64,000 bases of DNA from SAR92 clade bacterium (GTDB taxonomy: Bacteria; Pseudomonadota; Gammaproteobacteria; Pseudomonadales; Porticoccaceae): the NCBI GenBank assembly GCA_014381985.1, contig JACNKP010000058.1, positions 1 to 64,000 of the forward strand, in the 5' to 3' direction. The translations under genes and the position numbers were made by a program. Positions 1 through 64,000 of this stretch are shown here, piece after piece; positions within the stretch are counted from its first letter, which is position 1, and every line of letters starts with the position of its first letter. The notes under the pieces are model-generated. The model was given only the letters and a program-made list of their open reading frames with translations. It was not told the DNA's origin and searched no databases.

Positions 1-2260
1 TATGTTCAGCACTAAGCTGCAAAAATCGCTCAAGCCTAGCCGAGGAATGCTCTGGGCCTTGACCCTCAAAACCATGAGGTAACATCATAGTTAGGCCGCA
101 CAACCTGCCCCATTTGTGTTCTCCACTGGCAATAAATTGATCAATCACAACCTGGGCGCCGTTGGCAAAGTCACCGAATTGGGCTTCCCATATAATCAAA
201 CCGGCTGGTGCAGTTGTCGCATAGCCATACTCAAACGCTAACACGGCCTCTTCTGAAAGCACCGAGTCATAAATATCAAAACGTGGCTGATCTTCTGACA
301 AATGAGCCAGCGGTAGATAAGCATCGCCATCCTTTTGATTAAACACCACCGCATGACGATGAGAGAATGTGCCGCGACGTATATCTTGACCTGTGAAACG
401 AATTGGGTAGCCTTCATGAAGCAGAGTGCCGTAGGCCAGAAGCTCGGCCATACCCCAGTTTAGAGGCAGCGCACCTCCTACCATCTTGCGCCGATCGTCA
501 TAAATCTTCGCTACCTGCCTCTGAACCTGAATCCCATCAGGAATTGAGGTTATTTTAGTGCCTATATTTTGCAGCTCATTAAGCGCAATAGCTGTCTTTG
601 CAGGCGTTCGCCAATCATGATCCAAATAAGGCAACCAATTCACAAACAAACTGGTATCTGGCTCTCGCACTAAGTTATGCACCACGAACTCACCCTTATC
701 TAGGCTTGCCCGATAGACATTAGCCATTTCATTGGCTTGGTCTTGTTCAAGGACACCTTCGGCCACAAGTTTTTGGGCATAGAGCGTCCTAGTCGTGGAA
801 TGCTTCCGAATAACTTCATACATCAAAGGCTGAGTGGATGAAGGCTCATCAGTCTCATTGTGTCCGCGACGACGATAACAGACCAAGTCGATAACCACGT
901 CTTTACCAAACTCATATCGATAATCTGTAGCCAGCATAGCAGCGAACATAACCGCATCGGGGTTGTCACTATTAACGTGCAGAATAGGTGCGCCAACCAT
1001 CTTGGCAATATCAGTGCAGTATTCTGTTGATCGTGCATCATCTTGGCGGCTAGTGGTAAAGCCAACCTGATTGTTAATCACGATATGGATGGTACCACCG
1101 GTTTTATAGGCTCGAGTCTGGGATAGCTGAAAAGTCTCCATCACCACGCCTTGCCCGGCAAACGCAGCATCACCATGCATCAAAATAGGCACAACCTTTT
1201 GACCTGTGGGGTCATTACGCCTATCTTGACGCGCTCGACCAGAACCAACAACAACAGGACAAGAAATTTCTAAGTGCGACGGGTTAAACCCCAGCGCCAT
1301 ATGGACTTCGCCACCAGGGGTCATCACATTCGAGGAAAAACCTTGATGGTATTTAACATCACCTGAGGTGTTAACCAGGCGCTTGCCTTCAAATTCCTCG
1401 AACATTTCAGCTGGGTTTTTGCCCAAAATATTAACGAGGACGTTAAGCCTGCCCCGATGAGCCATCGCCATTACAATTTCTTTAGCGCCATACTCTCCAG
1501 AACGCCTAACCAAACAATCAAGCAGAGGAATTAAACTCTCTCCACCCTCCAATCCAAAACGTTTAGTGCCCGGATACTTAGAGTCGAGATGCTTCTCTAA
1601 CCCTTCTGCGGCCGTCAGCCTATTAAGTACGTCAATACGCGCACCATCGCCATAGGTAGGCTTGGAACGAACACTCTCAAAGCGCTGCGCCAACCACTGC
1701 TTTTCAGCAAAAGACGTTATATGCATAAACTCAGGACCCAAGTCACCACAATAGGTCTCTTCAAGAGCGTCCACTATCTCGCGCAAGGTGGCTTCTTGTT
1801 TGCCTATATAAAGCGGACTTGTTTGGAATGTCGTATCAAGATCGGCTTGAGTTAATCCATGAAAATGCAGCTCAAGATCAGCCACAGTCGCACGAACCAT
1901 AATGCCTAAAGGGTCTAACTTTGCTTTTTGATGTCCACGAAAACGGTAAGAACTGATTAACTGAACAACCTTAACCTGCTTGCGCTCATGTTCTAAGTGG
2001 ATTCCACCAGAACCTGGTGCAATTGTTGGTCGCGCCTGACGCCGGCCAAGCAACTCAAAGTGTTGAATAATTGTATCATGAGATATATCGGGCGCTATTG
2101 ACCCATTGGTGCGCGGAAGGGAGTCAAAAAAACTACTCCATTCCTCAGAAACTCCGTTTGGGTCGTGCAGGTAGGTCTCGTAAAGCCCTTCAATATAGGC
2201 GGCATTTCCACCGGAATAGTGGGAGGAGCTAAGAAATTGCTCCATTGGGCCCTGGGGCAT
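1..2260 (-). CDS. sucA: 2-oxoglutarate dehydrogenase E1 component (3' end outside window)
   Basis: This is the thiamine-diphosphate E1 subunit of the 2-oxoglutarate dehydrogenase complex, which decarboxylates 2-oxoglutarate in the TCA cycle. I translated the minus strand directly. From an ATG at 2260 it reads MPQGPMEQFLSSSHYSGGNA, then YIEGLYETYLHDPNGVSEEW and further on LISSYRFRGHQKAKLDP, all typical of the SucA N-terminus. The frame stays open to base 1, where it reads ERFLQLSAEH, a known conserved SucA stretch. About 753 codons are present against roughly 930-950 for the family, so the C-terminus lies to the left of the window. An AAGGA sits upstream of the chosen ATG; a second ATG five codons in (2245) is possible. 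It lies 109 bp downstream of sdhB on the same strand, the common sdhCDAB-sucAB order, so sucB probably follows outside the window. Confidence 0.97.
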   Translation of the reverse strand, partial: MPQGPMEQFLSSSHYSGGNAAYIEGLYETYLHDPNGVSEEWSSFFDSLPRTNGSIAPDISHDTIIQHFELLGRRQARPTIAPGSGGIHLEHERKQVKVVQLISSYRFRGHQKAKLDPLGIMVRATVADLELHFHGLTQADLDTTFQTSPLYIGKQEATLREIVDALEETYCGDLGPEFMHITSFAEKQWLAQRFESVRSKPTYGDGARIDVLNRLTAAEGLEKHLDSKYPGTKRFGLEGGESLIPLLDCLVRRSGEYGAKEIVMAMAHRGRLNVLVNILGKNPAEMFEEFEGKRLVNTSGDVKYHQGFSSNVMTPGGEVHMALGFNPSHLEISCPVVVGSGRARQDRRNDPTGQKVVPILMHGDAAFAGQGVVMETFQLSQTRAYKTGGTIHIVINNQVGFTTSRQDDARSTEYCTDIAKMVGAPILHVNSDNPDAVMFAAMLATDYRYEFGKDVVIDLVCYRRRGHNETDEPSSTQPLMYEVIRKHSTTRTLYAQKLVAEGVLEQDQANEMANVYRASLDKGEFVVHNLVREPDTSLFVNWLPYLDHDWRTPAKTAIALNELQNIGTKITSIPDGIQVQRQVAKIYDDRRKMVGGALPLNWGMAELLAYGTLLHEGYPIRFTGQDIRRGTFSHRHAVVFNQKDGDAYLPLAHLSEDQPRFDIYDSVLSEEAVLAFEYGYATTAPAGLIIWEAQFGDFANGAQVVIDQFIASGEHKWGRLCGLTMMLPHGFEGQGPEHSSARLERFLQLSAEH

Positions 2261-2369
2261 TGATGATATATCCTTATGACTGCTGATTCTGCCGCCATTC
2301 TAATAGTCTAAGCCCTCCACTGCCAGTAAAATCTGGACGAAAATATGCTTTTATGCCTACCTAAGCCGA

Positions 2370-3074
2370 TTATGTCGCGCTACGGATCAACATATTACGG
2401 ATATGACCAATAGCCTTAGTAGGATTTAACCCTTTTGGACAGACTTGCACGCAATTCATAATGCCATGGCAGCGAAAAACACTGAACGGGTCATCTAAAT
2501 TAGCTAACCGCTCTTCAGTTGCGGTATCTCGACTGTCTGCCAGAAAGCGATAGGCTTGCAATAAACCTGAGGGGCCAATGAATTTTTCAGGATTCCACCA
2601 AAAAGATGGGCAAGCAGTTGAGCAGCAAGCGCACAGAATGCACTCATACAGACCATCTAGCTTAGCTCTCTCCTCTGGGCTTTGTAACCGCTCAATCGCG
2701 GGCGCAGGTGAGTTATTGATCATGTAAGGCTGTATCTTTTCATACTGAGCGTAAAACTGACCCATATCGATCACCAAATCACGGATCACTGGCAAGCCTG
2801 GAAGAGGACGTATAACTAACTTATTTCCTTTAACAGCTTCAGACAGCGGAGTGATGCAAGCCAACCCGTTCTTACCTGAAATGTTGACACCATCAGACCC
2901 ACAAACACCTTCTCGACATGAGCGCCGAAATACCAAAGACGGGTCCTGAATCTTAAGTTTCTCAAGAACGTCTAAAACCATAATGTCTTTGCCCTCAGTG
3001 TCGAACTGAAAATCCTGCATATACGGCTCGTCATCGACTTCAGGGTTATAGCGATAAATACTTACATTTAACAT
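2370..3074 (-). CDS. sdhB: Succinate dehydrogenase iron-sulfur subunit
   Basis: SdhB carries electrons from the SdhA flavin through three Fe-S clusters to the quinone site (complex II). The 234-residue length is normal. The N-terminal plant-type ferredoxin domain has the [2Fe-2S] cysteines in RRSCREGVCGSDG and NGLAC. The C-terminal half has the [4Fe-4S] motif CILCACCSTACP and the [3Fe-4S] cysteines in CHGIMNCVQVCPKGLNP. All ligands expected for the family are visible. It starts 25 bp after the sdhA stop, so it is the fourth gene of the sdhCDAB operon. It is followed by sucA on the same strand. Confidence 0.98.
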   Translation of the reverse strand: MLNVSIYRYNPEVDDEPYMQDFQFDTEGKDIMVLDVLEKLKIQDPSLVFRRSCREGVCGSDGVNISGKNGLACITPLSEAVKGNKLVIRPLPGLPVIRDLVIDMGQFYAQYEKIQPYMINNSPAPAIERLQSPEERAKLDGLYECILCACCSTACPSFWWNPEKFIGPSGLLQAYRFLADSRDTATEERLANLDDPFSVFRCHGIMNCVQVCPKGLNPTKAIGHIRNMLIRSAT

Positions 3075-3099
3075 AAATCTAGACTCTCACATCGCAATA

Positions 3100-4872
3100 T
3101 TAATAGGTACGAATTTTAGGTTCAAAGGGTTCACGGGTTTTCAAGGTAAAGTTTACTGGTCGCTTGCCTATTTCCTTACTTCCCGGAAAGTAAATGGAAT
3201 GGCACAACCAGTTCTCATCATCACGTTCCTGGAAGTCTTCTCTAGCATGGGCGCCCCTACTTTCCGTGCGGCCCTCAGCAGAGATGGCTGTGGCATAGGC
3301 TGTTTCAAACAGGTTCTGTAATTCAAGAGCTTCAAGTCTGGCTGTATTGAACGAGTTACTCTTGTCGTCAAGATAGACATTTTCAACCCGCAGACGAAGC
3401 TCATCAAGCTTTTCAATACCCTGTTTCATGTAATCGCCACGCCGGAACACACCAAAATAATTCTGCATAATGGTCTGCAATTCAGCCCTTAATACAGCGG
3501 CGTTCTCACCGTCCGAAGACTGATTAATTCTGTTCAAGCCGACCATAGCCCGCTGGATATCTGCCTCAGTCGCTTCTTTAAGCGTAATACCTTCGCTCAG
3601 TTGCTTCTCGATAAAGATACCGGAAGCACGACCAAAGACCACCAAATCAAGAAGCGAATTGCCGCCCAAACGGTTAGCGCCATGCACAGAAACACAGGCC
3701 GCTTCGCCACAGGCATAAAAGCCCTCAATGACCTTATCCTTACCCTCACGATCGATCGTTAGAGCCTGACCGTCAACATTAGTCGGGATTCCGCCCATCA
3801 TGTAGTGACAGGTAGGCACAACAGGGATGGGCTCTTTAACTGGGTCTGCATGAGCAAAGGTTCGAGATAGTTCAAGAATGCCCGGTAGTTTTGAATTGAG
3901 CATCTCTTCACCGAGATGGTCGAGCTTAAGGTAAACGTGATCCCCATCTGGCCCACAACCTCGACCTTCAAGAATCTCCAGCACCATTGAACGAGCCACA
4001 ACATCTCGACCTGCAAGATCTTTGGCGTTCGGCGCATAGCGCTCCATAAATCGCTCGCCATCTTTGTTAATGAGGTAACCGCCTTCTCCCCGGCACCCCT
4101 CTGTAACAAGCGTTCCAGCACCATGAATGCCGGTGGGATGGAACTGCCACATCTCAATATCTTGGACAGGGAAACCAGCCCGCAATGCCATGCCAACACC
4201 ATCTCCCGTACAGATATGCGCGTTTGTGGTTGATGCATAAATACGACCAGCGCCACCAGTCGCGAACACTGTAGCCTTTGATTCCACAAAAACGGTCTCT
4301 CCGGTTTCAATATCGATAGCAACCACACCAACGACAGCACCGTCGGCATTTTTGACGATATCAACGGCAAACCACTCATTAAGAAAGACAGTTTTGTTCT
4401 TTAAATTCCCTTGGTAAAGGGTGTGCAACAACGCGTGACCGGTTCTATCCGCAGCCGCGCATGTTCGCGCTGCCTGTCCACCGGCACCATAGTCTTTGGA
4501 CTGACCACCGAAGGGCCGCTGATAAATCCGCCCTTCTTCTGTTCGTGAAAATGGCAAGCCCATGTGCTCAAGCTCAAAAATCGCCTCAGGACCGGTCTGG
4601 CACATATATTCTATGGCCTCTTGGTCACCAATATAATCAGACCCTTTAATCGTGTCATACATGTGCCACTGCCACTGATCATTTGGGTCATCGCTTGCTA
4701 TGGCGCACGTAATGCCCCCTTGCGCAGACACCGTGTGAGATCGCGTGGGAAATACCTTGGTAATAACTGCTGTGTTGTAGCCTGATTGCGCCAGCTGCAG
4801 AGCTGCTCGCATTCCTGACCCACCGCCGCCAACAATGACAGCGTCAAAACTCATTTTTCTTAAACTACCCAT
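3100..4872 (-). CDS. sdhA: Succinate dehydrogenase flavoprotein subunit
   Basis: SdhA oxidises succinate to fumarate with covalently bound FAD. The protein shows the dinucleotide motif [14 protein letters not shown] near the N-terminus and [11 protein letters not shown], whose His (residue 46 of the long form) carries the FAD. It also shows the substrate-site segments [27 protein letters not shown] and [15 protein letters not shown]. Length is about 588 residues as in E. coli. Two starts are possible: ATG at 4872 (MGSLRKMSF) or ATG at 4854 ([10 protein letters not shown]). The second matches the usual family N-terminus better, but neither has a strong ribosome binding site. It lies 4 bp after sdhD and 25 bp before sdhB. 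Confidence 0.98.
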
Positions 4873-4876
4873 TCAA

Positions 4877-5245
4877 TTAAAGTCCCCAGAGAATTTTGAT
4901 TGTCCACATTAGATAAAGCAGGATTATGAACCCTAGTCCTAACTGCAAAACATTACGGACCCCATTCGCTTTTGGCCCTATCAACCTGACCGTAATGTAG
5001 TCAGTTAAAACACACCGCATACCAATCCATGCATGAAAGGCAACGGCCGCTATGGTAACTAGTGTAAATATGCGCATCGACAAAAGACCGTTCAGTGCTG
5101 ACCATTGATCGTAGGTCAGTGCTGGATTGATCACTAAGAAGCCAACAATGAAAAATAGGTAGGCTGCCATCACAATCGCGGTGATACGCTGAATTATCCA
5201 GTTGCTAGGCCCTGTGAGGGTAAATCGAGCAAAAAACGCCATCAT
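4877..5245 (-). CDS. sdhD: Succinate dehydrogenase membrane anchor subunit
   Basis: This small membrane anchor of complex II holds part of the quinone site and of haem b. It has 122 residues with three hydrophobic segments, roughly 18-38, 52-75 and 98-120. The conserved segment AVAFHAWIGMRCVLTDYI contains the family's haem-region histidine and the DY pair. It overlaps the sdhC stop by four bases (ATGA at 5242-5245), so the two are probably translationally coupled. sdhA starts 4 bp downstream. Confidence 0.93.
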   Translation of the reverse strand: MMAFFARFTLTGPSNWIIQRITAIVMAAYLFFIVGFLVINPALTYDQWSALNGLLSMRIFTLVTIAAVAFHAWIGMRCVLTDYITVRLIGPKANGVRNVLQLGLGFIILLYLMWTIKILWGL

Positions 5246-5634
5246 AAAATCACCCAGCCCGTTAATGCTGCGATTAAGACAACAGCAATCACTACCGCGA
5301 TCCAGGCGCTTATTCTGCCACTATTAAAGCTTTCCTCACCAATTCCAAGATCCATAACCAGATGCCGGATCCCAGCAACCGTGTGATAGGTAAGAGCAAC
5401 AAGACTGCCCCAAATCAAGAATTGAGCAATCGGGTATGACAATATATTGGATACGGCTTCAAAACTTTGCTCTGACGCTAGGCTCTGATCGAGAAGCCAC
5501 AAAAGAATCGCAAGCGCGAAAAGAGTTACCACCCCAGAAACCCTATGCAGGATAGAAACGTAGGCGGTAATTGGAAGTTTAATTGTTCCAAAATCGAGGT
5601 TAACGGGTCTTTTTTTATCCACCACAGGTAGCAC
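5242..5634 (-). CDS. sdhC: Succinate dehydrogenase cytochrome b556 subunit
   Basis: This is the first gene of the sdhCDAB-sucA unit and a membrane cytochrome b subunit of complex II. The N-terminus KKRPVNLDFGTIKLPITAYV followed by SILHRVSGV is the signature of the family. Three membrane spans lie at roughly 30-50, 68-90 and 108-128, with the haem-ligand region at YHTVAGIRHLVMDLG. The start is uncertain. The longest frame begins with GTG at 5634, but AAGGTG just upstream would serve the GTG codons at 5623 or 5620 better, giving a protein that begins near VVDKKRP. A well-formed promoter lies about 100 bp upstream. Confidence 0.94.
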   Translation of the reverse strand: MLPVVDKKRPVNLDFGTIKLPITAYVSILHRVSGVVTLFALAILLWLLDQSLASEQSFEAVSNILSYPIAQFLIWGSLVALTYHTVAGIRHLVMDLGIGEESFNSGRISAWIAVVIAVVLIAALTGWVIL

Positions 5635-5739
5635 CTTATCGTTGGTTGTCCTAACAATGAAACTTAATTTGAGTTTAGTCTAAACTTGAATGCACTTGCG
5701 GAGCACTTTTCAAACAGCACTCCCATTTGATGGCGCAGG

Positions 5740-5768
5740 AGTATAATTACTCATCAAGCCAAATTCAA
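5740..5768 (-). promoter_or_regulatory. Candidate sigma70 promoter of sdhCDAB-sucA
   Basis: Read on the minus strand, TTGAAT (5768-5763) is followed by a 17-base spacer and TATACT (5745-5740). Both hexamers match the consensus in at least four positions and the spacing is ideal. Transcription would start near 5733, giving a leader of about 100 bases before sdhC. Confidence 0.6.
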
Positions 5769-5964
5769 TTAGCTTTGCCCAAAATATTTAAACAAATAGC
5801 ACTGCAATCATAATAAGCCCGCCCAAGGCACATTAAAAGGCCATTTGATCTGTGAATAACCGTTATCCCAGCGATAAGCTAAATTAACACCCATTTTCTG
5901 CCATTAAAGTCTTAACAGTAGAGTCAAGAGCCGCTAAAACGACGCTGTTAACATTCACTTCGTA

Positions 5965-5992
5965 TTGACAATTTTCGCTGAACATTTATAGT
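5965..5992 (+). promoter_or_regulatory. Candidate sigma70 promoter of gltA
   Basis: A perfect -35 hexamer TTGACA (5965-5970), a 16-base spacer and TATAGT (5987-5992) precede gltA. The predicted start near 5999 gives a leader of about 43 bases with AAGGA at 6031-6035, six bases before the ATG. Confidence 0.7.
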
Positions 5993-6041
5993 TGCAAACC
6001 GAGTTTTTGACCAGCTCTCACTAGTTTTTTAAGGAAATAGC

Positions 6042-7328
6042 ATGACTGACCGCAAAGCTACCCTGACAATTGATGGCGAAACCCCTATTGAGTTGCCAAT
6101 ACTCAAAGGCACAAGAGGCCAAGACGTCATTGACATAGGAGCTTTAGGAAGCCATGGGTACTTTACTTATGACCCGAGCTTTACTGCAACAGCATCCTGC
6201 CAATCTGATATTACTTATATTGACGGCGAGAAAGGAATTCTATTGCATCGAGGCTATCCTATTGAGGTTCTTGCCGATAAGTCAGACTACATAGAGACTT
6301 GCTACCTACTCCTTGAAGGTGCGCTGCCTACTGCTGAACAAAAAGCAAAATTTGAACATACCATCAAATATCACACCATGGTCAATCGTTCAATTGAGCA
6401 TTTCCTTAGTGGATTTAGATATGACGCTCACCCAATGGCCATGCTGTGTGGCCTTGTCGGAGCAATGTCATCGTTTTATCACGACTCACTCGATATCACT
6501 GATCAAGAACATAGAACAATTTCGGCACATCGCTTAATTGCTAAGATGCCGACGATCGCCGCTATGTGCTACAAGCACTTTATTGGCCAACCCTTCGTAT
6601 ACCCGGACAACACCCTCTCTTATTCTGAGAACTTCCTGCATATGATGTTTGGAACGCCCTGTGAGAAGTATGATTGTCATCCTGCTCTTGCGAAGGCAAT
6701 GGATAGGATTTTCCTATTGCACGCCGACCACGAGCAGAATGCATCAACATCGACTGTTCGCTTAGCGGGTTCATCAGGTGCTAATCCTTTCGCCTGCATC
6801 GCAGCTGGTATAGCTGCGCTTTGGGGACCTGCGCATGGTGGCGCCAATGAAGCCGTCCTGAGTATGCTCGATGAAATTGGCCATGAAGATAATATTGAAG
6901 AATATATTGCCAAAGCCAAAGATAAGAACGATCCTTTCCGCTTAATGGGCTTTGGCCATCGCGTCTACAAAAACCATGACCCGCGCGCCACTGTCATGCG
7001 CCAGACTTGCGACGAAGTACTCGAAGTTTTAGGCGTTCAGAACGATCCACTATTTCGTTTAGCTAAAAAGTTAGAGGTCATCGCCCTCGAAGACGAGTAT
7101 TTTATTTCCAAGAAGCTATACCCAAATGTAGACTTTTATTCAGGTATTATTTTAAAAGCTATGGGTATTCCAGAAGAAATGTTCACCGTGATTTTTGCCA
7201 CAGGCCGCACCGTTGGATGGATCTCACACTGGAACGAAATGATTACTCATCCTTACCGTATTGCACGCCCTCGCCAACTCTATACCGGCGCAGATGTCCG
7301 CGACTACACCCCAATGGACGAGCGATAG
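6042..7328 (+). CDS. gltA: Type II citrate synthase
   Basis: Citrate synthase condenses oxaloacetate and acetyl-CoA at the entry of the TCA cycle. The 428-residue length and the N-terminal extension ending near [15 protein letters not shown] are typical of the hexameric, NADH-sensitive type II enzyme of Gram-negative bacteria. The catalytic triad is visible: His265 in HGGANEAV, His306 in GFGHRVYK and Asp364 in NVDFYSG. The start has AAGGA six bases upstream. It is divergent from sdhC and ends at a strong hairpin terminator, so it is probably monocistronic. Confidence 0.98.
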
Positions 7329-7360
7329 AGTTCGGCAATGATTAGCCAACATAAAGATAC

Positions 7361-7390
7361 AAAAAAGGCAGCTTAGTCTGCCTTTTTTGT
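7361..7390 (+). terminator. Rho-independent terminator after gltA
   Basis: An 11-bp perfect stem (7361-7371 with 7378-7388) has a six-base loop and a run of six T. The stem is flanked by A and T runs, so it can work in both directions and may also end the convergent minus-strand gene that stops at 7437. Confidence 0.9.
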
Positions 7391-7436
7391 GCGCAACATA
7401 GTTACCCTAGATTAGCGCTCTACTCTTTCACTGTTT

Positions 7437-10400
7437 TTAGTGTACCCAATGATGCCTTGCTGACTTCTCTGCTATAGCTTTGGCCGTTGCCGCCGGCATA
7501 GCATTAATCTCTAGTCGCTCAAAAAATAGAGGCTCTATTGTCGAGTTACCGCTGCCAATTTCCGACATATTACTAACATCATACAAACGGCCATTAATCA
7601 TTGTATGTGTGATCATTTCACTTCGGCGGATATTGTTTAGTACCTCGCCATCCATAATAACGATATCAGCTAGTTTACCCACCTCAATAGAACCCAAATC
7701 ATCCCTCATACCAAGAGCTACACTAGGGTCATGGGTGGCTGCCCTCAGCGCTTCCCAAGGGGTGAATCCGCCCTGATTAAGCATCCACATTTCCCAGTGC
7801 GCAGCCAATCCCTCTCGCTGGCCATGAGCCCCAATCAACACCCGCACACCTGCATCACGCAACGTTTTAGCATAGGCGGCAACTTTTATATGGTTATAGT
7901 GGTCATCAGGGGCTGTGGCTCGTCGAATCGAGCGCGGCTCAACAATATAGCGCGGAACATAGCGTGTTAAACGAGTGTTTTCCCACACATTAGTCCGATC
8001 ATACCAGTACTTTTCGCCTTCTAATCCACCGTAGGCAACTACCAGTGTTGGATTGTAAGCCATTTCAGTTTGGCTCCAGAACTGGGTGAGATCACTGTAC
8101 CCGGTCGCAATGTTTAGCGAATGCTCTAAGGTCGTATGGCCATCAGCAATCATGCTCATATTTTGGTACAACTTACCGCCACCTTCAGGCACGACCATTA
8201 GCTCTAGATCACGCGCCGCCTTAAGCACCTGCTGTCGCTGCTCGCGACGCGGCTGATTGTAACTCTTGACCGACACCGCACCCATATCTTTAAGTCGCTG
8301 CAAATGGAAAAATGCGTCCTCATAGCTATCAATTTTGGCATGTGCGGTGGGCGAGTTAGCGCCATAGACTATAGTTCCTGTTGAGAATATTCTTGGTCCT
8401 AAAATCTGCCCACTACGTTGCATTTCAGACGCTGCAAATATCTCAGAGCTGTCATTAGAAGGATCATGGATCGTCGTCACACCAAAGGCTAGACTAGAGA
8501 GATTCTTCCAATTCTGTTGTGGAATAATTTCTTCGGTCGCCTGAGAGCCATGGGCATGACCATCAATCAAACCAGGCGTTAAGGTTTTCCCACTGACATC
8601 AATTATCTGGGCGTCAGCCGGAATAGAAACCTCACCCACCTTACCCACGGCAACAATACGATTGTCTTGCACTACGACAACGCCATTACTGATCACTTCT
8701 TGAGCATTATCAGCATCACGCATCGTAACCACTTGTCCGCCCACCAATGCGATGGTCGAACTAGGCTTATCCGCGATTTGAGAAAACCCTAAATTTAAGC
8801 CTTCAGACACCGGCTCCGGTAATTCATCAGGAGCGCCAGCCAGAAAGCTAAACGCCTGATTCAACTCACGGCTGAACACCGTTGCACCGTGAGACCAGCT
8901 AAGCCTATCGCTACCTGCAGACCAACTTAAATATTCACCGGCGCGCTTGGACACCTGTGCTACCGGCAAACCACTATCTTCGATATCCAGCTCTTGCTGC
9001 AAACCGGTACTTAGAAACGGAGCCACAAAGGCGTTATTTTGATGTGTATAACCGATCCATTTACCATCAGGCGAAAGCTGATATTCAGTAACCTTATCAC
9101 CCTTAAGTAGCGTGCGCTCATCTCTGCCCTTTAAATCAACACTATAGAGCTCAAGCTCTGTGTACTTGCTCTCAGGAGCATAGCTAGTAAAGTAAAGCCG
9201 ATCTTCATCAGCGGCAAAGTGCGCATTAAAACCATCCTCTGTCACTTTCTCCATGGTCTTGGCTTTTCGGTCGGCAAGATAAATGCCGGGCTCCAACGAC
9301 CACTCAGGGGACAGCAGATAACCACCCGTCAGCCGGCGAAAAACAATATTGTTACCCTTAGGTGAAAACTTAGGTTCCACATAAATACCCGGCTCAGTAG
9401 TGACGGTTGATCCTATGCCCCCACTGGCACTAACCACCCTAACTGATCCAAGGTCTTTGTCGCTCCAGGTTGTATAGACTATCGACTTGCCATCACGTGA
9501 AAAACTTGGATAAAACTCGTCGTGATCATTCTGTCGAGTCAACCGTTTGACGCGGCCACTTTTAACATCTCGAAGATATAACTTGCCCAGCGCCTGATAA
9601 ACCACCGAACCATTAGTGGGGGACATGCTGGCCCAACGAATCATTTTCACATCAAAGGTATCTGGCGCCACATCTACTAAATAACGTGGCGATTTCTGTA
9701 CCTGTTTTTCAGTTTTAATGTGCATTGGAATAAGAGAAACATCCAAGCTGTCGATATTTAGCCTATGAAACTTACCCGCAGTCCAGTAGATGATATGCTG
9801 GCTGTCTGGGGTCCAATCAAAATAAGCAAAATTACCCTCAGAACCAAATGTTTCCTGATGGTCTCGCTCCATCTCTGTAGACAGTCTGCGGTCAACCCCA
9901 GACTTAAGATCTTTTATATACAGCACCGTTTTTGTGTCCTCGCGCTTGAGATAGGCCATATATTTACCATCTGGCGAAGGCGTAGGAACGATAGCGCCCC
10001 CTGCACCACCGATATAACTCGACGATTCTCCCGTCTCAAGGTCGTGACGCATAATATTAAACAGTTCGGTGGTCGAATTTTTGCCATACTCCCAAATTCG
10101 ACCCGAGGTCATATCATCGGTGTAGTAGAGGTACTGGCCATCTGGCGAAAACGCAGGATCAGTCATATTTTTTTGGGTGTGCGGTCCATAAGCTCGCTCG
10201 GTGACCATCACCCCGTCACCCCCAGAGCGGTGATACATCCAGATCTCACCTGCGGGGATAGAGCGCGACGACATAAATCCTTTGGTCACTGCAATATAGT
10301 CACCATCAGGGCTCCAGGTGGGTGTGTGGATAAGGGCTGTTTCCTCTTTGCTAATTTGATGCGGGTTACCGCCATTGGCATCCATTACCCATAAATTAGA

Positions 10401-10763
10401 GGCGCCATCTCTGTCACTGATATAAGCGATAGTTTTACCGTCGGGGCTATAGGTTGGCTGCATGTTCCAATCAAACCCCTGTACCAGAGGTGTCGCTTCA
10501 CCCCCAACAATAGACATCGTGTAAATATCACCGAGCATATCAAAAACCATAGCCTGCCCATCTTCACTGACACTGAGGTTTGACCAGGTACTTTCAGTGG
10601 TATCAATCGTAATGGTTTGCATATCACCCTGGGGTTGCATGACGTCCCACTCGTTGTCGTCTTCCTCTTCGGCAATATCAGAGGAATATACAGGCGTTAA
10701 AACAAGGCAAAACAAAAGGTAGATTGTTAAAATACAGGGCTTTTTCTTGAGAAGAGTAATCAT
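7437..10763 (-). CDS. Secreted TolB-like propeller / amidohydrolase fusion protein
   Basis: This is a 1108-residue exported protein. A signal peptide (about residues 1-28, hydrophobic core ILTIYLLFCLVLTPVYSS) is followed by an acidic linker. A long region of PD40/TolB-type beta-propeller repeats follows, for example YSPDGKTIAYISD, WSPDGDYIAVT, FSPDGQYLYYTD and SPKGNNIVFR, to about residue 640. The last 420 residues are an amidohydrolase of the imidazolonepropionase-like group. Its metal-binding HxH lies in GLIDGHAHG near residue 736, with later histidines in GHTTLEHSL and IGAHGQREG, and the end reads VGKLADIVIMDG. The fusion is known among marine Gammaproteobacteria, but I know of no substrate for it. 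Peptide or cyclic-amide hydrolysis in the periplasm is an inference. It stands alone, convergent with gltA. Confidence 0.88.
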   Translation of the reverse strand: MITLLKKKPCILTIYLLFCLVLTPVYSSDIAEEEDDNEWDVMQPQGDMQTITIDTTESTWSNLSVSEDGQAMVFDMLGDIYTMSIVGGEATPLVQGFDWNMQPTYSPDGKTIAYISDRDGASNLWVMDANGGNPHQISKEETALIHTPTWSPDGDYIAVTKGFMSSRSIPAGEIWMYHRSGGDGVMVTERAYGPHTQKNMTDPAFSPDGQYLYYTDDMTSGRIWEYGKNSTTELFNIMRHDLETGESSSYIGGAGGAIVPTPSPDGKYMAYLKREDTKTVLYIKDLKSGVDRRLSTEMERDHQETFGSEGNFAYFDWTPDSQHIIYWTAGKFHRLNIDSLDVSLIPMHIKTEKQVQKSPRYLVDVAPDTFDVKMIRWASMSPTNGSVVYQALGKLYLRDVKSGRVKRLTRQNDHDEFYPSFSRDGKSIVYTTWSDKDLGSVRVVSASGGIGSTVTTEPGIYVEPKFSPKGNNIVFRRLTGGYLLSPEWSLEPGIYLADRKAKTMEKVTEDGFNAHFAADEDRLYFTSYAPESKYTELELYSVDLKGRDERTLLKGDKVTEYQLSPDGKWIGYTHQNNAFVAPFLSTGLQQELDIEDSGLPVAQVSKRAGEYLSWSAGSDRLSWSHGATVFSRELNQAFSFLAGAPDELPEPVSEGLNLGFSQIADKPSSTIALVGGQVVTMRDADNAQEVISNGVVVVQDNRIVAVGKVGEVSIPADAQIIDVSGKTLTPGLIDGHAHGSQATEEIIPQQNWKNLSSLAFGVTTIHDPSNDSSEIFAASEMQRSGQILGPRIFSTGTIVYGANSPTAHAKIDSYEDAFFHLQRLKDMGAVSVKSYNQPRREQRQQVLKAARDLELMVVPEGGGKLYQNMSMIADGHTTLEHSLNIATGYSDLTQFWSQTEMAYNPTLVVAYGGLEGEKYWYDRTNVWENTRLTRYVPRYIVEPRSIRRATAPDDHYNHIKVAAYAKTLRDAGVRVLIGAHGQREGLAAHWEMWMLNQGGFTPWEALRAATHDPSVALGMRDDLGSIEVGKLADIVIMDGEVLNNIRRSEMITHTMINGRLYDVSNMSEIGSGNSTIEPLFFERLEINAMPAATAKAIAEKSARHHWVH

Positions 10764-10897
10764 TATTTTTATGCCTCTACTAAATCGGAGAGCTAAGGTA
10801 AAATCGAAATTTACATCTAGTTCATACTATCCCATAGCGCGGATGAGTGGGAGTGCTTTCTAACAATAGATAAAAGATTCAGGTAAGGATATTTCGT

Positions 10898-11512
10898 CTA
10901 ATATACTGGGCCAGAATGGAATCTGAACTCGGTATCGGGCTGCTCAACGAGCTGCTTCTCCACTTCAGCAAACATTGCAATCCGATCATCCAATGACTCG
11001 TCCTTTGACGCTTTTTTAGCGAGGCCAAGATAATCTTGATAATGTCGCCCTTCGGACTTAAGCAAAGAGGTATAGAATTGTTCTAGTTCAGAATCCAAAT
11101 AGGGCGCAAGTCGCGCAAAACGCTCACAAGACCGCGCCTCGATAAAGGCACCTATAATCAACACATCGATTAGCTTCCCTGGATCATCAGTCCTAGCCAA
11201 GTCTCTCAAACTAGCAGCATAGCGCGACGCCGACACATGCTGATAGGCGATATTTCGGCGCTTCATAATACCGATCACTTGCTCAAAATGACGCATCTCC
11301 TCACGCGCCAGCTTTGACATTTTATTCATCAGCTCAAAGTTATCAATATATCGGTAGATCAAATTAAGCGCAGTACTCGCCGCTTTTTTTTCACAATTAG
11401 CGTGGTCGATTAACATCAAGTGAGGATTATCTAGCGCATTTTCAAGCCATTTGTCAGGCGTTTGGCAGAGTAAGAATTCTTGAATTTCTTCCAGCGGAGT
11501 GGTCATAGTCAA
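10898..11512 (-). CDS. miaE: tRNA-(ms2io6A)-hydroxylase
   Basis: MiaE is a non-haem di-iron monooxygenase that hydroxylates the isopentenyl group of ms2i6A37 in tRNAs reading UNN codons. The 204-residue length fits. Ferritin-like helices carry the di-iron ligands: ALNLIYRY region, LAREEMRHFEQV (ExxH), AFIEARSCERF, and SEGRHYQDYLGLA. The partner genes miaA and miaB are not in the window. It is separated from both neighbours by more than 100 bp and is probably its own transcription unit. Confidence 0.92.
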   Translation of the reverse strand: MTMTTPLEEIQEFLLCQTPDKWLENALDNPHLMLIDHANCEKKAASTALNLIYRYIDNFELMNKMSKLAREEMRHFEQVIGIMKRRNIAYQHVSASRYAASLRDLARTDDPGKLIDVLIIGAFIEARSCERFARLAPYLDSELEQFYTSLLKSEGRHYQDYLGLAKKASKDESLDDRIAMFAEVEKQLVEQPDTEFRFHSGPVY

Positions 11513-11860
11513 TTCTATTGGTCAGTCTCATTGGGCGCTATTAGAAAACACGCGGGATGCTTGTCATTATTTTACAATGATACGAGTATATAAGGATAAT
11601 AGTCTGCACATTAATACCCATTATAAATCTGCCTAATAAACCCTAGAAGATTAGATTTTTTACTGGAACCTGCTAATTTAGCCGCTAACAGCCGAGTTTC
11701 ACTTAGTTTGATCACGTCAAAAAGCCCTGTTACTTGCTCTTCGTTAAGCTATCCCAATCTGTAATTAAACTACAAATTATTATATAATACCCGGCCAGAG
11801 TGGCGAGCTCTTACCAATCGTCACCCAAAATAATCAATAAATTATAAGGAGTGGCAATTC
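11513..11860. other. Divergent intergenic region miaE / acnB
   Basis: This 348-bp AT-rich stretch has no supportable ORF. It must hold the miaE promoter on the minus strand and the acnB promoter on the plus strand. Only the acnB -10 element stands out, listed separately. Confidence 0.6.
11783..11788 (+). promoter_or_regulatory. Candidate -10 element for acnB
   Basis: A perfect TATAAT lies about 75 bases before the acnB start. The -35 region at the right spacing (around 11759-11765) is poor, which suggests an activator or a weak basal promoter. Confidence 0.4.
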
Positions 11861-14476
11861 GTGCTTGAAGCATATCGTGCCCACGTTGAAGAACGCCAGT
11901 TACAAGGAATTCCACCAAAGCCTCTCGGCCCTGAATGGACCGCTGGACTAGTTGATCTATTAAAGAACCCACCCAAGGGTGAAGAGAAGTTCTTACTCGA
12001 TCTAATTGCCAACCGCGTACCACCAGGGGTTGATGAAGCCGCCTATGTTAAAGCCGGATTTTTGAGTGCCATTGTTAATGGTGATGTCAGTTCTCCTCTG
12101 ATCGATCGTTCCGCAGCTGTTACCTTGCTTGGGAATATGCACGGCGGCTATAACGTAGCCACCCTGGTGAGTCTGCTCGATGATGCTGAGCTTTCAAGTC
12201 AAGCAGCTAAAGAGCTAAAGAACACGCTCTTGGTGTTTGACGCATTTCATGATGTGGCTGAAATGGCCGACTCTGGCAACACAGACGCTAAAGCTGTCAT
12301 GCAGTCTTGGGCTGATGCCGAGTGGTTTACCTCGAACGATGCGGTCCCTCACAGCATTAAAGTAGCAATATTTAAAGCTACTGGTGAAATTAATACCGAT
12401 GACCTCTCTCCGGCACAGGATGCTTGGTCACGACCGGACATCCCCTTGCATGCCCGCGCCATGTTTAAAATGACCCGCGAAGGCATGCACCCAGAAGAGC
12501 ACGGTGTAGTTGGCCCCATGACCCAAATCGACGAACTTAAAGCCCGCGGTCTGCCCGTTGCATTTATAGGCGATGTTGTTGGCACAGGTTCATCGCGTAA
12601 ATCAGCCACCAACTCGGTACTATGGTTCTTTGGTGATGACATGCCCGGCGTACCCAACAAGCGCTCAGGCGGCATTTGTTTTGGTAGCAAAGTAGCTCCA
12701 ATTTTCTTCAACACTATGGAAGATGCTGGCGCCTTAGTCTTTGAAGCACCCGTAGATAATATCAACAATGGTGATGTTGTTGAGATCTTCCCCTATGAAG
12801 GAAAAATTCTTAATGAAGCCGGTGAAGTAGTTTCTGAATTTCAACATAAATCAGAAGTGATTCTCGATGAAGTGCAAGCTGATGGACGTATCAACTTGAT
12901 TATTGGCCGTGGCTTAACTCAACGTGCTCGCGAGCACATGGGTCTGCCTCCTTCGGATGTATTTCGTCACCCAGCAGCACCTATAGAATCTGATGCTGGT
13001 TTTACATTGGCTCAAAAAATGGTCGGCAAAGCTTGCGGCACAGACGGGATACGACCCGGCACTTATTGTGAACCCAAAATGACCACAGTGGGTTCACAGG
13101 ACACTACTGGCCCCATGACCCGCGATGAGCTAAAAGACTTAGCGTGCCTTGGTTTCTCAACTGATTTAGTCATGCAGTCTTTTTGCCACACAGCCGCTTA
13201 CCCCAAGCCTGTCGATATCGACACTCAGCACAATCTTCCTGACTTTATTATGAATCGCGGTGGTGTTTCATTGCGGCCCGGTGACGGTATCATTCACAGC
13301 TGGCTGAACCGTATGCTTTTGCCCGACACAGTGGGTACAGGTGGTGACTCCCATACAAGATTCCCCATGGGTATTTCATTTCCCGGCGGCTCTGGCTTGG
13401 TTGCCTTTGCGGCTGCCACAGGCGTAATGCCATTGGATATGCCAGAGTCAGTGTTAGTGCGCTTTAAAGGCAAGATGCAGCCAGGTATTACCTTGCGTGA
13501 TCTTGTGCATGCCATCCCCTACTACGGTATTAAAGAAGGTTTGTTGACCGTAGAGAAGAAAGGTAAAAAGAACTTCTTTAGCGGACGTATCTTAGAAATT
13601 GAAGGTGAAGGCATCCAGAGCCTTACCGTAGAGCAAGCCTTTGAGCTTTCGGACGCGTCAGCAGAGCGTTCAGCGGCAGGTTGCACCATTAAGTTAAGCG
13701 AAAGTTCTGTTGCCGAATACCTGCGTTCAAATGCAACACTTCTGCGCTGGATGATTGCTGAAGGCTACGGTGACGTGCGCACGCTAGAACGTCGTGTACG
13801 CAAAATGGAAGAATGGCTAGCAGAGCCTTCGCTAATGGAAGCTGATGCCGACGCAGAATATGCCGCGGTTATCGAGATTGATTTGGCCGATATTAAAGAA
13901 CCCATTGTCTGTTGTCCAAACGACCCCGATGATGCCAAACTGCTTTCAGATGTTGCCGGAGATAATGTTGACGAAATTTTTATTGGTTCATGTATGACCA
14001 ATATCGGTCACTTCCGTGCGGCAGGAAAACTGCTAGATGAAGCCGGTTCTGTAGACTCTAGGTTTTGGATTTGCCCGCCAACACGAATGGATGCTCATAC
14101 GCTAATGGAAGAAGGCTATTACAACATCTACGGTAAAGTCGGTGCGCGTACTGAAATGCCAGGCTGCTCCCTCTGCATGGGAAACCAAGCACGAGTGCTC
14201 GCCGGTGCCACGGTGCTGTCAACCTCAACTCGCAACTTCCCCAACCGCTTAGGCGATGGCGCCAACGTCTATTTGACCTCAGCCGAACTTGCGACAGTGG
14301 GCGGTATTTTGGGTCGACTACCCACCGTTTCTGAGTATATGGAGTACGCTACTAAAATAGACTCCATGGCGTCGGATGTCTATCGCTACATGAACTTTGA
14401 TCAGATTGAGTCGTTCCAGAAGTCAGCTGAGAAAGGTAAGTTGATTGCTGCGCAGCAGATTGTTGATGTTACGTAA
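11861..14476 (+). CDS. acnB: Aconitate hydratase B
   Basis: AcnB interconverts citrate and isocitrate in the TCA cycle. The 871 residues match the AcnB family (HEAT-like, swivel, then catalytic domains), not AcnA. The HEAT-like N-terminus begins LEAYRAHVEERQ. The swivel domain contains GDVVGTGSSRKSATNSV. The [4Fe-4S] ligands are in TDLVMQSFCHTAAYP, FIGSCMTNIGHFRAAG and GCSLCMGNQARV. The start is GTG at 11861 with AAGGAG at 11846-11851, nine bases upstream. It ends at a strong terminator shared with the convergent gal genes. Confidence 0.98.
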   Translation: MLEAYRAHVEERQLQGIPPKPLGPEWTAGLVDLLKNPPKGEEKFLLDLIANRVPPGVDEAAYVKAGFLSAIVNGDVSSPLIDRSAAVTLLGNMHGGYNVATLVSLLDDAELSSQAAKELKNTLLVFDAFHDVAEMADSGNTDAKAVMQSWADAEWFTSNDAVPHSIKVAIFKATGEINTDDLSPAQDAWSRPDIPLHARAMFKMTREGMHPEEHGVVGPMTQIDELKARGLPVAFIGDVVGTGSSRKSATNSVLWFFGDDMPGVPNKRSGGICFGSKVAPIFFNTMEDAGALVFEAPVDNINNGDVVEIFPYEGKILNEAGEVVSEFQHKSEVILDEVQADGRINLIIGRGLTQRAREHMGLPPSDVFRHPAAPIESDAGFTLAQKMVGKACGTDGIRPGTYCEPKMTTVGSQDTTGPMTRDELKDLACLGFSTDLVMQSFCHTAAYPKPVDIDTQHNLPDFIMNRGGVSLRPGDGIIHSWLNRMLLPDTVGTGGDSHTRFPMGISFPGGSGLVAFAAATGVMPLDMPESVLVRFKGKMQPGITLRDLVHAIPYYGIKEGLLTVEKKGKKNFFSGRILEIEGEGIQSLTVEQAFELSDASAERSAAGCTIKLSESSVAEYLRSNATLLRWMIAEGYGDVRTLERRVRKMEEWLAEPSLMEADADAEYAAVIEIDLADIKEPIVCCPNDPDDAKLLSDVAGDNVDEIFIGSCMTNIGHFRAAGKLLDEAGSVDSRFWICPPTRMDAHTLMEEGYYNIYGKVGARTEMPGCSLCMGNQARVLAGATVLSTSTRNFPNRLGDGANVYLTSAELATVGGILGRLPTVSEYMEYATKIDSMASDVYRYMNFDQIESFQKSAEKGKLIAAQQIVDVT

Positions 14477-14497
14477 GTAGCACTTTAATGCTGCTAT

Positions 14498-14523
14498 AAA
14501 AACCCCGCTTATGCGGGGTTTTT
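14498..14523 (+). terminator. Bidirectional terminator between acnB and galM
   Basis: An 11-bp perfect stem (14498-14508 with 14513-14523) contains five GC pairs, has a four-base TTAT loop, and carries A and T runs on both sides. It can end both acnB (plus) and the nfuA-galTKM transcript (minus). Confidence 0.92.
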
Positions 14524-14531
14524 ATTGTCGG

Positions 14532-15590
14532 TTAATAATCGAATTGATAGCTAGTGGTAGAGCAATACTCGTCTTCTGGCTTCAGGATGCAGCCGGGTAA
14601 CCATTCGGGATGATTGGGGGAGTCCGGTAAAAACTGTGTTTCCAGGGCCAGCCCTGCACTCTTACCATAGTAATCTCCACTGCGGTTTGGCGGGCCCTGT
14701 AGCCAAATGCCAGTGTAAAGTTGCAACGCTGGCTTATCGGTAAATACCCTTAGGGTTATTAAACCGTCGGGGGATACAACCGTTGCAGCTGGCTCTAGGT
14801 CTGGGTCGGCATCTTTACTGAGTAAATATGATTGATCAAAACCAACCATCAGATCATGGGGATTGGCCTTGTTCCACCATTGAAGCTGGTCGCCTAAGGT
14901 TGTCTTGACTCTAAAATCAAATGGGCTACCTGCAACGTCAGTTAGTTGTGTATTTGGGATGCCGAACTTATTAGTGGGCAGATAGGCTTCGCTGGCGATT
15001 GTTAAACGGTGGGATAGGCAGTCATTGCCAGACTCTGCACCCAATAAATTAAAATACGCGTGATTGGTGAGATTGAGTACGGTTGGGCGGTCTGTGCTGC
15101 CACTATAGTTAATTTCGATACGGTTGTTGTCGGTTAGGCTGTAACGAACACCAACAGAGACTGTACCGGGGAAACCTTGATCACCGTCGATGGACGTTAA
15201 GTTAAACAGCACACTGGTTAGAGTCTGCTCGGTAATTTGCCAGCGGCGCTTATCAAAGCCCTGACTGCCACCATGCAATGTGCTGCCGTTTTGATTGGTG
15301 TCCAGCTGGTAGGACTCACTGCCAATTTTTAATTTTCCGCCGTTAATTCTATTAGCGTAGCGGCCAATGGTTGAGCCTAGGTAAGCAGTCTGGCTTTCAA
15401 AGTCCGCCAAGCTGTTTACACCCAGAAGTACCTCTCTTCCCTCTCCTTTGACGGGAACTATACAGCTCAGCCAGGTCGCCCCTATATCCATCAAGGTAAC
15501 GCGCAGGCCTTGTTTGTTTTCGAGTATAACCAGCTTTGCAGACAGCCCATCACTGTAGGGTTTGTCGGTCATTAGTGGGTGCTGTGTCAT
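14532..15590 (-). CDS. galM: Aldose 1-epimerase (galactose mutarotase)
   Basis: GalM interconverts the anomers of galactose so that alpha-D-galactose reaches galactokinase. The 352 residues show the family landmarks: [11 protein letters not shown] near residue 75, the catalytic His in [16 protein letters not shown], and the catalytic Glu region [14 protein letters not shown] near the C-terminus. It overlaps galK by four bases (ATGA at 15587-15590), so it is translationally coupled and the last gene of the operon. Confidence 0.95.
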
Positions 15591-16795
15591 AGACTTACTG
15601 GTGCTGGTATGACTTGAATTAGGCCGGCTCCACCGCTGGCCTGACAGACGTAAATTGAGGCTTCAAGCCCCGTCTGCTGCTGGTAATGTGCTTCCACGGC
15701 GCCTTTTAAAGCATCCACTAAATCAGCTGGAATCAAACTGACTACACAACCGCCAAAACCACCACCCGTCATACGCACGCCACCACGGTCTCCTATTGCC
15801 GATTTAATGATTTCAACCAAAGCATCAATCTCAGGCACGGTGATCTCAAAGTCATAGCGCATAGAATGATGTGATTCTGCCATTAGCTGGCCCATTTTCA
15901 CCAAGTCGCTTTGGCCGAGTAATTCGGCTGCCAGTTGAGTTCTCTGGTTCTCGGTGATTACATGACGGGCACGTTTTGCCACCACAGGATCTAACTCAGC
16001 AGACCTGGATTCAAACATGTCTAAAGTCACATCGCGTAACGCTGGTACTTTAAAAAAAGCAGCTGATTGCTCGCACTGAAAACGTCGGGCGTTATATTCA
16101 CTGTCCACTAAACCGCGCTGTTTATTGCTATTTACAATCACTACTGCGGTGTTTCTCGGCAGAGCCACAGACTGTGCCTCGAGACTGCGACAGTCGAGCA
16201 TTAGGGCACTGCCCTGCTCTCCTTTTACCGAGATCATCTGATCCATAATGCCGCAATTACAGCCAACAAAATCGTTCTCTGCCTGCTGTGCATTAAGGGC
16301 AATATCCACGCCATCAATCTCTAAATGATAAAGCTCTTTGAAGGTTTGGCCTACAGCCACTTCTAGGGCAGCTGACGAGCTTAGCCCTGCGCCTTGGGGG
16401 ATATTACCGCCAACCACTAAGTCTGCGCCAGCGAAAGAGCAGCCACGACTTAATAAGCCGACTACCACACCTCGAATATAATTGGGCCACATGCGATCAT
16501 GCTGAAAGGCTATCTCTTGGCTTAGGTCGAACTGATCTATTTGATTATCGTAATCGACGGCGATCACCCGAATTAAATTGTCCTTGCGGGCAGTCGCGGC
16601 GACTATGGTTTGATAATTAATCGCGCAAGGCAAGACAAAACCATCGTTGTAATCTGTGTGTTCCCCGATCAAATTAACACGACCGGGGGCCTGTACGAGA
16701 TGCGTTGGAGCATGGCCGTAGCTACTGGCGAATGTTTGCTGAACTCGTTCGATTAGAGCCGTATCGATCAGTGATTGGTTTACCTTGTTTGTCAT
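15587..16795 (-). CDS. galK: Galactokinase
   Basis: GalK phosphorylates alpha-D-galactose to galactose-1-phosphate. GHMP-kinase features are clear: the galactokinase signature [15 protein letters not shown] near the N-terminus, the ATP loop [16 protein letters not shown], the catalytic Asp in [10 protein letters not shown], and the third motif [14 protein letters not shown] chose the ATG at 16795 (MTNKVNQS) because GAGGGG sits just upstream. The frame is open to 16816, but the extra residues look non-conserved. That gives 402 residues. It lies between galT and galM and overlaps galM. Confidence 0.96.
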
Positions 16796-16823
16796 TTTCC
16801 CCTCAGGCTGACCCACACAGTTT

Positions 16824-17873
16824 TTATTCTTTGTAATGAATATCGCTAACGCCGCGCAGTTTCTCCGCGGCCTGTTCAGCGGTTAAATCCCGCTGACTCT
16901 CCGCTAGCATTTCATAACCGACCATAAATTTACGCACGGAGGCTGACCTTAGCAGGGGCGGGTAAAACAATGCATGTAGTTGCCAGTGATCGATCTGCTC
17001 ACCCTCGGCGAAGAACGGCGCATAGTGCCAACCCATCGAATAAGGAAAAGAGCATTGAAAGAGGTTGTCGTAACGACTGGTGAGTTTTTTCATTGCAATC
17101 GCTAGATCATCCAGCTGCTGACTATTGAGATCGGACATTCTGCGCGCGGCCACCTTGGGCAAAAGCATCGTTTCAAATGGCCACGCAGCCCAGTAGGGAA
17201 CCACGGCTAGCCAATGCTCGGTCTCTACGACTATGCGCTGCCCATCTTTGAGTTCGGCATCAATATAGTCCACTAGAAGATTGGACCCGTTTTCCTCAAA
17301 ATACGCTTTTAGATGCTGGTCTTTACGAGTAATTTCATTGGGTAAAAAACTATTGGCCCATACCTGACCATGCGGATGGGGCTGTGAACAACCCATAGTT
17401 TCACCCTTATTTTCAAACACTTGCACCCACAAATAGTCTTTTCCTAACTCTTCAATCTGCTCATTCCAGGTATCAACTAGTGCGCGAATCGCGGCCACTG
17501 GCAATTCTGGAAGGGTTTTACTGTGATCAGGTGAAAAGCAGATAACGCGACTTAAACCTCGTGCACTAGCGGCCTTAAATAGACGATTCTCGGCCTCAGG
17601 AACCTCCGGAGCATCTGCTGTAAGTGCGGCAAAATCATTAGCAAACACATAGGTAGACAGGTAATTTGAATTCAGGTCACCTGATATGCGCTCATTATTT
17701 GGGCATAGTAGGCAGTTTTCATCATAGGCTGGTAGCTGTTGCTCTAGCACCGGTTCGGCCTGGCCACTCCAAGGGCGCTTGCTTCTGTGCGGTGAGACCA
17801 TCACCCACTGTCCTGTCAGCGGATTAAACCGACGATGTGGGTGGTTTGCAGGATCAAATATGGCCTTGGGCAT
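16824..17873 (-). CDS. galT: Galactose-1-phosphate uridylyltransferase
   Basis: GalT swaps UMP between UDP-glucose and galactose-1-phosphate in the Leloir pathway. The HIT-like active-site motif [10 protein letters not shown] is present (HPH at residues 166-168). Zinc-site residues are in [12 protein letters not shown] and later in HYAPFF. The frame opens at 17912, but the ATG at 17873 (MPKAIFDP) has AAGAG a few bases upstream and a family-like N-terminus. That start gives 349 residues, close to E. coli GalT (348). It follows nfuA by about 45 bp and precedes galK. galE is not in the window. Confidence 0.96.
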
Positions 17874-17918
17874 AGACGGCTCTTGTGATATGTAGTGGCC
17901 TTCGCGCCCCACTATTCA

Positions 17919-18500
17919 TTACATATAGGCGTTACTTGTATCTGTATGATCAGTCACGTCGCGCACGCCTTTGAGTTCTGGGATCTTCTCCATGAGCGTT
18001 TTCTCAACACCCTCTTTCAAGGTTAAATCAACCGCAGAACAGCCCTGACAGCCTCCGCCAAACTCCAACACCGCAAAGCCATCAGACATTTCTGACAAAG
18101 AGACCACCCCACCATGTGATGCCAAGCTCGGATTGATTTCGTTATAAAGCAAATAATTAACCTTATCTTCTACCGGACTATCGTCATTTATGTTGGGTAA
18201 CCTAGAATTGGGCGCGCGAATAGTAAGCTGCCCACCAAATTTATCTTCAGCAAAATCGACCTTAGCGTCATCTAAAAATGGAATACTGCGCTGCTCGTAG
18301 TAGCCATTAAACTTTCCGTACTCGACAACTAAGTCTTCTTCGTTGTGCTCTCCAGGACGACTATAAGCAATACAAGTCTCAGCTTTTGGGGTGCCCGGAT
18401 CTGACACAAACATACGGATGCCAATACCTTCGCAGTTCTGCTTCTCAAGCAGGCCCGCTAAATAGTCTTGAGCTGATTCAGTAATATTGACGTTTAACAT
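17919..18500 (-). CDS. nfuA: Fe/S biogenesis protein NfuA
   Basis: NfuA receives and delivers [4Fe-4S] clusters to apo-proteins, including aconitase and other targets under stress. The 193 residues show a degenerate A-type carrier domain ([17 protein letters not shown] onward) and a C-terminal Nfu domain. The cluster cysteines are Cys151 and Cys154 in [13 protein letters not shown]. It is the first gene of a tight minus-strand run nfuA-galT-galK-galM, with no terminator visible before galT. It is divergent from metH. Confidence 0.95.
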
Positions 18501-18624
18501 GCTTCTATCCTAACTCCATTGAACGCGATTATTTCCGTATTTTACGCTATAGATGAGCTTAGACATACCCCCAAGTAGCAATTACAGGTCGCATTGTCAA
18601 TAATAGATGGTATGATGCGCATCC

Positions 18625-18640
18625 ATCGAAATATTTCGAT
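18625..18640. promoter_or_regulatory. 16-bp perfect palindrome upstream of metH (candidate operator)
   Basis: ATCGAAATATTTCGAT is a perfect 16-base palindrome 32 bp before the metH start. It lies just downstream of a TATGAT (18611-18616) that could be a -10 element. That is where a repressor of metH would bind. The protein is unknown; SahR-type ArsR regulators of methionine-cycle genes are one candidate by analogy only. Confidence 0.4.
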
Positions 18641-18672
18641 AAAGCAGCAAAATAAAGGTATAGCCGCGTATT

Positions 18673-21600
18673 ATGACTCATTCAATAACCCTAGCAGCCC
18701 AACACCGTATTCTAGTCCTAGACGGAGCCATGGGAACCATGATCCAGCAACACACGCTAGAAGAAGAGCATTTTCGAGGTGAACTCTTTGCGGACTGGCA
18801 CTGCGACATCAAAGGCAACAATGACCTGCTAAGTCTTACCCAGCCAGATATTATCTGTGATATTCACCGAGCCTATCTAGAAGCTGGCGCTGATATTATT
18901 GAAACCAACACCTTTAACTCTACCACTATCTCGCAAGCTGATTACGATATGCAAAAAATCTCTCGAGAGATAAATGTGGCCTCTGCGCGGCTGGCACGCA
19001 TAGCCGCAGATGAGTTCTCGACGCTTGAACGCCCGCGCTTTGTCGCCGGCGTCTTAGGGCCCACTAGCCGCACGGCGTCACTATCACCGGATGTCAATGA
19101 TCCTGGCGCTCGCAATGTGACCTTTGACGAGCTGGTAGAGGCGTATATAGAATCATGTGGAGCGTTGATTGAAGGTGGCGCAGATCTGATCATGGTCGAA
19201 ACTATATTTGATACTTTAAATGCTAAGGCCGCACTCTTTGCGGTGCAAGTGGTGTTTGAAAAGCAAGGCTTTGAGCTACCTATTATGATCAGCGGCACTA
19301 TTACCGATGCCAGTGGGCGTACTCTGTCTGGGCAAACCCCAGAGGCTTTCTGGAACTCGGTACGTCACGCCAAACCCATAAGTGTTGGCCTAAACTGTGC
19401 TCTTGGCCCCAGAGAATTACGCCCTCATCTTCTTGAAATTTCTACAATCGCTGACACCCTGGTTAGCTCGCACCCAAATGCTGGACTACCCAATGAGTTT
19501 GGTGGCTATGATTTAGACCCGGACGCAATGGCTGAAACCGTCGCTGAATTCGCCAGTTCTGGCCTACTGAATATTGTTGGCGGGTGCTGCGGTACCACAC
19601 CGGACCATATTCGAGTTATCGCCACTGCCGTCGCCAACGTGAGTCCACGTAAGGTTCCCGTTATAGCACCAGCATGCCGCCTTTCTGGGCTTGAGCCTTT
19701 TACGATCAATGCCGACTCGTTATTTGTGAATGTTGGAGAGCGTTGCAATGTCACCGGATCGGCAGCATTTAAACGTCTGATTCTCGAAGAGAACTATGAT
19801 GCCGCGCTCGAGGTGGCTCGCCAGCAGGTGGTTAACGGCGCGCAGATTATTGATGTGAACATGGATGAAGGCATGCTTGAGTCGTTGCCGGCCATGACTA
19901 AATTTTTAAACCTAATCGCCTCAGAACCCGACATTTGCCGATTACCCATTATGGTTGACTCCTCAAAATGGGACGTTATTGAAGCTGGGCTAAAATGCAT
20001 TCAAGGCAAGTCAGTGGTTAATAGCATTAGCCTAAAAGAAGGTGAAGCTGAGTTTATTGAAAAAGCTAAACTGTGTAAAAAGCACGGCGCGGCCGTTGTA
20101 GTGATGGCTTTTGATGAAGATGGCCAGGCCGATAACCTTGAACGCCGCCAGCTAATCTGTCAAAGAAGCTACGACATTTTGGTCAATGACATTGGCTTCC
20201 CCGCTGAAGACATTATCTTTGACCCCAACGTGTTCGCAGTGGCCACGGGTATTGAAGAGCACAACCGCTATGGTCTCGACTTTATTGAAGCTAGCAGCTG
20301 GATTAAAAAGAATCTACCCCATGCTCTGATCAGTGGCGGCATATCCAATGTCTCATTCTCCTTTCGTGGCAATAATCCCGTGCGCGAAGCGATTCACTCA
20401 GTGTTTCTCTACCATGCCATCCGCGAAGGTCTGAGTATGGGTATTGTCAATGCCGGTCAGTTGGCGGTCTATGACGATCTACCTGAAGAACTCCGGAAAG
20501 TCGTGGAAGATGTCGTCTTGTTTCGCACCACAGAGGGCACTGAGAATCTACTCGCCATCGCAGACAATTACAGGGGTGATGGGACAACTCAGGCCAAAAC
20601 TGAAGATTTAACCTGGCGTGAAGGCAATGTTAACCGTCGCCTTGAATATGCCCTAGTTAAAGGCATCACAGCCTTTATAGAAGAAGATGCTGAAGAGGCT
20701 CGGCAACTGGCAGAACGCCCCCTACATGTTATTGAGGGCGCTTTAATGGATGGAATGAATATCGTCGGCGACCTATTCGGGGCTGGCAAAATGTTTCTAC
20801 CTCAAGTCGTAAAATCAGCCCGTGTTATGAAGCAAGCAGTGGCCTACTTGCAACCTTACATTGAAGACGCAAAAGATATTGCGGCCAGTGCCAATGGCAG
20901 AATCCTAATGGCAACAGTCAAAGGTGACGTGCACGACATTGGTAAAAATATTGTCGGGGTGGTGCTGCAATGTAATAACTATGAAGTCATCGATTTGGGT
21001 GTAATGGTGCCCGCTCAAAAGATTTTGGAAACAGCAAAAGAACTCGACGTTGATATTATAGGTCTATCTGGGCTAATTACGCCCTCTTTGGATGAGATGG
21101 TGACCTTGGGTAAAGAAATGCAGCGCCAAGGCTTTACAATCCCATTAATGATTGGCGGCGCAACCACGTCGAAGGCCCATACAGCCGTTAAGATCGCGCC
21201 CGGCTATGAAAACAACCAGACCATCTATGTATCTGACGCCTCTCGAGCCGTAGGTGTGGCTAGCAAGCTCATTAGCACCGAACACCGAGATGCATTTATT
21301 GCTGAAATACAACTTGATTATGAGGCTGTAAGGTTACGTACAGCTAATCGAACCCCCAGAGGCACTGTTTTCACCTATAGCGATGCTATCAAGCAAAAGC
21401 CTCAGATTAACTGGCGTGACCATCAGCCTGAGATTCCGAATAATTTAGGTGTCACAGTGCTAGACGACTACCCCCTGGAAACCTTAGTGCCCTACATCGA
21501 CTGGACGCCTTTCTTTATTACCTGGGATCTAGTTGGTAAGTATCCGAAGATTCTAAATGACAACGTCGTTGGCGAAGCCGCCACTAATTTGTTCGCGGAT

Positions 21601-22347
21601 GCCCAAGCGCTACTAAAAGACATTATCGACAATAAGCGTCTTACCGCACGCGCAGTATTCGGCCTGTGGCCGGCCAATACAGTTAACCATGATGATATTG
21701 AGGTCTATGCTGACAGCGACCGATCTACCACACTGGCTACATTGCACCAAATTCGGCAGCAGATCCAAAAACCCGGCGCCAGCGAACAACTTACCTCTTT
21801 GGCAGACTTTGTCGCCCCTAAAGAGACTGATTTAAACGATTATATTGGTGCTTTTGCGGTGACTACAGGTATAGGTGCTGACGAATTAGCCGCCGAGTAT
21901 GAAGCCCAGCATGATGATTATAATTCGATTATGGTCAAGGCCCTCGCCGACCGTTTGGCCGAGGCCTTTGCAGAACACCTTCATCATCGAGTACGAAAAG
22001 AATACTGGGGCTACGCGACAGAAGAAACACTAGACAATGACTCGCTGATTAAAGAAAAATATCGTGGTATTCGACCTGCTCCTGGCTACCCCGCCTGTCC
22101 CGACCACACAGAGAAAGCAGCACTATTTGAGCTACTAGACGTAAAACAAAATATTGGACTAGAACTCACCGAAAGTTTTGCCATGGCTCCCGCAGCGGCC
22201 GTCAGTGGTTGGTATTTTGGACATCCCGATGCTAAGTATTTTAATACCGGCAAAATAGCTGCCGATCAAGTAGAATCACTCGCCGAACGCAAAGGCATGA
22301 CAGTCACAGAGCTGGAACGTTGGCTCAGCCCAATTCTCAATGATTAA
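18673..22347 (+). CDS. metH: Cobalamin-dependent methionine synthase
   Basis: MetH transfers the methyl group of 5-methyltetrahydrofolate to homocysteine through bound cobalamin. The 1224 residues match E. coli MetH (1227) and all four modules are present. The homocysteine-binding barrel has zinc cysteines in GLNCALGP and [10 protein letters not shown]. The pterin-binding domain has [12 protein letters not shown]. The cobalamin domain has the axial His754 in [14 protein letters not shown]. The SAM activation domain has [15 protein letters not shown]. The family-like ATG ([22 protein letters not shown] minus its end) is taken as the start. A DUF2970-type gene follows 16 bp downstream. Dependence on B12 implies cobalamin synthesis or uptake elsewhere. 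Confidence 0.98.
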
Positions 22348-22363
22348 AAAATGAGTTAAAAAA

Positions 22364-22576
22364 GTGGCAAAGGAAACCAAGAAAAAACAAAAAATCGGAT
22401 CTCTCATCAAAAGTATTCTTGCGGCGGGGATCGGTGTGCAGAGCGACAAAAACCGCCAGGAAGACTTTGCTGGCGGAAACCCTCTGGCTTTCATTATTGG
22501 CGGCTTTATCTTCACCATTGTGTTTATTTTATGTGTCGCTGTGGTGGTTGGTTTAGTCCTAAGCAACGCTAACTAA
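22364..22576 (+). CDS. DUF2970-type small membrane protein
   Basis: This 70-residue protein has a basic N-terminus (KETKKKQK), the conserved-looking stretch IGSLIKSILAAGIGVQSDKN, and one membrane span near 43-66 (AFIIGGFIFTIVFILCVAVV). This is the pattern of DUF2970 proteins, whose function is unknown. The start is GTG at 22364, 16 bp after the metH stop, so it is probably co-transcribed with metH. A terminator lies about 270 bp downstream. Confidence 0.8.
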   Translation: MAKETKKKQKIGSLIKSILAAGIGVQSDKNRQEDFAGGNPLAFIIGGFIFTIVFILCVAVVVGLVLSNAN

Positions 22577-22845
22577 GTGTCAGCGCCCTCCACGGACAAC
22601 GCTTGAACTATTATCGTTAAAAGCGTCCACAATAAAACACTGACTATATCCAGTGCCTATTAACTAATGGCATCTGATTTCTACATTTAGACGGTAAAAA
22701 TGTCGACTGGTTGGCAGTTTAAGTATTAAGGGTTTTCAAAAATATGGAGGTCTCGCCATAATAGAGACCAAGCGGTGATACTAGTCTAGCTAGGTCATTG
22801 CAACACGCAAACACAGTAACCCCCGCGCAATATACCCCAACATTT

Positions 22846-22869
22846 ACCCTCTTTTTAGAGGGTTTTTTT
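22846..22869 (+). terminator. Rho-independent terminator after the metH unit
   Basis: A 7-bp stem (ACCCTCT 22846-22852 with AGAGGGT 22857-22863), a four-T loop and a run of seven T lie in the plus direction. It probably ends the metH/DUF2970 transcript; the rest of 22577-22845 has no gene that I can support. Confidence 0.75.
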
Positions 22870-22873
22870 GCTG

Positions 22874-24652
22874 TTAACTTCGGTAAAAGTCTTCGGTAGA
22901 AAATGTCTCAAAACTCTCAATACCGCCTAACATACCGCCCAAGTAGGAGGCATTTCGGTTTAATAGCTGGGATGCGAAAAAGTCAGTGGTGACGATTTTT
23001 TGACTATAAAAACGATTTTGATCGCCGCTTTCAATATGCTTCTGAGCCGAAATAGCCAACTTGACCATCAACCAATAAGCAACCGAATTCCCAAAAAGCA
23101 TCATAAAATTATACGCTAGATGCTGTGACTTCTCTGGGTGCGCTAATACATGTGCTAACCCATCTTGACACTGGGCAACGGCGTTCCCTAAGGCCTCCAC
23201 CAGGGAATTCACTTGAGTAGAATCGGATAATGAAGATTCAGCCGTGTCGGTCATCTCACTCAATAATTCCCGCAGACCTTCACCACCGTCACGCAGGCAT
23301 TTACGTCCAACGAAATCTAGAGCCTGAATGCCATTAGTACCCTCATAAATAGGCAATATTCTTGCGTCCCTCATATGCTGAGCGGCACCGGTCTCTTCGA
23401 TAAAGCCCATACCGCCATGCACTTGAACACCAAGAGATGTAACTTCCTGAGCAACTTCAGTGCACCAGCCTTTGACCAAAGGGGTTAATATCTCAACTGC
23501 ACGTGAACTAGCCTCGCGCACTGATTGGTCAGCATGATGTGTACTCCGATCTTCAGTAGCTATGGTATAAATCGATATTGCTCGACCTGCCTCCACCTGC
23601 GCACGCATTTGCAAAAGCATCCGCTTGACATCGGCATGGTGGATAATTGAAGCTCGCCCTTCAACGCCCTGAACGCGACCTTGAACACGATCTGCAGCAT
23701 AGGCTACTGCCTGTTGATATGCTCGCTCGCCCACCGATACGCCCTGATGTCCGACAGACAATCTGGCATTGTTCATCATGCTGAACATGCACATTAACCC
23801 TTGATTTTCAGGGCCAACCAAATACCCAACGGCGCCGCCATTGTCGCCAAACGCCATGGTGCACGTAGGGCTGCAGTGAATGCCAAGCTTATGCTCCACA
23901 CCTACGGCCTTAACATCATTGCGCTGACCTAGACTACCGTCAGTGTTAACTAAAAATTTGGGCACTAAAAATAGTGAAATACCTTGATTCCCGGCAGGAG
24001 CATCGGGAAGTCGCGCTAGAACCAAATGAATTACGTTCTCAACTTGCTGATGGTCACCCCAAGTAATATAAATTTTTTGCCCTGACACCAAGTAATGATC
24101 TTCATGCGGTACTGCCTTAGATTGTACTGCTGATAGGTCACTACCAGCTTGGGACTCAGTAAGATTCATGGTCCCCGACCAAATGCCGGTAACGAGATTT
24201 TCTAGATAGCACTCTTTCAGTTGATCTGAGCCATAAAGGCTTAGAGCATGAATAACTCCCCGACTCAGCATTGGCAGCAAGCTTAGCCCCATGTTGGCGG
24301 ATTGCAGCATCTCTTGAACCACAACGTCCACTACCCCAGGAAAGCCAGCGCCACCGTAATCTGGCGCGCCGCTTAAAGCGCACCAACCAGCCTCTATCAT
24401 CTGCTCATAAACACCATCTAATGCTGGCGCAGTAACAACATTACCATCGACTAGATGAGTCGCTTGACCGTCCGCGATGGAATTAGTTGGGGCAACGACC
24501 TGTTCAAAAAACTTTGCCGCTTCCGGTAAAATGGCACTTAACATGTCACTACCTACGTCTTGATAACCCGGCAATTGGCTATGCTTTTCATAGCCGATTA
24601 GTTCTTCAAGTATGAAAGAAAATTCTTGGACTGGGGCTTTGTAAGTAGACAT
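22874..24652 (-). CDS. Acyl-CoA dehydrogenase, long FadE/DmdC-like type
   Basis: This FAD enzyme of 592 residues should introduce an alpha-beta double bond into an acyl-CoA. It has the N-terminal helical domain, the middle beta domain (NLTESQAGSDLSAV and KIYITWGDH) and the C-terminal helical domain. The catalytic base is the Glu in LPIYEGTNGIQALDFVGRK. An extra 130-residue C-terminal part is typical of the class containing 3-methylmercaptopropionyl-CoA dehydrogenase DmdC. Either beta-oxidation of fatty acids or DMSP-derived methylthiopropionate use is possible, and sequence alone does not decide. The neighbouring gene at 24906-26705 is a paralogue on the same strand, 253 bp away. Confidence 0.9.
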   Translation of the reverse strand: MSTYKAPVQEFSFILEELIGYEKHSQLPGYQDVGSDMLSAILPEAAKFFEQVVAPTNSIADGQATHLVDGNVVTAPALDGVYEQMIEAGWCALSGAPDYGGAGFPGVVDVVVQEMLQSANMGLSLLPMLSRGVIHALSLYGSDQLKECYLENLVTGIWSGTMNLTESQAGSDLSAVQSKAVPHEDHYLVSGQKIYITWGDHQQVENVIHLVLARLPDAPAGNQGISLFLVPKFLVNTDGSLGQRNDVKAVGVEHKLGIHCSPTCTMAFGDNGGAVGYLVGPENQGLMCMFSMMNNARLSVGHQGVSVGERAYQQAVAYAADRVQGRVQGVEGRASIIHHADVKRMLLQMRAQVEAGRAISIYTIATEDRSTHHADQSVREASSRAVEILTPLVKGWCTEVAQEVTSLGVQVHGGMGFIEETGAAQHMRDARILPIYEGTNGIQALDFVGRKCLRDGGEGLRELLSEMTDTAESSLSDSTQVNSLVEALGNAVAQCQDGLAHVLAHPEKSQHLAYNFMMLFGNSVAYWLMVKLAISAQKHIESGDQNRFYSQKIVTTDFFASQLLNRNASYLGGMLGGIESFETFSTEDFYRS

Positions 24653-24905
24653 TAATACTATCCTAAAAAAATAACGAAATTTTCTGAACCTGTCATTTTA
24701 GACGCGAACAATTATCTAGCTTACCCCGATCAGTGTAAACCTAAAGAAATGACTCACTAGTCTATCCCACCAATGAAAATGACTGATCACTAGCGCCATT
24801 CTACTGCTCTGGATTTTGAAAATATAGATGAACGCGGCTGTGCCCGCGTTTAGGATCAAAGATGTAAACCCTGCAACGCAAGGCTTACATCTTATCGAAT
24901 AGACT

Positions 24906-26705
24906 TTAAACGCCTATAAATTGATCCGCAGTAAGGTCGTAGCAAGTAGCATCCAAATCCCCTACTAGCGTGAGATTAGGCTTAATCTTAGGCAGTTCAT
25001 AACGAAAGAAAAACCGCATCGCAGCAACTTTGCCATCGTAAAAAGCATCATCAGCTTTATTACCCTTCTGTTTGCCCTCTACAGCTGCTACTGCCTGTTT
25101 CAACCACATCCATGCAATAACAAGATGCCCCATAGCGTCCAGGAAGATCGTAGCATTGGCTAACGCTAGGGAGGGATCTTCTGCTTGACCAACAGCGAAG
25201 ATCGTGTCTTCAGTTAACGTTAAATACTCTTCAAGCTGATCGCAAAAACTAGCTAGCTCAGAATGTCCTGTAGCCGAATCAATAGTGGCTTCCATTTCCT
25301 CTCGAAGAATCGCCACTGCAACACCATTCTGCATTCGCACCTTGCGACCAAGAATATCGATACCCTGAATACCCCAAGTGCCCTCGTGAATATGATTTAG
25401 ACGGTTGTCACGATAAAGGCGCTCCACTGGATACTCGCGAGTATAGCCATAGCCACCCAAAACTTGTATTGCCAACTTGTTCGCTTCAAGACAGAACTCT
25501 GAGGGCCAGGACTTACAAATCGGCGTCAACAAATCGAGTAGTAAATCACGCCGCTGATTAGCCGCATGGTCATTAGTAATTTTCTTCGTATCAATTAGCT
25601 CAGCACAGTAGTACATCAATGTCTGAGCCCCCTCGACAAATGCTTTTTGAGTCATCAGCATACGTTTAATATCTGCGTGCTCACTGATCATAATCTGAGC
25701 ATCTTCTGGATTACGGTTTACCAACGGTCGGCCTTGAGGACGATTTCGTGCGTAATCCAAAGAGTATAGATACCCGCCAAGCGCCGTCATAACGGCAGAC
25801 ATACCCACTGAAATACGCGCTTCATTCATCATATGGAACATATTAGACAAACCCTGGTTGGGCTCTCCAACCAAATAGCCAATCGACTCGCCTGACTCGC
25901 CAAAATTAAGTAGGCAGTTCGTTGCCCCACGACAGCCCATCTTATGATTCAGACCAGCCAGCGCTATATTATTAAAGTCGCCAAGGCTTCCATCATTATT
26001 AACACGGTTTTTTGGCACCAAAAACAGCGAGATCCCTTTAACCCCCGGCGGTGAACCGGGGATTTTAGCCAACACCATATGGATAATATTCTCAGTAATG
26101 TCCTGCTCGCCGCCCGATATCCACATTTTAGTGCCGCTAAGCGCGTAGGAGCCATCTGACTTTAGTTCTGCTTTGGTACGTATATCAGCAAGCGATGATC
26201 CTGCTTGAGGTTCGGACAAACACATCGTGCCAAACCACTTACCATCCACAAGATTAGGCAAGTACTTGGTCTTTAGCTCCTCAGAACCGCAGACGTTAAG
26301 CATATTAGCCACACCCTGTGTTAGGAATAGATAAATATGGGCAGGATTGTTGGCGCAGACAAACATACCATTGAGAGCTTGGTCCACCATCCAAGGAAGT
26401 TGCATGCCTCCAATATCCGCATCATAGGCTGACGTGCATAGGCCCGCTTCCTGATAGGCATTAATAGCGTCTTTGAGTTCTGAAATTGTTTCAACTTTTC
26501 CATCGACAAACTGGGGTTCGTTGGCATCCAATTTAGAGGCACATGTCAAAAACTGGTCTTCGGCAATCGTTTGGCAAAGGTCCAACATCGCGTCAAGAGA
26601 TTCACGGTCATAATCAGCATATCGCTCGGACTCGAGAATCTTATGTAAACCCAGAGTCTCGTAGAGCACAAAGTCCAAATCGCGCCGGTTTACAATCATT
26701 GACAT
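24906..26705 (-). CDS. Acyl-CoA dehydrogenase, long FadE/DmdC-like type (paralogue)
   Basis: This second acyl-CoA dehydrogenase has the same architecture: MCLSEPQAGSSLADIRTKAE, KMWISGGEQDITEN, the catalytic Glu in HIHEGTWGIQGIDILGRK, and a C-terminal extension. The frame is open to 26726. The ATG at 26705 (MSMIVNRRDLDF) has GAGAGG at a good distance and is preferred, giving 599 residues. Its core aligns by eye with the gene at 22874-24652, so the pair looks like an old duplication with diverged specificity. The sequence around the catalytic Glu differs (HEGTWG versus YEGTNG). A diguanylate cyclase gene ends 90 bp upstream on the same strand. Confidence 0.9.
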   Translation of the reverse strand: MSMIVNRRDLDFVLYETLGLHKILESERYADYDRESLDAMLDLCQTIAEDQFLTCASKLDANEPQFVDGKVETISELKDAINAYQEAGLCTSAYDADIGGMQLPWMVDQALNGMFVCANNPAHIYLFLTQGVANMLNVCGSEELKTKYLPNLVDGKWFGTMCLSEPQAGSSLADIRTKAELKSDGSYALSGTKMWISGGEQDITENIIHMVLAKIPGSPPGVKGISLFLVPKNRVNNDGSLGDFNNIALAGLNHKMGCRGATNCLLNFGESGESIGYLVGEPNQGLSNMFHMMNEARISVGMSAVMTALGGYLYSLDYARNRPQGRPLVNRNPEDAQIMISEHADIKRMLMTQKAFVEGAQTLMYYCAELIDTKKITNDHAANQRRDLLLDLLTPICKSWPSEFCLEANKLAIQVLGGYGYTREYPVERLYRDNRLNHIHEGTWGIQGIDILGRKVRMQNGVAVAILREEMEATIDSATGHSELASFCDQLEEYLTLTEDTIFAVGQAEDPSLALANATIFLDAMGHLVIAWMWLKQAVAAVEGKQKGNKADDAFYDGKVAAMRFFFRYELPKIKPNLTLVGDLDATCYDLTADQFIGV

Positions 26706-26795
26706 AGCTTTACCTCTCATTGACATTACAGTCTTGTGGTGATTTTACGCTCAAGTCACCAAATAGCTATCACCTATACGATGCCGATCACTGTT

Positions 26796-28538
26796 TCAGA
26801 CTACAGCGCCCACGTTAGCATCCTGAGCAATCGCCCCGTCGTCGTAAGGAATAACTACAACTCGGTTTCCCCCACCTTTCTTTGCCTGATACAGCGCTTT
26901 ATCAGCATATTCTATAGAATCGGTCAAAGATCCACCCCTCGCAGAGATTATCCCAATGGATGCTGTCACCTGAGCCTTACCTGCTAGGCTTACATCATGT
27001 TTTATCCCCATAACACCAATCCTGATGCGCTCTGCAATACTGTAGACTTGTCTGGGCTCAACAGAGCCAAGGAGAATGACAAATTCATCACCACCCCATC
27101 TGGCAATTCGATCATTTTCGCGAAGCTCTCGCTCAACCGCCTTAGCTATTTCTTGCAAAACCGCATCTCCAGCAAAATGGCCATAGTTGTCGTTAATAGC
27201 TTTAAAACAATCAAGATCGAGCATCAATATCGCACTCGGGCGAACCAACGTCGGCAACTCACTAAAATGCGGTGTTGCGTAGGTCAAAAATGCCTTTCGA
27301 GTCAGAACACCCGTTAAAAAATCTAGATTGGCGGCATCCTGAAGCTCTCTCCGCTCCCTCCGCATCTGAGTAATCCAACCCGATACTTTGAGCCACACGT
27401 AATTCCCAACGAGAGCGCATATGACCGCAGCCAAAAGAGCCCACACCAACTCCATCCGTCGGTCACTTGGGCTTAAGCTAACCGAAGAGAGCATCGCGTC
27501 ATAGTCTACTCTTACAACGACTGGAGTGATTTTAGCTTGAGAGTTTAGTAACGTTTGGCCCTTGCGAAAGAGTCTTACATCAAGCGGGGCACTGGCGGGA
27601 TTTACAGCAGTTGCACGACCGAAAAAATCAACAAACTGAATCCATTGATCGGATATTCTGTTTGGCAAAGGCTGAATATCCCCTTTCCCAAACTCTTTTA
27701 TCATTTCCTGTGTTGCAGGGAGCGAGGCCCAAGTCCACTCAGTAGATTCCCCCGAGGTCGTCCAAACTCCGCTATTGGTATAAATATCTAACTCGCTTTT
27801 AAGCTTACCAAGTAAAAAAAAGGTCCTGAACTTATTGAAAAAAACTGTCGAATTAAGACGGTAGATCAAGTACCCATATTTTTCTCCTGAAACCACTAAC
27901 GGAGTGATAACTTCGTAGGATGGTACGGCTCCCACCACCAAACGACCGTTGCCAACCTCAGGCGCCATAGCAGTCACCAAAAATTGATCCCCCAACAGTT
28001 CAATTGCCTGTCGATAAGATTCGCCTTGAGAGTAATCTTTGGAGTCGTCTGGTGCTTGCTCCAAATTCTCTACTGTCGCACGAGCAACTCTCAGGACCTC
28101 GATACCAGCATTATCAAGAACATGTAGATATTCATATGCCGGATGCGTTTTAATCGTGTTCGAAAAGAGGCGATAGACGTCAGTCCTATGCTCATCGGTT
28201 CTGTCAGTTAAAAATCGTGTAAGAAGAAAGGAATCTCGCATCTCAGACGCACGCAAACCAAGCTCGCTCGCCTCTCGACTGAAAATATTGAAGACTAACC
28301 TTGTCTGCTGGCTGTGACGATTATTAATGTCTTGGATGACACTCTCTGTTCGGAGTTTCCATGATAAAGACAATCCCAGCACAAATAATAGCATCAACCC
28401 TAGCACTAGGGTCCAAACCTTATCATGGCCACTAAAATGGATTTTATAGCCACTGGGAATACGGGAGAATATCTTTTGTCTCACAAGCTTCCTCTTAAAA
28501 TAATATTCCATTATTATTCGGAGATTAGATTCAGTCAC
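26796..28538 (-). CDS. Membrane-bound diguanylate cyclase (GGDEF) with periplasmic sensor
   Basis: This 580-residue sensor enzyme should make cyclic di-GMP. One membrane span lies near 40-60 (VWTLVLGLMLLFVLGLSLSW). A periplasmic region of about 300 residues, probably Cache-like, follows, then a second span near 370-390. The cytoplasmic GGDEF domain has an intact GGDEF motif at residues 482-486 and an RxxD inhibitory site (REND, 473-476) exactly five residues before it. It is therefore likely active and feedback-inhibited. No EAL domain is present. The start is uncertain: GTG at 28538 or ATG at 28511, neither with a good ribosome binding site. The ligand is unknown. Confidence 0.92.
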   Translation of the reverse strand: MTESNLRIIMEYYFKRKLVRQKIFSRIPSGYKIHFSGHDKVWTLVLGLMLLFVLGLSLSWKLRTESVIQDINNRHSQQTRLVFNIFSREASELGLRASEMRDSFLLTRFLTDRTDEHRTDVYRLFSNTIKTHPAYEYLHVLDNAGIEVLRVARATVENLEQAPDDSKDYSQGESYRQAIELLGDQFLVTAMAPEVGNGRLVVGAVPSYEVITPLVVSGEKYGYLIYRLNSTVFFNKFRTFFLLGKLKSELDIYTNSGVWTTSGESTEWTWASLPATQEMIKEFGKGDIQPLPNRISDQWIQFVDFFGRATAVNPASAPLDVRLFRKGQTLLNSQAKITPVVVRVDYDAMLSSVSLSPSDRRMELVWALLAAVICALVGNYVWLKVSGWITQMRRERRELQDAANLDFLTGVLTRKAFLTYATPHFSELPTLVRPSAILMLDLDCFKAINDNYGHFAGDAVLQEIAKAVERELRENDRIARWGGDEFVILLGSVEPRQVYSIAERIRIGVMGIKHDVSLAGKAQVTASIGIISARGGSLTDSIEYADKALYQAKKGGGNRVVVIPYDDGAIAQDANVGAVV

Positions 28539-29190
28539 CCTCAGAAGAGGGCCAATTCAAAAATGCGCCTACGGTCAGCTTTCCTGGATACGGTAAGAAC
28601 ATATAAATTCAAGTCAATAGCATCTATTATCTAGTATCGCATAGCGTAAATCAACAAAGCACCTTGCAATGGAAATTAGAATATTAACTTTTTTAGCTCA
28701 CTATTAGCGACAGTTAAACTGCTATAGGCGCTTTAATGAACACTATTATATTCATTATAGAATGATCTAAATAGACACGCCTGCCACCCTGTGACCGACA
28801 ATCTAACTTTATTACTGTATTTCTCAGTAATATTGACACTTATCCTATTCGTTAGTATTGACCACCTACACGGCAACTAGCGCTCTAACTTCAGAGCTTG
28901 GGAAGTCTAATTTTTCAATCCATCATGATGTTTGACATTAGGCGCACTTCACCCAAGGCAAGCACTCTGGATAGCCTCTCGTTCAATTACCAGCACTATG
29001 CTTATTCCTCCTTAGGGGCACACTATCTTGGTGACTAAATAGATACTGTTAATTTAATAATGTTAAGATAATTTATGACGAGGAAGCATTACTAACAGCT
29101 ATACAGGCGCGTGCCTTTAGGTGGACACAGAATGAGACGGCACAAGAAATAGACCCGCAAAGACGGGTCACTTAAAGAGGGCAATAAACC
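28539..29190. other. 652-bp non-coding region between diguanylate cyclase and acyl-CoA ligase
   Basis: This is the longest gene-free stretch of the window, AT-rich and lying between divergent genes. I see no supportable ORF, tRNA or large repeat. The only structured element is a 6-bp GC-rich hairpin (29152-29169) immediately before the ligase ribosome binding site. Confidence 0.6.
29152..29169 (+). promoter_or_regulatory. Hairpin in the leader of the acyl-CoA ligase gene
   Basis: GACCCG (29152-29157) and CGGGTC (29164-29169) form a perfect 6-bp stem with a six-base loop. It is not followed by T, so it is not a terminator. It lies seven bases before the AGAGG of the ligase and could affect translation or be an operator. 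Confidence 0.35.
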
Positions 29191-30759
29191 ATGATCGCTT
29201 TGGACCAATTACATTGCGTTGCGGACATCAGCCGTTATCAAGCAAAGATAAACGGCCACCGTATTGCACAAATCTTTGAAGGTCGAGAAACCACCTATAC
29301 CGAACTAGACCGCATGGCCAGCCAAGTCGCCAATGGTCTTATTAAAGCTGGGTGTGCACCGGGCGCTCGCATTGGGTACCTTGGTAAAAATAGCGACTAT
29401 TTCTTTGAAGTCATGTCTGGTTCAGCGAAATCAAACGTGGTGATTGCAGGTGTTAATTGGCGACTAGCGCCCCCTGAAATTGAATATATTCTCAACAATG
29501 CTAGCATCGACATTCTATTTGTCGGCGCAGAATTCTATGCGGTTATTGAGCAACTAAGACCCAAAATCGGCAGTATTCGTCAATTTATTGCTGTTGATGG
29601 TGGCCACAGCGATTGGCCTGACTACTGCACTTGGCGTGACGTTCAAGATACAACCGACCCTATGCTGCCTATTGCGTTAGATGATGACGTTATCCAGCTC
29701 TACACCAGCGGCACCACAGGCCATCCAAAAGGTGTGCAACTGACCAACGGGAACTATCTTGATGTCTTAGACCAAGCAGCCAATGGTGGCTGGGGCGATT
29801 GGGATGAGGGTGAAGCCAGTATTGTAGCCATGCCAATTTTCCATGTGGCTGGCGTCAACGTTGGTGTCGTCGGTTTATGCCAAGGTCTTACCAATGTCAT
29901 TCTAAAAGATGTAGATCCTGTCGTTATATTAGATTTACTCGAAAAATACCGCATCAAGTACGCCTTTTTCGTGCCCGCCGTTATCATGTTCTTAAACTCT
30001 ATTCCTGGCGTTCGTGATAGAGACTTCTCTAATCTAGACTTTTTACTCTATGGTGCCAGCCCAATATCAGAAGATGTATTGCTTACCGCCAAAGAGATTT
30101 TTAAATGTAATTTTTGTCAGGTCTATGGCCTGACCGAAACCTGTGGTGCAGGCACAATACTAGCACCAGAAGACCATGACCCTGCCCTTGGCAAATTACG
30201 CTCCTGCGGTAAACCGGCACCAACAGCAGAAGTAAGGATTGTCGGCGAGGAAGGCGAAATCCTGCCTGCGAATGAGGTCGGTGAAATTACCTACCGCTCT
30301 AAAAGCTTAATGAAAGGCTACTGGAAGAATGACGAGGCCACGGCTAAATCAATACAAAACGGATGGTTTTACACTGGAGATGCGGGTTACTTAGATGAAG
30401 ATGGTTATCTTTATATTCATGACAGAATCAAAGATATGATTGTCTCAGGTGGTGAGAACATCTATCCCGCAGAGGTAGAAAATGCACTGTTTGATCATGA
30501 GGCTGTGGGTGATGCTGCGGTCATTGGTGTTCCCGATGAGAAATGGGGAGAAGCAGTGAAAGCCATCATTGTACTAAAGCCTGGCGTCACCGCCACTAAG
30601 GAAGACATTATCGCCCATTCAAGGACCAAGATTGCCGGCTACAAGGTACCAAAAAGCATCGACTTTACCGATGTTCTGCCGCGTAATCCTTCGGGTAAAA
30701 TACTCAAACGAGAACTACGAAAGCCCTATTGGGAAGGCAAGACGCGGCAAATTAATTAA
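29191..30759 (+). CDS. Acyl-CoA synthetase (AMP-forming, class I adenylate former)
   Basis: This 522-residue enzyme should activate a carboxylic acid to its CoA thioester using ATP. The signature motifs are all present: the phosphate loop YTSGTTGHPKGVQLTN starting at residue 171, YGLTETCG, the hinge region YTGDAGYLDEDGYLYIHDR, and the C-terminal PRNPSGKILKRELR with the catalytic Lys. It resembles fatty-acyl or medium-chain acyl-CoA ligases; exact substrate cannot be read. AGAGG lies ten bases before the ATG. Its stop codon overlaps that of the convergent TonB-like gene by four bases, with no terminator between them. It could supply substrates to the two acyl-CoA dehydrogenases nearby. Confidence 0.9.
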   Translation: MIALDQLHCVADISRYQAKINGHRIAQIFEGRETTYTELDRMASQVANGLIKAGCAPGARIGYLGKNSDYFFEVMSGSAKSNVVIAGVNWRLAPPEIEYILNNASIDILFVGAEFYAVIEQLRPKIGSIRQFIAVDGGHSDWPDYCTWRDVQDTTDPMLPIALDDDVIQLYTSGTTGHPKGVQLTNGNYLDVLDQAANGGWGDWDEGEASIVAMPIFHVAGVNVGVVGLCQGLTNVILKDVDPVVILDLLEKYRIKYAFFVPAVIMFLNSIPGVRDRDFSNLDFLLYGASPISEDVLLTAKEIFKCNFCQVYGLTETCGAGTILAPEDHDPALGKLRSCGKPAPTAEVRIVGEEGEILPANEVGEITYRSKSLMKGYWKNDEATAKSIQNGWFYTGDAGYLDEDGYLYIHDRIKDMIVSGGENIYPAEVENALFDHEAVGDAAVIGVPDEKWGEAVKAIIVLKPGVTATKEDIIAHSRTKIAGYKVPKSIDFTDVLPRNPSGKILKRELRKPYWEGKTRQIN

Positions 30760-31877
30760 CGGGCCATTTGGAAGGTATATTTATACAAGACACCAGGCAC
30801 TTCAACCGCTTCACCATCTACAAACTGCGGGACATATCTCAATGTGCTTGAAGCTTTTAATGCGGCTTTGCCAAATCCTTTCGATGTGGGCATTTCCTCA
30901 ATCACAATAGGGTCAATAGCCAGGCCGTCTCTGGATACAGTGACCTCAATAATCACGTAACCGTTAGTTCCTGATCTTTGTGCTCCTCTCGGATAAATTG
31001 GCGGTTTTCTATAGACAGGCAGGTAGTTCTGGTTTTGTCTGCCCTGATTCAGTTTACCTAATGCCTGGGCGTGAAAGGTTGCTGAATCGCGCTGACCTAT
31101 TTGTTCAAAGGCTTCTATGAGAAATCCATGGGCATATTGAGCCACTGAAGGGTTAGATAACGAATTTTCAAGAAAAGGAATCGCCTTGCTAAATTTTTGC
31201 TTCGCCATTTGATTTTTCCCTAGCTGAAAACTGGCCAATGTAGCTCCCACTGAAGTGGGGCCTAATTTCCGGGAAATTATCTTGTACGCCCCTTTGGCGT
31301 ATTTATTGGAGAATACATGCGCATTAACGGTATGAGACCCTTCAAGAACTTCCATACTGATCGCAAGCTGAGCCTGCGCGTACTCTAAAGAATCATCTCC
31401 GTAATTAGATGAAAGGATTCCAAGAGCTCTTTTATAGGAAGAGCTCTTCACAGGATCATTCATCCCCGTTCTTTTTACTTTATTCTCTGCGTTACCAAGA
31501 TCTATTAACAAATCAACTAAATCTACCGAATTCTCGCCATAGAGCGACTCATAAAGGGTAAGAGCCTCGGTAAAAACGTTTTTGATTTCTTTGTTCACCA
31601 CCCAAGAAAGCTCATCGGTCGAGCGAAGAGCTATGCCATAGTTATAGGTTAGTGCAGCAATGTTTTTACTGCCTGGTTCAAACAGGCTTTTACCCGCCTC
31701 AAGCGAGGACTGTGCACACCGGAGCGCTTCTTCTTTATTCCTTTCTGCGATAGCAGACTTGTGGCACCTCTGACCCTCATTGAAGCGCTTAATGTTATCG
31801 CTTCTGGAAGTATCAGCTTCCTCGCCTAGAGCACTAAGACTTAATAGGCTGGCAATAACAAGTAGTAATAATTTCAA
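30756..31877 (-). CDS. Periplasmic TPR protein with C-terminal TonB domain
   Basis: This 373-residue exported protein has a cleavable-looking signal peptide (KLLLLVIASLLSLSALG). A middle of TPR-like helices follows (for example ALTYNYGIAL, VDLLIDLGNAENK, GATLASFQLGKNQM). The C-terminal 85 residues are TonB_C-like (YPRGAQRSGTNGYVIIEVTV, ALKASSTLRYVPQFVDGEAV). Unlike true TonB it has no uncleaved membrane anchor and no proline-rich spanner that I can see, so energy transduction through ExbB/ExbD is doubtful. Such TPR-TonB_C proteins recur in Cellvibrionales-type genomes, with no function that I know. The gene is convergent with the acyl-CoA ligase and shares its stop region. Confidence 0.8.
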   Translation of the reverse strand: MKLLLLVIASLLSLSALGEEADTSRSDNIKRFNEGQRCHKSAIAERNKEEALRCAQSSLEAGKSLFEPGSKNIAALTYNYGIALRSTDELSWVVNKEIKNVFTEALTLYESLYGENSVDLVDLLIDLGNAENKVKRTGMNDPVKSSSYKRALGILSSNYGDDSLEYAQAQLAISMEVLEGSHTVNAHVFSNKYAKGAYKIISRKLGPTSVGATLASFQLGKNQMAKQKFSKAIPFLENSLSNPSVAQYAHGFLIEAFEQIGQRDSATFHAQALGKLNQGRQNQNYLPVYRKPPIYPRGAQRSGTNGYVIIEVTVSRDGLAIDPIVIEEMPTSKGFGKAALKASSTLRYVPQFVDGEAVEVPGVLYKYTFQMAR

Positions 31878-31995
31878 ACAAAAGAACTCCTATAGATTAT
31901 AAACAAAGTATAGTTGAAATATTCTTTAATGAATAAATATCTCATTCAGTAACCATTAGGACTTATAGCGCCATATTGAGAGCCGATCATGACGC

Positions 31996-33948
31996 CTAAA
32001 GGTTGTCAAAGGCGGCCTCTAACCAATCCATTCTATCAATGTACCAAGACTTCATATGATCAACCTCTTCTTGATAGGTATCAAAAACAACGGGGTTTGG
32101 CCAAACATACATTCCTAAAGTCTGCCACTTATCATTATTCTCCTGCTGCGCCCACTGTAATTGCTCTGCGTAGGCGTCTATTTTATCGAGAATGAAATCT
32201 TGGTTATCTTTAAAATAAGCAAACCGTACTTTGACCTTGCCGACAAAATCAGGGTCCTGAAAGAGGTGCTCATACCAAGGGTGATACTTCACCCACCAAC
32301 CCTCTGCATAACGACTGTCGGCATAATCAACATTGCCAAAAGATAAATCAAAGTCCCAGAGCGGCCCCATTTTTATTTTTTCTCCCGGCACCACATTCAA
32401 GAACATACTGGAGTAAGACTTTGAATCAACGTTCTTGGTAATCTCGCTGATCAGATACCAATCAACAAAGCTATCAACATCGATATATTCTGCGTACCCT
32501 TCTGTGCCGTTATCATAGGATGTGATATTAGCTGCTGTTGCCGCTCCTCCCTCCCAACTTGCCTCACCACTTTGGAAATCGCCATTAGCAACAAGCTGTA
32601 TTCCATCTGCGGTAAGAACGCTGACATCATCAATCCAAACCTCTCCGCCTTGATCTCCACCCATATCAAATAAGACACGGCTTTGATCATCTCCAAAATC
32701 GGTAGTGGTCTGAGTCAATATAAATGTTTGCCATGCTGTTGTCAGACTTACAGGCTCGCCCGCGTTTGTCCAAGGATCATGGTACAAACCAAGGCCAGCA
32801 ATCATGGTGCGATCAATCGATGACTTTGCTCTAAATGATACCGTGTAATCAGAATTGGGGACTAGCGTCATCGTCTGGCTCAAGTTCACATCCCAAACAT
32901 TATCAGAGGTTGTTTCCGCAACGGCAAAGTAGGATGTCATGGAAGTAGCTCCAGACATCGCATTTTCAAAATCATTAATCAGCGTCTTAATATAAGCATA
33001 CTCAGAACTGTTGCGTTCGAGGCTAGGCTCTTTTATGTTAACCCAGAATTTATCAGTGATAATGCTCTCAAAGTACACATCATCCGAGTCTAGTCGCGAT
33101 AACTGATCAAGCTCTAATAAATACCCAGTATCACCCAATGCAACTCGATTATCGCTCTCTTCAACCTTTTGCGTAATATTGTACGTACCGTTGTACTCAT
33201 CATTAATATAGACCTCGGCAAAGCGCCCTTGGGGTGTCCAATCCAAGTTGCTGATATAACCCATCTCAAAGGATATTTTGTTTCGAAGCATGGTTTTGTC
33301 AGAGTATTCCGCTAGAAATAGCCACTTTTTGTCATTGGGCATTCCCAAAAATTCGGCCTTATCGTCTAACTTCATCTGGAATGGCTTTTTCGGATGGGTA
33401 TACCACGTCGAATTTCCTCTACCGCGAATTTTCATTGCGGACTCGGTCAAATTGACGACATTACGACCTCCAGCTATGGAGACATCTCCCTGGATGTAGT
33501 CATCTTTGGAGACAATAGGGTCATAGTAATCTGTCTTGAGATAAATGATTGGAAGGTGTGTAAACTTGGTTAAATCCACCTCATGATTTGTGGTCTGGCC
33601 ATCTGTGCCCGTTATCGTGTAGGTCACAAGATTAGTGAAATCGTTGGCCGTAGTACCGCTGGCCTGGCTAATGCCGCCAATACTGGCGGATGACCCATTA
33701 TGCTGAAAGCTAGCAACAAGCTCAGTAATAGGAGCATTAGTCAGCGTACGACCGGAAAAGGTTCCGTCAAGCTCGGCCATTGTTATATCACTTTCCAACC
33801 CAGCATTTTCAGAGACCAGAAATGAGAACTGACTAATAGTGGGCGGCAACAGCACTATCGGAGGCTCAACAGCCTTAGAATCACCTCCACCCCCTCCGCA
33901 GCCTGCAAGCAAAAAAGTCAACGCGAGAGCGACCATTTTAGAATTCAT
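31996..33948 (-). CDS. CotH-family lipoprotein interrupted by a carbohydrate-binding-like module
   Basis: This is a 650-residue lipoprotein: the signal peptide ends in the lipobox LAGC at residues 14-17, followed by a glycine-rich linker. An Ig-like or cadherin-like segment spans about 35-130. A CotH kinase-like domain begins near 134 and contains MKIRGRGNSTWYTHPKKPFQ, KKWLFLAEYSDKTMLRNKIS and YINDEYNGTYNITQKVE. At about 333-481 it is interrupted by a CBM4/9-like jelly-roll segment (VWDVNLSQTMTLVPNSDYTV, EVWIDDVSV, then LVANGDFQSGEASW). CotH sequence resumes with YIDVDSFVDWYLISEITKNV and PLWDFDLSFGN. CotH proteins are atypical protein kinases or cell-surface proteins. A role in polysaccharide attachment is an inference from the inserted module. 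Confidence 0.85.
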   Translation of the reverse strand: MNSKMVALALTFLLAGCGGGGGDSKAVEPPIVLLPPTISQFSFLVSENAGLESDITMAELDGTFSGRTLTNAPITELVASFQHNGSSASIGGISQASGTTANDFTNLVTYTITGTDGQTTNHEVDLTKFTHLPIIYLKTDYYDPIVSKDDYIQGDVSIAGGRNVVNLTESAMKIRGRGNSTWYTHPKKPFQMKLDDKAEFLGMPNDKKWLFLAEYSDKTMLRNKISFEMGYISNLDWTPQGRFAEVYINDEYNGTYNITQKVEESDNRVALGDTGYLLELDQLSRLDSDDVYFESIITDKFWVNIKEPSLERNSSEYAYIKTLINDFENAMSGATSMTSYFAVAETTSDNVWDVNLSQTMTLVPNSDYTVSFRAKSSIDRTMIAGLGLYHDPWTNAGEPVSLTTAWQTFILTQTTTDFGDDQSRVLFDMGGDQGGEVWIDDVSVLTADGIQLVANGDFQSGEASWEGGAATAANITSYDNGTEGYAEYIDVDSFVDWYLISEITKNVDSKSYSSMFLNVVPGEKIKMGPLWDFDLSFGNVDYADSRYAEGWWVKYHPWYEHLFQDPDFVGKVKVRFAYFKDNQDFILDKIDAYAEQLQWAQQENNDKWQTLGMYVWPNPVVFDTYQEEVDHMKSWYIDRMDWLEAAFDNL

Positions 33949-34146
33949 AAGTTTGTTCCTGTTTACTTAAAAAGCGAAATTATTATCAATTAGTCCCGTT
34001 GCCCAAATCGAGGGCTATCAGCTAGTTTCTGACCAATAATTTCATGGCTAAAAGCCTAACGGTAGCCCCGATGCGGCAGTATGTTTTAATAGTGCGATAA
34101 AAGGGCTTATTGGTGTTTTAAAGATCGTTTTATCAGCGCCAAGGCA

Positions 34147-35124
34147 CTAAGCCACCAATGAAGCCAGCACCCTTCGTTGACCCTCAAAAGGGCGGCGACC
34201 ATGCATAGTGACAAAATTATCGACTAGAACGACATCTCCGGTCTGCCATGGAATATCAAACGTTAATAGGTCAGAAAGCCTTATCACTAAAGCCATGTCA
34301 TCATTATTGATGGATGAGTTATCGCCGAAGCAAATCGATTTTTCTCTATCATTTCTAGCATCTTGCCACCCTCTGAACGCCGCTATCAACTGATTGAAGA
34401 ACACTTTTCGTCCGTCAGGCAATATTTTTACCGCGGGTAACACTGGGGTTGTCACGCTAAGGGACCCATCGGCCTGCCATTTCCATTCATACCCCAGTCG
34501 CTCAAGCTTAGCTTCCGCCTCTTTAGCGTTATCTGCGCTCAACGTACTAGCCCAGCTACGACCCTGCCCAGATTCCAAATCATTCACCGCGGGCATAGTT
34601 TGAGAGTAGCGTATGCCCTTCTCCTCACAGGTCTTAACAAACCCCGGGATCTCTCTCTCCAAATGCTCCAGCAGGATATCCGAACGACAGATAGGTGTAG
34701 CACCACCGGCCTCAGAAGCCTGTTCACAGAAGAAAAACAACTTTGACGGATAAATCGGTGTTTGCGCCATTTCATGATGCAGGAAAATAGACACTGACGG
34801 TGGAGCTTCATTAGCCGTAAAAACCAACTCTGTTCGATTGTGCCGAACGGCGTTAGACAACGATTCTTCATAGGTAAAACTCGGCCAATCAAATGCACGA
34901 ACAAAACCATCAAAATCTTGATCATCAACAACATTAAAGCCTCGAAACAAAATGGCTCCATGGGTCGTTAACTCACCTTCTAACCGGTGTTTATGCTCCG
35001 CAAGCCAATCTTTTACCCCTGCCGCATCAGAAACATTACTGGTAGCATAGACAAGCGGGAAAACGTTATCTTTATATTGCTGCTGAGACTCTAAATTAAT
35101 CTTTTCTACGCTAATATCATCCAT
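34147..35124 (-). CDS. TauD/TfdA-family Fe(II)/2-oxoglutarate-dependent dioxygenase
   Basis: This 325-residue enzyme should hydroxylate a small molecule using iron, oxygen and 2-oxoglutarate. The facial triad is visible as His116-x-Glu118 in FLHHEMAQTP and His308 in NFVTMHGRRPFEG, with Arg318 in the expected 2-oxoglutarate position. The HxE rather than HxD form and the length point to the SyrP/clavaminate-synthase-like side of the family, not to taurine dioxygenase TauD. It is the last gene of a three-gene minus-strand operon, 15 bp after the aldo/keto reductase. The substrate is unknown. Confidence 0.88.
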   Translation of the reverse strand: MDDISVEKINLESQQQYKDNVFPLVYATSNVSDAAGVKDWLAEHKHRLEGELTTHGAILFRGFNVVDDQDFDGFVRAFDWPSFTYEESLSNAVRHNRTELVFTANEAPPSVSIFLHHEMAQTPIYPSKLFFFCEQASEAGGATPICRSDILLEHLEREIPGFVKTCEEKGIRYSQTMPAVNDLESGQGRSWASTLSADNAKEAEAKLERLGYEWKWQADGSLSVTTPVLPAVKILPDGRKVFFNQLIAAFRGWQDARNDREKSICFGDNSSINNDDMALVIRLSDLLTFDIPWQTGDVVLVDNFVTMHGRRPFEGQRRVLASLVA

Positions 35125-35139
35125 TAACAGGCAACATCC

Positions 35140-36123
35140 TTAATCATAAATTGAGTGGAACTTGCCAAATGCGCCTTCACAGAAAACCCCAGGGTCATTA
35201 AATCGACGATTCTGGTTAAGTGACGAAATAGAAGCCATTTCATCATCGGTTAAACTGAAATTCGACAGTGATAGATTTTCCATCAACCGCTCAGCCTTAC
35301 TGGTTTTAGGTATCACTGCCGTGCCGCGTTGCACGCCCCAACGCAAAACGACCTGAGCCGGTGTTGCTCCTGCCCGTTCAGCCGCCTTAATGACCACCGG
35401 TTCTGACAACACAGAATCGCCTGCTGTGGCCATATCTATGGACACATAGGAAAGCGCACCCAGCGGTGAGAACGCTGTAACTGCGATGTTATAGGCCTGC
35501 GCAGTGCGTATAAGTGCTTCTTGCGTCAGGTATGGGTGAGATTCTATCTGCAACATCGCTGGCTTTATTCTTGCGTAACTCATAAGGTCATGAAGTAGCA
35601 CTGCGCTGTAGTTACAGACACCAATTTTACGCGCCAGTTGATTCTCAACCAATCCCTCCATGGCTGTCCATGTTTCACTGAGAGGTACTGCATCAGGTTC
35701 CATAGCAGGATACTCATCCCCAGGATTAAAAATCCACTCAGGCGGATAACGATCATTGAAATCCACATACTTAAGAGCAATGGGGAAATGTACGAGATAT
35801 AAGTCAAAATACTCTATACCTAAGTCATCAAGTGACTTCTTACACGCAGCCTGAACATGTTCTTGGCGGTGGAAGGTATTCCATAGTTTAGAGGTGATCC
35901 ATAAATCTTCACGGCGGCATAGGCCGTCAGCAATAGCTCTAGCAATACCCTCGCCTACCTGTTTTTCATTGCCATAATCAGCTGCGCTGTCTAGGTGTCG
36001 ATAGCCCGTCTTAATAGCGTTGTAGACCGTATCTGCAACCTCATCAAGATCTAGCTTCCACAACCCCAAACCCACAGCGGGCATGAGCTGACCTGTTACA
36101 TTCATCGTTTGATTCATATTCAA
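35140..36123 (-). CDS. Aldo/keto reductase
   Basis: This is an NAD(P)H-dependent reductase of carbonyl groups with a TIM barrel of 327 residues. The catalytic tetrad is present: Asp45 and Tyr50 in HLDSAADYGNEKQVG, Lys79 in ITSKLWNT, and His112 in LYLVHFP. The C-terminal cofactor segment AVIPKTSKAERLMEN is also clear. The insertion after His112 (FNDRYPPEWIFNPGDEYP) resembles xylose-reductase-like AKR2 members. It overlaps the upstream Gfo/Idh/MocA gene by four bases and precedes the dioxygenase by 15 bp, so all three are surely co-expressed and coupled. Confidence 0.92.
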   Translation of the reverse strand: MNMNQTMNVTGQLMPAVGLGLWKLDLDEVADTVYNAIKTGYRHLDSAADYGNEKQVGEGIARAIADGLCRREDLWITSKLWNTFHRQEHVQAACKKSLDDLGIEYFDLYLVHFPIALKYVDFNDRYPPEWIFNPGDEYPAMEPDAVPLSETWTAMEGLVENQLARKIGVCNYSAVLLHDLMSYARIKPAMLQIESHPYLTQEALIRTAQAYNIAVTAFSPLGALSYVSIDMATAGDSVLSEPVVIKAAERAGATPAQVVLRWGVQRGTAVIPKTSKAERLMENLSLSNFSLTDDEMASISSLNQNRRFNDPGVFCEGAFGKFHSIYD

Positions 36124-37340
36124 TCCATTTTCCCAAGATATTCTGCTAAATTGTTGTCGAGCATAAAGGCTCTTATGTCCACTGCGTGCTCAGTTTTAAT
36201 AGAATACTGCGCTGCGCTAGCGACAATCATCGACCATAAACCCTGCACGGGTGTGGCTGACTCGCAGGCTTTGCCATCCAGCTGATCAACAAACGCAATA
36301 TGCTCATAGTAGGTAGCGCCGTGATGGCCACTTTGTTCAATCTCTCGAGCGTAAGTCACATCAGTCTGCTTTGATGCGCCCCATTCACCTTTTTCCAGCG
36401 CTATGGTCGCCTGAGATGGCTGTTGCTGATGAATATTAAACAGCTCTTTAGTCACTAGACGGCCTTTATCACCCGCCACTATCATCTCTTCGGTAAAGTC
36501 ATGACAAAACATATTGAGCGTAAAGTTCGCCCGAACCCCATTTTCAAAATCAATAATTACAAAAGCATGGTCATCTATATCCGCTGGTACGCCATCCTTT
36601 GCAAACTCTAAAAAATTTACAGCTTGGCCCCCAGAGGCATAAACTCTAACGGGCATAGAATCAGCCATAAGATTGATTAAATCAAAGTAATGGCAGCATT
36701 TTTCAACGAGGGTGCCACCACTGTTTTGGTTAAACTTATTCCACTGACCCACCTTGTCTAAGAACGGCGGCCGATACTCGCTCATACTGATGGTTTTAAT
36801 GACACCAATAGAAGCGCGTGCCTGAACTTCATGAAACGCTTCGATGTATTGCGCCTTGTAGCGATATTGCAGTCCAATTTGGATAAAAGATCCATAAGTC
36901 TCATTAGCTTTAACAATAGCTGCCGCATCCTCAAGTGTTGTCGCCATAGGCTTTTCTAAGAAAATGGGCTTGCCGGAAAGCATCGCCACCTTGAGAAGAT
37001 CAAAATGAGTATGATTCGGCGTGCAGATCATTAACGCATCAGCGTCAGGGTCGCTACAAGCAGACTCTAAGTCAGCATACCGAACCAGAGATTGGTCACT
37101 GTAACCTTTGAAGTTTTGCTCAGCCACATCCATGCTTTGGGTTTGGCTATCATAGATACCATGCACCCGAGCTCTACCCAGCAGAGTAGCCACATACATG
37201 TGCTCCTGCCCGATAGTGCCAGTCCCAATGATGACTAACCTGTAAGTGGACTCTGGGGCCTTGTACAGATACTTATCAGTGCCTGTAATGTGTCGCTGAC
37301 CCAGCGATTTCTCGAAAAAACGTAATCTTTGCTTAGTCAC
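36120..37340 (-). CDS. Gfo/Idh/MocA-family NAD(P)-dependent oxidoreductase
   Basis: This 406-residue dehydrogenase is the first gene of a three-oxidoreductase operon. An N-terminal extension of about 30 residues precedes the Rossmann fold (YRLVIIGTGTIGQEHM). The family motif EKPMATTLEDA follows, and a C-terminal domain with EKCCHYFDLINLM, where the catalytic-site His of the family lies. Members oxidise or reduce sugars, inositols and their amino or acid derivatives. The substrate here is not evident. Its stop overlaps the start of the aldo/keto reductase (ATGA). Confidence 0.9.
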   Translation of the reverse strand: MTKQRLRFFEKSLGQRHITGTDKYLYKAPESTYRLVIIGTGTIGQEHMYVATLLGRARVHGIYDSQTQSMDVAEQNFKGYSDQSLVRYADLESACSDPDADALMICTPNHTHFDLLKVAMLSGKPIFLEKPMATTLEDAAAIVKANETYGSFIQIGLQYRYKAQYIEAFHEVQARASIGVIKTISMSEYRPPFLDKVGQWNKFNQNSGGTLVEKCCHYFDLINLMADSMPVRVYASGGQAVNFLEFAKDGVPADIDDHAFVIIDFENGVRANFTLNMFCHDFTEEMIVAGDKGRLVTKELFNIHQQQPSQATIALEKGEWGASKQTDVTYAREIEQSGHHGATYYEHIAFVDQLDGKACESATPVQGLWSMIVASAAQYSIKTEHAVDIRAFMLDNNLAEYLGKMD

Positions 37341-37768
37341 TTATGGCTATCCAAATCATCTAATGTTTAGGTTGTTGCTATCAAGCGCCATAGTGAGACT
37401 AATTTGTATTCGAGTCTACAGCCCATTATTAATTTCTATATAAAAATTTAAATCACTGCCCGTCGCTTAGCGCAAAAACCCATCTGGACAGAAGCAATGA
37501 ATCTGCAATGCCCCTTGCACCAGCGGTAATAGCAACCACCCGCCCTATCAGACTTAAATATTTTGCATATTCACACATTGGACAACTCTCTGTGGTTTTA
37601 AGGTGAATATTATGTAAATTGACAGGCTAAGATATCAACCTATTTAATAGTCTGCTTTTGATTTAATATGCCCATAACAATAACGTCACCCTTGTATAAC
37701 AACAAAACTAGCACTGATCGTAAAAAATTACGTAGCAGTAAAAATCAAGTTCTCAGGAGGAGTTCAGT
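37341..37768. other. Divergent control region, oxidoreductase operon / galactoside island
   Basis: This 428-bp AT-rich non-coding region lies between divergent operons. A short inverted repeat CGTAA-N4-TTACG sits at 37719-37732, about 40 bp before the hydrolase gene. No convincing sigma70 pair or ORF was found. Confidence 0.5.
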
Positions 37769-39061
37769 GTGAGTATCAATTGGCCGCGAATTATCGCATT
37801 TATCAGTGCGATAATAATAAGCAGCAGCGCCGTTAGTGCTGAAGATCTTTACACTAACCAGCCACCCGTTACACCCGAATTGGCTTTTGCAGGGCCCTAT
37901 GATGTCGGAGTTAGCACCATTAGCGCCATCGATCATGGACGTCTAAATACTACCAATTTTATAACCACAACTGAGAGACCCTTAGTGCTCGAAGTCTGGT
38001 ATCCCGCAGACCTGTCTGCTCCGTCTGCTAGCAAAGCTACCTATAAAAATGTTACTCGACTGCAACAACCCTTTGAGTTGCAGGGCGACGCCTATGGCGA
38101 TGCTGCTCCAGTTAGTAATGGTCAGTTCCCAATTGTTCTGCTATCCCACGGCTTTACCGGCTACAGAACCCAAATGTTTTATTTAGGAGAGCACCTAGCG
38201 AGTCACGGCTATGTGGTGGTCGGTATTGACCATAAAGACTCCACCAATGCAGAAGTCTTTGATAATGACACCCGGGCATCAGGTGGCATTAGCACTTTTT
38301 ATAATCGTGCCCGCGATCAACAGTTTGTCTTGAATTATTTTGCTGAAGCTGATGAACGTCAACTAATACCAGGTTTAAAAGAGCGCGTAGACACCAACAA
38401 TGCAGCCATTATCGGTCATTCCATGGGTGGCTTTGGAGCAATCAATACCGTCGGTGGGTGCTATGCCTTTAACTCAGATAATTTGAAAAAAATTGGCGTC
38501 CCCACCATATTAGCTAACCTGCTACCCTTTCGTTTAAACTCCTGCTTCGCCGGCCAAGAAAAACTCGATCCACGCTGGAAAGCCATTCAGGTTTTTGCAC
38601 CCTGGGGTGGCGAACTAGATGTTCATGATGCACAAGCTATGGAGAAAATAACGGTGCCAACCTTCTTTGTTGCCGGCGATCAAGACAATACCTCAGGATT
38701 TGAAAATGGCGTCAAAAAACTCTACCAACAAACCGGCTCAAAACACAATTACATGATGGTTTATGTCAATGCTCGGCACAATATTGCCGGTCACCCAGCA
38801 CCCGCGGCATCCTTTCACAGTGACTTTGAACTCGGACATTACGTCGAACCCAGCTGGGATATCGAGACGATCAATAGAGTCAACAAACATATGAGTCTGG
38901 CATTTTTAGATTGTCATGTTAAAAACGACGGTGCTCGCTGTGGGTATCTGCCCGCTCGAGAAGATATTCAACAGTATCAGGGTGCCGATAATCAATATAG
39001 TGCCCCATGGCCGGGCTTCAAACATCTTTGGGGTAGTGGTATTCGGTTCTATCGACAATAA
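37769..39061 (+). CDS. Secreted alpha/beta hydrolase (dienelactone hydrolase / PAF-acetylhydrolase-like)
   Basis: This 430-residue exported serine hydrolase has a signal peptide (IIAFISAIIISSSAVSAED). The oxyanion region is LLSHGFTGYRTQMF and the nucleophile elbow is IIGHSMGGFGAIN. An Asp-containing segment (FFVAGDQDNTSG) and a late His (ARHNIAGHP) complete a plausible triad. The length and the LEVWYPADLSAPS opening resemble bacterial PAF-acetylhydrolase II-like esterases. The start is GTG at 37769 with AGGAGG eight bases upstream. A GH42 galactosidase follows 73 bp downstream, so it may deacylate an oligosaccharide, but this is inference. Confidence 0.82.
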   Translation: MSINWPRIIAFISAIIISSSAVSAEDLYTNQPPVTPELAFAGPYDVGVSTISAIDHGRLNTTNFITTTERPLVLEVWYPADLSAPSASKATYKNVTRLQQPFELQGDAYGDAAPVSNGQFPIVLLSHGFTGYRTQMFYLGEHLASHGYVVVGIDHKDSTNAEVFDNDTRASGGISTFYNRARDQQFVLNYFAEADERQLIPGLKERVDTNNAAIIGHSMGGFGAINTVGGCYAFNSDNLKKIGVPTILANLLPFRLNSCFAGQEKLDPRWKAIQVFAPWGGELDVHDAQAMEKITVPTFFVAGDQDNTSGFENGVKKLYQQTGSKHNYMMVYVNARHNIAGHPAPAASFHSDFELGHYVEPSWDIETINRVNKHMSLAFLDCHVKNDGARCGYLPAREDIQQYQGADNQYSAPWPGFKHLWGSGIRFYRQ

Positions 39062-39134
39062 TACGGCTATCTTCTATTCAACTGAAACTAAGGGCACAGT
39101 AAAACCGCTTTAGTTTTAAACAAAGGTTAAGCGC

Positions 39135-41117
39135 ATGTTCGGAGTCTGCTACTACCCAGAACACTGGCCACAGTCTCAATGGGAGCAAGATGCACAGATG
39201 ATGTCTGAGCTCGGCTTAACCTATGTACGCATAGGCGAGTTCGCCTGGTCCAAACTCGAACCCAACCCCGGTGAGTTAGACTTTGAGTGGTTAGACCAAG
39301 CTGTCCTCACCTTGAACAATGCTGGCCTTAAAGTAGTTATGTGTATCCCTACCGCAACGCCACCTAAATGGTTGATTGACCAGCACCCAGACATACTGCC
39401 GGTCGATCCAAATACTGGGGCCACGCGAGGTTTTGGCTCACGCCGTCACTATGACTTTTCCAGCGAAATCTATCTCCAAGAGTCACTTCGCATTACCAAA
39501 GTATTAGCCATGCGTTATGGCGGCCATGAAGGCATTGTCGGCTGGCAAACAGACAATGAACTCTGTTGTCATGATACCGCCCTCAGTGGCTCCAAAAATG
39601 CGCGTAGCGCCTTTCAAACATGGTGCCGCGATCAATACCCGAGTATTAGAAAATTAAATTCTGAGTGGGGAAACGTATTCTGGTCTATGGAATATCGTGA
39701 TTTTACTGAAATCGAACTTCCCATACTCGCGGTGACCGAAACCAGCCCGGCCCACCGTATGGCCTTTCGACGTTTTTCCTCCGATCAGGTGGTCAATTAT
39801 CACAACCGTATGATTGAAGTGATTCGCCAGCATGCGCCAAACCAATTCATCACTCACAACTTTATACCGATGAATGAAACCGGGGTAGATAACGTTGCCC
39901 TTGCCGCCCCATTGGACTTTACCAGCTATGACAATTATCCATTGGGCCGTACCGATCTTCTGCTTACTGGCGCCCCAACCGAACAGTTACGTCGCTATAT
40001 GCGCACCGGCCATCCCGATTTTGCTACCTACTACCATGACCAAACCCGAGGCCTGCTAAATCGCGGATTTTGGGTAATGGAACAACAACCTGGGCCGGTT
40101 AACTGGGCCAACAATAATCCCCGTCCGGCGCCGGGCATGATTAGATTTTGGACCATAGAGGCCTTTGCTCACGGAGCAGACTGTGTCTGCTATTTCCGTT
40201 GGCGCCAGGCGCCTTTCGCTCAGGAACAGATGCATGCGGGTCTACTGCGACCCGACAATTCAAAAACCGAAGCCTGGCCAGAGGCTGAGCAGGCAATGGC
40301 AGACGTTGCTCAACTAGACATAACCAGCCAGCCGTCGCAACCAGCCTCTGTCGCTATAATCACAGGCGTCGAGGGGCTCTGGGTTAGTGACATAGAGAAA
40401 CAAGGGCAGGCTTATGATTTTAATGACGTGCAATTCTCTTACTACAGTGCCTTGCGTGAGCTGGGCGTCAACATAGACTTTATTTCTGTGGATGCAGACT
40501 TCTCGCCATACACCTTAATTATCGCTCCTAGCCTGCCGATCATCGACAGTGCTTTTGTTTCAAAATGCAAAGCTAGTAGCGCCCAATTTATTTTTGGCCC
40601 GCGATCCGGAGCCAAAACCACAGAGTTTGGTTACCCCACAAACTTACCGCCAGGTCTGTTGCAAACATTGATTCCGATACGTGTGCTGTCTGTAGAAACT
40701 CTTCGAGAAGACTGTGCTGAAGCCTTAAACTGGAATGGCAAGCACTATGAAAGCTGTCGCTGGCGCGAACAATTGGATGCTGGTAATACAGAAGTCATCG
40801 CCAAGTATCACAACGACGAACCTGCGATCGTGCGCAATGAGCGATTCATCTACCTCGGCACTCTGACCAACAGAGATTTTTTACTCGATTTTTTACAACA
40901 GCAATGCCACCATAACAACATAAACACCTACCGATTTGACAAAGATATTCGTGTATCGCAGCGGGGTAAGCTAATATTTGCTTTTAACTATTCAGATCAA
41001 CAGCATTTATTACCCCTCGACTCAGATACAACTCTGCTGCTGGGAAATAGAATAATTCAACCGCACGGGATAACAGTCTGGCAGGCGTCAGATAAAGCAC
41101 CCTTACTAAAAAAATAA
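39135..41117 (+). CDS. Beta-galactosidase, glycoside hydrolase family 42
   Basis: GH42 enzymes release terminal beta-galactose. The 660 residues fit the family. The N-terminus MFGVCYYPEHWPQSQWEQDA is diagnostic. The acid/base Glu142 is in GWQTDNELCCHD and the nucleophile Glu316 in FWVMEQQPG. The C-terminal part carries the trimerisation-like and small beta domains. No signal peptide is present, so it acts in the cytoplasm on imported galactosides. It is followed 16 bp downstream by a sodium:solute symporter, which suggests uptake and hydrolysis are coupled. Confidence 0.96.
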   Translation: MFGVCYYPEHWPQSQWEQDAQMMSELGLTYVRIGEFAWSKLEPNPGELDFEWLDQAVLTLNNAGLKVVMCIPTATPPKWLIDQHPDILPVDPNTGATRGFGSRRHYDFSSEIYLQESLRITKVLAMRYGGHEGIVGWQTDNELCCHDTALSGSKNARSAFQTWCRDQYPSIRKLNSEWGNVFWSMEYRDFTEIELPILAVTETSPAHRMAFRRFSSDQVVNYHNRMIEVIRQHAPNQFITHNFIPMNETGVDNVALAAPLDFTSYDNYPLGRTDLLLTGAPTEQLRRYMRTGHPDFATYYHDQTRGLLNRGFWVMEQQPGPVNWANNNPRPAPGMIRFWTIEAFAHGADCVCYFRWRQAPFAQEQMHAGLLRPDNSKTEAWPEAEQAMADVAQLDITSQPSQPASVAIITGVEGLWVSDIEKQGQAYDFNDVQFSYYSALRELGVNIDFISVDADFSPYTLIIAPSLPIIDSAFVSKCKASSAQFIFGPRSGAKTTEFGYPTNLPPGLLQTLIPIRVLSVETLREDCAEALNWNGKHYESCRWREQLDAGNTEVIAKYHNDEPAIVRNERFIYLGTLTNRDFLLDFLQQQCHHNNINTYRFDKDIRVSQRGKLIFAFNYSDQQHLLPLDSDTTLLLGNRIIQPHGITVWQASDKAPLLKK

Positions 41118-41133
41118 TAAATAGGAGTTTCCC

Positions 41134-42582
41134 TTGAGCGAACAATTCATCCAACTAGCTGTATTTTGTGCAGTCCTCGGTGCTATCGCCGTGCTTACAT
41201 ACATCAAATGTAAGGGGGAAAGTAGACGTTCAACGGACTCTAATAAAGAGTATTTCCTGGCTGGTGGTGGACTAACATGGGTCTTTGTTGCCGGCTCGAT
41301 CACACTCACCAACTTAAGTACAGACCAGCTAGTGGGTATGAATGGCAACCAAATGCTGCTGTTGGCCCTTTGGGAGCTCTCAGGCTTTGTCGGGCTTATG
41401 ATTTTAGCCAAAGTCTTCTTGCCGGTGTACTACAGAAACAATTGCACCACCACCACCGAACTTTTAGAGCGACGCTACAACAGTAAACATATCCGCGCGC
41501 TTGTATCGACGATGTTTTTGTTCATCAATGTATTTGTTTTTCAACCAGCCGTAATCTATACCGGCGCGCTCTTCATGATCTCCATGACAGGTATCCAAGC
41601 AGACCTCTTAACCATTGCCGCTGCCTTCGCCATTTTTGGCGCAGCCTATGCGGTACTTGGCGGACTGCGCGCAGTTGCAGTGTCAGACACCTATGGTGGG
41701 GTTTTGGTGTTAGCTATGGGCCTACTAGTGGTGGTGCTCTCTCTGATGGCCATCAACTTTGACTTTAGTGGTATTCCTGCCGAGCGATTAACCTTGATTG
41801 GCGATAGCGCCTCGCCTGTACCATGGCATACCCTATTGACCGGCATGTTTCTCATTCAAATTTTTTACTGGAGTACTAACCAAACCATTACACAGCGCGC
41901 TATGGCGGCGCCAACGGTTAAAGAGGCGCAAAAAGGCGTTTATGCCGCCGCTTTTATTCGCGTGGTATTTATCCCCTCCATGGTCGTTATCCCAGGGATA
42001 GTCGCATTTAAATTGTATGGCGATATCGGTGATCAGGCCTATGGCCGTATCGTTGGTGATTTACTGCCTGGCTGGTTATCTGGAATATTCGCAGCAGCCA
42101 TCGCAGCAGCCGTACTTAGCTCATTTAACAGTATGGTCAACTCCTCTGCCGCCATGTACGTTTGTGACCTACACGAGGCGTACATCAATGATAAACCCAA
42201 CCTGCGCGCACTCAGCGGCGGTGCCACAGTGATCTTTGTGATCATTGCTGTCTGTATGGTGCCGATTTACGCGCAATCTGACAGTATTATTAATTTACTA
42301 CAGGAACTCTGGGGCCTAATCAGCATGCCAATACTGGCCTGCTTTGCCGTTGGGTTATTGTTCCGCAACGTAGATTATCGTGCCGCCATTACCGCGGTGA
42401 TTGCGGGAGTGCTCATGTACGCCTGTTTTATCTGGATATGGATGCCTCTGCACTATATTCACATGATGTTTTTCACGTTCTTTGCCTGCGTAGCCATCGC
42501 TCTTTTCGTCAACCGATTTATTTTGGGTAATAGAGCCGAGTTTATCGGCTTGGAAACAGAAGAATTGCAACAAACAACGTAA
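41134..42582 (+). CDS. Sodium:solute symporter (SSS family), putative galactoside uptake
   Basis: This 482-residue membrane transporter has about 13 hydrophobic segments and SSS landmarks: EYFLAGGGLTWVFVAGSITL near the N-terminus, the sodium-site region VLGGLRAVAVSDTYGG, and AAAIAAAVLSSFNSMVNSSA. The start is TTG at 41134 with AGGAG at a good distance; no better start is visible. It sits 16 bp after GH42 beta-galactosidase, so sugar import is likely, with a galactoside or galactose as substrate. A second, more distant SSS gene lies at 46361-48091 beside alpha-galactosidase. Confidence 0.9.
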   Translation: MSEQFIQLAVFCAVLGAIAVLTYIKCKGESRRSTDSNKEYFLAGGGLTWVFVAGSITLTNLSTDQLVGMNGNQMLLLALWELSGFVGLMILAKVFLPVYYRNNCTTTTELLERRYNSKHIRALVSTMFLFINVFVFQPAVIYTGALFMISMTGIQADLLTIAAAFAIFGAAYAVLGGLRAVAVSDTYGGVLVLAMGLLVVVLSLMAINFDFSGIPAERLTLIGDSASPVPWHTLLTGMFLIQIFYWSTNQTITQRAMAAPTVKEAQKGVYAAAFIRVVFIPSMVVIPGIVAFKLYGDIGDQAYGRIVGDLLPGWLSGIFAAAIAAAVLSSFNSMVNSSAAMYVCDLHEAYINDKPNLRALSGGATVIFVIIAVCMVPIYAQSDSIINLLQELWGLISMPILACFAVGLLFRNVDYRAAITAVIAGVLMYACFIWIWMPLHYIHMMFFTFFACVAIALFVNRFILGNRAEFIGLETEELQQTT

Positions 42583-42654
42583 TAATTATACTCTGGCCCT
42601 TGTTAATTCACGCATTGGCCTTAACCAATCAAACAACAGCGGATACTAAACACC

Positions 42655-43509
42655 ATGAGCGAAACCTACACTCCCCCCAAAGTCTGGAAATGGGATAAAG
42701 AAAGCGGCGGCCGCTTTGCTGCGATAAACCGCCCCATCGCCGGCGCTACTCATGAAAAAGAGCTGCCTGTCGGCAAGCACCCGCTGCAGCTTTATTCCCT
42801 GGGTACACCTAATGGGGTTAAGGTCACAGTGCTCCTTGAAGAACTGCTGGAATTGGGCATTGCCGAGGCCGAATATGATGCCTGGCTAATTAATATTTCA
42901 GATGGGTCACAGTTTGGTGACGGATTTGTGCATATCAACCCCAACTCAAAAATCCCTGCACTGGCAGACCACAGTGGCGACACACCCATTCGTGTGTTTG
43001 AGTCTGGTGCCATGATGCTCTACCTAGCAGAAAAATTTGGCCATTTTGTGCCTGCAGTGGGCTCACCACTGCGCGCAGAATGCCTGTCTTGGCTATTTTG
43101 GAACATCGGCAGTGCTCCCTTTTTAGGGGGCGGCTTTGGCCACTTTTATGCCTACGCGCCCGAAAAGTTTGAATACCCCATTAATCGCTACGCCATGGAA
43201 GTTAAGCGTCAACTAGATGTTCTAGACCAACGGCTGGCCGACAATCAATACCTCTGTGGTGACCAATACACCATTGCGGACATGGTCAACGTCGCCTGGT
43301 ATGGCGCACTGGTATCAGGTGTACTTTATGAAGCTGGAGATTTTCTTGAGGTCACCACCTACACCAACGTTATTCGCTGGGCCAAAAACATTCAGCAACG
43401 CCCTGCCGTAAAGCGTGGTCAACGGGTTAACCGCGTATGGGGTGCAGAGGACAAACAACTAGCGGAGCGACATAGCGCCAGTGATTTTGACACCACAACT
43501 ACACCATAG
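42655..43509 (+). CDS. yghU: YghU-type glutathione S-transferase / disulfide reductase
   Basis: This 284-residue member of the Nu-class glutathione transferases has glutathionyl disulfide reductase activity in E. coli YghU. The thioredoxin-like domain contains LYSLGTPNGVKVTVLLEELL and IPALADHSGD. The helical C-terminal domain has YLCGDQYTIADMVNVAWYG. Length and the N-terminal extension (YTPPKVWKWDKESGGRFAAI) match YghU closely. It follows the SSS gene by 72 bp and ends at a terminator. Its link to galactoside use is unclear. Confidence 0.93.
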   Translation: MSETYTPPKVWKWDKESGGRFAAINRPIAGATHEKELPVGKHPLQLYSLGTPNGVKVTVLLEELLELGIAEAEYDAWLINISDGSQFGDGFVHINPNSKIPALADHSGDTPIRVFESGAMMLYLAEKFGHFVPAVGSPLRAECLSWLFWNIGSAPFLGGGFGHFYAYAPEKFEYPINRYAMEVKRQLDVLDQRLADNQYLCGDQYTIADMVNVAWYGALVSGVLYEAGDFLEVTTYTNVIRWAKNIQQRPAVKRGQRVNRVWGAEDKQLAERHSASDFDTTTTP

Positions 43510-43527
43510 ATAGACACCTTAACACCC

Positions 43528-43557
43528 AGGGCTGAACTGCCTGCAGCCCTATTTTTT
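43528..43557 (+). terminator. Rho-independent terminator after yghU
   Basis: AGGGCTG (43528-43534) and CAGCCCT (43544-43550) form a perfect 7-bp stem with a nine-base loop, followed by A and six T. It ends the plus-strand galactoside operon and faces the convergent small gene at 43573. Confidence 0.85.
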
Positions 43558-43572
43558 CCCGGCCCAGTGGGC

Positions 43573-43995
43573 TTAGGCTGAAAGTAGCATTTCAAGCAGG
43601 TCATCTATTTCTTTTTTAAGGTCTTTGTCTGCGATTTTATTAGCACTGATTTTTGCATCTTGGAGGTTTTTGATGGCCGCGTCAGTCTGACCTAATTCAA
43701 TTTGTAATGTAGCCATGGAAAATGCGATTGATGACATATGGTCTTTGGAATTAATAGCGGTGGCTTTTTCTAAGGCTTTTTCGTAACCAGCCACGGCATC
43801 TGCTAACTCTTCTGTAAAGTCAGCCAACGTTTCCCACTGCTCTGGATGGTCTTTGTCGGTATTTTCGTTATCGGTACAGACAGCCTTTAACTCTGCATAG
43901 AGAGAGTTGAATAGCTCTATGTTGTTCTTTTTTGCCGCCGCCATTAGCTTTTCAGAAAGACTGTAGACCGACTTGTATATTTTCGTATTAATCAT
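43573..43995 (-). CDS. Small TPR-like helical protein, function unknown
   Basis: This 140-residue protein is almost entirely alpha-helical by eye, acidic, and without a signal peptide or cysteines beyond one. The second half (AGYEKALEKATAINSKDHMS, FSMATLQIELGQTDAAIKNL) looks like one or two TPR units. I do not recognise a family. It lies alone between the convergent yghU and the upstream-oriented GH36 gene. A role as a scaffold is only a guess. Confidence 0.65.
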   Translation of the reverse strand: MINTKIYKSVYSLSEKLMAAAKKNNIELFNSLYAELKAVCTDNENTDKDHPEQWETLADFTEELADAVAGYEKALEKATAINSKDHMSSIAFSMATLQIELGQTDAAIKNLQDAKISANKIADKDLKKEIDDLLEMLLSA

Positions 43996-44084
43996 TACTA
44001 ATTACCTTTTGTCTACAACAACTAAAATAACAAATAGTGAATCAAAAAAGTAATCTATTTACCCATTTGGCAATAACAGTGTTA

Positions 44085-46214
44085 TCAGCAACGGCGCAAA
44101 TGAAAGATTAGCAGGCTTGTCGGTAGCATAATGGGTAATTGTAACCCAACGTTAGCCAACGCATCACCGCTGATAACAGATCCATTGATAACATCCAGTA
44201 TGGATTTGGAGTAACTGCTGGGCTCTAGGGGCCAGACAATGTTCACCTCATAAATACCGTGTTTGTCTAAGCCAACAAAGCGAAGTCGCCCGCCTACGCT
44301 ATGTAAAAGGCTATCTAGTTGCGCATAGGAAAACAGAGCCTCGCTGCCGTCAATCGCCACTACCCCAAAGCCACTTTCGCCGCGCTGAGTGTCCAGCCGC
44401 ATAAGTTTGCCACTGTGCAGTAATTGACGATGTTTTTTATGCAGGACTACTGCCGTTTTTAATGTGTCCTTCTGGTCATCGTCCATATCTAAAAGATTGA
44501 CCTCAATACCCATGTGCCCAAACATAGCGACTCCGGCGCGGGTCTCCATGCTCAGCACTCTACCCGTTGCATGACAGCAGCTGGGCCCAACATGAGCACC
44601 CATTAGCTCTGGTGGGAAAAATAGAGAAAAGCCCTTTTGAATACCCAATCGATCAAGCGCATCGTTACTGTCAGACGTCCAAATACGGTCGGTAAAGGCG
44701 AGAATACCAAAGTCTGCGCGACCTCCACCTGATGAACAGCTTTCAATTTCGACCGTGGGGTGAGCTGCGCGAATACGCTCCAGCAAACTATAGAGCGCAC
44801 GCGTCTGATAATGACTAACCGCACGCCCATCTTGATTGCCAGGCTGGTGAATGGCACGATTCATATCCCATTTTAAATAACCAATGGCGTAATCACTTAA
44901 CAAGGCATCAAGTCTCTCAAACAGGTATGTTTGAACCTCGACTCGGGTTAAATCTAACACCAGTTGATTTCTAGACAGCAGTAATGGCGCTGGGTCAGTA
45001 TTTAGTACCCAATCGGGATGACTGCGATAGAGGTCGCTATCTGGATTAACCATTTCTGGCTCGACCCATAGTCCAAATTCCATTTTTCTATCATGCACAT
45101 AATCAATTAATGGGCCCAAACCATGGGGGAAGACGGTTTCATCCACAAACCAATCACCTAAGCCCGCACTGTCTGATTTCCGGTTTTTGAACCAACCATC
45201 ATCCAGCACAAAACGCTCCACCCCTACCTCAGCGGCGCTATCTGCCAACTCGCACAACCGATCAAAAGAGAGGTCAAAATAGACCGCCTCCCAGGTATTA
45301 AAATGCACAGGCTTTACTTTGTTCACTACCCGTCTATCGGTTAAAGAGGATCGGATATAACCATGAAAAGCGCCTGACAATGCTGACAATCCGTTATCGG
45401 TACTTGCGCCATATAAGGTTGGTGAACAGTATGATTCCCCAGGCTCGAGACTCATTTCACCGGGTAAAAACAACTCACCTAACTGCGCGTATGCTCGGCC
45501 AGTAGACTGTTCTTCGATACGCATATGGTGATTGCCGCTCCAACCCAAATGCAGCCCGTAAGCGGCGCCTAAATTTTCATTGGTATGCTCACAATGAATA
45601 ATCACTCCGGGGAATGAATCATGAGAGGTGCGCCCCGACCTATTTTCACGCACATAGGCTCCAGCAACTCTATCTATAGACTGTAACTGAAATTCGTTAG
45701 CCCAGCGGCCGGTAAAACCCAGAATTTTATTATAGTGCATTGGCAAAGGTATACAGGGGGCATCACAGCGATCAACACTGAGTGCTGAAGATCCCCTGTT
45801 GGTTATTTCCGTGGTCGCTGTCAAAACATTGGTGTCAGCATCCAATTGCAAACAGTGGGTTAATTGGATTTCGGTACCTTGGCACAGTGAAATAATGATT
45901 ATCTGGTTGTCACTAGAGCGTGCCGATTCGATCTGAGTATAGACCGCCCAGTGACGACCATTACGGTGTATTTGAACCCCTGGGGAGCCAGTAAAGCCGG
46001 CAGCGGTCTCTGGTGATAAGGCAATGGGTGCCTCTTCAGTTTGGCAGGCCTGCAGCTCTTGGCGAGTGGCGAGAAGAGCCAACATTTCAGGGCTTGTCGC
46101 ATCAGTAAGACGAGAACCCCAGTGAAGGATTGTGGGTGCATTACCCCGACAATCTACAACCAAACTGCAGTTGGCACTGTTGAGAGTATAAAATGGATTG
46201 AAAGCACTGGGCAT
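44085..46214 (-). CDS. Alpha-galactosidase, glycoside hydrolase family 36
   Basis: GH36 enzymes remove terminal alpha-1,6-galactose from melibiose, raffinose-type sugars or galactomannan fragments. The 709 residues show the N-terminal beta-sandwich, the catalytic barrel and the C-terminal beta domain. The nucleophile is Asp450 in YLKWDMNRAIHQPG and the acid/base Asp515 in WTSDSNDALDRLG. The sugar-binding segments FVLDDGWF and SCSSGGGRAD are also present. No signal peptide is visible, so it is cytoplasmic. It lies 146 bp downstream of an SSS symporter on the same strand, probably one operon for import and hydrolysis. Confidence 0.95.
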   Translation of the reverse strand: MPSAFNPFYTLNSANCSLVVDCRGNAPTILHWGSRLTDATSPEMLALLATRQELQACQTEEAPIALSPETAAGFTGSPGVQIHRNGRHWAVYTQIESARSSDNQIIIISLCQGTEIQLTHCLQLDADTNVLTATTEITNRGSSALSVDRCDAPCIPLPMHYNKILGFTGRWANEFQLQSIDRVAGAYVRENRSGRTSHDSFPGVIIHCEHTNENLGAAYGLHLGWSGNHHMRIEEQSTGRAYAQLGELFLPGEMSLEPGESYCSPTLYGASTDNGLSALSGAFHGYIRSSLTDRRVVNKVKPVHFNTWEAVYFDLSFDRLCELADSAAEVGVERFVLDDGWFKNRKSDSAGLGDWFVDETVFPHGLGPLIDYVHDRKMEFGLWVEPEMVNPDSDLYRSHPDWVLNTDPAPLLLSRNQLVLDLTRVEVQTYLFERLDALLSDYAIGYLKWDMNRAIHQPGNQDGRAVSHYQTRALYSLLERIRAAHPTVEIESCSSGGGRADFGILAFTDRIWTSDSNDALDRLGIQKGFSLFFPPELMGAHVGPSCCHATGRVLSMETRAGVAMFGHMGIEVNLLDMDDDQKDTLKTAVVLHKKHRQLLHSGKLMRLDTQRGESGFGVVAIDGSEALFSYAQLDSLLHSVGGRLRFVGLDKHGIYEVNIVWPLEPSSYSKSILDVINGSVISGDALANVGLQLPIMLPTSLLIFHLRRC

Positions 46215-46360
46215 GTATTAGTATTCGCACATTTAAAGTTAAACCACCAAGTCAGAATGATGCCGTAAATACCCACCTAAGAGCCAGTTAATTCTGTGGG
46301 GCCACAAGAATTGAGCACCATGGGTAACCTGGACTCACTAAAGGCTAGTGAGAACCGCGG

Positions 46361-48091
46361 CTATGCACTAAAACCACGTCTGTTGATGTAATACCACCAA
46401 ACTGCGACGTTTAGCCCGGCCAAACAACCTATTAGGGGCACAAATAACACACTGAACCCACCCACTACACCGACGGGTGAAAACAACAAATATAGACCAA
46501 CAACGCACGACATTAAACTCGCTGCGCAAGGTACTCCATAACGCCAGGGTTGCATGTCGACTTCATGACTCCGTTTATAGGTCCAATTATGTGCGGTGGG
46601 ACGGTAATGCCCCACCAATAACATGATGCCAACCTCTATAAAAAACAGCACTGCGTAAAGATGGATAAAGTGCAAGGTAACAATGTCATCCAAGACAAAC
46701 TTTAATAACCCGTAGGCGACTACATGGAAGCCAATCACTAACTTAGGTCCTAGCGCAGGAACCCGCTTTGAGAAGAGACCAACAATCACGATGGCAATGA
46801 CCGGAATATTATAAAAGCCGGTGAAGATACGAATAATCTGCCATAGGCCATCCGGCGCAAATTGCAGCAGTGGCGCCACAACAAACGAAAATAACGCAAT
46901 CACAATAGAGGCCGTTTTAGCCACTTTTAAAATCTGCTGATCTGTGATCTCACCACCGTTTCTGGCCTTTTTCCACGGTTCATAAACGTCTAAACAAAAT
47001 AGTGTTGCTGCACTGTTTAGCAGTGAGTTAAACGAGCTAAACACCGCGCCAAGCAGGACCGCCAGAAAAAATCCTGAAGCATAGGTTGGTAGCACATCAC
47101 GAATGAGTCTTGGGTACGCAAGATCAATTGAACTAAGGCCATCAGGACTGCTCGGACCACCATAGAGATGAAAAGCAATGACACCGGGAATCATCATCAT
47201 GATCGGCACCAGAACTTTGAAAAATCCTGAAAAGAGTACACCCTTCTGGCCTTCTGCAAGGCTCTTGGCGCCAAGGGTTCGCTGGATCACGTACTGATTA
47301 GCACACCAATAAAACAAGTTGGCAAAAATCATTCCAGTAAATAAGGTGGCAAACGGAGTAGGATCGTCAGAAGAACCAATCGCGTTTAGTTTTTCCGTAT
47401 TGGTGGTCGAAATAATTTTTAATCCCGACACCACACTGCCCTCCCCAAGCAGTGACAACCCCAGCACGGGTACAGCAATGCCTATGAGCAAAAGACCAAT
47501 ACCATTTAGAGTGTCGGAAACAGCAACCGCTCTGAGGCCACCAAACACTGCATAGACACCACCCACGCTGCCGATAACAACGATAGTCAATACCAATGAC
47601 CGACTGTACGAAATGTTAAACAGGCTAGGAACATCGAATAACTGCAGTACGGCAATAGACCCTGAGTACAGCACCGACGGAATAGTCACCAAGCCGTAGC
47701 CAAGCATAAATAAAATAACCGTGAGCCGTCTGACGTCATCATCAAAACGATTATTTAAGAATTCAGGTAAGGTTGAGAATGCTCCTGCCAAATAGCGCGG
47801 CAGAAAAACAAACGCCATACATATAGTGGCGAACGCTGCTGTCACTTCCCAACCCATACTACTCAAGTTAAACCCATAGGCTGAGCCATTGAGCCCTATC
47901 AGTTGCTCGGCCGAGAGGTTTGTTAATAACAGGGAGCCAGCAATAAAAACAGCACTTAGATTTCGTCCAGCTAAAAAGTAACCGTCTCTACTATTAGATT
48001 CATCTTTAGACTGGCGATACGAAATAAAAGCCACCAGCGCCATGAAAAAAGCGCAGCTAACTAAGGTTAAAGTGATTTCTTGATCAATCAT
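46361..48091 (-). CDS. Sodium:solute symporter (SSS family), SglT-like
   Basis: This 576-residue membrane transporter resembles sodium/glucose-galactose cotransporters. It has GYFLAGRNLSAVFIAGSLLL and LSAEQLIGLNGSAY, then VFGGLRAVAVSDTLNGIG and GAVFSSFNSLLNSAATLF, with about 14 hydrophobic segments. The frame is open to 48103 from a TTG. The ATG at 48091 (MIDQEITLTLV) with GGGG seven bases upstream is preferred. GH36 alpha-galactosidase follows on the same strand, so an alpha-galactoside or free galactose is the likely substrate. It is divergent from the ceramidase gene. Confidence 0.9.
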   Translation of the reverse strand: MIDQEITLTLVSCAFFMALVAFISYRQSKDESNSRDGYFLAGRNLSAVFIAGSLLLTNLSAEQLIGLNGSAYGFNLSSMGWEVTAAFATICMAFVFLPRYLAGAFSTLPEFLNNRFDDDVRRLTVILFMLGYGLVTIPSVLYSGSIAVLQLFDVPSLFNISYSRSLVLTIVVIGSVGGVYAVFGGLRAVAVSDTLNGIGLLLIGIAVPVLGLSLLGEGSVVSGLKIISTTNTEKLNAIGSSDDPTPFATLFTGMIFANLFYWCANQYVIQRTLGAKSLAEGQKGVLFSGFFKVLVPIMMMIPGVIAFHLYGGPSSPDGLSSIDLAYPRLIRDVLPTYASGFFLAVLLGAVFSSFNSLLNSAATLFCLDVYEPWKKARNGGEITDQQILKVAKTASIVIALFSFVVAPLLQFAPDGLWQIIRIFTGFYNIPVIAIVIVGLFSKRVPALGPKLVIGFHVVAYGLLKFVLDDIVTLHFIHLYAVLFFIEVGIMLLVGHYRPTAHNWTYKRSHEVDMQPWRYGVPCAASLMSCVVGLYLLFSPVGVVGGFSVLFVPLIGCLAGLNVAVWWYYINRRGFSA

Positions 48092-48263
48092 GCATGGCCC
48101 CAAACGTTCGTGCCCGATTATATATCTTTATGTCGGCGCAGGGCCCTAAAATTCTCTCTTATTCAAACCGCAAATATCTTGATAGACGGACATTAAAAAA
48201 ACTCTCAATAGGCTCAGGCTAAGCTGTCTAGATGTTAAGGCTACCACCCTGTAGACTGGCAAA

Positions 48264-50300
48264 ATGATTAAACTTCTTATTAAGTCTTGCCTCAGCAACA
48301 CCAATATCAATTTCCAACGCGGGCTTCTATGCCTTTTGATACTGCTGACTGGTGGCTTAAGCGCGGCAGACACTTCACACCCCTACCTTGTTGGTCGTGG
48401 AATGTCCGATATTACGGGGCCCAGTTATGGTATTCAGATGTGGGGGTTTGGCCGAGAAGATCAACTGACGGAAGGTCTCCATATTCGCCAATGGTCGCGT
48501 GCTTTTGTCATAGCGCAATCTGATGAGCCTACCAAACGTCTGGTGTTCGTTAGCGCCGATCTGGGCAGTATAGAACACCATATAACCTTGGCTGTTATTG
48601 ATAGATTACAGCAACAATACGGTGACACTTATACGATAAACAATGTCATTATCAGCGCTACCCACACCCATGCAGGCCCAGGCGGTTATTGGCATTCACG
48701 TTCTGATCTTGGTCTAGACGGCGGGTTTTACCCCGAACACTTTGCCGCCATTGTTGAGGGTATTACCGCGTCGATCGTTAGTGCCCATAAGGATCTCGAG
48801 CCTGGCAATATTTATCTAGGAAAAGGTAACCTACATAATGCTGGCGCTAACCGGTCGGTGTCGGCTTATCTTGAAAATCCTCAGATTGAGCGCGACCAGT
48901 ATGTTGAAAATACTCCGACTGAAATGACCCTTCTGAAGTTTACAGATGACTCAGGGGACATAGGAATGCTTAACTGGTATGCACTGCACCCCACCGCAAT
49001 GAATTACTACAATCGCTTAATCTCTGGTGATCACAAAGGTTATGCTGCATTACAAATGGAACGAATGCGCGGTAGTCGCTACGACAATGACAGTGATTTT
49101 GTTGCCGCCTTCGCTCAGGCAGACCCAGGAGATGTCACCCCGAATACAAATTTGAATAATACCGGGCCGGGGGGAACGGATGTAGAAACCACACAAATTA
49201 TGGGCGACCGCCAGCTGCAGATGGCCCTTCAGCTATTTGGCAATGCTCAGGAAGCCCTCACAGGACCCATTGAAACACGCCAGATATATGTCGACCTTTC
49301 TGACTACCTGGTGACCGACAGATTTACGCATGCCGGCCCACAAACAACCTGCCCATCTGCCTATGGTTATTCCTTTGCCGGAGGGTCAACCGAAGACGGC
49401 GGCGGGCATTTCTTGTTTGAAGAAGGCATGACAGAACAAAGTGTTTTTTTAGACCTTCTGATTGGCTGGTTAACTGGCGCACCTAAATGGACCGAGGCTG
49501 TCAAAAACTGTCAGGCGCCTAAGGCTATTTTGTTTGAAACCGGCAGTGGAAAGCCACCACTTCAATCTCAAATACGCTCAGTGACCATAGCCCGCGTTGG
49601 CCAGTTTGTCATATTGGCGATGCCCTCCGAGATAACGACTATGGCCGGTCGACGATTGCGAACAGCAGTGATGAAAGAGCTTGGCGACTGGGCACACAAT
49701 ATAGTCCTTGCGGGATATTCCAATGGCTATGCGGGGTATGTCACTACACCTGAAGAATATCTACTACAACAGTACGAGGGCGGCCACACCTTACATGGGC
49801 GCTGGACACTGCCGGCCTATGAACAAATTGCCAGCCATCTCGCTAGCGCGTTGAATTCCGGTAGCGCTATTGAATCAAGCGCCATTTATGATGATTGGCG
49901 AGGTAAGTCATTCACAACCACCTTACACAGCGGTGCAAAGAACATGCCACCCAAGGGTGCACACTATGGCGACCCCCTTCCCTCAAGTAAAACGCAATAC
50001 CGCAAAGGTGAGACTGTTGTGGCCGAGTTCTGGTCGAACAACCCTACTGACAACTATATGACCGGAAATAATTACATGCAGGTTGAGAGCAAAACCTCAA
50101 CCGGCTGGCAAACAATCGCAACAGATAGCGACTGGCAAACTACTGTCAGGTGGCGTAAAGAAGGTGGGTCTTTTGTCGCCAAACTGAGCTGGAAAACACC
50201 AACAAACATGCAGGCTGGCGAATACCGGTTAACGCACCAAGGCTATGACCCGCAGGGTGATGTCTTTAGCGGCGTTTCACGTAAAATCCAGATTCATTAG
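48264..50300 (+). CDS. Secreted neutral/alkaline ceramidase
   Basis: Neutral ceramidases cleave the amide bond of ceramides to sphingoid base plus fatty acid. The 678-residue length is normal. A signal peptide (hydrophobic core LLCLLILLTGGLSAAD) is followed by YLVGRGMSDITGPSYGIQMW. The zinc-site segment ISATHTHAGPGGYWH lies near residue 130. Then come NWYALHPTAMN, DPGDVTPN and AGYSNGYAGYVTTPEEY, with an Ig-like C-terminal domain. It would act in the periplasm or outside the cell. Upstream is a divergent SSS gene. Downstream are an NTF2-like gene and the taurine cluster, which raises the idea that aminolipid sulfonates are the real substrate (see findings). Confidence 0.93.
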   Translation: MIKLLIKSCLSNTNINFQRGLLCLLILLTGGLSAADTSHPYLVGRGMSDITGPSYGIQMWGFGREDQLTEGLHIRQWSRAFVIAQSDEPTKRLVFVSADLGSIEHHITLAVIDRLQQQYGDTYTINNVIISATHTHAGPGGYWHSRSDLGLDGGFYPEHFAAIVEGITASIVSAHKDLEPGNIYLGKGNLHNAGANRSVSAYLENPQIERDQYVENTPTEMTLLKFTDDSGDIGMLNWYALHPTAMNYYNRLISGDHKGYAALQMERMRGSRYDNDSDFVAAFAQADPGDVTPNTNLNNTGPGGTDVETTQIMGDRQLQMALQLFGNAQEALTGPIETRQIYVDLSDYLVTDRFTHAGPQTTCPSAYGYSFAGGSTEDGGGHFLFEEGMTEQSVFLDLLIGWLTGAPKWTEAVKNCQAPKAILFETGSGKPPLQSQIRSVTIARVGQFVILAMPSEITTMAGRRLRTAVMKELGDWAHNIVLAGYSNGYAGYVTTPEEYLLQQYEGGHTLHGRWTLPAYEQIASHLASALNSGSAIESSAIYDDWRGKSFTTTLHSGAKNMPPKGAHYGDPLPSSKTQYRKGETVVAEFWSNNPTDNYMTGNNYMQVESKTSTGWQTIATDSDWQTTVRWRKEGGSFVAKLSWKTPTNMQAGEYRLTHQGYDPQGDVFSGVSRKIQIH

Positions 50301-50477
50301 ACTAATGTGAACTAAAGTCATAAAACCGTAATTGGAGGTTTTAGCAGATAGGCGAAATCTTTAATATGAATTATTAGGCCGATCCTTTTGACTTTATGTG
50401 TCCTACAACCCCATCCAACCTATAGCTAGTATTATTCTATTGTCATCAGTTCTGCTACTGCACCTTAGGTCAACAGC

Positions 50478-50945
50478 ATGAAGAATGATCCTCAAGTAAA
50501 TCACTACCGCGACATTGAACAACTGATTTTTAGTTACGCGGACTATATCGATAACGGAGACTTTGAAGCCGTGGCTGAATTATTTGAGCATGGTCAAATC
50601 TGCGGCTCACCAGGGCTTTGGTGTAATCGCGGCTATGACCAGGTCCTCAAGATGAATCAACGCTCAGTAAAATTACATGAGGACACCGGCACCCCCTGCA
50701 CCAAACATGTTGTCAGCAACCTGACCATTGAGATCAACAAGCAGGCGGATACCGCCTCCTCTAAGGCGTATTTTACCGTCTTTCAAGCACTACCAAACTT
50801 CCCTCTCCAGGCGATCATTTCAGGTTGTTATCATGACAACTTTTTAAATGCCGAAGGTCAATGGCGATTTCGAGAACGAAACATCGTCAGTGAATTTTTT
50901 GGTGATCTCTCTCATCACCTAAACGCCGAAATGCTTGAGCAATAG
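50478..50945 (+). CDS. NTF2-like / SnoaL-type protein
   Basis: This 155-residue soluble protein has a cone-shaped NTF2-like fold by motif. The helix YRDIEQLIFSYADYIDNGDF is followed by AVAELFEHGQI. The TKHVVSNLTIEINKQADTAS strand, the SKAYFTVFQALPNF strand and the GCYHDNFLNAEGQWRFRERN region come next. This is the pattern of SnoaL_4 proteins, which include isomerases, hydrolases and dioxygenase small subunits. Catalytic identity cannot be told. It lies between the ceramidase and tpa with gaps of 177 and 154 bp, so it may be its own transcript. Confidence 0.8.
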   Translation: MKNDPQVNHYRDIEQLIFSYADYIDNGDFEAVAELFEHGQICGSPGLWCNRGYDQVLKMNQRSVKLHEDTGTPCTKHVVSNLTIEINKQADTASSKAYFTVFQALPNFPLQAIISGCYHDNFLNAEGQWRFRERNIVSEFFGDLSHHLNAEMLEQ

Positions 50946-51028
50946 CCGCCTAATCACACATGTAGTTAGCCACTCTGCAAGAGGCTCTATTCCACCTGAA
51001 GTTCACTGGTAGCATCAATTAGGTCCGG

Positions 51029-51038
51029 TTGGTTCTAG
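51029..51038 (+). promoter_or_regulatory. Candidate TauR operator upstream of tpa
   Basis: TTGGTTCTAG lies about 60 bp before tpa and nearly repeats the CTGGTTCTAC found upstream of xsc. It agrees in part with the TauR repeat CTGGACYTAA that I recall from Rhodobacter capsulatus (6 of 10 positions). It is a short match, so it is only a candidate. Confidence 0.35.
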
Positions 51039-51099
51039 CCCACAGAGCCAAGTTTTACTATGCTACAAGATTGCAGGGTAATGAAACACTGGAGCAGGC

Positions 51100-52497
51100 A
51101 TGAACCATACAGATATTTCAGCAGAACCTACCGATATTATCGGCACAGATCGGGCCAGCGTATGGCACCATCTGACACCCCATAGCAACCTAAAAACAAC
51201 TGACCCTCTTATTATAAAAAGCGGTCTAGGTATGCGTGTGACCGATATTAAAGGCAAAGAATATCTTGATGCCACGTCTGGCGGAGTGTGGTCGGTAAAC
51301 GTTGGCTACGGCCGCGAAAAGATCGCCAATGCTGTGCGTGACCAATTGATGGAAATGTGTTACTTCGCCAACAGTGCCGGTAGCGTCCCAGGAGCCCTAT
51401 TTGCCGAGAAGTTGTTGACAAAAATACCTGAAATAGGCGCCGGCCAAGGTAAGGTTTATTATTCCAACTCCGGTTCAGAGGCCAACGAAAAGGCCTATAA
51501 AATGGTGCGCCAACTGGCACATATTAATGGCGATGGGCGCAAACACAAGGTTATCTTCCGTGACCGTGACTATCACGGCACTACGATCACTGCGCTAAGT
51601 TCGTCAGGGCAATCGCAACGAAAAGAGCAATATGGCCCGTTTACCCCTGGGTTTTCTGAGTTCAGCCACTGCTGCTGCTATCGCTGCCCATTTGGTAAAA
51701 CCTATGGCAGCTGCGATATTGAGTGCGCTAAAGATCTGGAAACCGCGATTTTACGCGAGGGTGCAGATACGGTCGGCTCTGTTGTCTTGGAGCCTATTAC
51801 GGCGGGTGGTGGCGTTATCCCTCCAGTACCTGAGTACTTTCCTATTATTCAGGAGATCTGCAAAAAATATGACGTGCTACTACATATTGATGAAGTTGTT
51901 TGCGGTTTGGGACGTACAGGCAAATGGTTTGGCTTCCAGCATTATGGGGTTAAACCCGACATGGTAACCATGGCTAAAGGTCTGGCCAGTGGGTATGCGG
52001 CTATATCTTGTACCATTACGACAGACGCTATCTTTAACCAGTTTGCTTTGGGAGATGCCGGATCTTTGGGCTACTTTAGAGATATTAGTACCTTTGGAGG
52101 CTGCACTGCGGGGCCTGCGGCTGGGCTTGCTAACGTTGAGATTATCGAACAAGAAAACCTGCTGGATAATGTCGTGCAAATGGGTGACCACCTAAATGAA
52201 CGTCTTTTAGAGTTAAAGGGCAAGTATCCCGTGGTCGGTGATGTCCGCGGCAAAGGCCTATTTGCTGGAGTAGAGCTCGTCCAAGACCGACAATCTAAAC
52301 AACCTATGGATGAAAGTTATGCGATGAAACTAGCCGCCCACTGTATGGAACAAGGTGTTCTTATCGGCCGGACGAATCGCAGCTTTCAAGAGTTCAATAA
52401 CACGCTCTGCCTCAGCCCGGCGCTGATTGCCACACGAAGAGACATTGATGATATAGTCGATGCAATTGACAACGCGTTAGCCGCAAACCCATTATAA
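51100..52497 (+). CDS. tpa: Taurine:pyruvate aminotransferase (class III)
   Basis: Tpa transfers the amino group of taurine to pyruvate, giving sulfoacetaldehyde and alanine. The 465 residues form a fold-type I, class III PLP enzyme: SNSGSEANEKAYKMVR, DYHGTTITALSSSG, and LHIDEVVCGLGRTGKW precede the PLP lysine Lys293 in VTMAKGLASGY. A cysteine-rich segment, residues 191-209 (CCCYRCPFGKTYGSCDIEC), resembles one that I recall from known Tpa proteins. The choice of taurine over other omega-amino acids rests mainly on context, because the exporter, TauR, xsc and pta follow. It starts an operon with the YeiH-type gene 21 bp downstream. Confidence 0.85.
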   Translation: MNHTDISAEPTDIIGTDRASVWHHLTPHSNLKTTDPLIIKSGLGMRVTDIKGKEYLDATSGGVWSVNVGYGREKIANAVRDQLMEMCYFANSAGSVPGALFAEKLLTKIPEIGAGQGKVYYSNSGSEANEKAYKMVRQLAHINGDGRKHKVIFRDRDYHGTTITALSSSGQSQRKEQYGPFTPGFSEFSHCCCYRCPFGKTYGSCDIECAKDLETAILREGADTVGSVVLEPITAGGGVIPPVPEYFPIIQEICKKYDVLLHIDEVVCGLGRTGKWFGFQHYGVKPDMVTMAKGLASGYAAISCTITTDAIFNQFALGDAGSLGYFRDISTFGGCTAGPAAGLANVEIIEQENLLDNVVQMGDHLNERLLELKGKYPVVGDVRGKGLFAGVELVQDRQSKQPMDESYAMKLAAHCMEQGVLIGRTNRSFQEFNNTLCLSPALIATRRDIDDIVDAIDNALAANPL

Positions 52498-52518
52498 CCC
52501 TCGCCAAAGGATACAAAT

Positions 52519-53508
52519 ATGGATACTGCTTTATCCCGCCATAAAAATAAATTACGTGGGATTATTGCCTGTATCTTAGTCGCCCTAGCGTCTAAGTTTC
52601 TGTCTCTAAACTATGGCGCACCGACGATGCTATTCGCACTCATATTGGGAATGTCAGTGAATTTCCTTAATGAATCTGAATATTCTATTCCTGGTATAGA
52701 TTTTTGTTCAACGACAGTATTGCGCTTTGGGGTTATTTTGCTAGGTGCAAAAATTCTCTTTGGTGATGTCCTTGCTCTGGGTTGGGTAACCGCGTTGGTT
52801 GTGGTTGGTTGCATGTTTGCTACCATCCTGTTTGGCGCACTTATCGCCCGGGCTCTCAAACTGGACTATCGATTTGGAATGTTATCTGGCGGCGCCGTCG
52901 GAATATGCGGTATCGCTGCAGCGATGACCTTGTCCTCGGTAATGCCCAAAAGTAAAGAGATGGAGCAATACACCCTTTTAACAGTGATCATGATGGCAAC
53001 ATTTGGTGCCGTCGCCATGGTTTCCTATCCTGTTTTAGCAAGCTTTCTCGGTTTAAGCAGCCAGCAGATAGGTATATTCATTGGCGGATCCATCCATGAT
53101 GTATCCCACGTCATTGGCGCTGGATACTCCATTTCTGAAGACGTTGGCTATATCGCGATGATTGTTAAAATGCTGCGCGTTGCCCTACTAATACCAATAG
53201 CCTGGATCTTTCTAATAATTTTTGCCAAACAGCGCGCTGCATCCGAAGGCCGCACAAAACTATTACCACCCTACTTTTTATTGGGCTTTGTCGCGCTCGC
53301 TGTTATCAACAATATGGGATGGATACCCCCGTCCACAGCCCAAATTATGAACCAAACTTCTCAAGATTGCTTCGTGATCGCCATCGCAGCTTTAGGCATG
53401 AAAACCTCCTTTAAAGGCTTGCTGGATATCGGCTGGAGGCCGGCAGCAATGGTCTTGTCTGAGAGTCTATTCCTTGGCGGATTAGTTCTTGCTTGGGTTA
53501 TGTTATAA
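52519..53508 (+). CDS. YeiH-type putative anion (sulfite/sulfate) exporter
   Basis: This 329-residue inner-membrane protein has about ten hydrophobic segments. Family landmarks are TMLFALILGMSVNFL, GAVGICGIAAAMTLSSVMP and FIGGSIHDVSHVIGAGYSIS. It belongs to COG2855 (YeiH). A member of this family, TauZ, is linked to taurine use in Paracoccus and is proposed to export sulfate or sulfite. AAAGGA precedes the ATG. It is 21 bp after tpa and 53 bp before the AGCS transporter, so disposal of the sulfite released by Xsc is its likely job here. Confidence 0.87.
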   Translation: MDTALSRHKNKLRGIIACILVALASKFLSLNYGAPTMLFALILGMSVNFLNESEYSIPGIDFCSTTVLRFGVILLGAKILFGDVLALGWVTALVVVGCMFATILFGALIARALKLDYRFGMLSGGAVGICGIAAAMTLSSVMPKSKEMEQYTLLTVIMMATFGAVAMVSYPVLASFLGLSSQQIGIFIGGSIHDVSHVIGAGYSISEDVGYIAMIVKMLRVALLIPIAWIFLIIFAKQRAASEGRTKLLPPYFLLGFVALAVINNMGWIPPSTAQIMNQTSQDCFVIAIAALGMKTSFKGLLDIGWRPAAMVLSESLFLGGLVLAWVML

Positions 53509-53561
53509 AGGTAGATCTCTACATTAACGGAAATTTCGATTCTCACTGTAAGGTACAGGTT

Positions 53562-55133
53562 ATGAATAATAATGAAGACGTCACCAACAGCGTTATTGGC
53601 AACCAAAGTAGCCTGCTTAAACTTAAATATTTCCTATCAACTTCTTTAAGCGTTTTTATTATTTCATTTTTTTCACCGATGGCTTTTGCTCAACAGGGCA
53701 TTGACGAATTCATTAACAATTCAGTCCAACCGATCACAAGCTTTATATCCGCTATCGTTTTTTACAGTGTGTCGGTATTTGGCACCGACATCCCTCTGGT
53801 CGTCGCCTGGCTCGTCTTTGCCGCAGTGTATTTTACGCTGTACTTTAAATTTATTAATTTACGCGGTTTTAGTCACGCTATTAAATTAGTCCGAGGGAGT
53901 GATTCAAATACCAAAGATCCTGGCGAGGTAACTCACTTTCAAGCACTAACCACAGCTGTCTCAGGAACCGTTGGCATTGGTAATATTGGTGGCGTCGCGG
54001 TCGCAATATCCATAGGTGGGCCAGGCGCAACCTTTTGGATCATTGTCGCTGGCATACTAAGCATGTCGACTAAATTCATAGAGTGCACCTTAGGTGTTTT
54101 ACTGCGTCGTGAGAATCCTGATGGTTCAGTCTCAGGCGGCCCCATGTATTATTTAGAATATGCCTTTGCCGAAAAAGGCTGGAATAAAGCCGGCGCCTTC
54201 ATTGGCCGCTTTTATGCCCTAGGTATAGTGCTTGGCTGTTTAGGCATTGGCAATATGTTCCAATCCAACCAAGCCTACATGCAATTCGTCAATGTCACTG
54301 GCGGTGCAGAAGGAAGTTGGTTTGCAGACAAGGCGTGGCTGTTCGGGCTTTTACTCGGAGCAGTGGTTGGCTTAGTCATACTGGGGGGTATTCAAAGCAT
54401 TGCCCGGGTAACCAGCAAGATCGTTCCTTTTATGGCAATACTTTACTGTGTCAGCGCCATAACTATTATTGGAATGAACTACGAAGCTATTCCTTATGCG
54501 ATCAACGCCATTATTAGCGGTGCGTTCAGTCCAGAAGGCATGAGTGGTGGAGCCATTGGTGTAATGATTATCGGCTTCCAACGGGCCGTGTTTTCAAACG
54601 AGGCGGGTATCGGGTCTGCATCTATCGCCCACTCGGCTGTCCGCACAAAAGAACCCATTACTGAAGGTTATGTGTCCCTGCTAGAGCCCTTTATTGATAC
54701 CGTGGTTATCTGCACCTTAACCGCGTTAGTCATCGTGACTACTTTCTACTATGAACCCTCCTTTGCGCAAGGTCTTGGGGGTATTGAAATGACATCTGCA
54801 GCCTTCGCCAGAAATATATCTTGGTCTCCTTATTTAATCGCCATTGCCGGAATGCTCTTTGCATTTTCTACGATGATCGCGTGGGCGTACTACGGATTAA
54901 AAGGTTGGACCTACCTAGTGGGTGAAAAGGTCTGGGCGAGCAATCTGTTTAAGTTGGTTTTTTGTTTATTTGTCGCCCTAGGCTGCAGTATTCAGCTTGA
55001 TGCCGTTTTAGACTTTTCAGATGCCTTGGTATTCCTAATTTGTGTGCCCAATATTATTGGCCTGTACATGTTAGCGCCCTTAGTTAAAAGAGAGCTAACC
55101 AAGTACAACCGTAAACACATCGAAGGGAAATAA
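53562..55133 (+). CDS. Alanine/glycine:cation symporter (AGCS family), putative taurine or alanine carrier
   Basis: This is a sodium:amino acid symporter of the DAACS-like AGCS family with about 11 membrane spans. Landmarks are TAVSGTVGIGNIGGVAVAIS, SGGPMYYLEYAF, GFQRAVFSNEAGIGSASIAH and FSTMIAWAYYGLKGWTYLVG. The frame is open back to 53493, which would overlap the exporter gene. The ATG at 53562 (MNNNEDVTNS) has AAGG nine bases upstream and leaves 523 residues, so I prefer it. No TauABC or TauKLM transporter is present, so taurine uptake is a fair guess. Handling the alanine made by Tpa is the alternative. Confidence 0.88.
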   Translation: MNNNEDVTNSVIGNQSSLLKLKYFLSTSLSVFIISFFSPMAFAQQGIDEFINNSVQPITSFISAIVFYSVSVFGTDIPLVVAWLVFAAVYFTLYFKFINLRGFSHAIKLVRGSDSNTKDPGEVTHFQALTTAVSGTVGIGNIGGVAVAISIGGPGATFWIIVAGILSMSTKFIECTLGVLLRRENPDGSVSGGPMYYLEYAFAEKGWNKAGAFIGRFYALGIVLGCLGIGNMFQSNQAYMQFVNVTGGAEGSWFADKAWLFGLLLGAVVGLVILGGIQSIARVTSKIVPFMAILYCVSAITIIGMNYEAIPYAINAIISGAFSPEGMSGGAIGVMIIGFQRAVFSNEAGIGSASIAHSAVRTKEPITEGYVSLLEPFIDTVVICTLTALVIVTTFYYEPSFAQGLGGIEMTSAAFARNISWSPYLIAIAGMLFAFSTMIAWAYYGLKGWTYLVGEKVWASNLFKLVFCLFVALGCSIQLDAVLDFSDALVFLICVPNIIGLYMLAPLVKRELTKYNRKHIEGK

Positions 55134-55156
55134 CACCTAAGGCGTGACAATCATAT

Positions 55157-55189
55157 AAAAGCGGTTATATTACCCCATTAACCGCTTTT
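55157..55189 (+). terminator. 11-bp inverted repeat between the AGCS gene and tauR
   Basis: AAAAGCGGTTA (55157-55167) and TAACCGCTTTT (55179-55189) form a perfect 11-bp stem with an 11-base loop and a short T-rich tail. It can terminate the tpa-exporter-AGCS transcript. It lies only 17 bp before the tauR ATG, so it could also act as an operator or leader hairpin for tauR. Confidence 0.6.
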
Positions 55190-55205
55190 ATTTAGGCTAT
55201 TAACC

Positions 55206-56678
55206 ATGTCTCTAGACGCGCTATTCCACCTCGACGCAAATAGCGAGCACAGCCTGCAAAAGCAGATTATTGAGCAAATTACCCGCGCCATCGTTAATGG
55301 TAATCTCCTCACCGATCGCCCTTTACCCTCTAGCCGCAATCTATCAAGTCAGCTTAAAGTCGGTCGCAACACGGTTATTCTGGCCTACGAGCGATTAGTT
55401 AGCGACGGCTACTTGATTTCCAAAGAGCGCAGCGGCTACTTTGTTAATCCAGAGATTTTACAAGGCTATGCCCAAGCTCCGACCGAGACTGAATCAGAAA
55501 AAGGCCCCTATCAATCCGACTGGGCAAAGCGGATCAAACTAGAACCCTCTAGGTTTGCCAATATAGAAAAACCCAGGGATTGGCAACGCTACCCCTACCC
55601 CTTTATTTATGGACAAATAGGCACCGACTTATTTCCTTTGAACAACTGGCGTGAATGCTGTCGCGACGCAGTCAGTGTGCAAGCCATTCAGAGTTGGTCG
55701 GTGGATCAGTCTGATACTGATGACCCTCTCTTAATCGAACAAATACAGAAAAGGCTACTGCCTAGACGAGGTGTATGGGCCAATGCAGACGAAATTTTAA
55801 TCACAGTGGGTGCTCAGCACGCGCTCTACTTGCTGGCCGAAGTGCTGTTCGACAAAAACAGCATCATTGGTTTAGAAGACCCCGGTTACGTTGATGTGCG
55901 CAACATAGTATCCCTAGGTAACAGCACGATTAAACCGTTACCGGTCAATCACCAAGGTTTAATTGTTAACAACAATATAAACGACTGTGACTATATCTAC
56001 GTCACTCCCAGTCACCAGTCGCCAACGACCGTCACCATGCCGTTGGAAAATCGTCGAGCCCTACTTGATCAGGCTGCAAGCAACGACATTATCTTGGTGG
56101 AAGACGACTACGAAAGCGAATCTAACTACCAATCTAACCCCCTACCGGCATTAAAAAGTTTAGATGTTAATGATCGCGTGTTGTATATCGGCAGCCTTTC
56201 CAAAACCATATCTGCGGGCCTGAGAATGGGCTATGTGGTTGGGCCCGCTAAACTCATCTCAGAGCTGCGAGCGCTGAGGCGACTAATGTTGCGCCACCCT
56301 GCAGCTAACAATCAACACTCAATGGCTCTATTTTTATCTCGGGGCTATTACGAATCTTTGGTAAAAAATCTACACCGCACCTATCAAGACAGGTTCCAAA
56401 TAATGTCTGAGGAACTTAGTAATATAATGCCGGTATCGGTAGCGACCACTGCATTTGGCGGGTCATCATTTTGGATTGAAGGTCCAAAAACCCTGGATGC
56501 TCGAGTACTTGCCTTGGAAGCTAAAAAGATAGGTATTATTATTGAACCTGGGGACCTGCATTTTTATGGCCCAACGCCCCCTAAGCATTTCTTTAGGTTG
56601 GGTTTTTCTGCCATAAAAACAGAGCACATAAGGCCCGGAATAAAGTTACTTGCAGATCTAATCACCCAGCTAACCTAG
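55206..56678 (+). CDS. tauR: MocR-type (GntR-aminotransferase) regulator, TauR-like
   Basis: This 490-residue transcription factor has an N-terminal GntR-type winged helix (LQKQIIEQITRAIVNGNLL, LPSSRNLSSQLKVGRNTVIL) fused to a class I aminotransferase-like domain. The PLP lysine is Lys333 in LYIGSLSKTISAG, and EDPGYVDVRN and VEDDYESESNY are further cofactor-site segments. In Rhodobacter, TauR of this MocR class activates taurine genes in response to taurine. Position between the tpa and xsc-pta units supports the same role. It starts 17 bp after an inverted repeat. Confidence 0.88.
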   Translation: MSLDALFHLDANSEHSLQKQIIEQITRAIVNGNLLTDRPLPSSRNLSSQLKVGRNTVILAYERLVSDGYLISKERSGYFVNPEILQGYAQAPTETESEKGPYQSDWAKRIKLEPSRFANIEKPRDWQRYPYPFIYGQIGTDLFPLNNWRECCRDAVSVQAIQSWSVDQSDTDDPLLIEQIQKRLLPRRGVWANADEILITVGAQHALYLLAEVLFDKNSIIGLEDPGYVDVRNIVSLGNSTIKPLPVNHQGLIVNNNINDCDYIYVTPSHQSPTTVTMPLENRRALLDQAASNDIILVEDDYESESNYQSNPLPALKSLDVNDRVLYIGSLSKTISAGLRMGYVVGPAKLISELRALRRLMLRHPAANNQHSMALFLSRGYYESLVKNLHRTYQDRFQIMSEELSNIMPVSVATTAFGGSSFWIEGPKTLDARVLALEAKKIGIIIEPGDLHFYGPTPPKHFFRLGFSAIKTEHIRPGIKLLADLITQLT

Positions 56679-56679
56679 G

Positions 56680-56712
56680 CTGGAACAATAGAACGGTATA
56701 AACTGGTTCTAC
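56680..56712 (+). promoter_or_regulatory. Candidate TauR operator upstream of xsc
   Basis: CTGGAACAAT (56680-56689) and CTGGTTCTAC (56703-56712) are two imperfect copies of the TauR-like repeat in the same orientation. They also contain TAGAAC (56689-56694) and GTTCTA (56706-56711) as an inverted repeat. MocR regulators usually bind paired repeats. The second copy nearly matches the site before tpa. Confidence 0.4.
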
Positions 56713-56811
56713 CCTTTATCCGGCCGACTTACTAAGCTACGTCTAGAATTGTGGTGGTTTAATTTTCGGCTTCACAAACAGACACTTTAAAATTTAACAC
56801 AGGGCAATATC

Positions 56812-58575
56812 ATGGCACGTATGACACCTAGCGAAGCATTCGTTGAAACACTAGTGGCCAATGGCGTCACAAAGATTTTTGGCATTATGGGCTCGGCATT
56901 TATGGATGCCATGGATATTTTTGCCCCAGCGGGCATCGAACTCGTTCCAGTAGTCCATGAGCAGGGCGCTGCTCATATGGCCGACGGTTACGCTCGTGCG
57001 TCCGGTGATCACGGCGTCGTCATTGGTCAAAATGGGCCTGGAGTTTCAAACTGTGTCACGGGTATTGCTGCCGCTTTTTGGGCGCACTCCCCGGTCGTTA
57101 TGATTACACCGGAAGCCGGCACTATGAGCATTGGCTTGGGCGGATTTCAAGAAGCGCAGCAGCTTCCTATGTTTCAAGAATTCACCAAATACCAGGGACA
57201 TGTAAACAACCCCAAACGCATTGCGGAGTTTACCGCTCGCTGCTTTGATCGAGCCATGTCAGAAATTGGACCCACACAACTGAACATCCCGCGTGATTTC
57301 TTTTACGGAGATATTGATATAGACATCCCGCAACCACAGCGCTTGGATCGTGGTCCCGGAGGTGAAAAGAGTCTGGGAGAAGCGGCTTATCTATTATCTA
57401 CAGCTAAATTTCCTGTCATGATCTCGGGTGGCGGCGTCGTCATGGCCGATGCTGTTGAAGAATGCAAAGCCCTCGCTGAATTACTTGGCGCACCCGTTGT
57501 TAATAGTTATCAGCACAATGACTCGTTCCCCGCTAGCCACCCTCTATGGTGTGGCCCTTTAGGTTATCAAGGGTCAAAAGCTGGTATGAAGCTCATATCC
57601 AAAGCTGACGTGGTCTTGGTCTTAGGCTCGCGCCTAGGACCTTTTGGCACCCTCCCTCAGTACGAGCTCGAGTATTGGCCTGAAAATGCAAAAATCATTC
57701 AGATTGATGCAGATCACAAAATGTTGGGGCTGGTGAAAAAAATATCTGTCGGTATCTGTGGTGACGCGAAAGCTACTGCGGTTGCTTTAACCGACCGACT
57801 ATCCAAGCTAACACTTGATTGTCAGACGAATCGAGATGAGCGTATCGCTGAGATCACGGCTCAAAAACAGGCGTGGGAAACAGAATTAGACGAGTGGACC
57901 CATGAAAAAGACCCCTACAGCTTAGATATGATTGAAGAGGCTGCTAGCGAAGATGGCGAATGGTTACACCCAAGGCAAGTTCTGCGTGAACTAGAAAATG
58001 CTATGCCAGAAGACGTTATGGTTTCTACCGATATCGGCAACATTAACTCTGTGGCTCACAGCTACCTGCGCTTTGAAAAGCCTCGCAGTTTTTTTGCCCC
58101 TATGAGTTTTGGTAACTGTGGCTATGCCTTACCCACGATCATAGGTGCAAAGGCGGCAGCTCCACACCGACCCGCCATTGCCTATGCTGGTGACGGCGCC
58201 TGGGGTATGAGCATGTCTGAATTAATGACCTCTGTTCGTCACGACATTCCTGTTACAGCCGTGGTATTTCATAATCGTGACTGGGGTGCAGAAAAGAAGA
58301 ACCAAGTTGAGTTCTATGATCGCCGCTTTGTCGCCGCCGAACTGGTTAGCGAAAGCTGGGCTGGTATTGCACAAGCGATGGGTGCAGAAGGCATTATCGT
58401 CGACAAATTGGAAAATGTTGGGCCGGCTCTTAAGAAAGCCATAGACCTACAAATGAATGAAGGTAAAAGCACCGTTATTGAGATTATGTGTACCCGAGAA
58501 CTGGGCGATCCCTTCCGACGTGATGCGTTATCCAAGCCAGTACGTTACCTTGATAAATACAAGGACTACGTTTAG
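56812..58575 (+). CDS. xsc: Sulfoacetaldehyde acetyltransferase
   Basis: Xsc converts sulfoacetaldehyde and phosphate to acetyl phosphate and sulfite using thiamine diphosphate. The 587 residues match the family. The catalytic Glu50 lies in VVHEQGAAHMADGYARASG, with the phosphate-site region QNGPGVSNCVTG after it. The diphosphate-binding motif starts near residue 460 (GDGAWGMSMSEL through VVFHNRDWG). The sequence looks like Xsc, not acetolactate synthase, notably the RDWGAEKKNQVEFYDRRFV segment. It follows tauR and precedes pta by 98 bp on the same strand, as in other taurine clusters. Confidence 0.95.
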   Translation: MARMTPSEAFVETLVANGVTKIFGIMGSAFMDAMDIFAPAGIELVPVVHEQGAAHMADGYARASGDHGVVIGQNGPGVSNCVTGIAAAFWAHSPVVMITPEAGTMSIGLGGFQEAQQLPMFQEFTKYQGHVNNPKRIAEFTARCFDRAMSEIGPTQLNIPRDFFYGDIDIDIPQPQRLDRGPGGEKSLGEAAYLLSTAKFPVMISGGGVVMADAVEECKALAELLGAPVVNSYQHNDSFPASHPLWCGPLGYQGSKAGMKLISKADVVLVLGSRLGPFGTLPQYELEYWPENAKIIQIDADHKMLGLVKKISVGICGDAKATAVALTDRLSKLTLDCQTNRDERIAEITAQKQAWETELDEWTHEKDPYSLDMIEEAASEDGEWLHPRQVLRELENAMPEDVMVSTDIGNINSVAHSYLRFEKPRSFFAPMSFGNCGYALPTIIGAKAAAPHRPAIAYAGDGAWGMSMSELMTSVRHDIPVTAVVFHNRDWGAEKKNQVEFYDRRFVAAELVSESWAGIAQAMGAEGIIVDKLENVGPALKKAIDLQMNEGKSTVIEIMCTRELGDPFRRDALSKPVRYLDKYKDYV

Positions 58576-58673
58576 CGTCAATGAGAAGTACCCTTATCTT
58601 ACTCAGAGTTTACTTGGGGTACACTGACCTCCCGTTTGGGAAACATCTCTATATATTATAAGCTAAGCGCATT

Positions 58674-59678
58674 ATGTCTATATTAAATACAATTATTGAG
58701 AGAGCGAAAACGACTGCAGCTAAACTTGTTTTCGCCGAAGGCCAGGATCCTCGGGTCATCCAAGCGGCTTATAAGATTGTTAATGATGGAATAGCGCAAG
58801 TCACAGTGCTTGGGACTGAGTCAGAAATCACCCAAGCATGTCGCTTAGCGGGCGTAGAAGCATGCAATTTTGATGTGATTGATCCTTTGTCATCTCCCCT
58901 TATTACTGATTTTGCTCGCAATTTCTGTGAGGTACGCAAAGCGCAAGACCTCACCATGGATGCTGCCGCTGACATCATGAAAAACAGGCTGTATTTCGCC
59001 AACATGATGTGTCATCAAGGATTAGTTGATGGCGTCGTCGCAGGAAGTATTGCCTCAACCAGTGATGTGCTTCGCGCCTCGCTGCAGGTAATTGGTACTG
59101 CAAAAGGTATCAAAACGGCGAGTAGCAGCATGCTTTTAGACCTTGCAAGCCCTTCTCCTGCTGGCTACTCATCACTCCTATTTGCCGACTGTGCCGTTAA
59201 TCCCAACCCCGATACCGAGCAATTGGTTGATATAGCCATCGCATCGGCTAATACCTATTACACATTGACCGGTAAAAAGCCCAAGGTTGCCTTTTTATCC
59301 TTTGCAACGCACGGCAGTGCTCAGCACGAATCACTAGGTAAAATCAGACAGGCAGCGGCACTGACCGTATCAAAAGTAGAGGCTGAAGGGCTGGATATTA
59401 TTGTGGGTGGGGAAATTCAGGCCGATGCAGCAATAGTGCCTAACATCGCTGCAAAAAAATGTCCTGATAGTGCATTAAAAGGAGAGGCTAACGTTTTAAT
59501 TTTTCCCGATCTCAACTCGGGTAATATTTCCTACAAACTGGTGCAAAGGCTATCTGACATAGCCGTGTATGGCCCTCTTCTACAGGGTTTAGCAAAGCCG
59601 GTTAATGACTTATCCCGCGGTTGCAGCGCAGAAGATATATACGGAGTCGCCGCCATTACTGCATGCCAGGCAATCTAA
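58674..59678 (+). CDS. pta: Phosphate acetyltransferase
   Basis: Pta turns the acetyl phosphate made by Xsc into acetyl-CoA. The 334 residues are the short PTA_PTB form with no DRTGG or N-terminal regulatory domain. Family segments include AKLVFAEGQDPRVIQAAYKI, GLVDGVVAGSIASTSDVLRA, ASSSMLLDL, KVAFLSFATHGSA and NVLIFPDLNSGNISYKLVQR. A nearby ackA is absent, which fits use of acetyl phosphate for acetyl-CoA, not ATP. No clear ribosome binding site precedes the ATG. The gene ends at a strong terminator. Confidence 0.95.
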   Translation: MSILNTIIERAKTTAAKLVFAEGQDPRVIQAAYKIVNDGIAQVTVLGTESEITQACRLAGVEACNFDVIDPLSSPLITDFARNFCEVRKAQDLTMDAAADIMKNRLYFANMMCHQGLVDGVVAGSIASTSDVLRASLQVIGTAKGIKTASSSMLLDLASPSPAGYSSLLFADCAVNPNPDTEQLVDIAIASANTYYTLTGKKPKVAFLSFATHGSAQHESLGKIRQAAALTVSKVEAEGLDIIVGGEIQADAAIVPNIAAKKCPDSALKGEANVLIFPDLNSGNISYKLVQRLSDIAVYGPLLQGLAKPVNDLSRGCSAEDIYGVAAITACQAI

Positions 59679-59735
59679 TCTAACCACGCATGCCATAATC
59701 AAGATTAAACCGGAAGCGCCTATAAGCTAGCGCTT

Positions 59736-59768
59736 AAAAAAAGGGGAACTTTTAAGTTCCCCTTTTTT
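59736..59768 (+). terminator. Bidirectional terminator between pta and the convergent secreted protein
   Basis: GGGGAACTT (59743-59751) pairs perfectly with AAGTTCCCC (59754-59762) around a two-base loop, and A and T runs extend the stem. It can end both the plus-strand xsc-pta transcript and the minus-strand gene stopping at 59781. Confidence 0.92.
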
Positions 59769-59780
59769 ATTAGGTAAAGC

Positions 59781-60488
59781 CTATTGTTTTGGCCAAGCTT
59801 TAACTGGAACTATTAAAGAAGTATTTAACACCTCTCTCAATTTACCCACTTTTCTAGAAAATTTAGTAAAAGCACGTGATGACGTTAGCGTCGCTTGATT
59901 GGCGGTTAGAGTCTCAAAGTCTGGAGCTCCGATATAAACAAAATGGGAAGCGTCATTGTTACCCAAAAATATTCTGTTTAAACCATAAGAGCTAGTAACT
60001 GTCCCATCAGCAACATTAGCATCCATAAGTTCGGTCCATGCAGCGCCATAAGCAGCTTCATCGCTCACAGACATATCATATTTCATGAACACAGAATCTT
60101 TTCCCCAATCACCAACTTCGATCGCAGGGATGACGGCAAACTGTGTTACTGGGTCAGATCCACTTCCAATTTCTTGAAGCATAGTTGCACCCTCAGGACA
60201 AGACTGCATTAAGGCATCAGCTTTTCTGAAATCCGCCATTTTTTCATAAGATACTATGATGAAATGAGTCGATGCTGCAGAACCATTAATACGTTCATTC
60301 ATCAGGCCAACGTCAGCAGGCAACTGCTTACCACAATCTGAAGCGGCAAATTTATCCATTGCGCCAACAACAACCGCAGGATTTGTCACATTTAAGAAAT
60401 AAAATGCGTGCATTTCATGTTTTCCCTCTCCTTCTGCAAAAACACCCAGGGATAAAAGCGCTGAAAATAATACTAATATTTTTTTCAT
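59781..60488 (-). CDS. Secreted protein with two related alpha/beta domains, function unknown
   Basis: From the ATG at 60488 (MKKILVLFSALLSLGVFAEG) this exported protein has 235 residues; the frame opens at 60500. After the signal peptide two domains of about 100 residues look alike. The first has ADVGLMNERINGSAASTHF followed by an FRKADALMQS helix. The second has VTSSYGLNRIFLGNNDASHF followed by a TLTANQATLTS helix. The pattern suggests a duplicated dimeric alpha/beta-barrel (ferredoxin-like) fold. I do not recognise a named family. It is convergent with pta and shares its terminator. Confidence 0.8.
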   Translation of the reverse strand: MKKILVLFSALLSLGVFAEGEGKHEMHAFYFLNVTNPAVVVGAMDKFAASDCGKQLPADVGLMNERINGSAASTHFIIVSYEKMADFRKADALMQSCPEGATMLQEIGSGSDPVTQFAVIPAIEVGDWGKDSVFMKYDMSVSDEAAYGAAWTELMDANVADGTVTSSYGLNRIFLGNNDASHFVYIGAPDFETLTANQATLTSSRAFTKFSRKVGKLREVLNTSLIVPVKAWPKQ

Positions 60489-60671
60489 TTTTTTCACCAT
60501 AACGTTTTAAGAACTTTCAATATGTAACAATTATTCACTAATGGGAAGAAAAATATTAGTGCTCACACTTATCTTAGGCTTCGGTCTAAAGGAGAATTTG
60601 TTATGCCAGGGTTGCTAACAAGCCCGCTTGGCGTCATCTTTAAAATATACCTAGTTACAATGCTATTTGAG

Positions 60672-61451
60672 CTAGTTTGATAAAAACACCGTCTGCTGAA
60701 CATAGGTATTTTGCTCAACCGAAGCCAACAAGAAATGTGCTACATCGGCTCGGGAGATACTGCCTGAAACAAGACCATCTGTTTTGTCGAGCACTCGGTA
60801 AGCTTTTTCGCTGGCTTCATCAACTAGGAATCCTGGTCTAACGATAGTCCATTGTGAGTCGCTGCTTTTAAGAATTTTTTCCTGACGCGTTTTGTCTGCG
60901 TAATCTGTTTTGAGTAATAGGGGATTGAGAATACGATCATAGAAGATTCCGCCGTGACCTTTGCTGTCTCCAGCACCAATGCCTGTAACCGTAACAATAC
61001 GGTTTGTGCCTGCATCTTTGCCTGCGGCTAATACATTTTTAATACCTTGAGAATAGACTGTGACGTCATTACTACTAGGTTTTAAACCAATGGTGCTAAT
61101 AATAGCGCTCTTGCCACCGACTAAGTTATTGAACGTGTTACTGTCAGTGATATCACCCTTAAGATTATTCAAATTATCATGCTCAATCGGCATTCTTTCA
61201 GGTCTGCGAGTAATCGACGTAACAAGGTGCCCTCTTGCTAGGGCCAACTTAGTTGTTTCAAGACCTATTCCAGACGTGCCTCCAAAAATCAAGATATTCA
61301 GCTGTTTATGCTCAGCAGCTAATAGCGGCGAAGCACTCCCTGCGTATACAATAGGTTGTCCATTGACCGTGCCTTTACCACCCATTTGTAGCGCTAAGAA
61401 GCCGACGACGGCAATTAAAATAGCAATGCCCAATAACAAGCGTTTAATCAT
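60672..61451 (-). CDS. NAD(P)-binding atypical short-chain reductase, membrane-anchored
   Basis: From the ATG at 61451 (MIKRLLLGIAILIAVVGFLA) with AGGAAAT upstream the protein has 259 residues; the open frame extends to 61562 without a credible start. An N-terminal hydrophobic segment (about 4-23) is a signal anchor or signal peptide. A Rossmann NAD(P)-binding loop FGGTSGIG lies at residues 56-63, followed by an NmrA/SDR_a5-like fold (LKGDITDSNTFNNLVGGK, WTIVRPGFLVDE, ISRADVAHFLLAS). No catalytic YxxxK is obvious. Such proteins act as redox sensors, isomerases or epimerases; function is not determined. Confidence 0.83.
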   Translation of the reverse strand: MIKRLLLGIAILIAVVGFLALQMGGKGTVNGQPIVYAGSASPLLAAEHKQLNILIFGGTSGIGLETTKLALARGHLVTSITRRPERMPIEHDNLNNLKGDITDSNTFNNLVGGKSAIISTIGLKPSSNDVTVYSQGIKNVLAAGKDAGTNRIVTVTGIGAGDSKGHGGIFYDRILNPLLLKTDYADKTRQEKILKSSDSQWTIVRPGFLVDEASEKAYRVLDKTDGLVSGSISRADVAHFLLASVEQNTYVQQTVFLSN

Positions 61452-61524
61452 GGTTATAATTTCCTGTTGATTATTTGAAGTTGCAGAAATGCTATGTTGG
61501 TATAACACTGCACAATCATAATAC

Positions 61525-61551
61525 AAAAAAAAACCTGATTTCTCAGGTTTT
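61525..61551 (-). terminator. Minus-strand hairpin terminator upstream of the SDR gene
   Basis: On the minus strand AAAACCTGA and TCAGGTTTT flank a four-base GAAA loop and are followed by about nine T. It points with the SDR gene and lies about 75 bp before its start, while no minus-strand gene is visible upstream to be terminated. It could be a leader attenuator or the end of a small RNA. Confidence 0.7.
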
Positions 61552-61789
61552 TGCAAAAGCAAATAAATGTATATGTTCAGGGGAGAATATGTACATTACT
61601 TAAGACAACTCTACGCACAAAAGTTCCATTTAAATGACAAAAGAGTATAACTACGTTGAATTTTCTTCCATGCCTATTATTTCACACCCTATATAGCCCC
61701 TAGTTTTTAATCCCTTTAGAATCTATAGTTAAGCCCATTCGAAATGTAAAAACAGCAACAGATCAAATGATAATGAAAGGTCAAAAAGT

Positions 61790-63151
61790 ATGACAACCAT
61801 TAGCGAAGCAGCTCGAGAAACTCCTATTATTCACCATACCGAGGTATTGGTTGTCGGCAGTGGCCCAGGAGGGCTAGCCGCCGCTATTGCTTCTGCCAGA
61901 GCAGGTGTCCAGACCACCCTTCTTGAACGCTATGGTTGTTTTGGCGGCAACCTTACGCAAGTGGGCGTCGAAGGCTTTGCGTGGTACCGACATGACAACA
62001 CCGTAGACAGTGAAGGTATCGGCGTAGAATTTGAACAACGTGCAAAATCTATGGGCGCTGCGACACCTGAGCCTCAATCAAATAGTCACGCCATAGATGG
62101 CGAAGCCTTTAAATATGTCGCAGATGTCTTGGTCGAAGAATCCGGCATTACACCAATGCTACATAGAACAATGGTCGCACCTATTGTCGAAGGTGGCGTC
62201 ATTAAAGGCGTTATTGTCGAGAGCAAAGCTGGGAGAGAGGCAATATTAGCTCGGCGTGTTATCGATGCTACAGGTGATGCCGATATTGCTCATAGGTCAG
62301 GCGCCATAGTGCACAAAACGCCGGTCGAAGAAATGATGGCTGCGTCTGTTATGTTTTCAATGAATGGCGTTGATAAAAGGCGCTTTATAGAGGACGTTAA
62401 AGCAGACCCGCATACCTACAGTGACTGGTGCGGGCCAGACTGGGCCATGGAAACTTCAGGCAAAGAAGACGCACTATTTTCGCCTTACTTGAAGAAACCG
62501 TTTGAGAAGGCCATTAAATCAGGACTAATACCAGAGAATCTAAACACGATTACTGGAACCTGGGGCGCCATTACCGATCAAGGTGATCTAACCTATTTAA
62601 ATTTGATTCATTTAGCAGGCCTGGATGCCACTAATCCAGACCACCTTACCAAAGGTGAGATGGAGGGCCGACGACAGGCTATGTTGGCTATAAAAGCCCT
62701 CAAACAATTTAACCCAGGCTGCGAGAATGCCAAATTGAGAAATTTCGGCATGACTCTTGGTGTCCGCGACACGCGGAAAATTGATGCTGTTTATAATATG
62801 ACCGCCCAGGATGTTCGTCAGCAAGGGAAATTTGACGATAGTATTGGTATCTTTCCAGAATTTATCGATGGCTATGGCATCCTCATTTTACCCACGACGG
62901 GTCGTTACTTTCAGCTGCCCTACCGTGCAATGCTGCCGAAAGGTGTTCGCCATCTTTTAGTGACGGGACGCAGCACCGGTGGCGATCGTGATTCTCATGC
63001 AGCGGTGCGTAATATGATGTGTTGCGCCGTCAATGGCCAGGGTGCTGGGGTTGCGGCGGCTATTTCTGTGCAGACAGGTGTTGATGTTGCAGATGTTGAC
63101 ATCAAGTTAGTACAAAAAAAATTACTCGAGCAAGGCGCACGAATTCATTAA
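61790..63151 (+). CDS. FAD-dependent oxidoreductase (FAD_oxidored family)
   Basis: This 453-residue flavoenzyme has the dinucleotide-binding motif VVGSGPGGLAAAIASARAG at residues 21-39 and the typical LLERYGCFGGNLTQVGVEGF segment. A second motif RRVIDATGDADIAHRSGA and the C-terminal FAD contact VTGRSTGGDRDSHAAVRNMM follow. It matches the PF12831-type family, whose substrates are mostly unknown. There is no signal peptide. It stands alone, divergent from the SDR gene, with a 136-bp gap to the next gene. Confidence 0.88.
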   Translation: MTTISEAARETPIIHHTEVLVVGSGPGGLAAAIASARAGVQTTLLERYGCFGGNLTQVGVEGFAWYRHDNTVDSEGIGVEFEQRAKSMGAATPEPQSNSHAIDGEAFKYVADVLVEESGITPMLHRTMVAPIVEGGVIKGVIVESKAGREAILARRVIDATGDADIAHRSGAIVHKTPVEEMMAASVMFSMNGVDKRRFIEDVKADPHTYSDWCGPDWAMETSGKEDALFSPYLKKPFEKAIKSGLIPENLNTITGTWGAITDQGDLTYLNLIHLAGLDATNPDHLTKGEMEGRRQAMLAIKALKQFNPGCENAKLRNFGMTLGVRDTRKIDAVYNMTAQDVRQQGKFDDSIGIFPEFIDGYGILILPTTGRYFQLPYRAMLPKGVRHLLVTGRSTGGDRDSHAAVRNMMCCAVNGQGAGVAAAISVQTGVDVADVDIKLVQKKLLEQGARIH

Positions 63152-63287
63152 AGTATTGTGAAGTCTACGATAAGTTCTTGGTTTACATAGGCATTGATAA
63201 TCTGGCATAGTCTTGAGTGCGCTAGGTTTATAACCTACAATTTATTAATAACTTATTAATAATTTATTGAAAATAAAGGGGTAATTT

Positions 63288-63893
63288 ATGTATTTACGAT
63301 CAATTGTTTTTTTATCGTTGAGTTTTGTCGCTTCATTTAATCTGTATGCCAGTGGACCTGAAGGTTCTCACGCGTCTAACGAGTGGCAAATTTGGGCTTA
63401 TTCAAAAGCCGCCCCATCATTTTTAGGGAATTTTGCTTCCGTAGTCTCAGGGACTGGTGAGGTCATTAGAGAAGGCGTTAATGGTTGGACATGCACCGCG
63501 ACGAAACCGATGCCTGAAGATGGCTTTTCTACACCACATCATGCCTTTGCCCTGTGCGCAGATGATGAGGGGTTTAAGTGGGCTTCTGCATATATGGGTG
63601 GCACAACACCTGATATGGAACGAGATGCCTACATTTGGATGCTGCATGGCGATACCGGTGAAGACAACTGGACACCAGGTGGCGATAAGGGTATGGCAAT
63701 GAAGCATGACCACTGGATCGAATCAGGGCCTCACCTCATGTTAATGCCAAGAAACCCAGAAACGATAGCGGCATTCTCAACCGACTTTACTACAGGTGCC
63801 CCCTACCAAATGTTTAAAGGCAGCCCCTACGCCCATCTAATGATTCCCTTTGAAGGCTATTATGATTATCAGCCAGAATCAGCACCTAAATAG
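63288..63893 (+). CDS. Secreted protein of unknown function
   Basis: This 201-residue protein has a signal peptide (LRSIVFLSLSFVASFNLYAS). The mature part is rich in Trp, His and Met (for example ASNEWQIWAYSKAAPSF, ERDAYIWMLHGDTGEDNW, HDHWIESGPHLMLMPRNP) and ends with PYAHLMIPFEGYYDY. I recall similar uncharacterised proteins in proteobacteria but no named function. The two cysteines (Cys69 and the one in FALCADDEG) could form a disulfide. A terminator follows about 50 bp downstream. Confidence 0.75.
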   Translation: MYLRSIVFLSLSFVASFNLYASGPEGSHASNEWQIWAYSKAAPSFLGNFASVVSGTGEVIREGVNGWTCTATKPMPEDGFSTPHHAFALCADDEGFKWASAYMGGTTPDMERDAYIWMLHGDTGEDNWTPGGDKGMAMKHDHWIESGPHLMLMPRNPETIAAFSTDFTTGAPYQMFKGSPYAHLMIPFEGYYDYQPESAPK

Positions 63894-63943
63894 TAAATCA
63901 TCTAAAGGCCTGGTGATCTCAGCCAGCTGGTCTTTTACTTTTC

Positions 63944-63976
63944 ACCCCTGTGACTCTTTACGATCAGGGGTTTTTT
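63944..63976 (+). terminator. Rho-independent terminator at the right end
   Basis: ACCCCTG (63944-63950) pairs with CAGGGGT (63965-63971) around a 14-base loop and is followed by a run of T. It probably ends the transcript of the secreted protein. The last bases of the window hold no further gene that I can see. Confidence 0.7.
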
Positions 63977-64000
63977 CTTTGTACCCTCTCAGCGACATCC

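Follow-up and report, generated by a model that had tools for sequence, protein, structure and literature searches.

The window, by which we mean the whole stretch of 64,000 nucleotides analysed, carries six genes on the plus strand between positions 51100 and 59678, in the order tpa, a YeiH/TauZ-type exporter gene, an AGCS-family symporter gene, a MocR-type regulator gene, xsc and pta. All six members of the taurine dissimilation cluster claimed in the original prediction were confirmed at these coordinates and on this strand, as was its placing of the AGCS gene between the exporter gene and tauR. The first gene (51100–52497, +) lies behind a TauR-type operator, is syntenic in the loci L045, L047 and L085, and encodes a class-III aminotransferase (PF00202, 306 bits); since none of the 25 NCBIfam models listed, out of 69 matching, exceeded its cut-off (the closest, PRK07678.1, gave 464.5 versus 488), the name Tpa, taurine:pyruvate aminotransferase, is taken from context. 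The next gene (52519–53508, +), in one cluster with xsc and pta, encodes a TauZ/YeiH-type putative sulfite/sulfate exporter, which matched PF03601 above the cut-off (219 bits) and TIGR00698 (YeiH) below it (131.8 versus 232.6), and shares 41% identity with a putative sulfate exporter whose gene adjoins xsc and pta in Paracoccus aminovorans.

The AGCS sodium symporter, our proposed taurine importer (53562–55133, +), exceeded the family cut-offs of both TIGR00835 (377 bits versus 272.65) and PF01235 (393.5 bits versus 24). The listed open reading frame could extend to a TTG at 53493, but the ATG at 53562, which gives a protein of 523 amino acids and has a ribosome-site-like AAGG stretch upstream, looks the better start. 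Between this gene and tauR, a hairpin at 55155–55191 (+) is a possible terminator of the tpa-exporter-AGCS unit, the region 55134–55205 having a folding energy of −19.4 kcal/mol (z −4.17); a consensus terminator scan missed it, its 11-nt loop being larger than that scan allows. The regulator (55206–56678, +) combines a GntR DNA-binding domain (PF00392) with an aminotransferase-like domain (PF00155), and is 39% identical to the MocR-type protein adjoining xsc in P. aminovorans. It also matched the NCBIfam PdxR model above the cut-off (349.8 versus 320); as a profile match, this label speaks against the name TauR and not against the MocR architecture, and a PdxR identity was set aside on the context and the operators, leaving TauR as the proposed name. 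The last two products were recognized above their cut-offs as sulfoacetaldehyde acetyltransferase (Xsc, 56812–58575, +; TIGR03457, 1047.9 bits versus 676.4) and phosphate acetyltransferase (Pta, 58674–59678, +; TIGR00651, 324.4 bits versus 311.2). Alanine dehydrogenase is encoded elsewhere in the genome (C11:3777–4880; TIGR00518, 508 bits). As for the supposed feeding of acetyl-CoA into TCA genes at the left of the window, sdhA does lie there (3100–4872), but some 46 kb from the cluster and with no special link to it seen.

Predicted operators of the TauR type

Two predicted TauR operators, at 51006–51038 before tpa (+; score 11/12) and at 56680–56712 before xsc (+; score 12/12), carry the 23-nt direct repeat CTGG-N19-YTGGNYYTA and are the only two matches to this pattern in the 64 kb (0.07 expected). 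The repeat resembles the published TauR site, for which the accessible text of a regulon survey gives CTGGACYTAA direct repeats as the consensus (PMC5320631). Across the loci compared, the pattern was found upstream of tpa in 11/20 cases, xsc in 7/20, mocR in 6/17 and taurine-linked AGCS genes in 4/25, while unlinked AGCS genes were at background (1/91, 0.7 expected) and the pattern was weak before safD (1/10) and sauS (0/3). A spacing of 23 occurred in 22 of 65 regions and every other spacing in 0 to 3. Among usp-agcs units, 3 of 21 carried the operator, all in records named Shimia (0.46 expected, p 0.011); this p-value, like the others for the operator, is descriptive and not blind, because the 23-nt pattern was framed after the Vibrio and window promoters had been viewed. 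The loci L117 and L118, where a universal stress protein gene precedes the AGCS gene, were excluded from that count, both having been picked for already matching the pattern. The published 10-nt box alone (at most one mismatch) was tried and discarded: it was enriched only before tpa (5/15), and was at chance level before xsc, AGCS, mocR and safD. In these sequences, specificity was found only for the 23-nt spaced pair.

Distribution and neighbourhoods of the AGCS subfamily

We examined the occurrence of this AGCS type together with Xsc. In the order, AGCS matches at E ≤ 1e-100 were present in 48 of 293 genomes and Xsc matches in 7, six of them at least 80% identical; those six genomes are exactly the ones with the six best AGCS matches (6/6, p 1.5e-5; p 9e-5 minus the window's genome), with 74 bp to 19 kb between AGCS and xsc. 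Among 369 genomes of the class, xsc was found in 22 (21 above the cut-off), AGCS in 39 and both in 10 (p 1.4e-5), and the six best AGCS matches again all came from genomes with xsc; in 8 of the 10 genomes with both, the two genes lie on separate contigs. The cultured SAR92 isolate LSUCC0057 has the same gene order as the window. Among the best 80 of at least 579 relatives, subfamily records are named SAR92/Porticoccaceae, Halieaceae, SAR86, Vibrio, Halomonas relatives and roseobacters. The subfamily thus co-occurs and co-locates with tpa/xsc, along the lines that the original prediction had pointed to, but the picture of a local oddity proved too narrow, the AGCS type being recurrent and widely spread.

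The neighbourhoods were compared at 118 subfamily loci, after removal of seven near-duplicates; flanking sequence covered 38 of the 48 AGCS genomes of the order and 13 of the 39 of the class. The AGCS gene lies near tpa, xsc, safD or sauS at 25 loci, and at 30 further loci a protein with at least 40% identity to E. coli TauD is encoded within four genes of it (such proteins made up 30 of the 840 near ORFs and 0 of the 645 far ORFs). The remaining 63 have no such neighbour, 34 of them with at least 5 kb on both sides. As a control, other AGCS genes in matched genomes lie near such genes at 1 of 18 loci, the sole linked one (L329, 42%) being near a tpa. SafD exceeded its cut-off in 6 of 6 cases scanned (10 loci bear the safD label). 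Of seven TauD-like neighbours scanned, four exceeded the taurine dioxygenase cut-off; in six genomes of the order the TauD gene lies 29 to 2264 bp from AGCS. Relative to E. coli TauD, N95 is replaced by I in 26/30 and S158 by G in 29/30, and because these positions near the substrate amine are changed, the enzymes may act on a compound related to taurine. At nine loci they are accompanied by both an aldehyde dehydrogenase and a class-I amidotransferase-like protein. Five more loci, kept outside the 118 because a longer overlapping ORF hid the AGCS gene, were checked apart: L131 has a TauD (48%), L097 gave two matches, one like a class-III aminotransferase (43% to tpa) and one like an acetate kinase (38%), and L117, L118 and L161 had no match to the reference enzymes. 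Separately, an AGCS of 56% identity in Thalassospira marina lies near pyrimidine-reduction genes (preA and a hydrolase), the single such case seen.

Proposed taurine uptake and its alternatives

The computed gene content, synteny, co-occurrence, operator sequences and subfamily-wide residues point to the AGCS protein as a Na+:taurine symporter of a TauR regulon, and we put the probability of this reading at about 0.8. The idea of a sodium-coupled taurine carrier in the original prediction is therefore supported, by the co-location with tpa/xsc, the links to SafD and TauD, and the TauR-type operators; taurine is the only thing common to the Xsc, SafD and TauD routes. The locus would be a TauR-controlled taurine dissimilation regulon of a SAR92-like (Porticoccaceae) marine gammaproteobacterium, in which TauR, binding the repeat before tpa, would drive tpa-exporter-AGCS, and on the repeat before xsc would drive xsc-pta. 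AGCS would carry taurine and Na+ inward across the inner membrane, and Tpa would transfer the amino group of taurine to pyruvate, which the unlinked Ald may regenerate from the alanine formed, releasing ammonium. Xsc would then convert sulfoacetaldehyde into sulfite and acetyl phosphate, Pta would yield acetyl-CoA, and the PF03601 protein may export the sulfur product.

Could taurine enter by another carrier, with AGCS playing some other role in the regulon? The original prediction held that TauABC and TauKLM were absent, and a dedicated ABC or TRAP importer was looked for elsewhere in the genome. No TauA was detected with the E. coli TauA query at E ≤ 0.01 or with TIGR01729 at E ≤ 1e-10, a search that matched 6 of 14 control genomes, E. 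coli included (one above the cut-off), and the only TRAP component was one DctP binding-protein gene, on a different contig from the cluster and with no NCBIfam match at E ≤ 1e-40. Besides this TRAP gene, SNF-family matches at two places in the genome, two SSS-family sodium symporters in the window, outside the operon (41134–42582 and 46361–48103), and three other AGCS copies in the genome are candidate carriers. Yet the SSS proteins have no match around the cluster in L045, L047, L085 and L092 (upstream of AGCS this covers 4.7 kb in L085 and 1.5 kb in L092), whereas AGCS sits within the cluster in all four and belongs to the unit behind the TauR-type operator. We consider entry by another carrier very improbable.

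An ordinary alanine/glycine carrier, supplying or recovering alanine or pyruvate for Tpa, is ranked second to the taurine reading and appears improbable. The solved family member MmAgcS, which the window's protein matches over residues 77–516 (E 1.8e-72), is an alanine symporter, Tpa makes alanine, and ald adjoins AGCS in G272, lies two genes off in L090 and is five genes upstream in G135. However, this reading leaves the 30 TauD-like loci unexplained, a TauD-like enzyme making no alanine, and further AGCS copies exist in each of the nine genomes examined (three in the window's genome), 17 of these 18 lying away from taurine-type genes. The subfamily also departs from MmAgcS and other AGCS proteins at conserved positions: position 139 is I or V (L in 16), a site occupied by T in 13 of 18 other AGCS, and F233, Q237, G164 and E375 are present in 115/115 rows compared, the divergent L081, L084 and L228 standing outside these counts. 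These marking residues are common to taurine-linked and unlinked members.

A broader specificity, for small sulfonates and beta-amino acids such as taurine, homotaurine, beta-alanine and isethionate, is possible but unlikely. The pyrimidine-reduction genes near the Thalassospira AGCS lead to beta-alanine, which the mammalian taurine carrier also takes, and sauS rather than tpa adjoins AGCS in G003. Against this, the pyrimidine-linked case is a single one, seen without systematic search, and the recurrent Tpa, Xsc, SafD and TauD act on taurine or on taurine-derived sulfoacetaldehyde.

Turning back to the taurine symporter, we asked how AGCS relates to TauABC in 27 genomes with xsc. TauA-like proteins at E ≤ 1e-10 were found in 5/15 genomes with AGCS versus 10/12 without (p 0.019), and at E ≤ 1e-20 in 5/15 versus 7/12 (p 0.26); at E ≤ 1e-10 the six genomes of the order had none (0/6) versus 15/21 of the others (p 0.003, a split chosen post hoc). 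In G515, tauABC-like genes adjoin xsc itself. By these counts AGCS does not strictly take the place of TauABC, and the outcome varies with the E limit.

Comparison with known systems

Judging from its gene neighbourhoods, the AGCS subfamily probably represents a type of taurine importer that has gone unnoticed. More tentatively, and at somewhat less than even odds, it may as a whole form a third widespread class of bacterial taurine importers, coupled to Na+ and serving at least three routes (Xsc, SafD and TauD), and in many marine bacteria its TauD form may belong to an unrecognised route. There, an aldehyde dehydrogenase encoded nearby, together with an amidotransferase-like partner, would oxidise the aminoacetaldehyde that TauD makes; taurine would then feed carbon and nitrogen, beyond sulfur alone. 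If the subfamily imports taurine, a substrate would be assigned to a large group of AGCS proteins, and bacteria relying on them would be missed by tauABC counts. In its accessible text, one study describes taurine as a major source of carbon and energy to marine prokaryotes; there, the potential for uptake was surveyed across the ocean by counting tauABC genes (K15551, K10831 and K15552) (PMC6647121).

The plasmid records examined annotate subfamily members only as alanine or glycine symporters, and no report that ascribes taurine transport to an AGCS protein was found in the literature searched, in which subscription journals are thinly covered (including the accessible text of PMC5320631, PMC9870897, PMC6647121, PMC10356861, PMC11905757, PMC4620155 and PMC6588378). 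In Ruegeria pomeroyi, according to the accessible part of the source, the sodium:alanine symporter gene SPO2370 rose 3.0-fold together with tpa and xsc in co-culture with Micromonas (PMC9870897). As far as the accessible survey of TauR regulons goes, its transporters include TauABC, TauMLK, GabP, Opp and others, and the term AGCS does not occur in the main text (PMC5320631). The window shares with the regulons containing TauABC or TauKLM in that survey a TauR-like regulator, tpa, xsc, pta, a TauZ-type exporter and a close operator, and differs in that its importer gene encodes an AGCS protein (PMC5320631).

With MmAgcS (PDB 6cse/6csf; TIGR00835, PF01235), the subfamily keeps N80, Q170, F273, N275 and E276 (MmAgcS numbering); it stands apart as a separate subfamily that has I/V for T78, G for A103, Q for S173 and E for G304. 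Roles in substrate contact are ascribed to MmAgcS residues. Unlike the characterised AGCS carriers, many members of the window's subfamily are linked to taurine genes. Neptuniibacter caesariensis reportedly assimilates taurine nitrogen via SafD/SafE, with TauABC; G272 and three Vibrio loci likewise contain tpa, safD and a MocR gene. A TauE/SafE-family gene is also present in G272, and a homologue of it in 2 of the 3 Vibrio loci, but here AGCS is the adjoining carrier. The 30 TauD-like loci resemble the TauABCD sulfur-starvation system of E. coli in having a TauD-like dioxygenase beside the proposed importer, and differ in that AGCS stands in place of TauABC and, in nine of them, in the accompanying aldehyde dehydrogenase and amidotransferase-like protein.

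The taurine cluster and candidate importers of its host

The forward strand of the window carries tpa (51100-52497), a PF03601 exporter gene (52519-53508), the AGCS carrier gene (53562, an ATG and the best start, to 55133), a MocR regulator gene, the proposed tauR (55206-56678), xsc (56812-58575) and pta (58674-59678); the AGCS carrier, Xsc and Pta pass curated NCBIfam models, and tpa and the exporter were named from family and context. The host genome comprises 2.5 Mb in 82 contigs and is 98% complete. In taurine pathways of such a type pyruvate is recycled via alanine dehydrogenase, whose gene lies on a separate contig from the cluster. Among the matches listed, the nearest relatives by AGCS were Porticoccaceae/SAR92 genomes, SI054_bin69 (92% identical) and the cultured isolate LSUCC0057 (75%), and both have the window's gene order.

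Directly before tpa lies a gene for a SnoaL-like protein (50478-50945). At loci L061, L062 and L064, AGCS has SnoaL-like neighbours (34-41%), and Paracoccus aminovorans has an NTF2-like gene close to xsc. Further upstream, a neutral ceramidase homologue (48264-50300; PF04734, 531 bits) stands beside an SSS-family symporter gene (46361-48103), and the search ahead of tpa at locus L085 gave no more than short ceramidase-like pieces. The same-genus genome G159 has acetate kinase after xsc (L045:13553-14728), at the place of the window's pta.

According to the original prediction, the usual taurine importers are absent. E. coli TauA found no match in the host genome at E ≤ 0.01, nor did TIGR01729 at E ≤ 1e-10, a model that matched 6 of 14 control genomes including E. 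coli; the claim therefore holds for ABC import, whereas for TRAP and other types candidate carriers exist. The genome encodes one TRAP binding protein (without an NCBIfam match at E ≤ 1e-40), SNF-type matches at two places and, upstream of the cluster within the window, two SSS symporters, neither of which was matched in the stretches fetched for L045, L047, L085 and L092. A TRAP or another carrier could still, though less probably than AGCS, import taurine in this host.

Co-occurrence of AGCS with Xsc and TauD

In the order, 48 of 293 genomes each had a single AGCS match at E ≤ 1e-100, and seven of the 293 had an Xsc match. Six of these Xsc proteins were at least 80% identical, and their genomes (G000, the window's own, and G159, G135, G003, G031 and G047) were exactly those whose AGCS matches rank first to sixth (72-100% identity), with 74 bp to 19 kb between xsc and AGCS; the seventh Xsc was 45% identical, and its genome, G131, had no AGCS match at E ≤ 1e-100. 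The chance of this 6/6 overlap was 1.5e-5 (9e-5 without the window's genome), and counted by genus the overlap was 4/4 (p = 0.002). In the class (369 genomes), xsc was found in 22 genomes (21 over the cut-off), AGCS in 39 and both in 10 (p = 1.4e-5); all six best AGCS genomes had xsc, and none of the 26 weakest did. Of the 10 genomes having both, eight carried them on different contigs and five had TauA-like proteins at E ≤ 1e-10. A search of the order with E. coli TauD matched 83 of 293 genomes, including 26 of the 48 with AGCS (p = 3e-5), and in six of the order's genomes TauD lay 29-2264 bp from AGCS.

Gene neighbourhoods, predicted operators and tree of the AGCS subfamily

The best 80 of 579 AGCS relatives from a scan of 84,980 species genomes, taken with their flanks, and further genome stretches gave 118 distinct AGCS including the window's. 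In 25 of these, tpa (≥54%), xsc (≥60%), or safD or sauS (≥50%) lay within the fetched stretch. The order tpa-exporter-AGCS-MocR-xsc was found in L045, L047, L085 and L092 (tpa of the last cut by the contig end), AGCS with tpa, safD and MocR in G272 and three Vibrio loci, with safD and MocR in G249, and with xsc in Billgrantia and Halomonas. All six scanned SafD proteins (ten loci carry that label) and the one scanned SauS exceeded equivalog cut-offs; in G272 safD is partnered by a gene for a TauE/SafE-family protein, and two of the three Vibrio loci encode homologues of it. Nine genomes, namely the window's and eight others with a linked AGCS, supplied 18 other AGCS loci as a control, and a single one of these, L329, was linked. 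This locus, in G047, holds a different AGCS (42%) near tpa and MocR.

A protein at least 40% identical to E. coli TauD was encoded within four genes of 30 further AGCS of the 118; such proteins came from 30 of 840 near ORFs versus 0 of 645 far ORFs. Four of seven scanned TauD-like neighbours passed the taurine dioxygenase cut-off, one was cut by the chosen coordinates and two fell below, one of which (L153) is just under 40% identical to TauD and outside the 30. The residues that we take to serve iron, 2-oxoglutarate and sulfonate contact are kept in 28-29 of 30, with N95 replaced by I in 26 and S158 by G in 29. The remaining 63 AGCS had no such neighbours, 34 of them with at least 5 kb on both sides.

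Several other genes adjoin AGCS. A TauD-like dioxygenase, an aldehyde dehydrogenase (~460 aa) and a class-I amidotransferase-like protein (~235 aa) form a recurrent module, with all three genes in nine loci (L112:6783-11473, L060, L063, L067, L071, L110, L114, L116 and L154), which could oxidize TauD-made aminoacetaldehyde. Amidohydrolase_3 proteins near AGCS or tpa-AGCS (L048:5348-7114, L050:4303-6072, L090:4713-6509 and L091:14913-16694) may hydrolyse N-acyltaurines or other amides. In G100, a SorA-like sulfite dehydrogenase below the model's cut-off (L054:9924-11285) and a cytochrome c (L054:9202-9897) lie beside AGCS and MocR, and SorA-like proteins are present in G034 and G128 as well. 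On Deinococcus radiodurans plasmid MP1, an AGCS of ~58% identity (L303:8001-9431) sits between two insertion-sequence transposases. A universal stress protein gene (usp; checked with Pfam at L104, 9475-9906) directly precedes AGCS in 20 of the 118, 12 of them in records named as alphaproteobacteria, and a few of these units have a TauR-type repeat before usp.

TauR of Rhodobacter capsulatus is reported, in the text of PMC5320631, to bind direct repeats CTGGACYTAA. With the pattern CTGG-N19-CTGGNYYTA (23-nt spacing, score 11 or 12 of 12), framed from a few of the counted regions, some of which come from close relatives, operators were predicted before tpa in 11/20 regions, xsc in 7/20, mocR in 6/17, linked AGCS in 4/25, safD in 1/10 and sauS in 0/3, and before unlinked AGCS in 1/91 versus 0.7 expected. 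Spacing 23 occurred in 22 of 65 regions and other spacings in 0-3. Predicted operators lay within 900 bp of 3/21 usp-agcs units (0.5 expected, p = 0.011); two further units (Roseovarius nubinhibens and Defluviimonas), added because they match the pattern, stand outside this count. The window has two predicted sites only, at 51006 (before tpa) and 56680 (before xsc). Since a strong hairpin separates AGCS from tauR, tpa-exporter-AGCS may be a single unit.

We placed the 118 AGCS and five outgroup AGCS in a maximum-likelihood tree, a quick search without bootstrap in which the long outgroup branches are uncertain. The window's AGCS belongs there to a group of 14 rows with 95% support, and 10 of the 14 have a link to tpa, xsc, safD or sauS. 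Label changes numbered 12 for linked rows versus 23.1 in shuffles (0/500 as low) and 10 for TauD-linked rows versus 27.0. Thus, linked members turn up repeatedly in distinct regions of the subfamily, and their gene orders differ.

Taurine as the probable substrate

We compared 115 subfamily rows with 18 other AGCS. At subfamily position 139 the subfamily has I, V or L in place of T, which is present in 13 of the 18; this is position 78 of MmAgcS, the solved alanine symporter, presumably a substrate-contacting residue. G164 for A, F233, Q237, A342 for G and E375 for G are also typical. Because these letters are common to Xsc/SafD-linked, TauD-linked and unlinked members, save L at 139 (16 rows, among unlinked members only), the alignment suggests one substrate class.

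The Tpa-Xsc, Tpa-SafD and TauD routes all have taurine in common, and no later organic intermediate is common to all three; taurine therefore best explains a carrier that accompanies them. That the AGCS protein is instead an alanine carrier appears improbable, as the TauD loci would be left unexplained. Our literature search found no paper naming an AGCS protein as the taurine carrier we propose. The survey of TauR regulons names other transporters, the word AGCS being absent from its main text (PMC5320631), and papers on marine taurine use, PMC6647121 among them, speak of TauABC. The taurine pathway itself is well known; the novelty lies in the proposed type of importer and in how widely it is spread.
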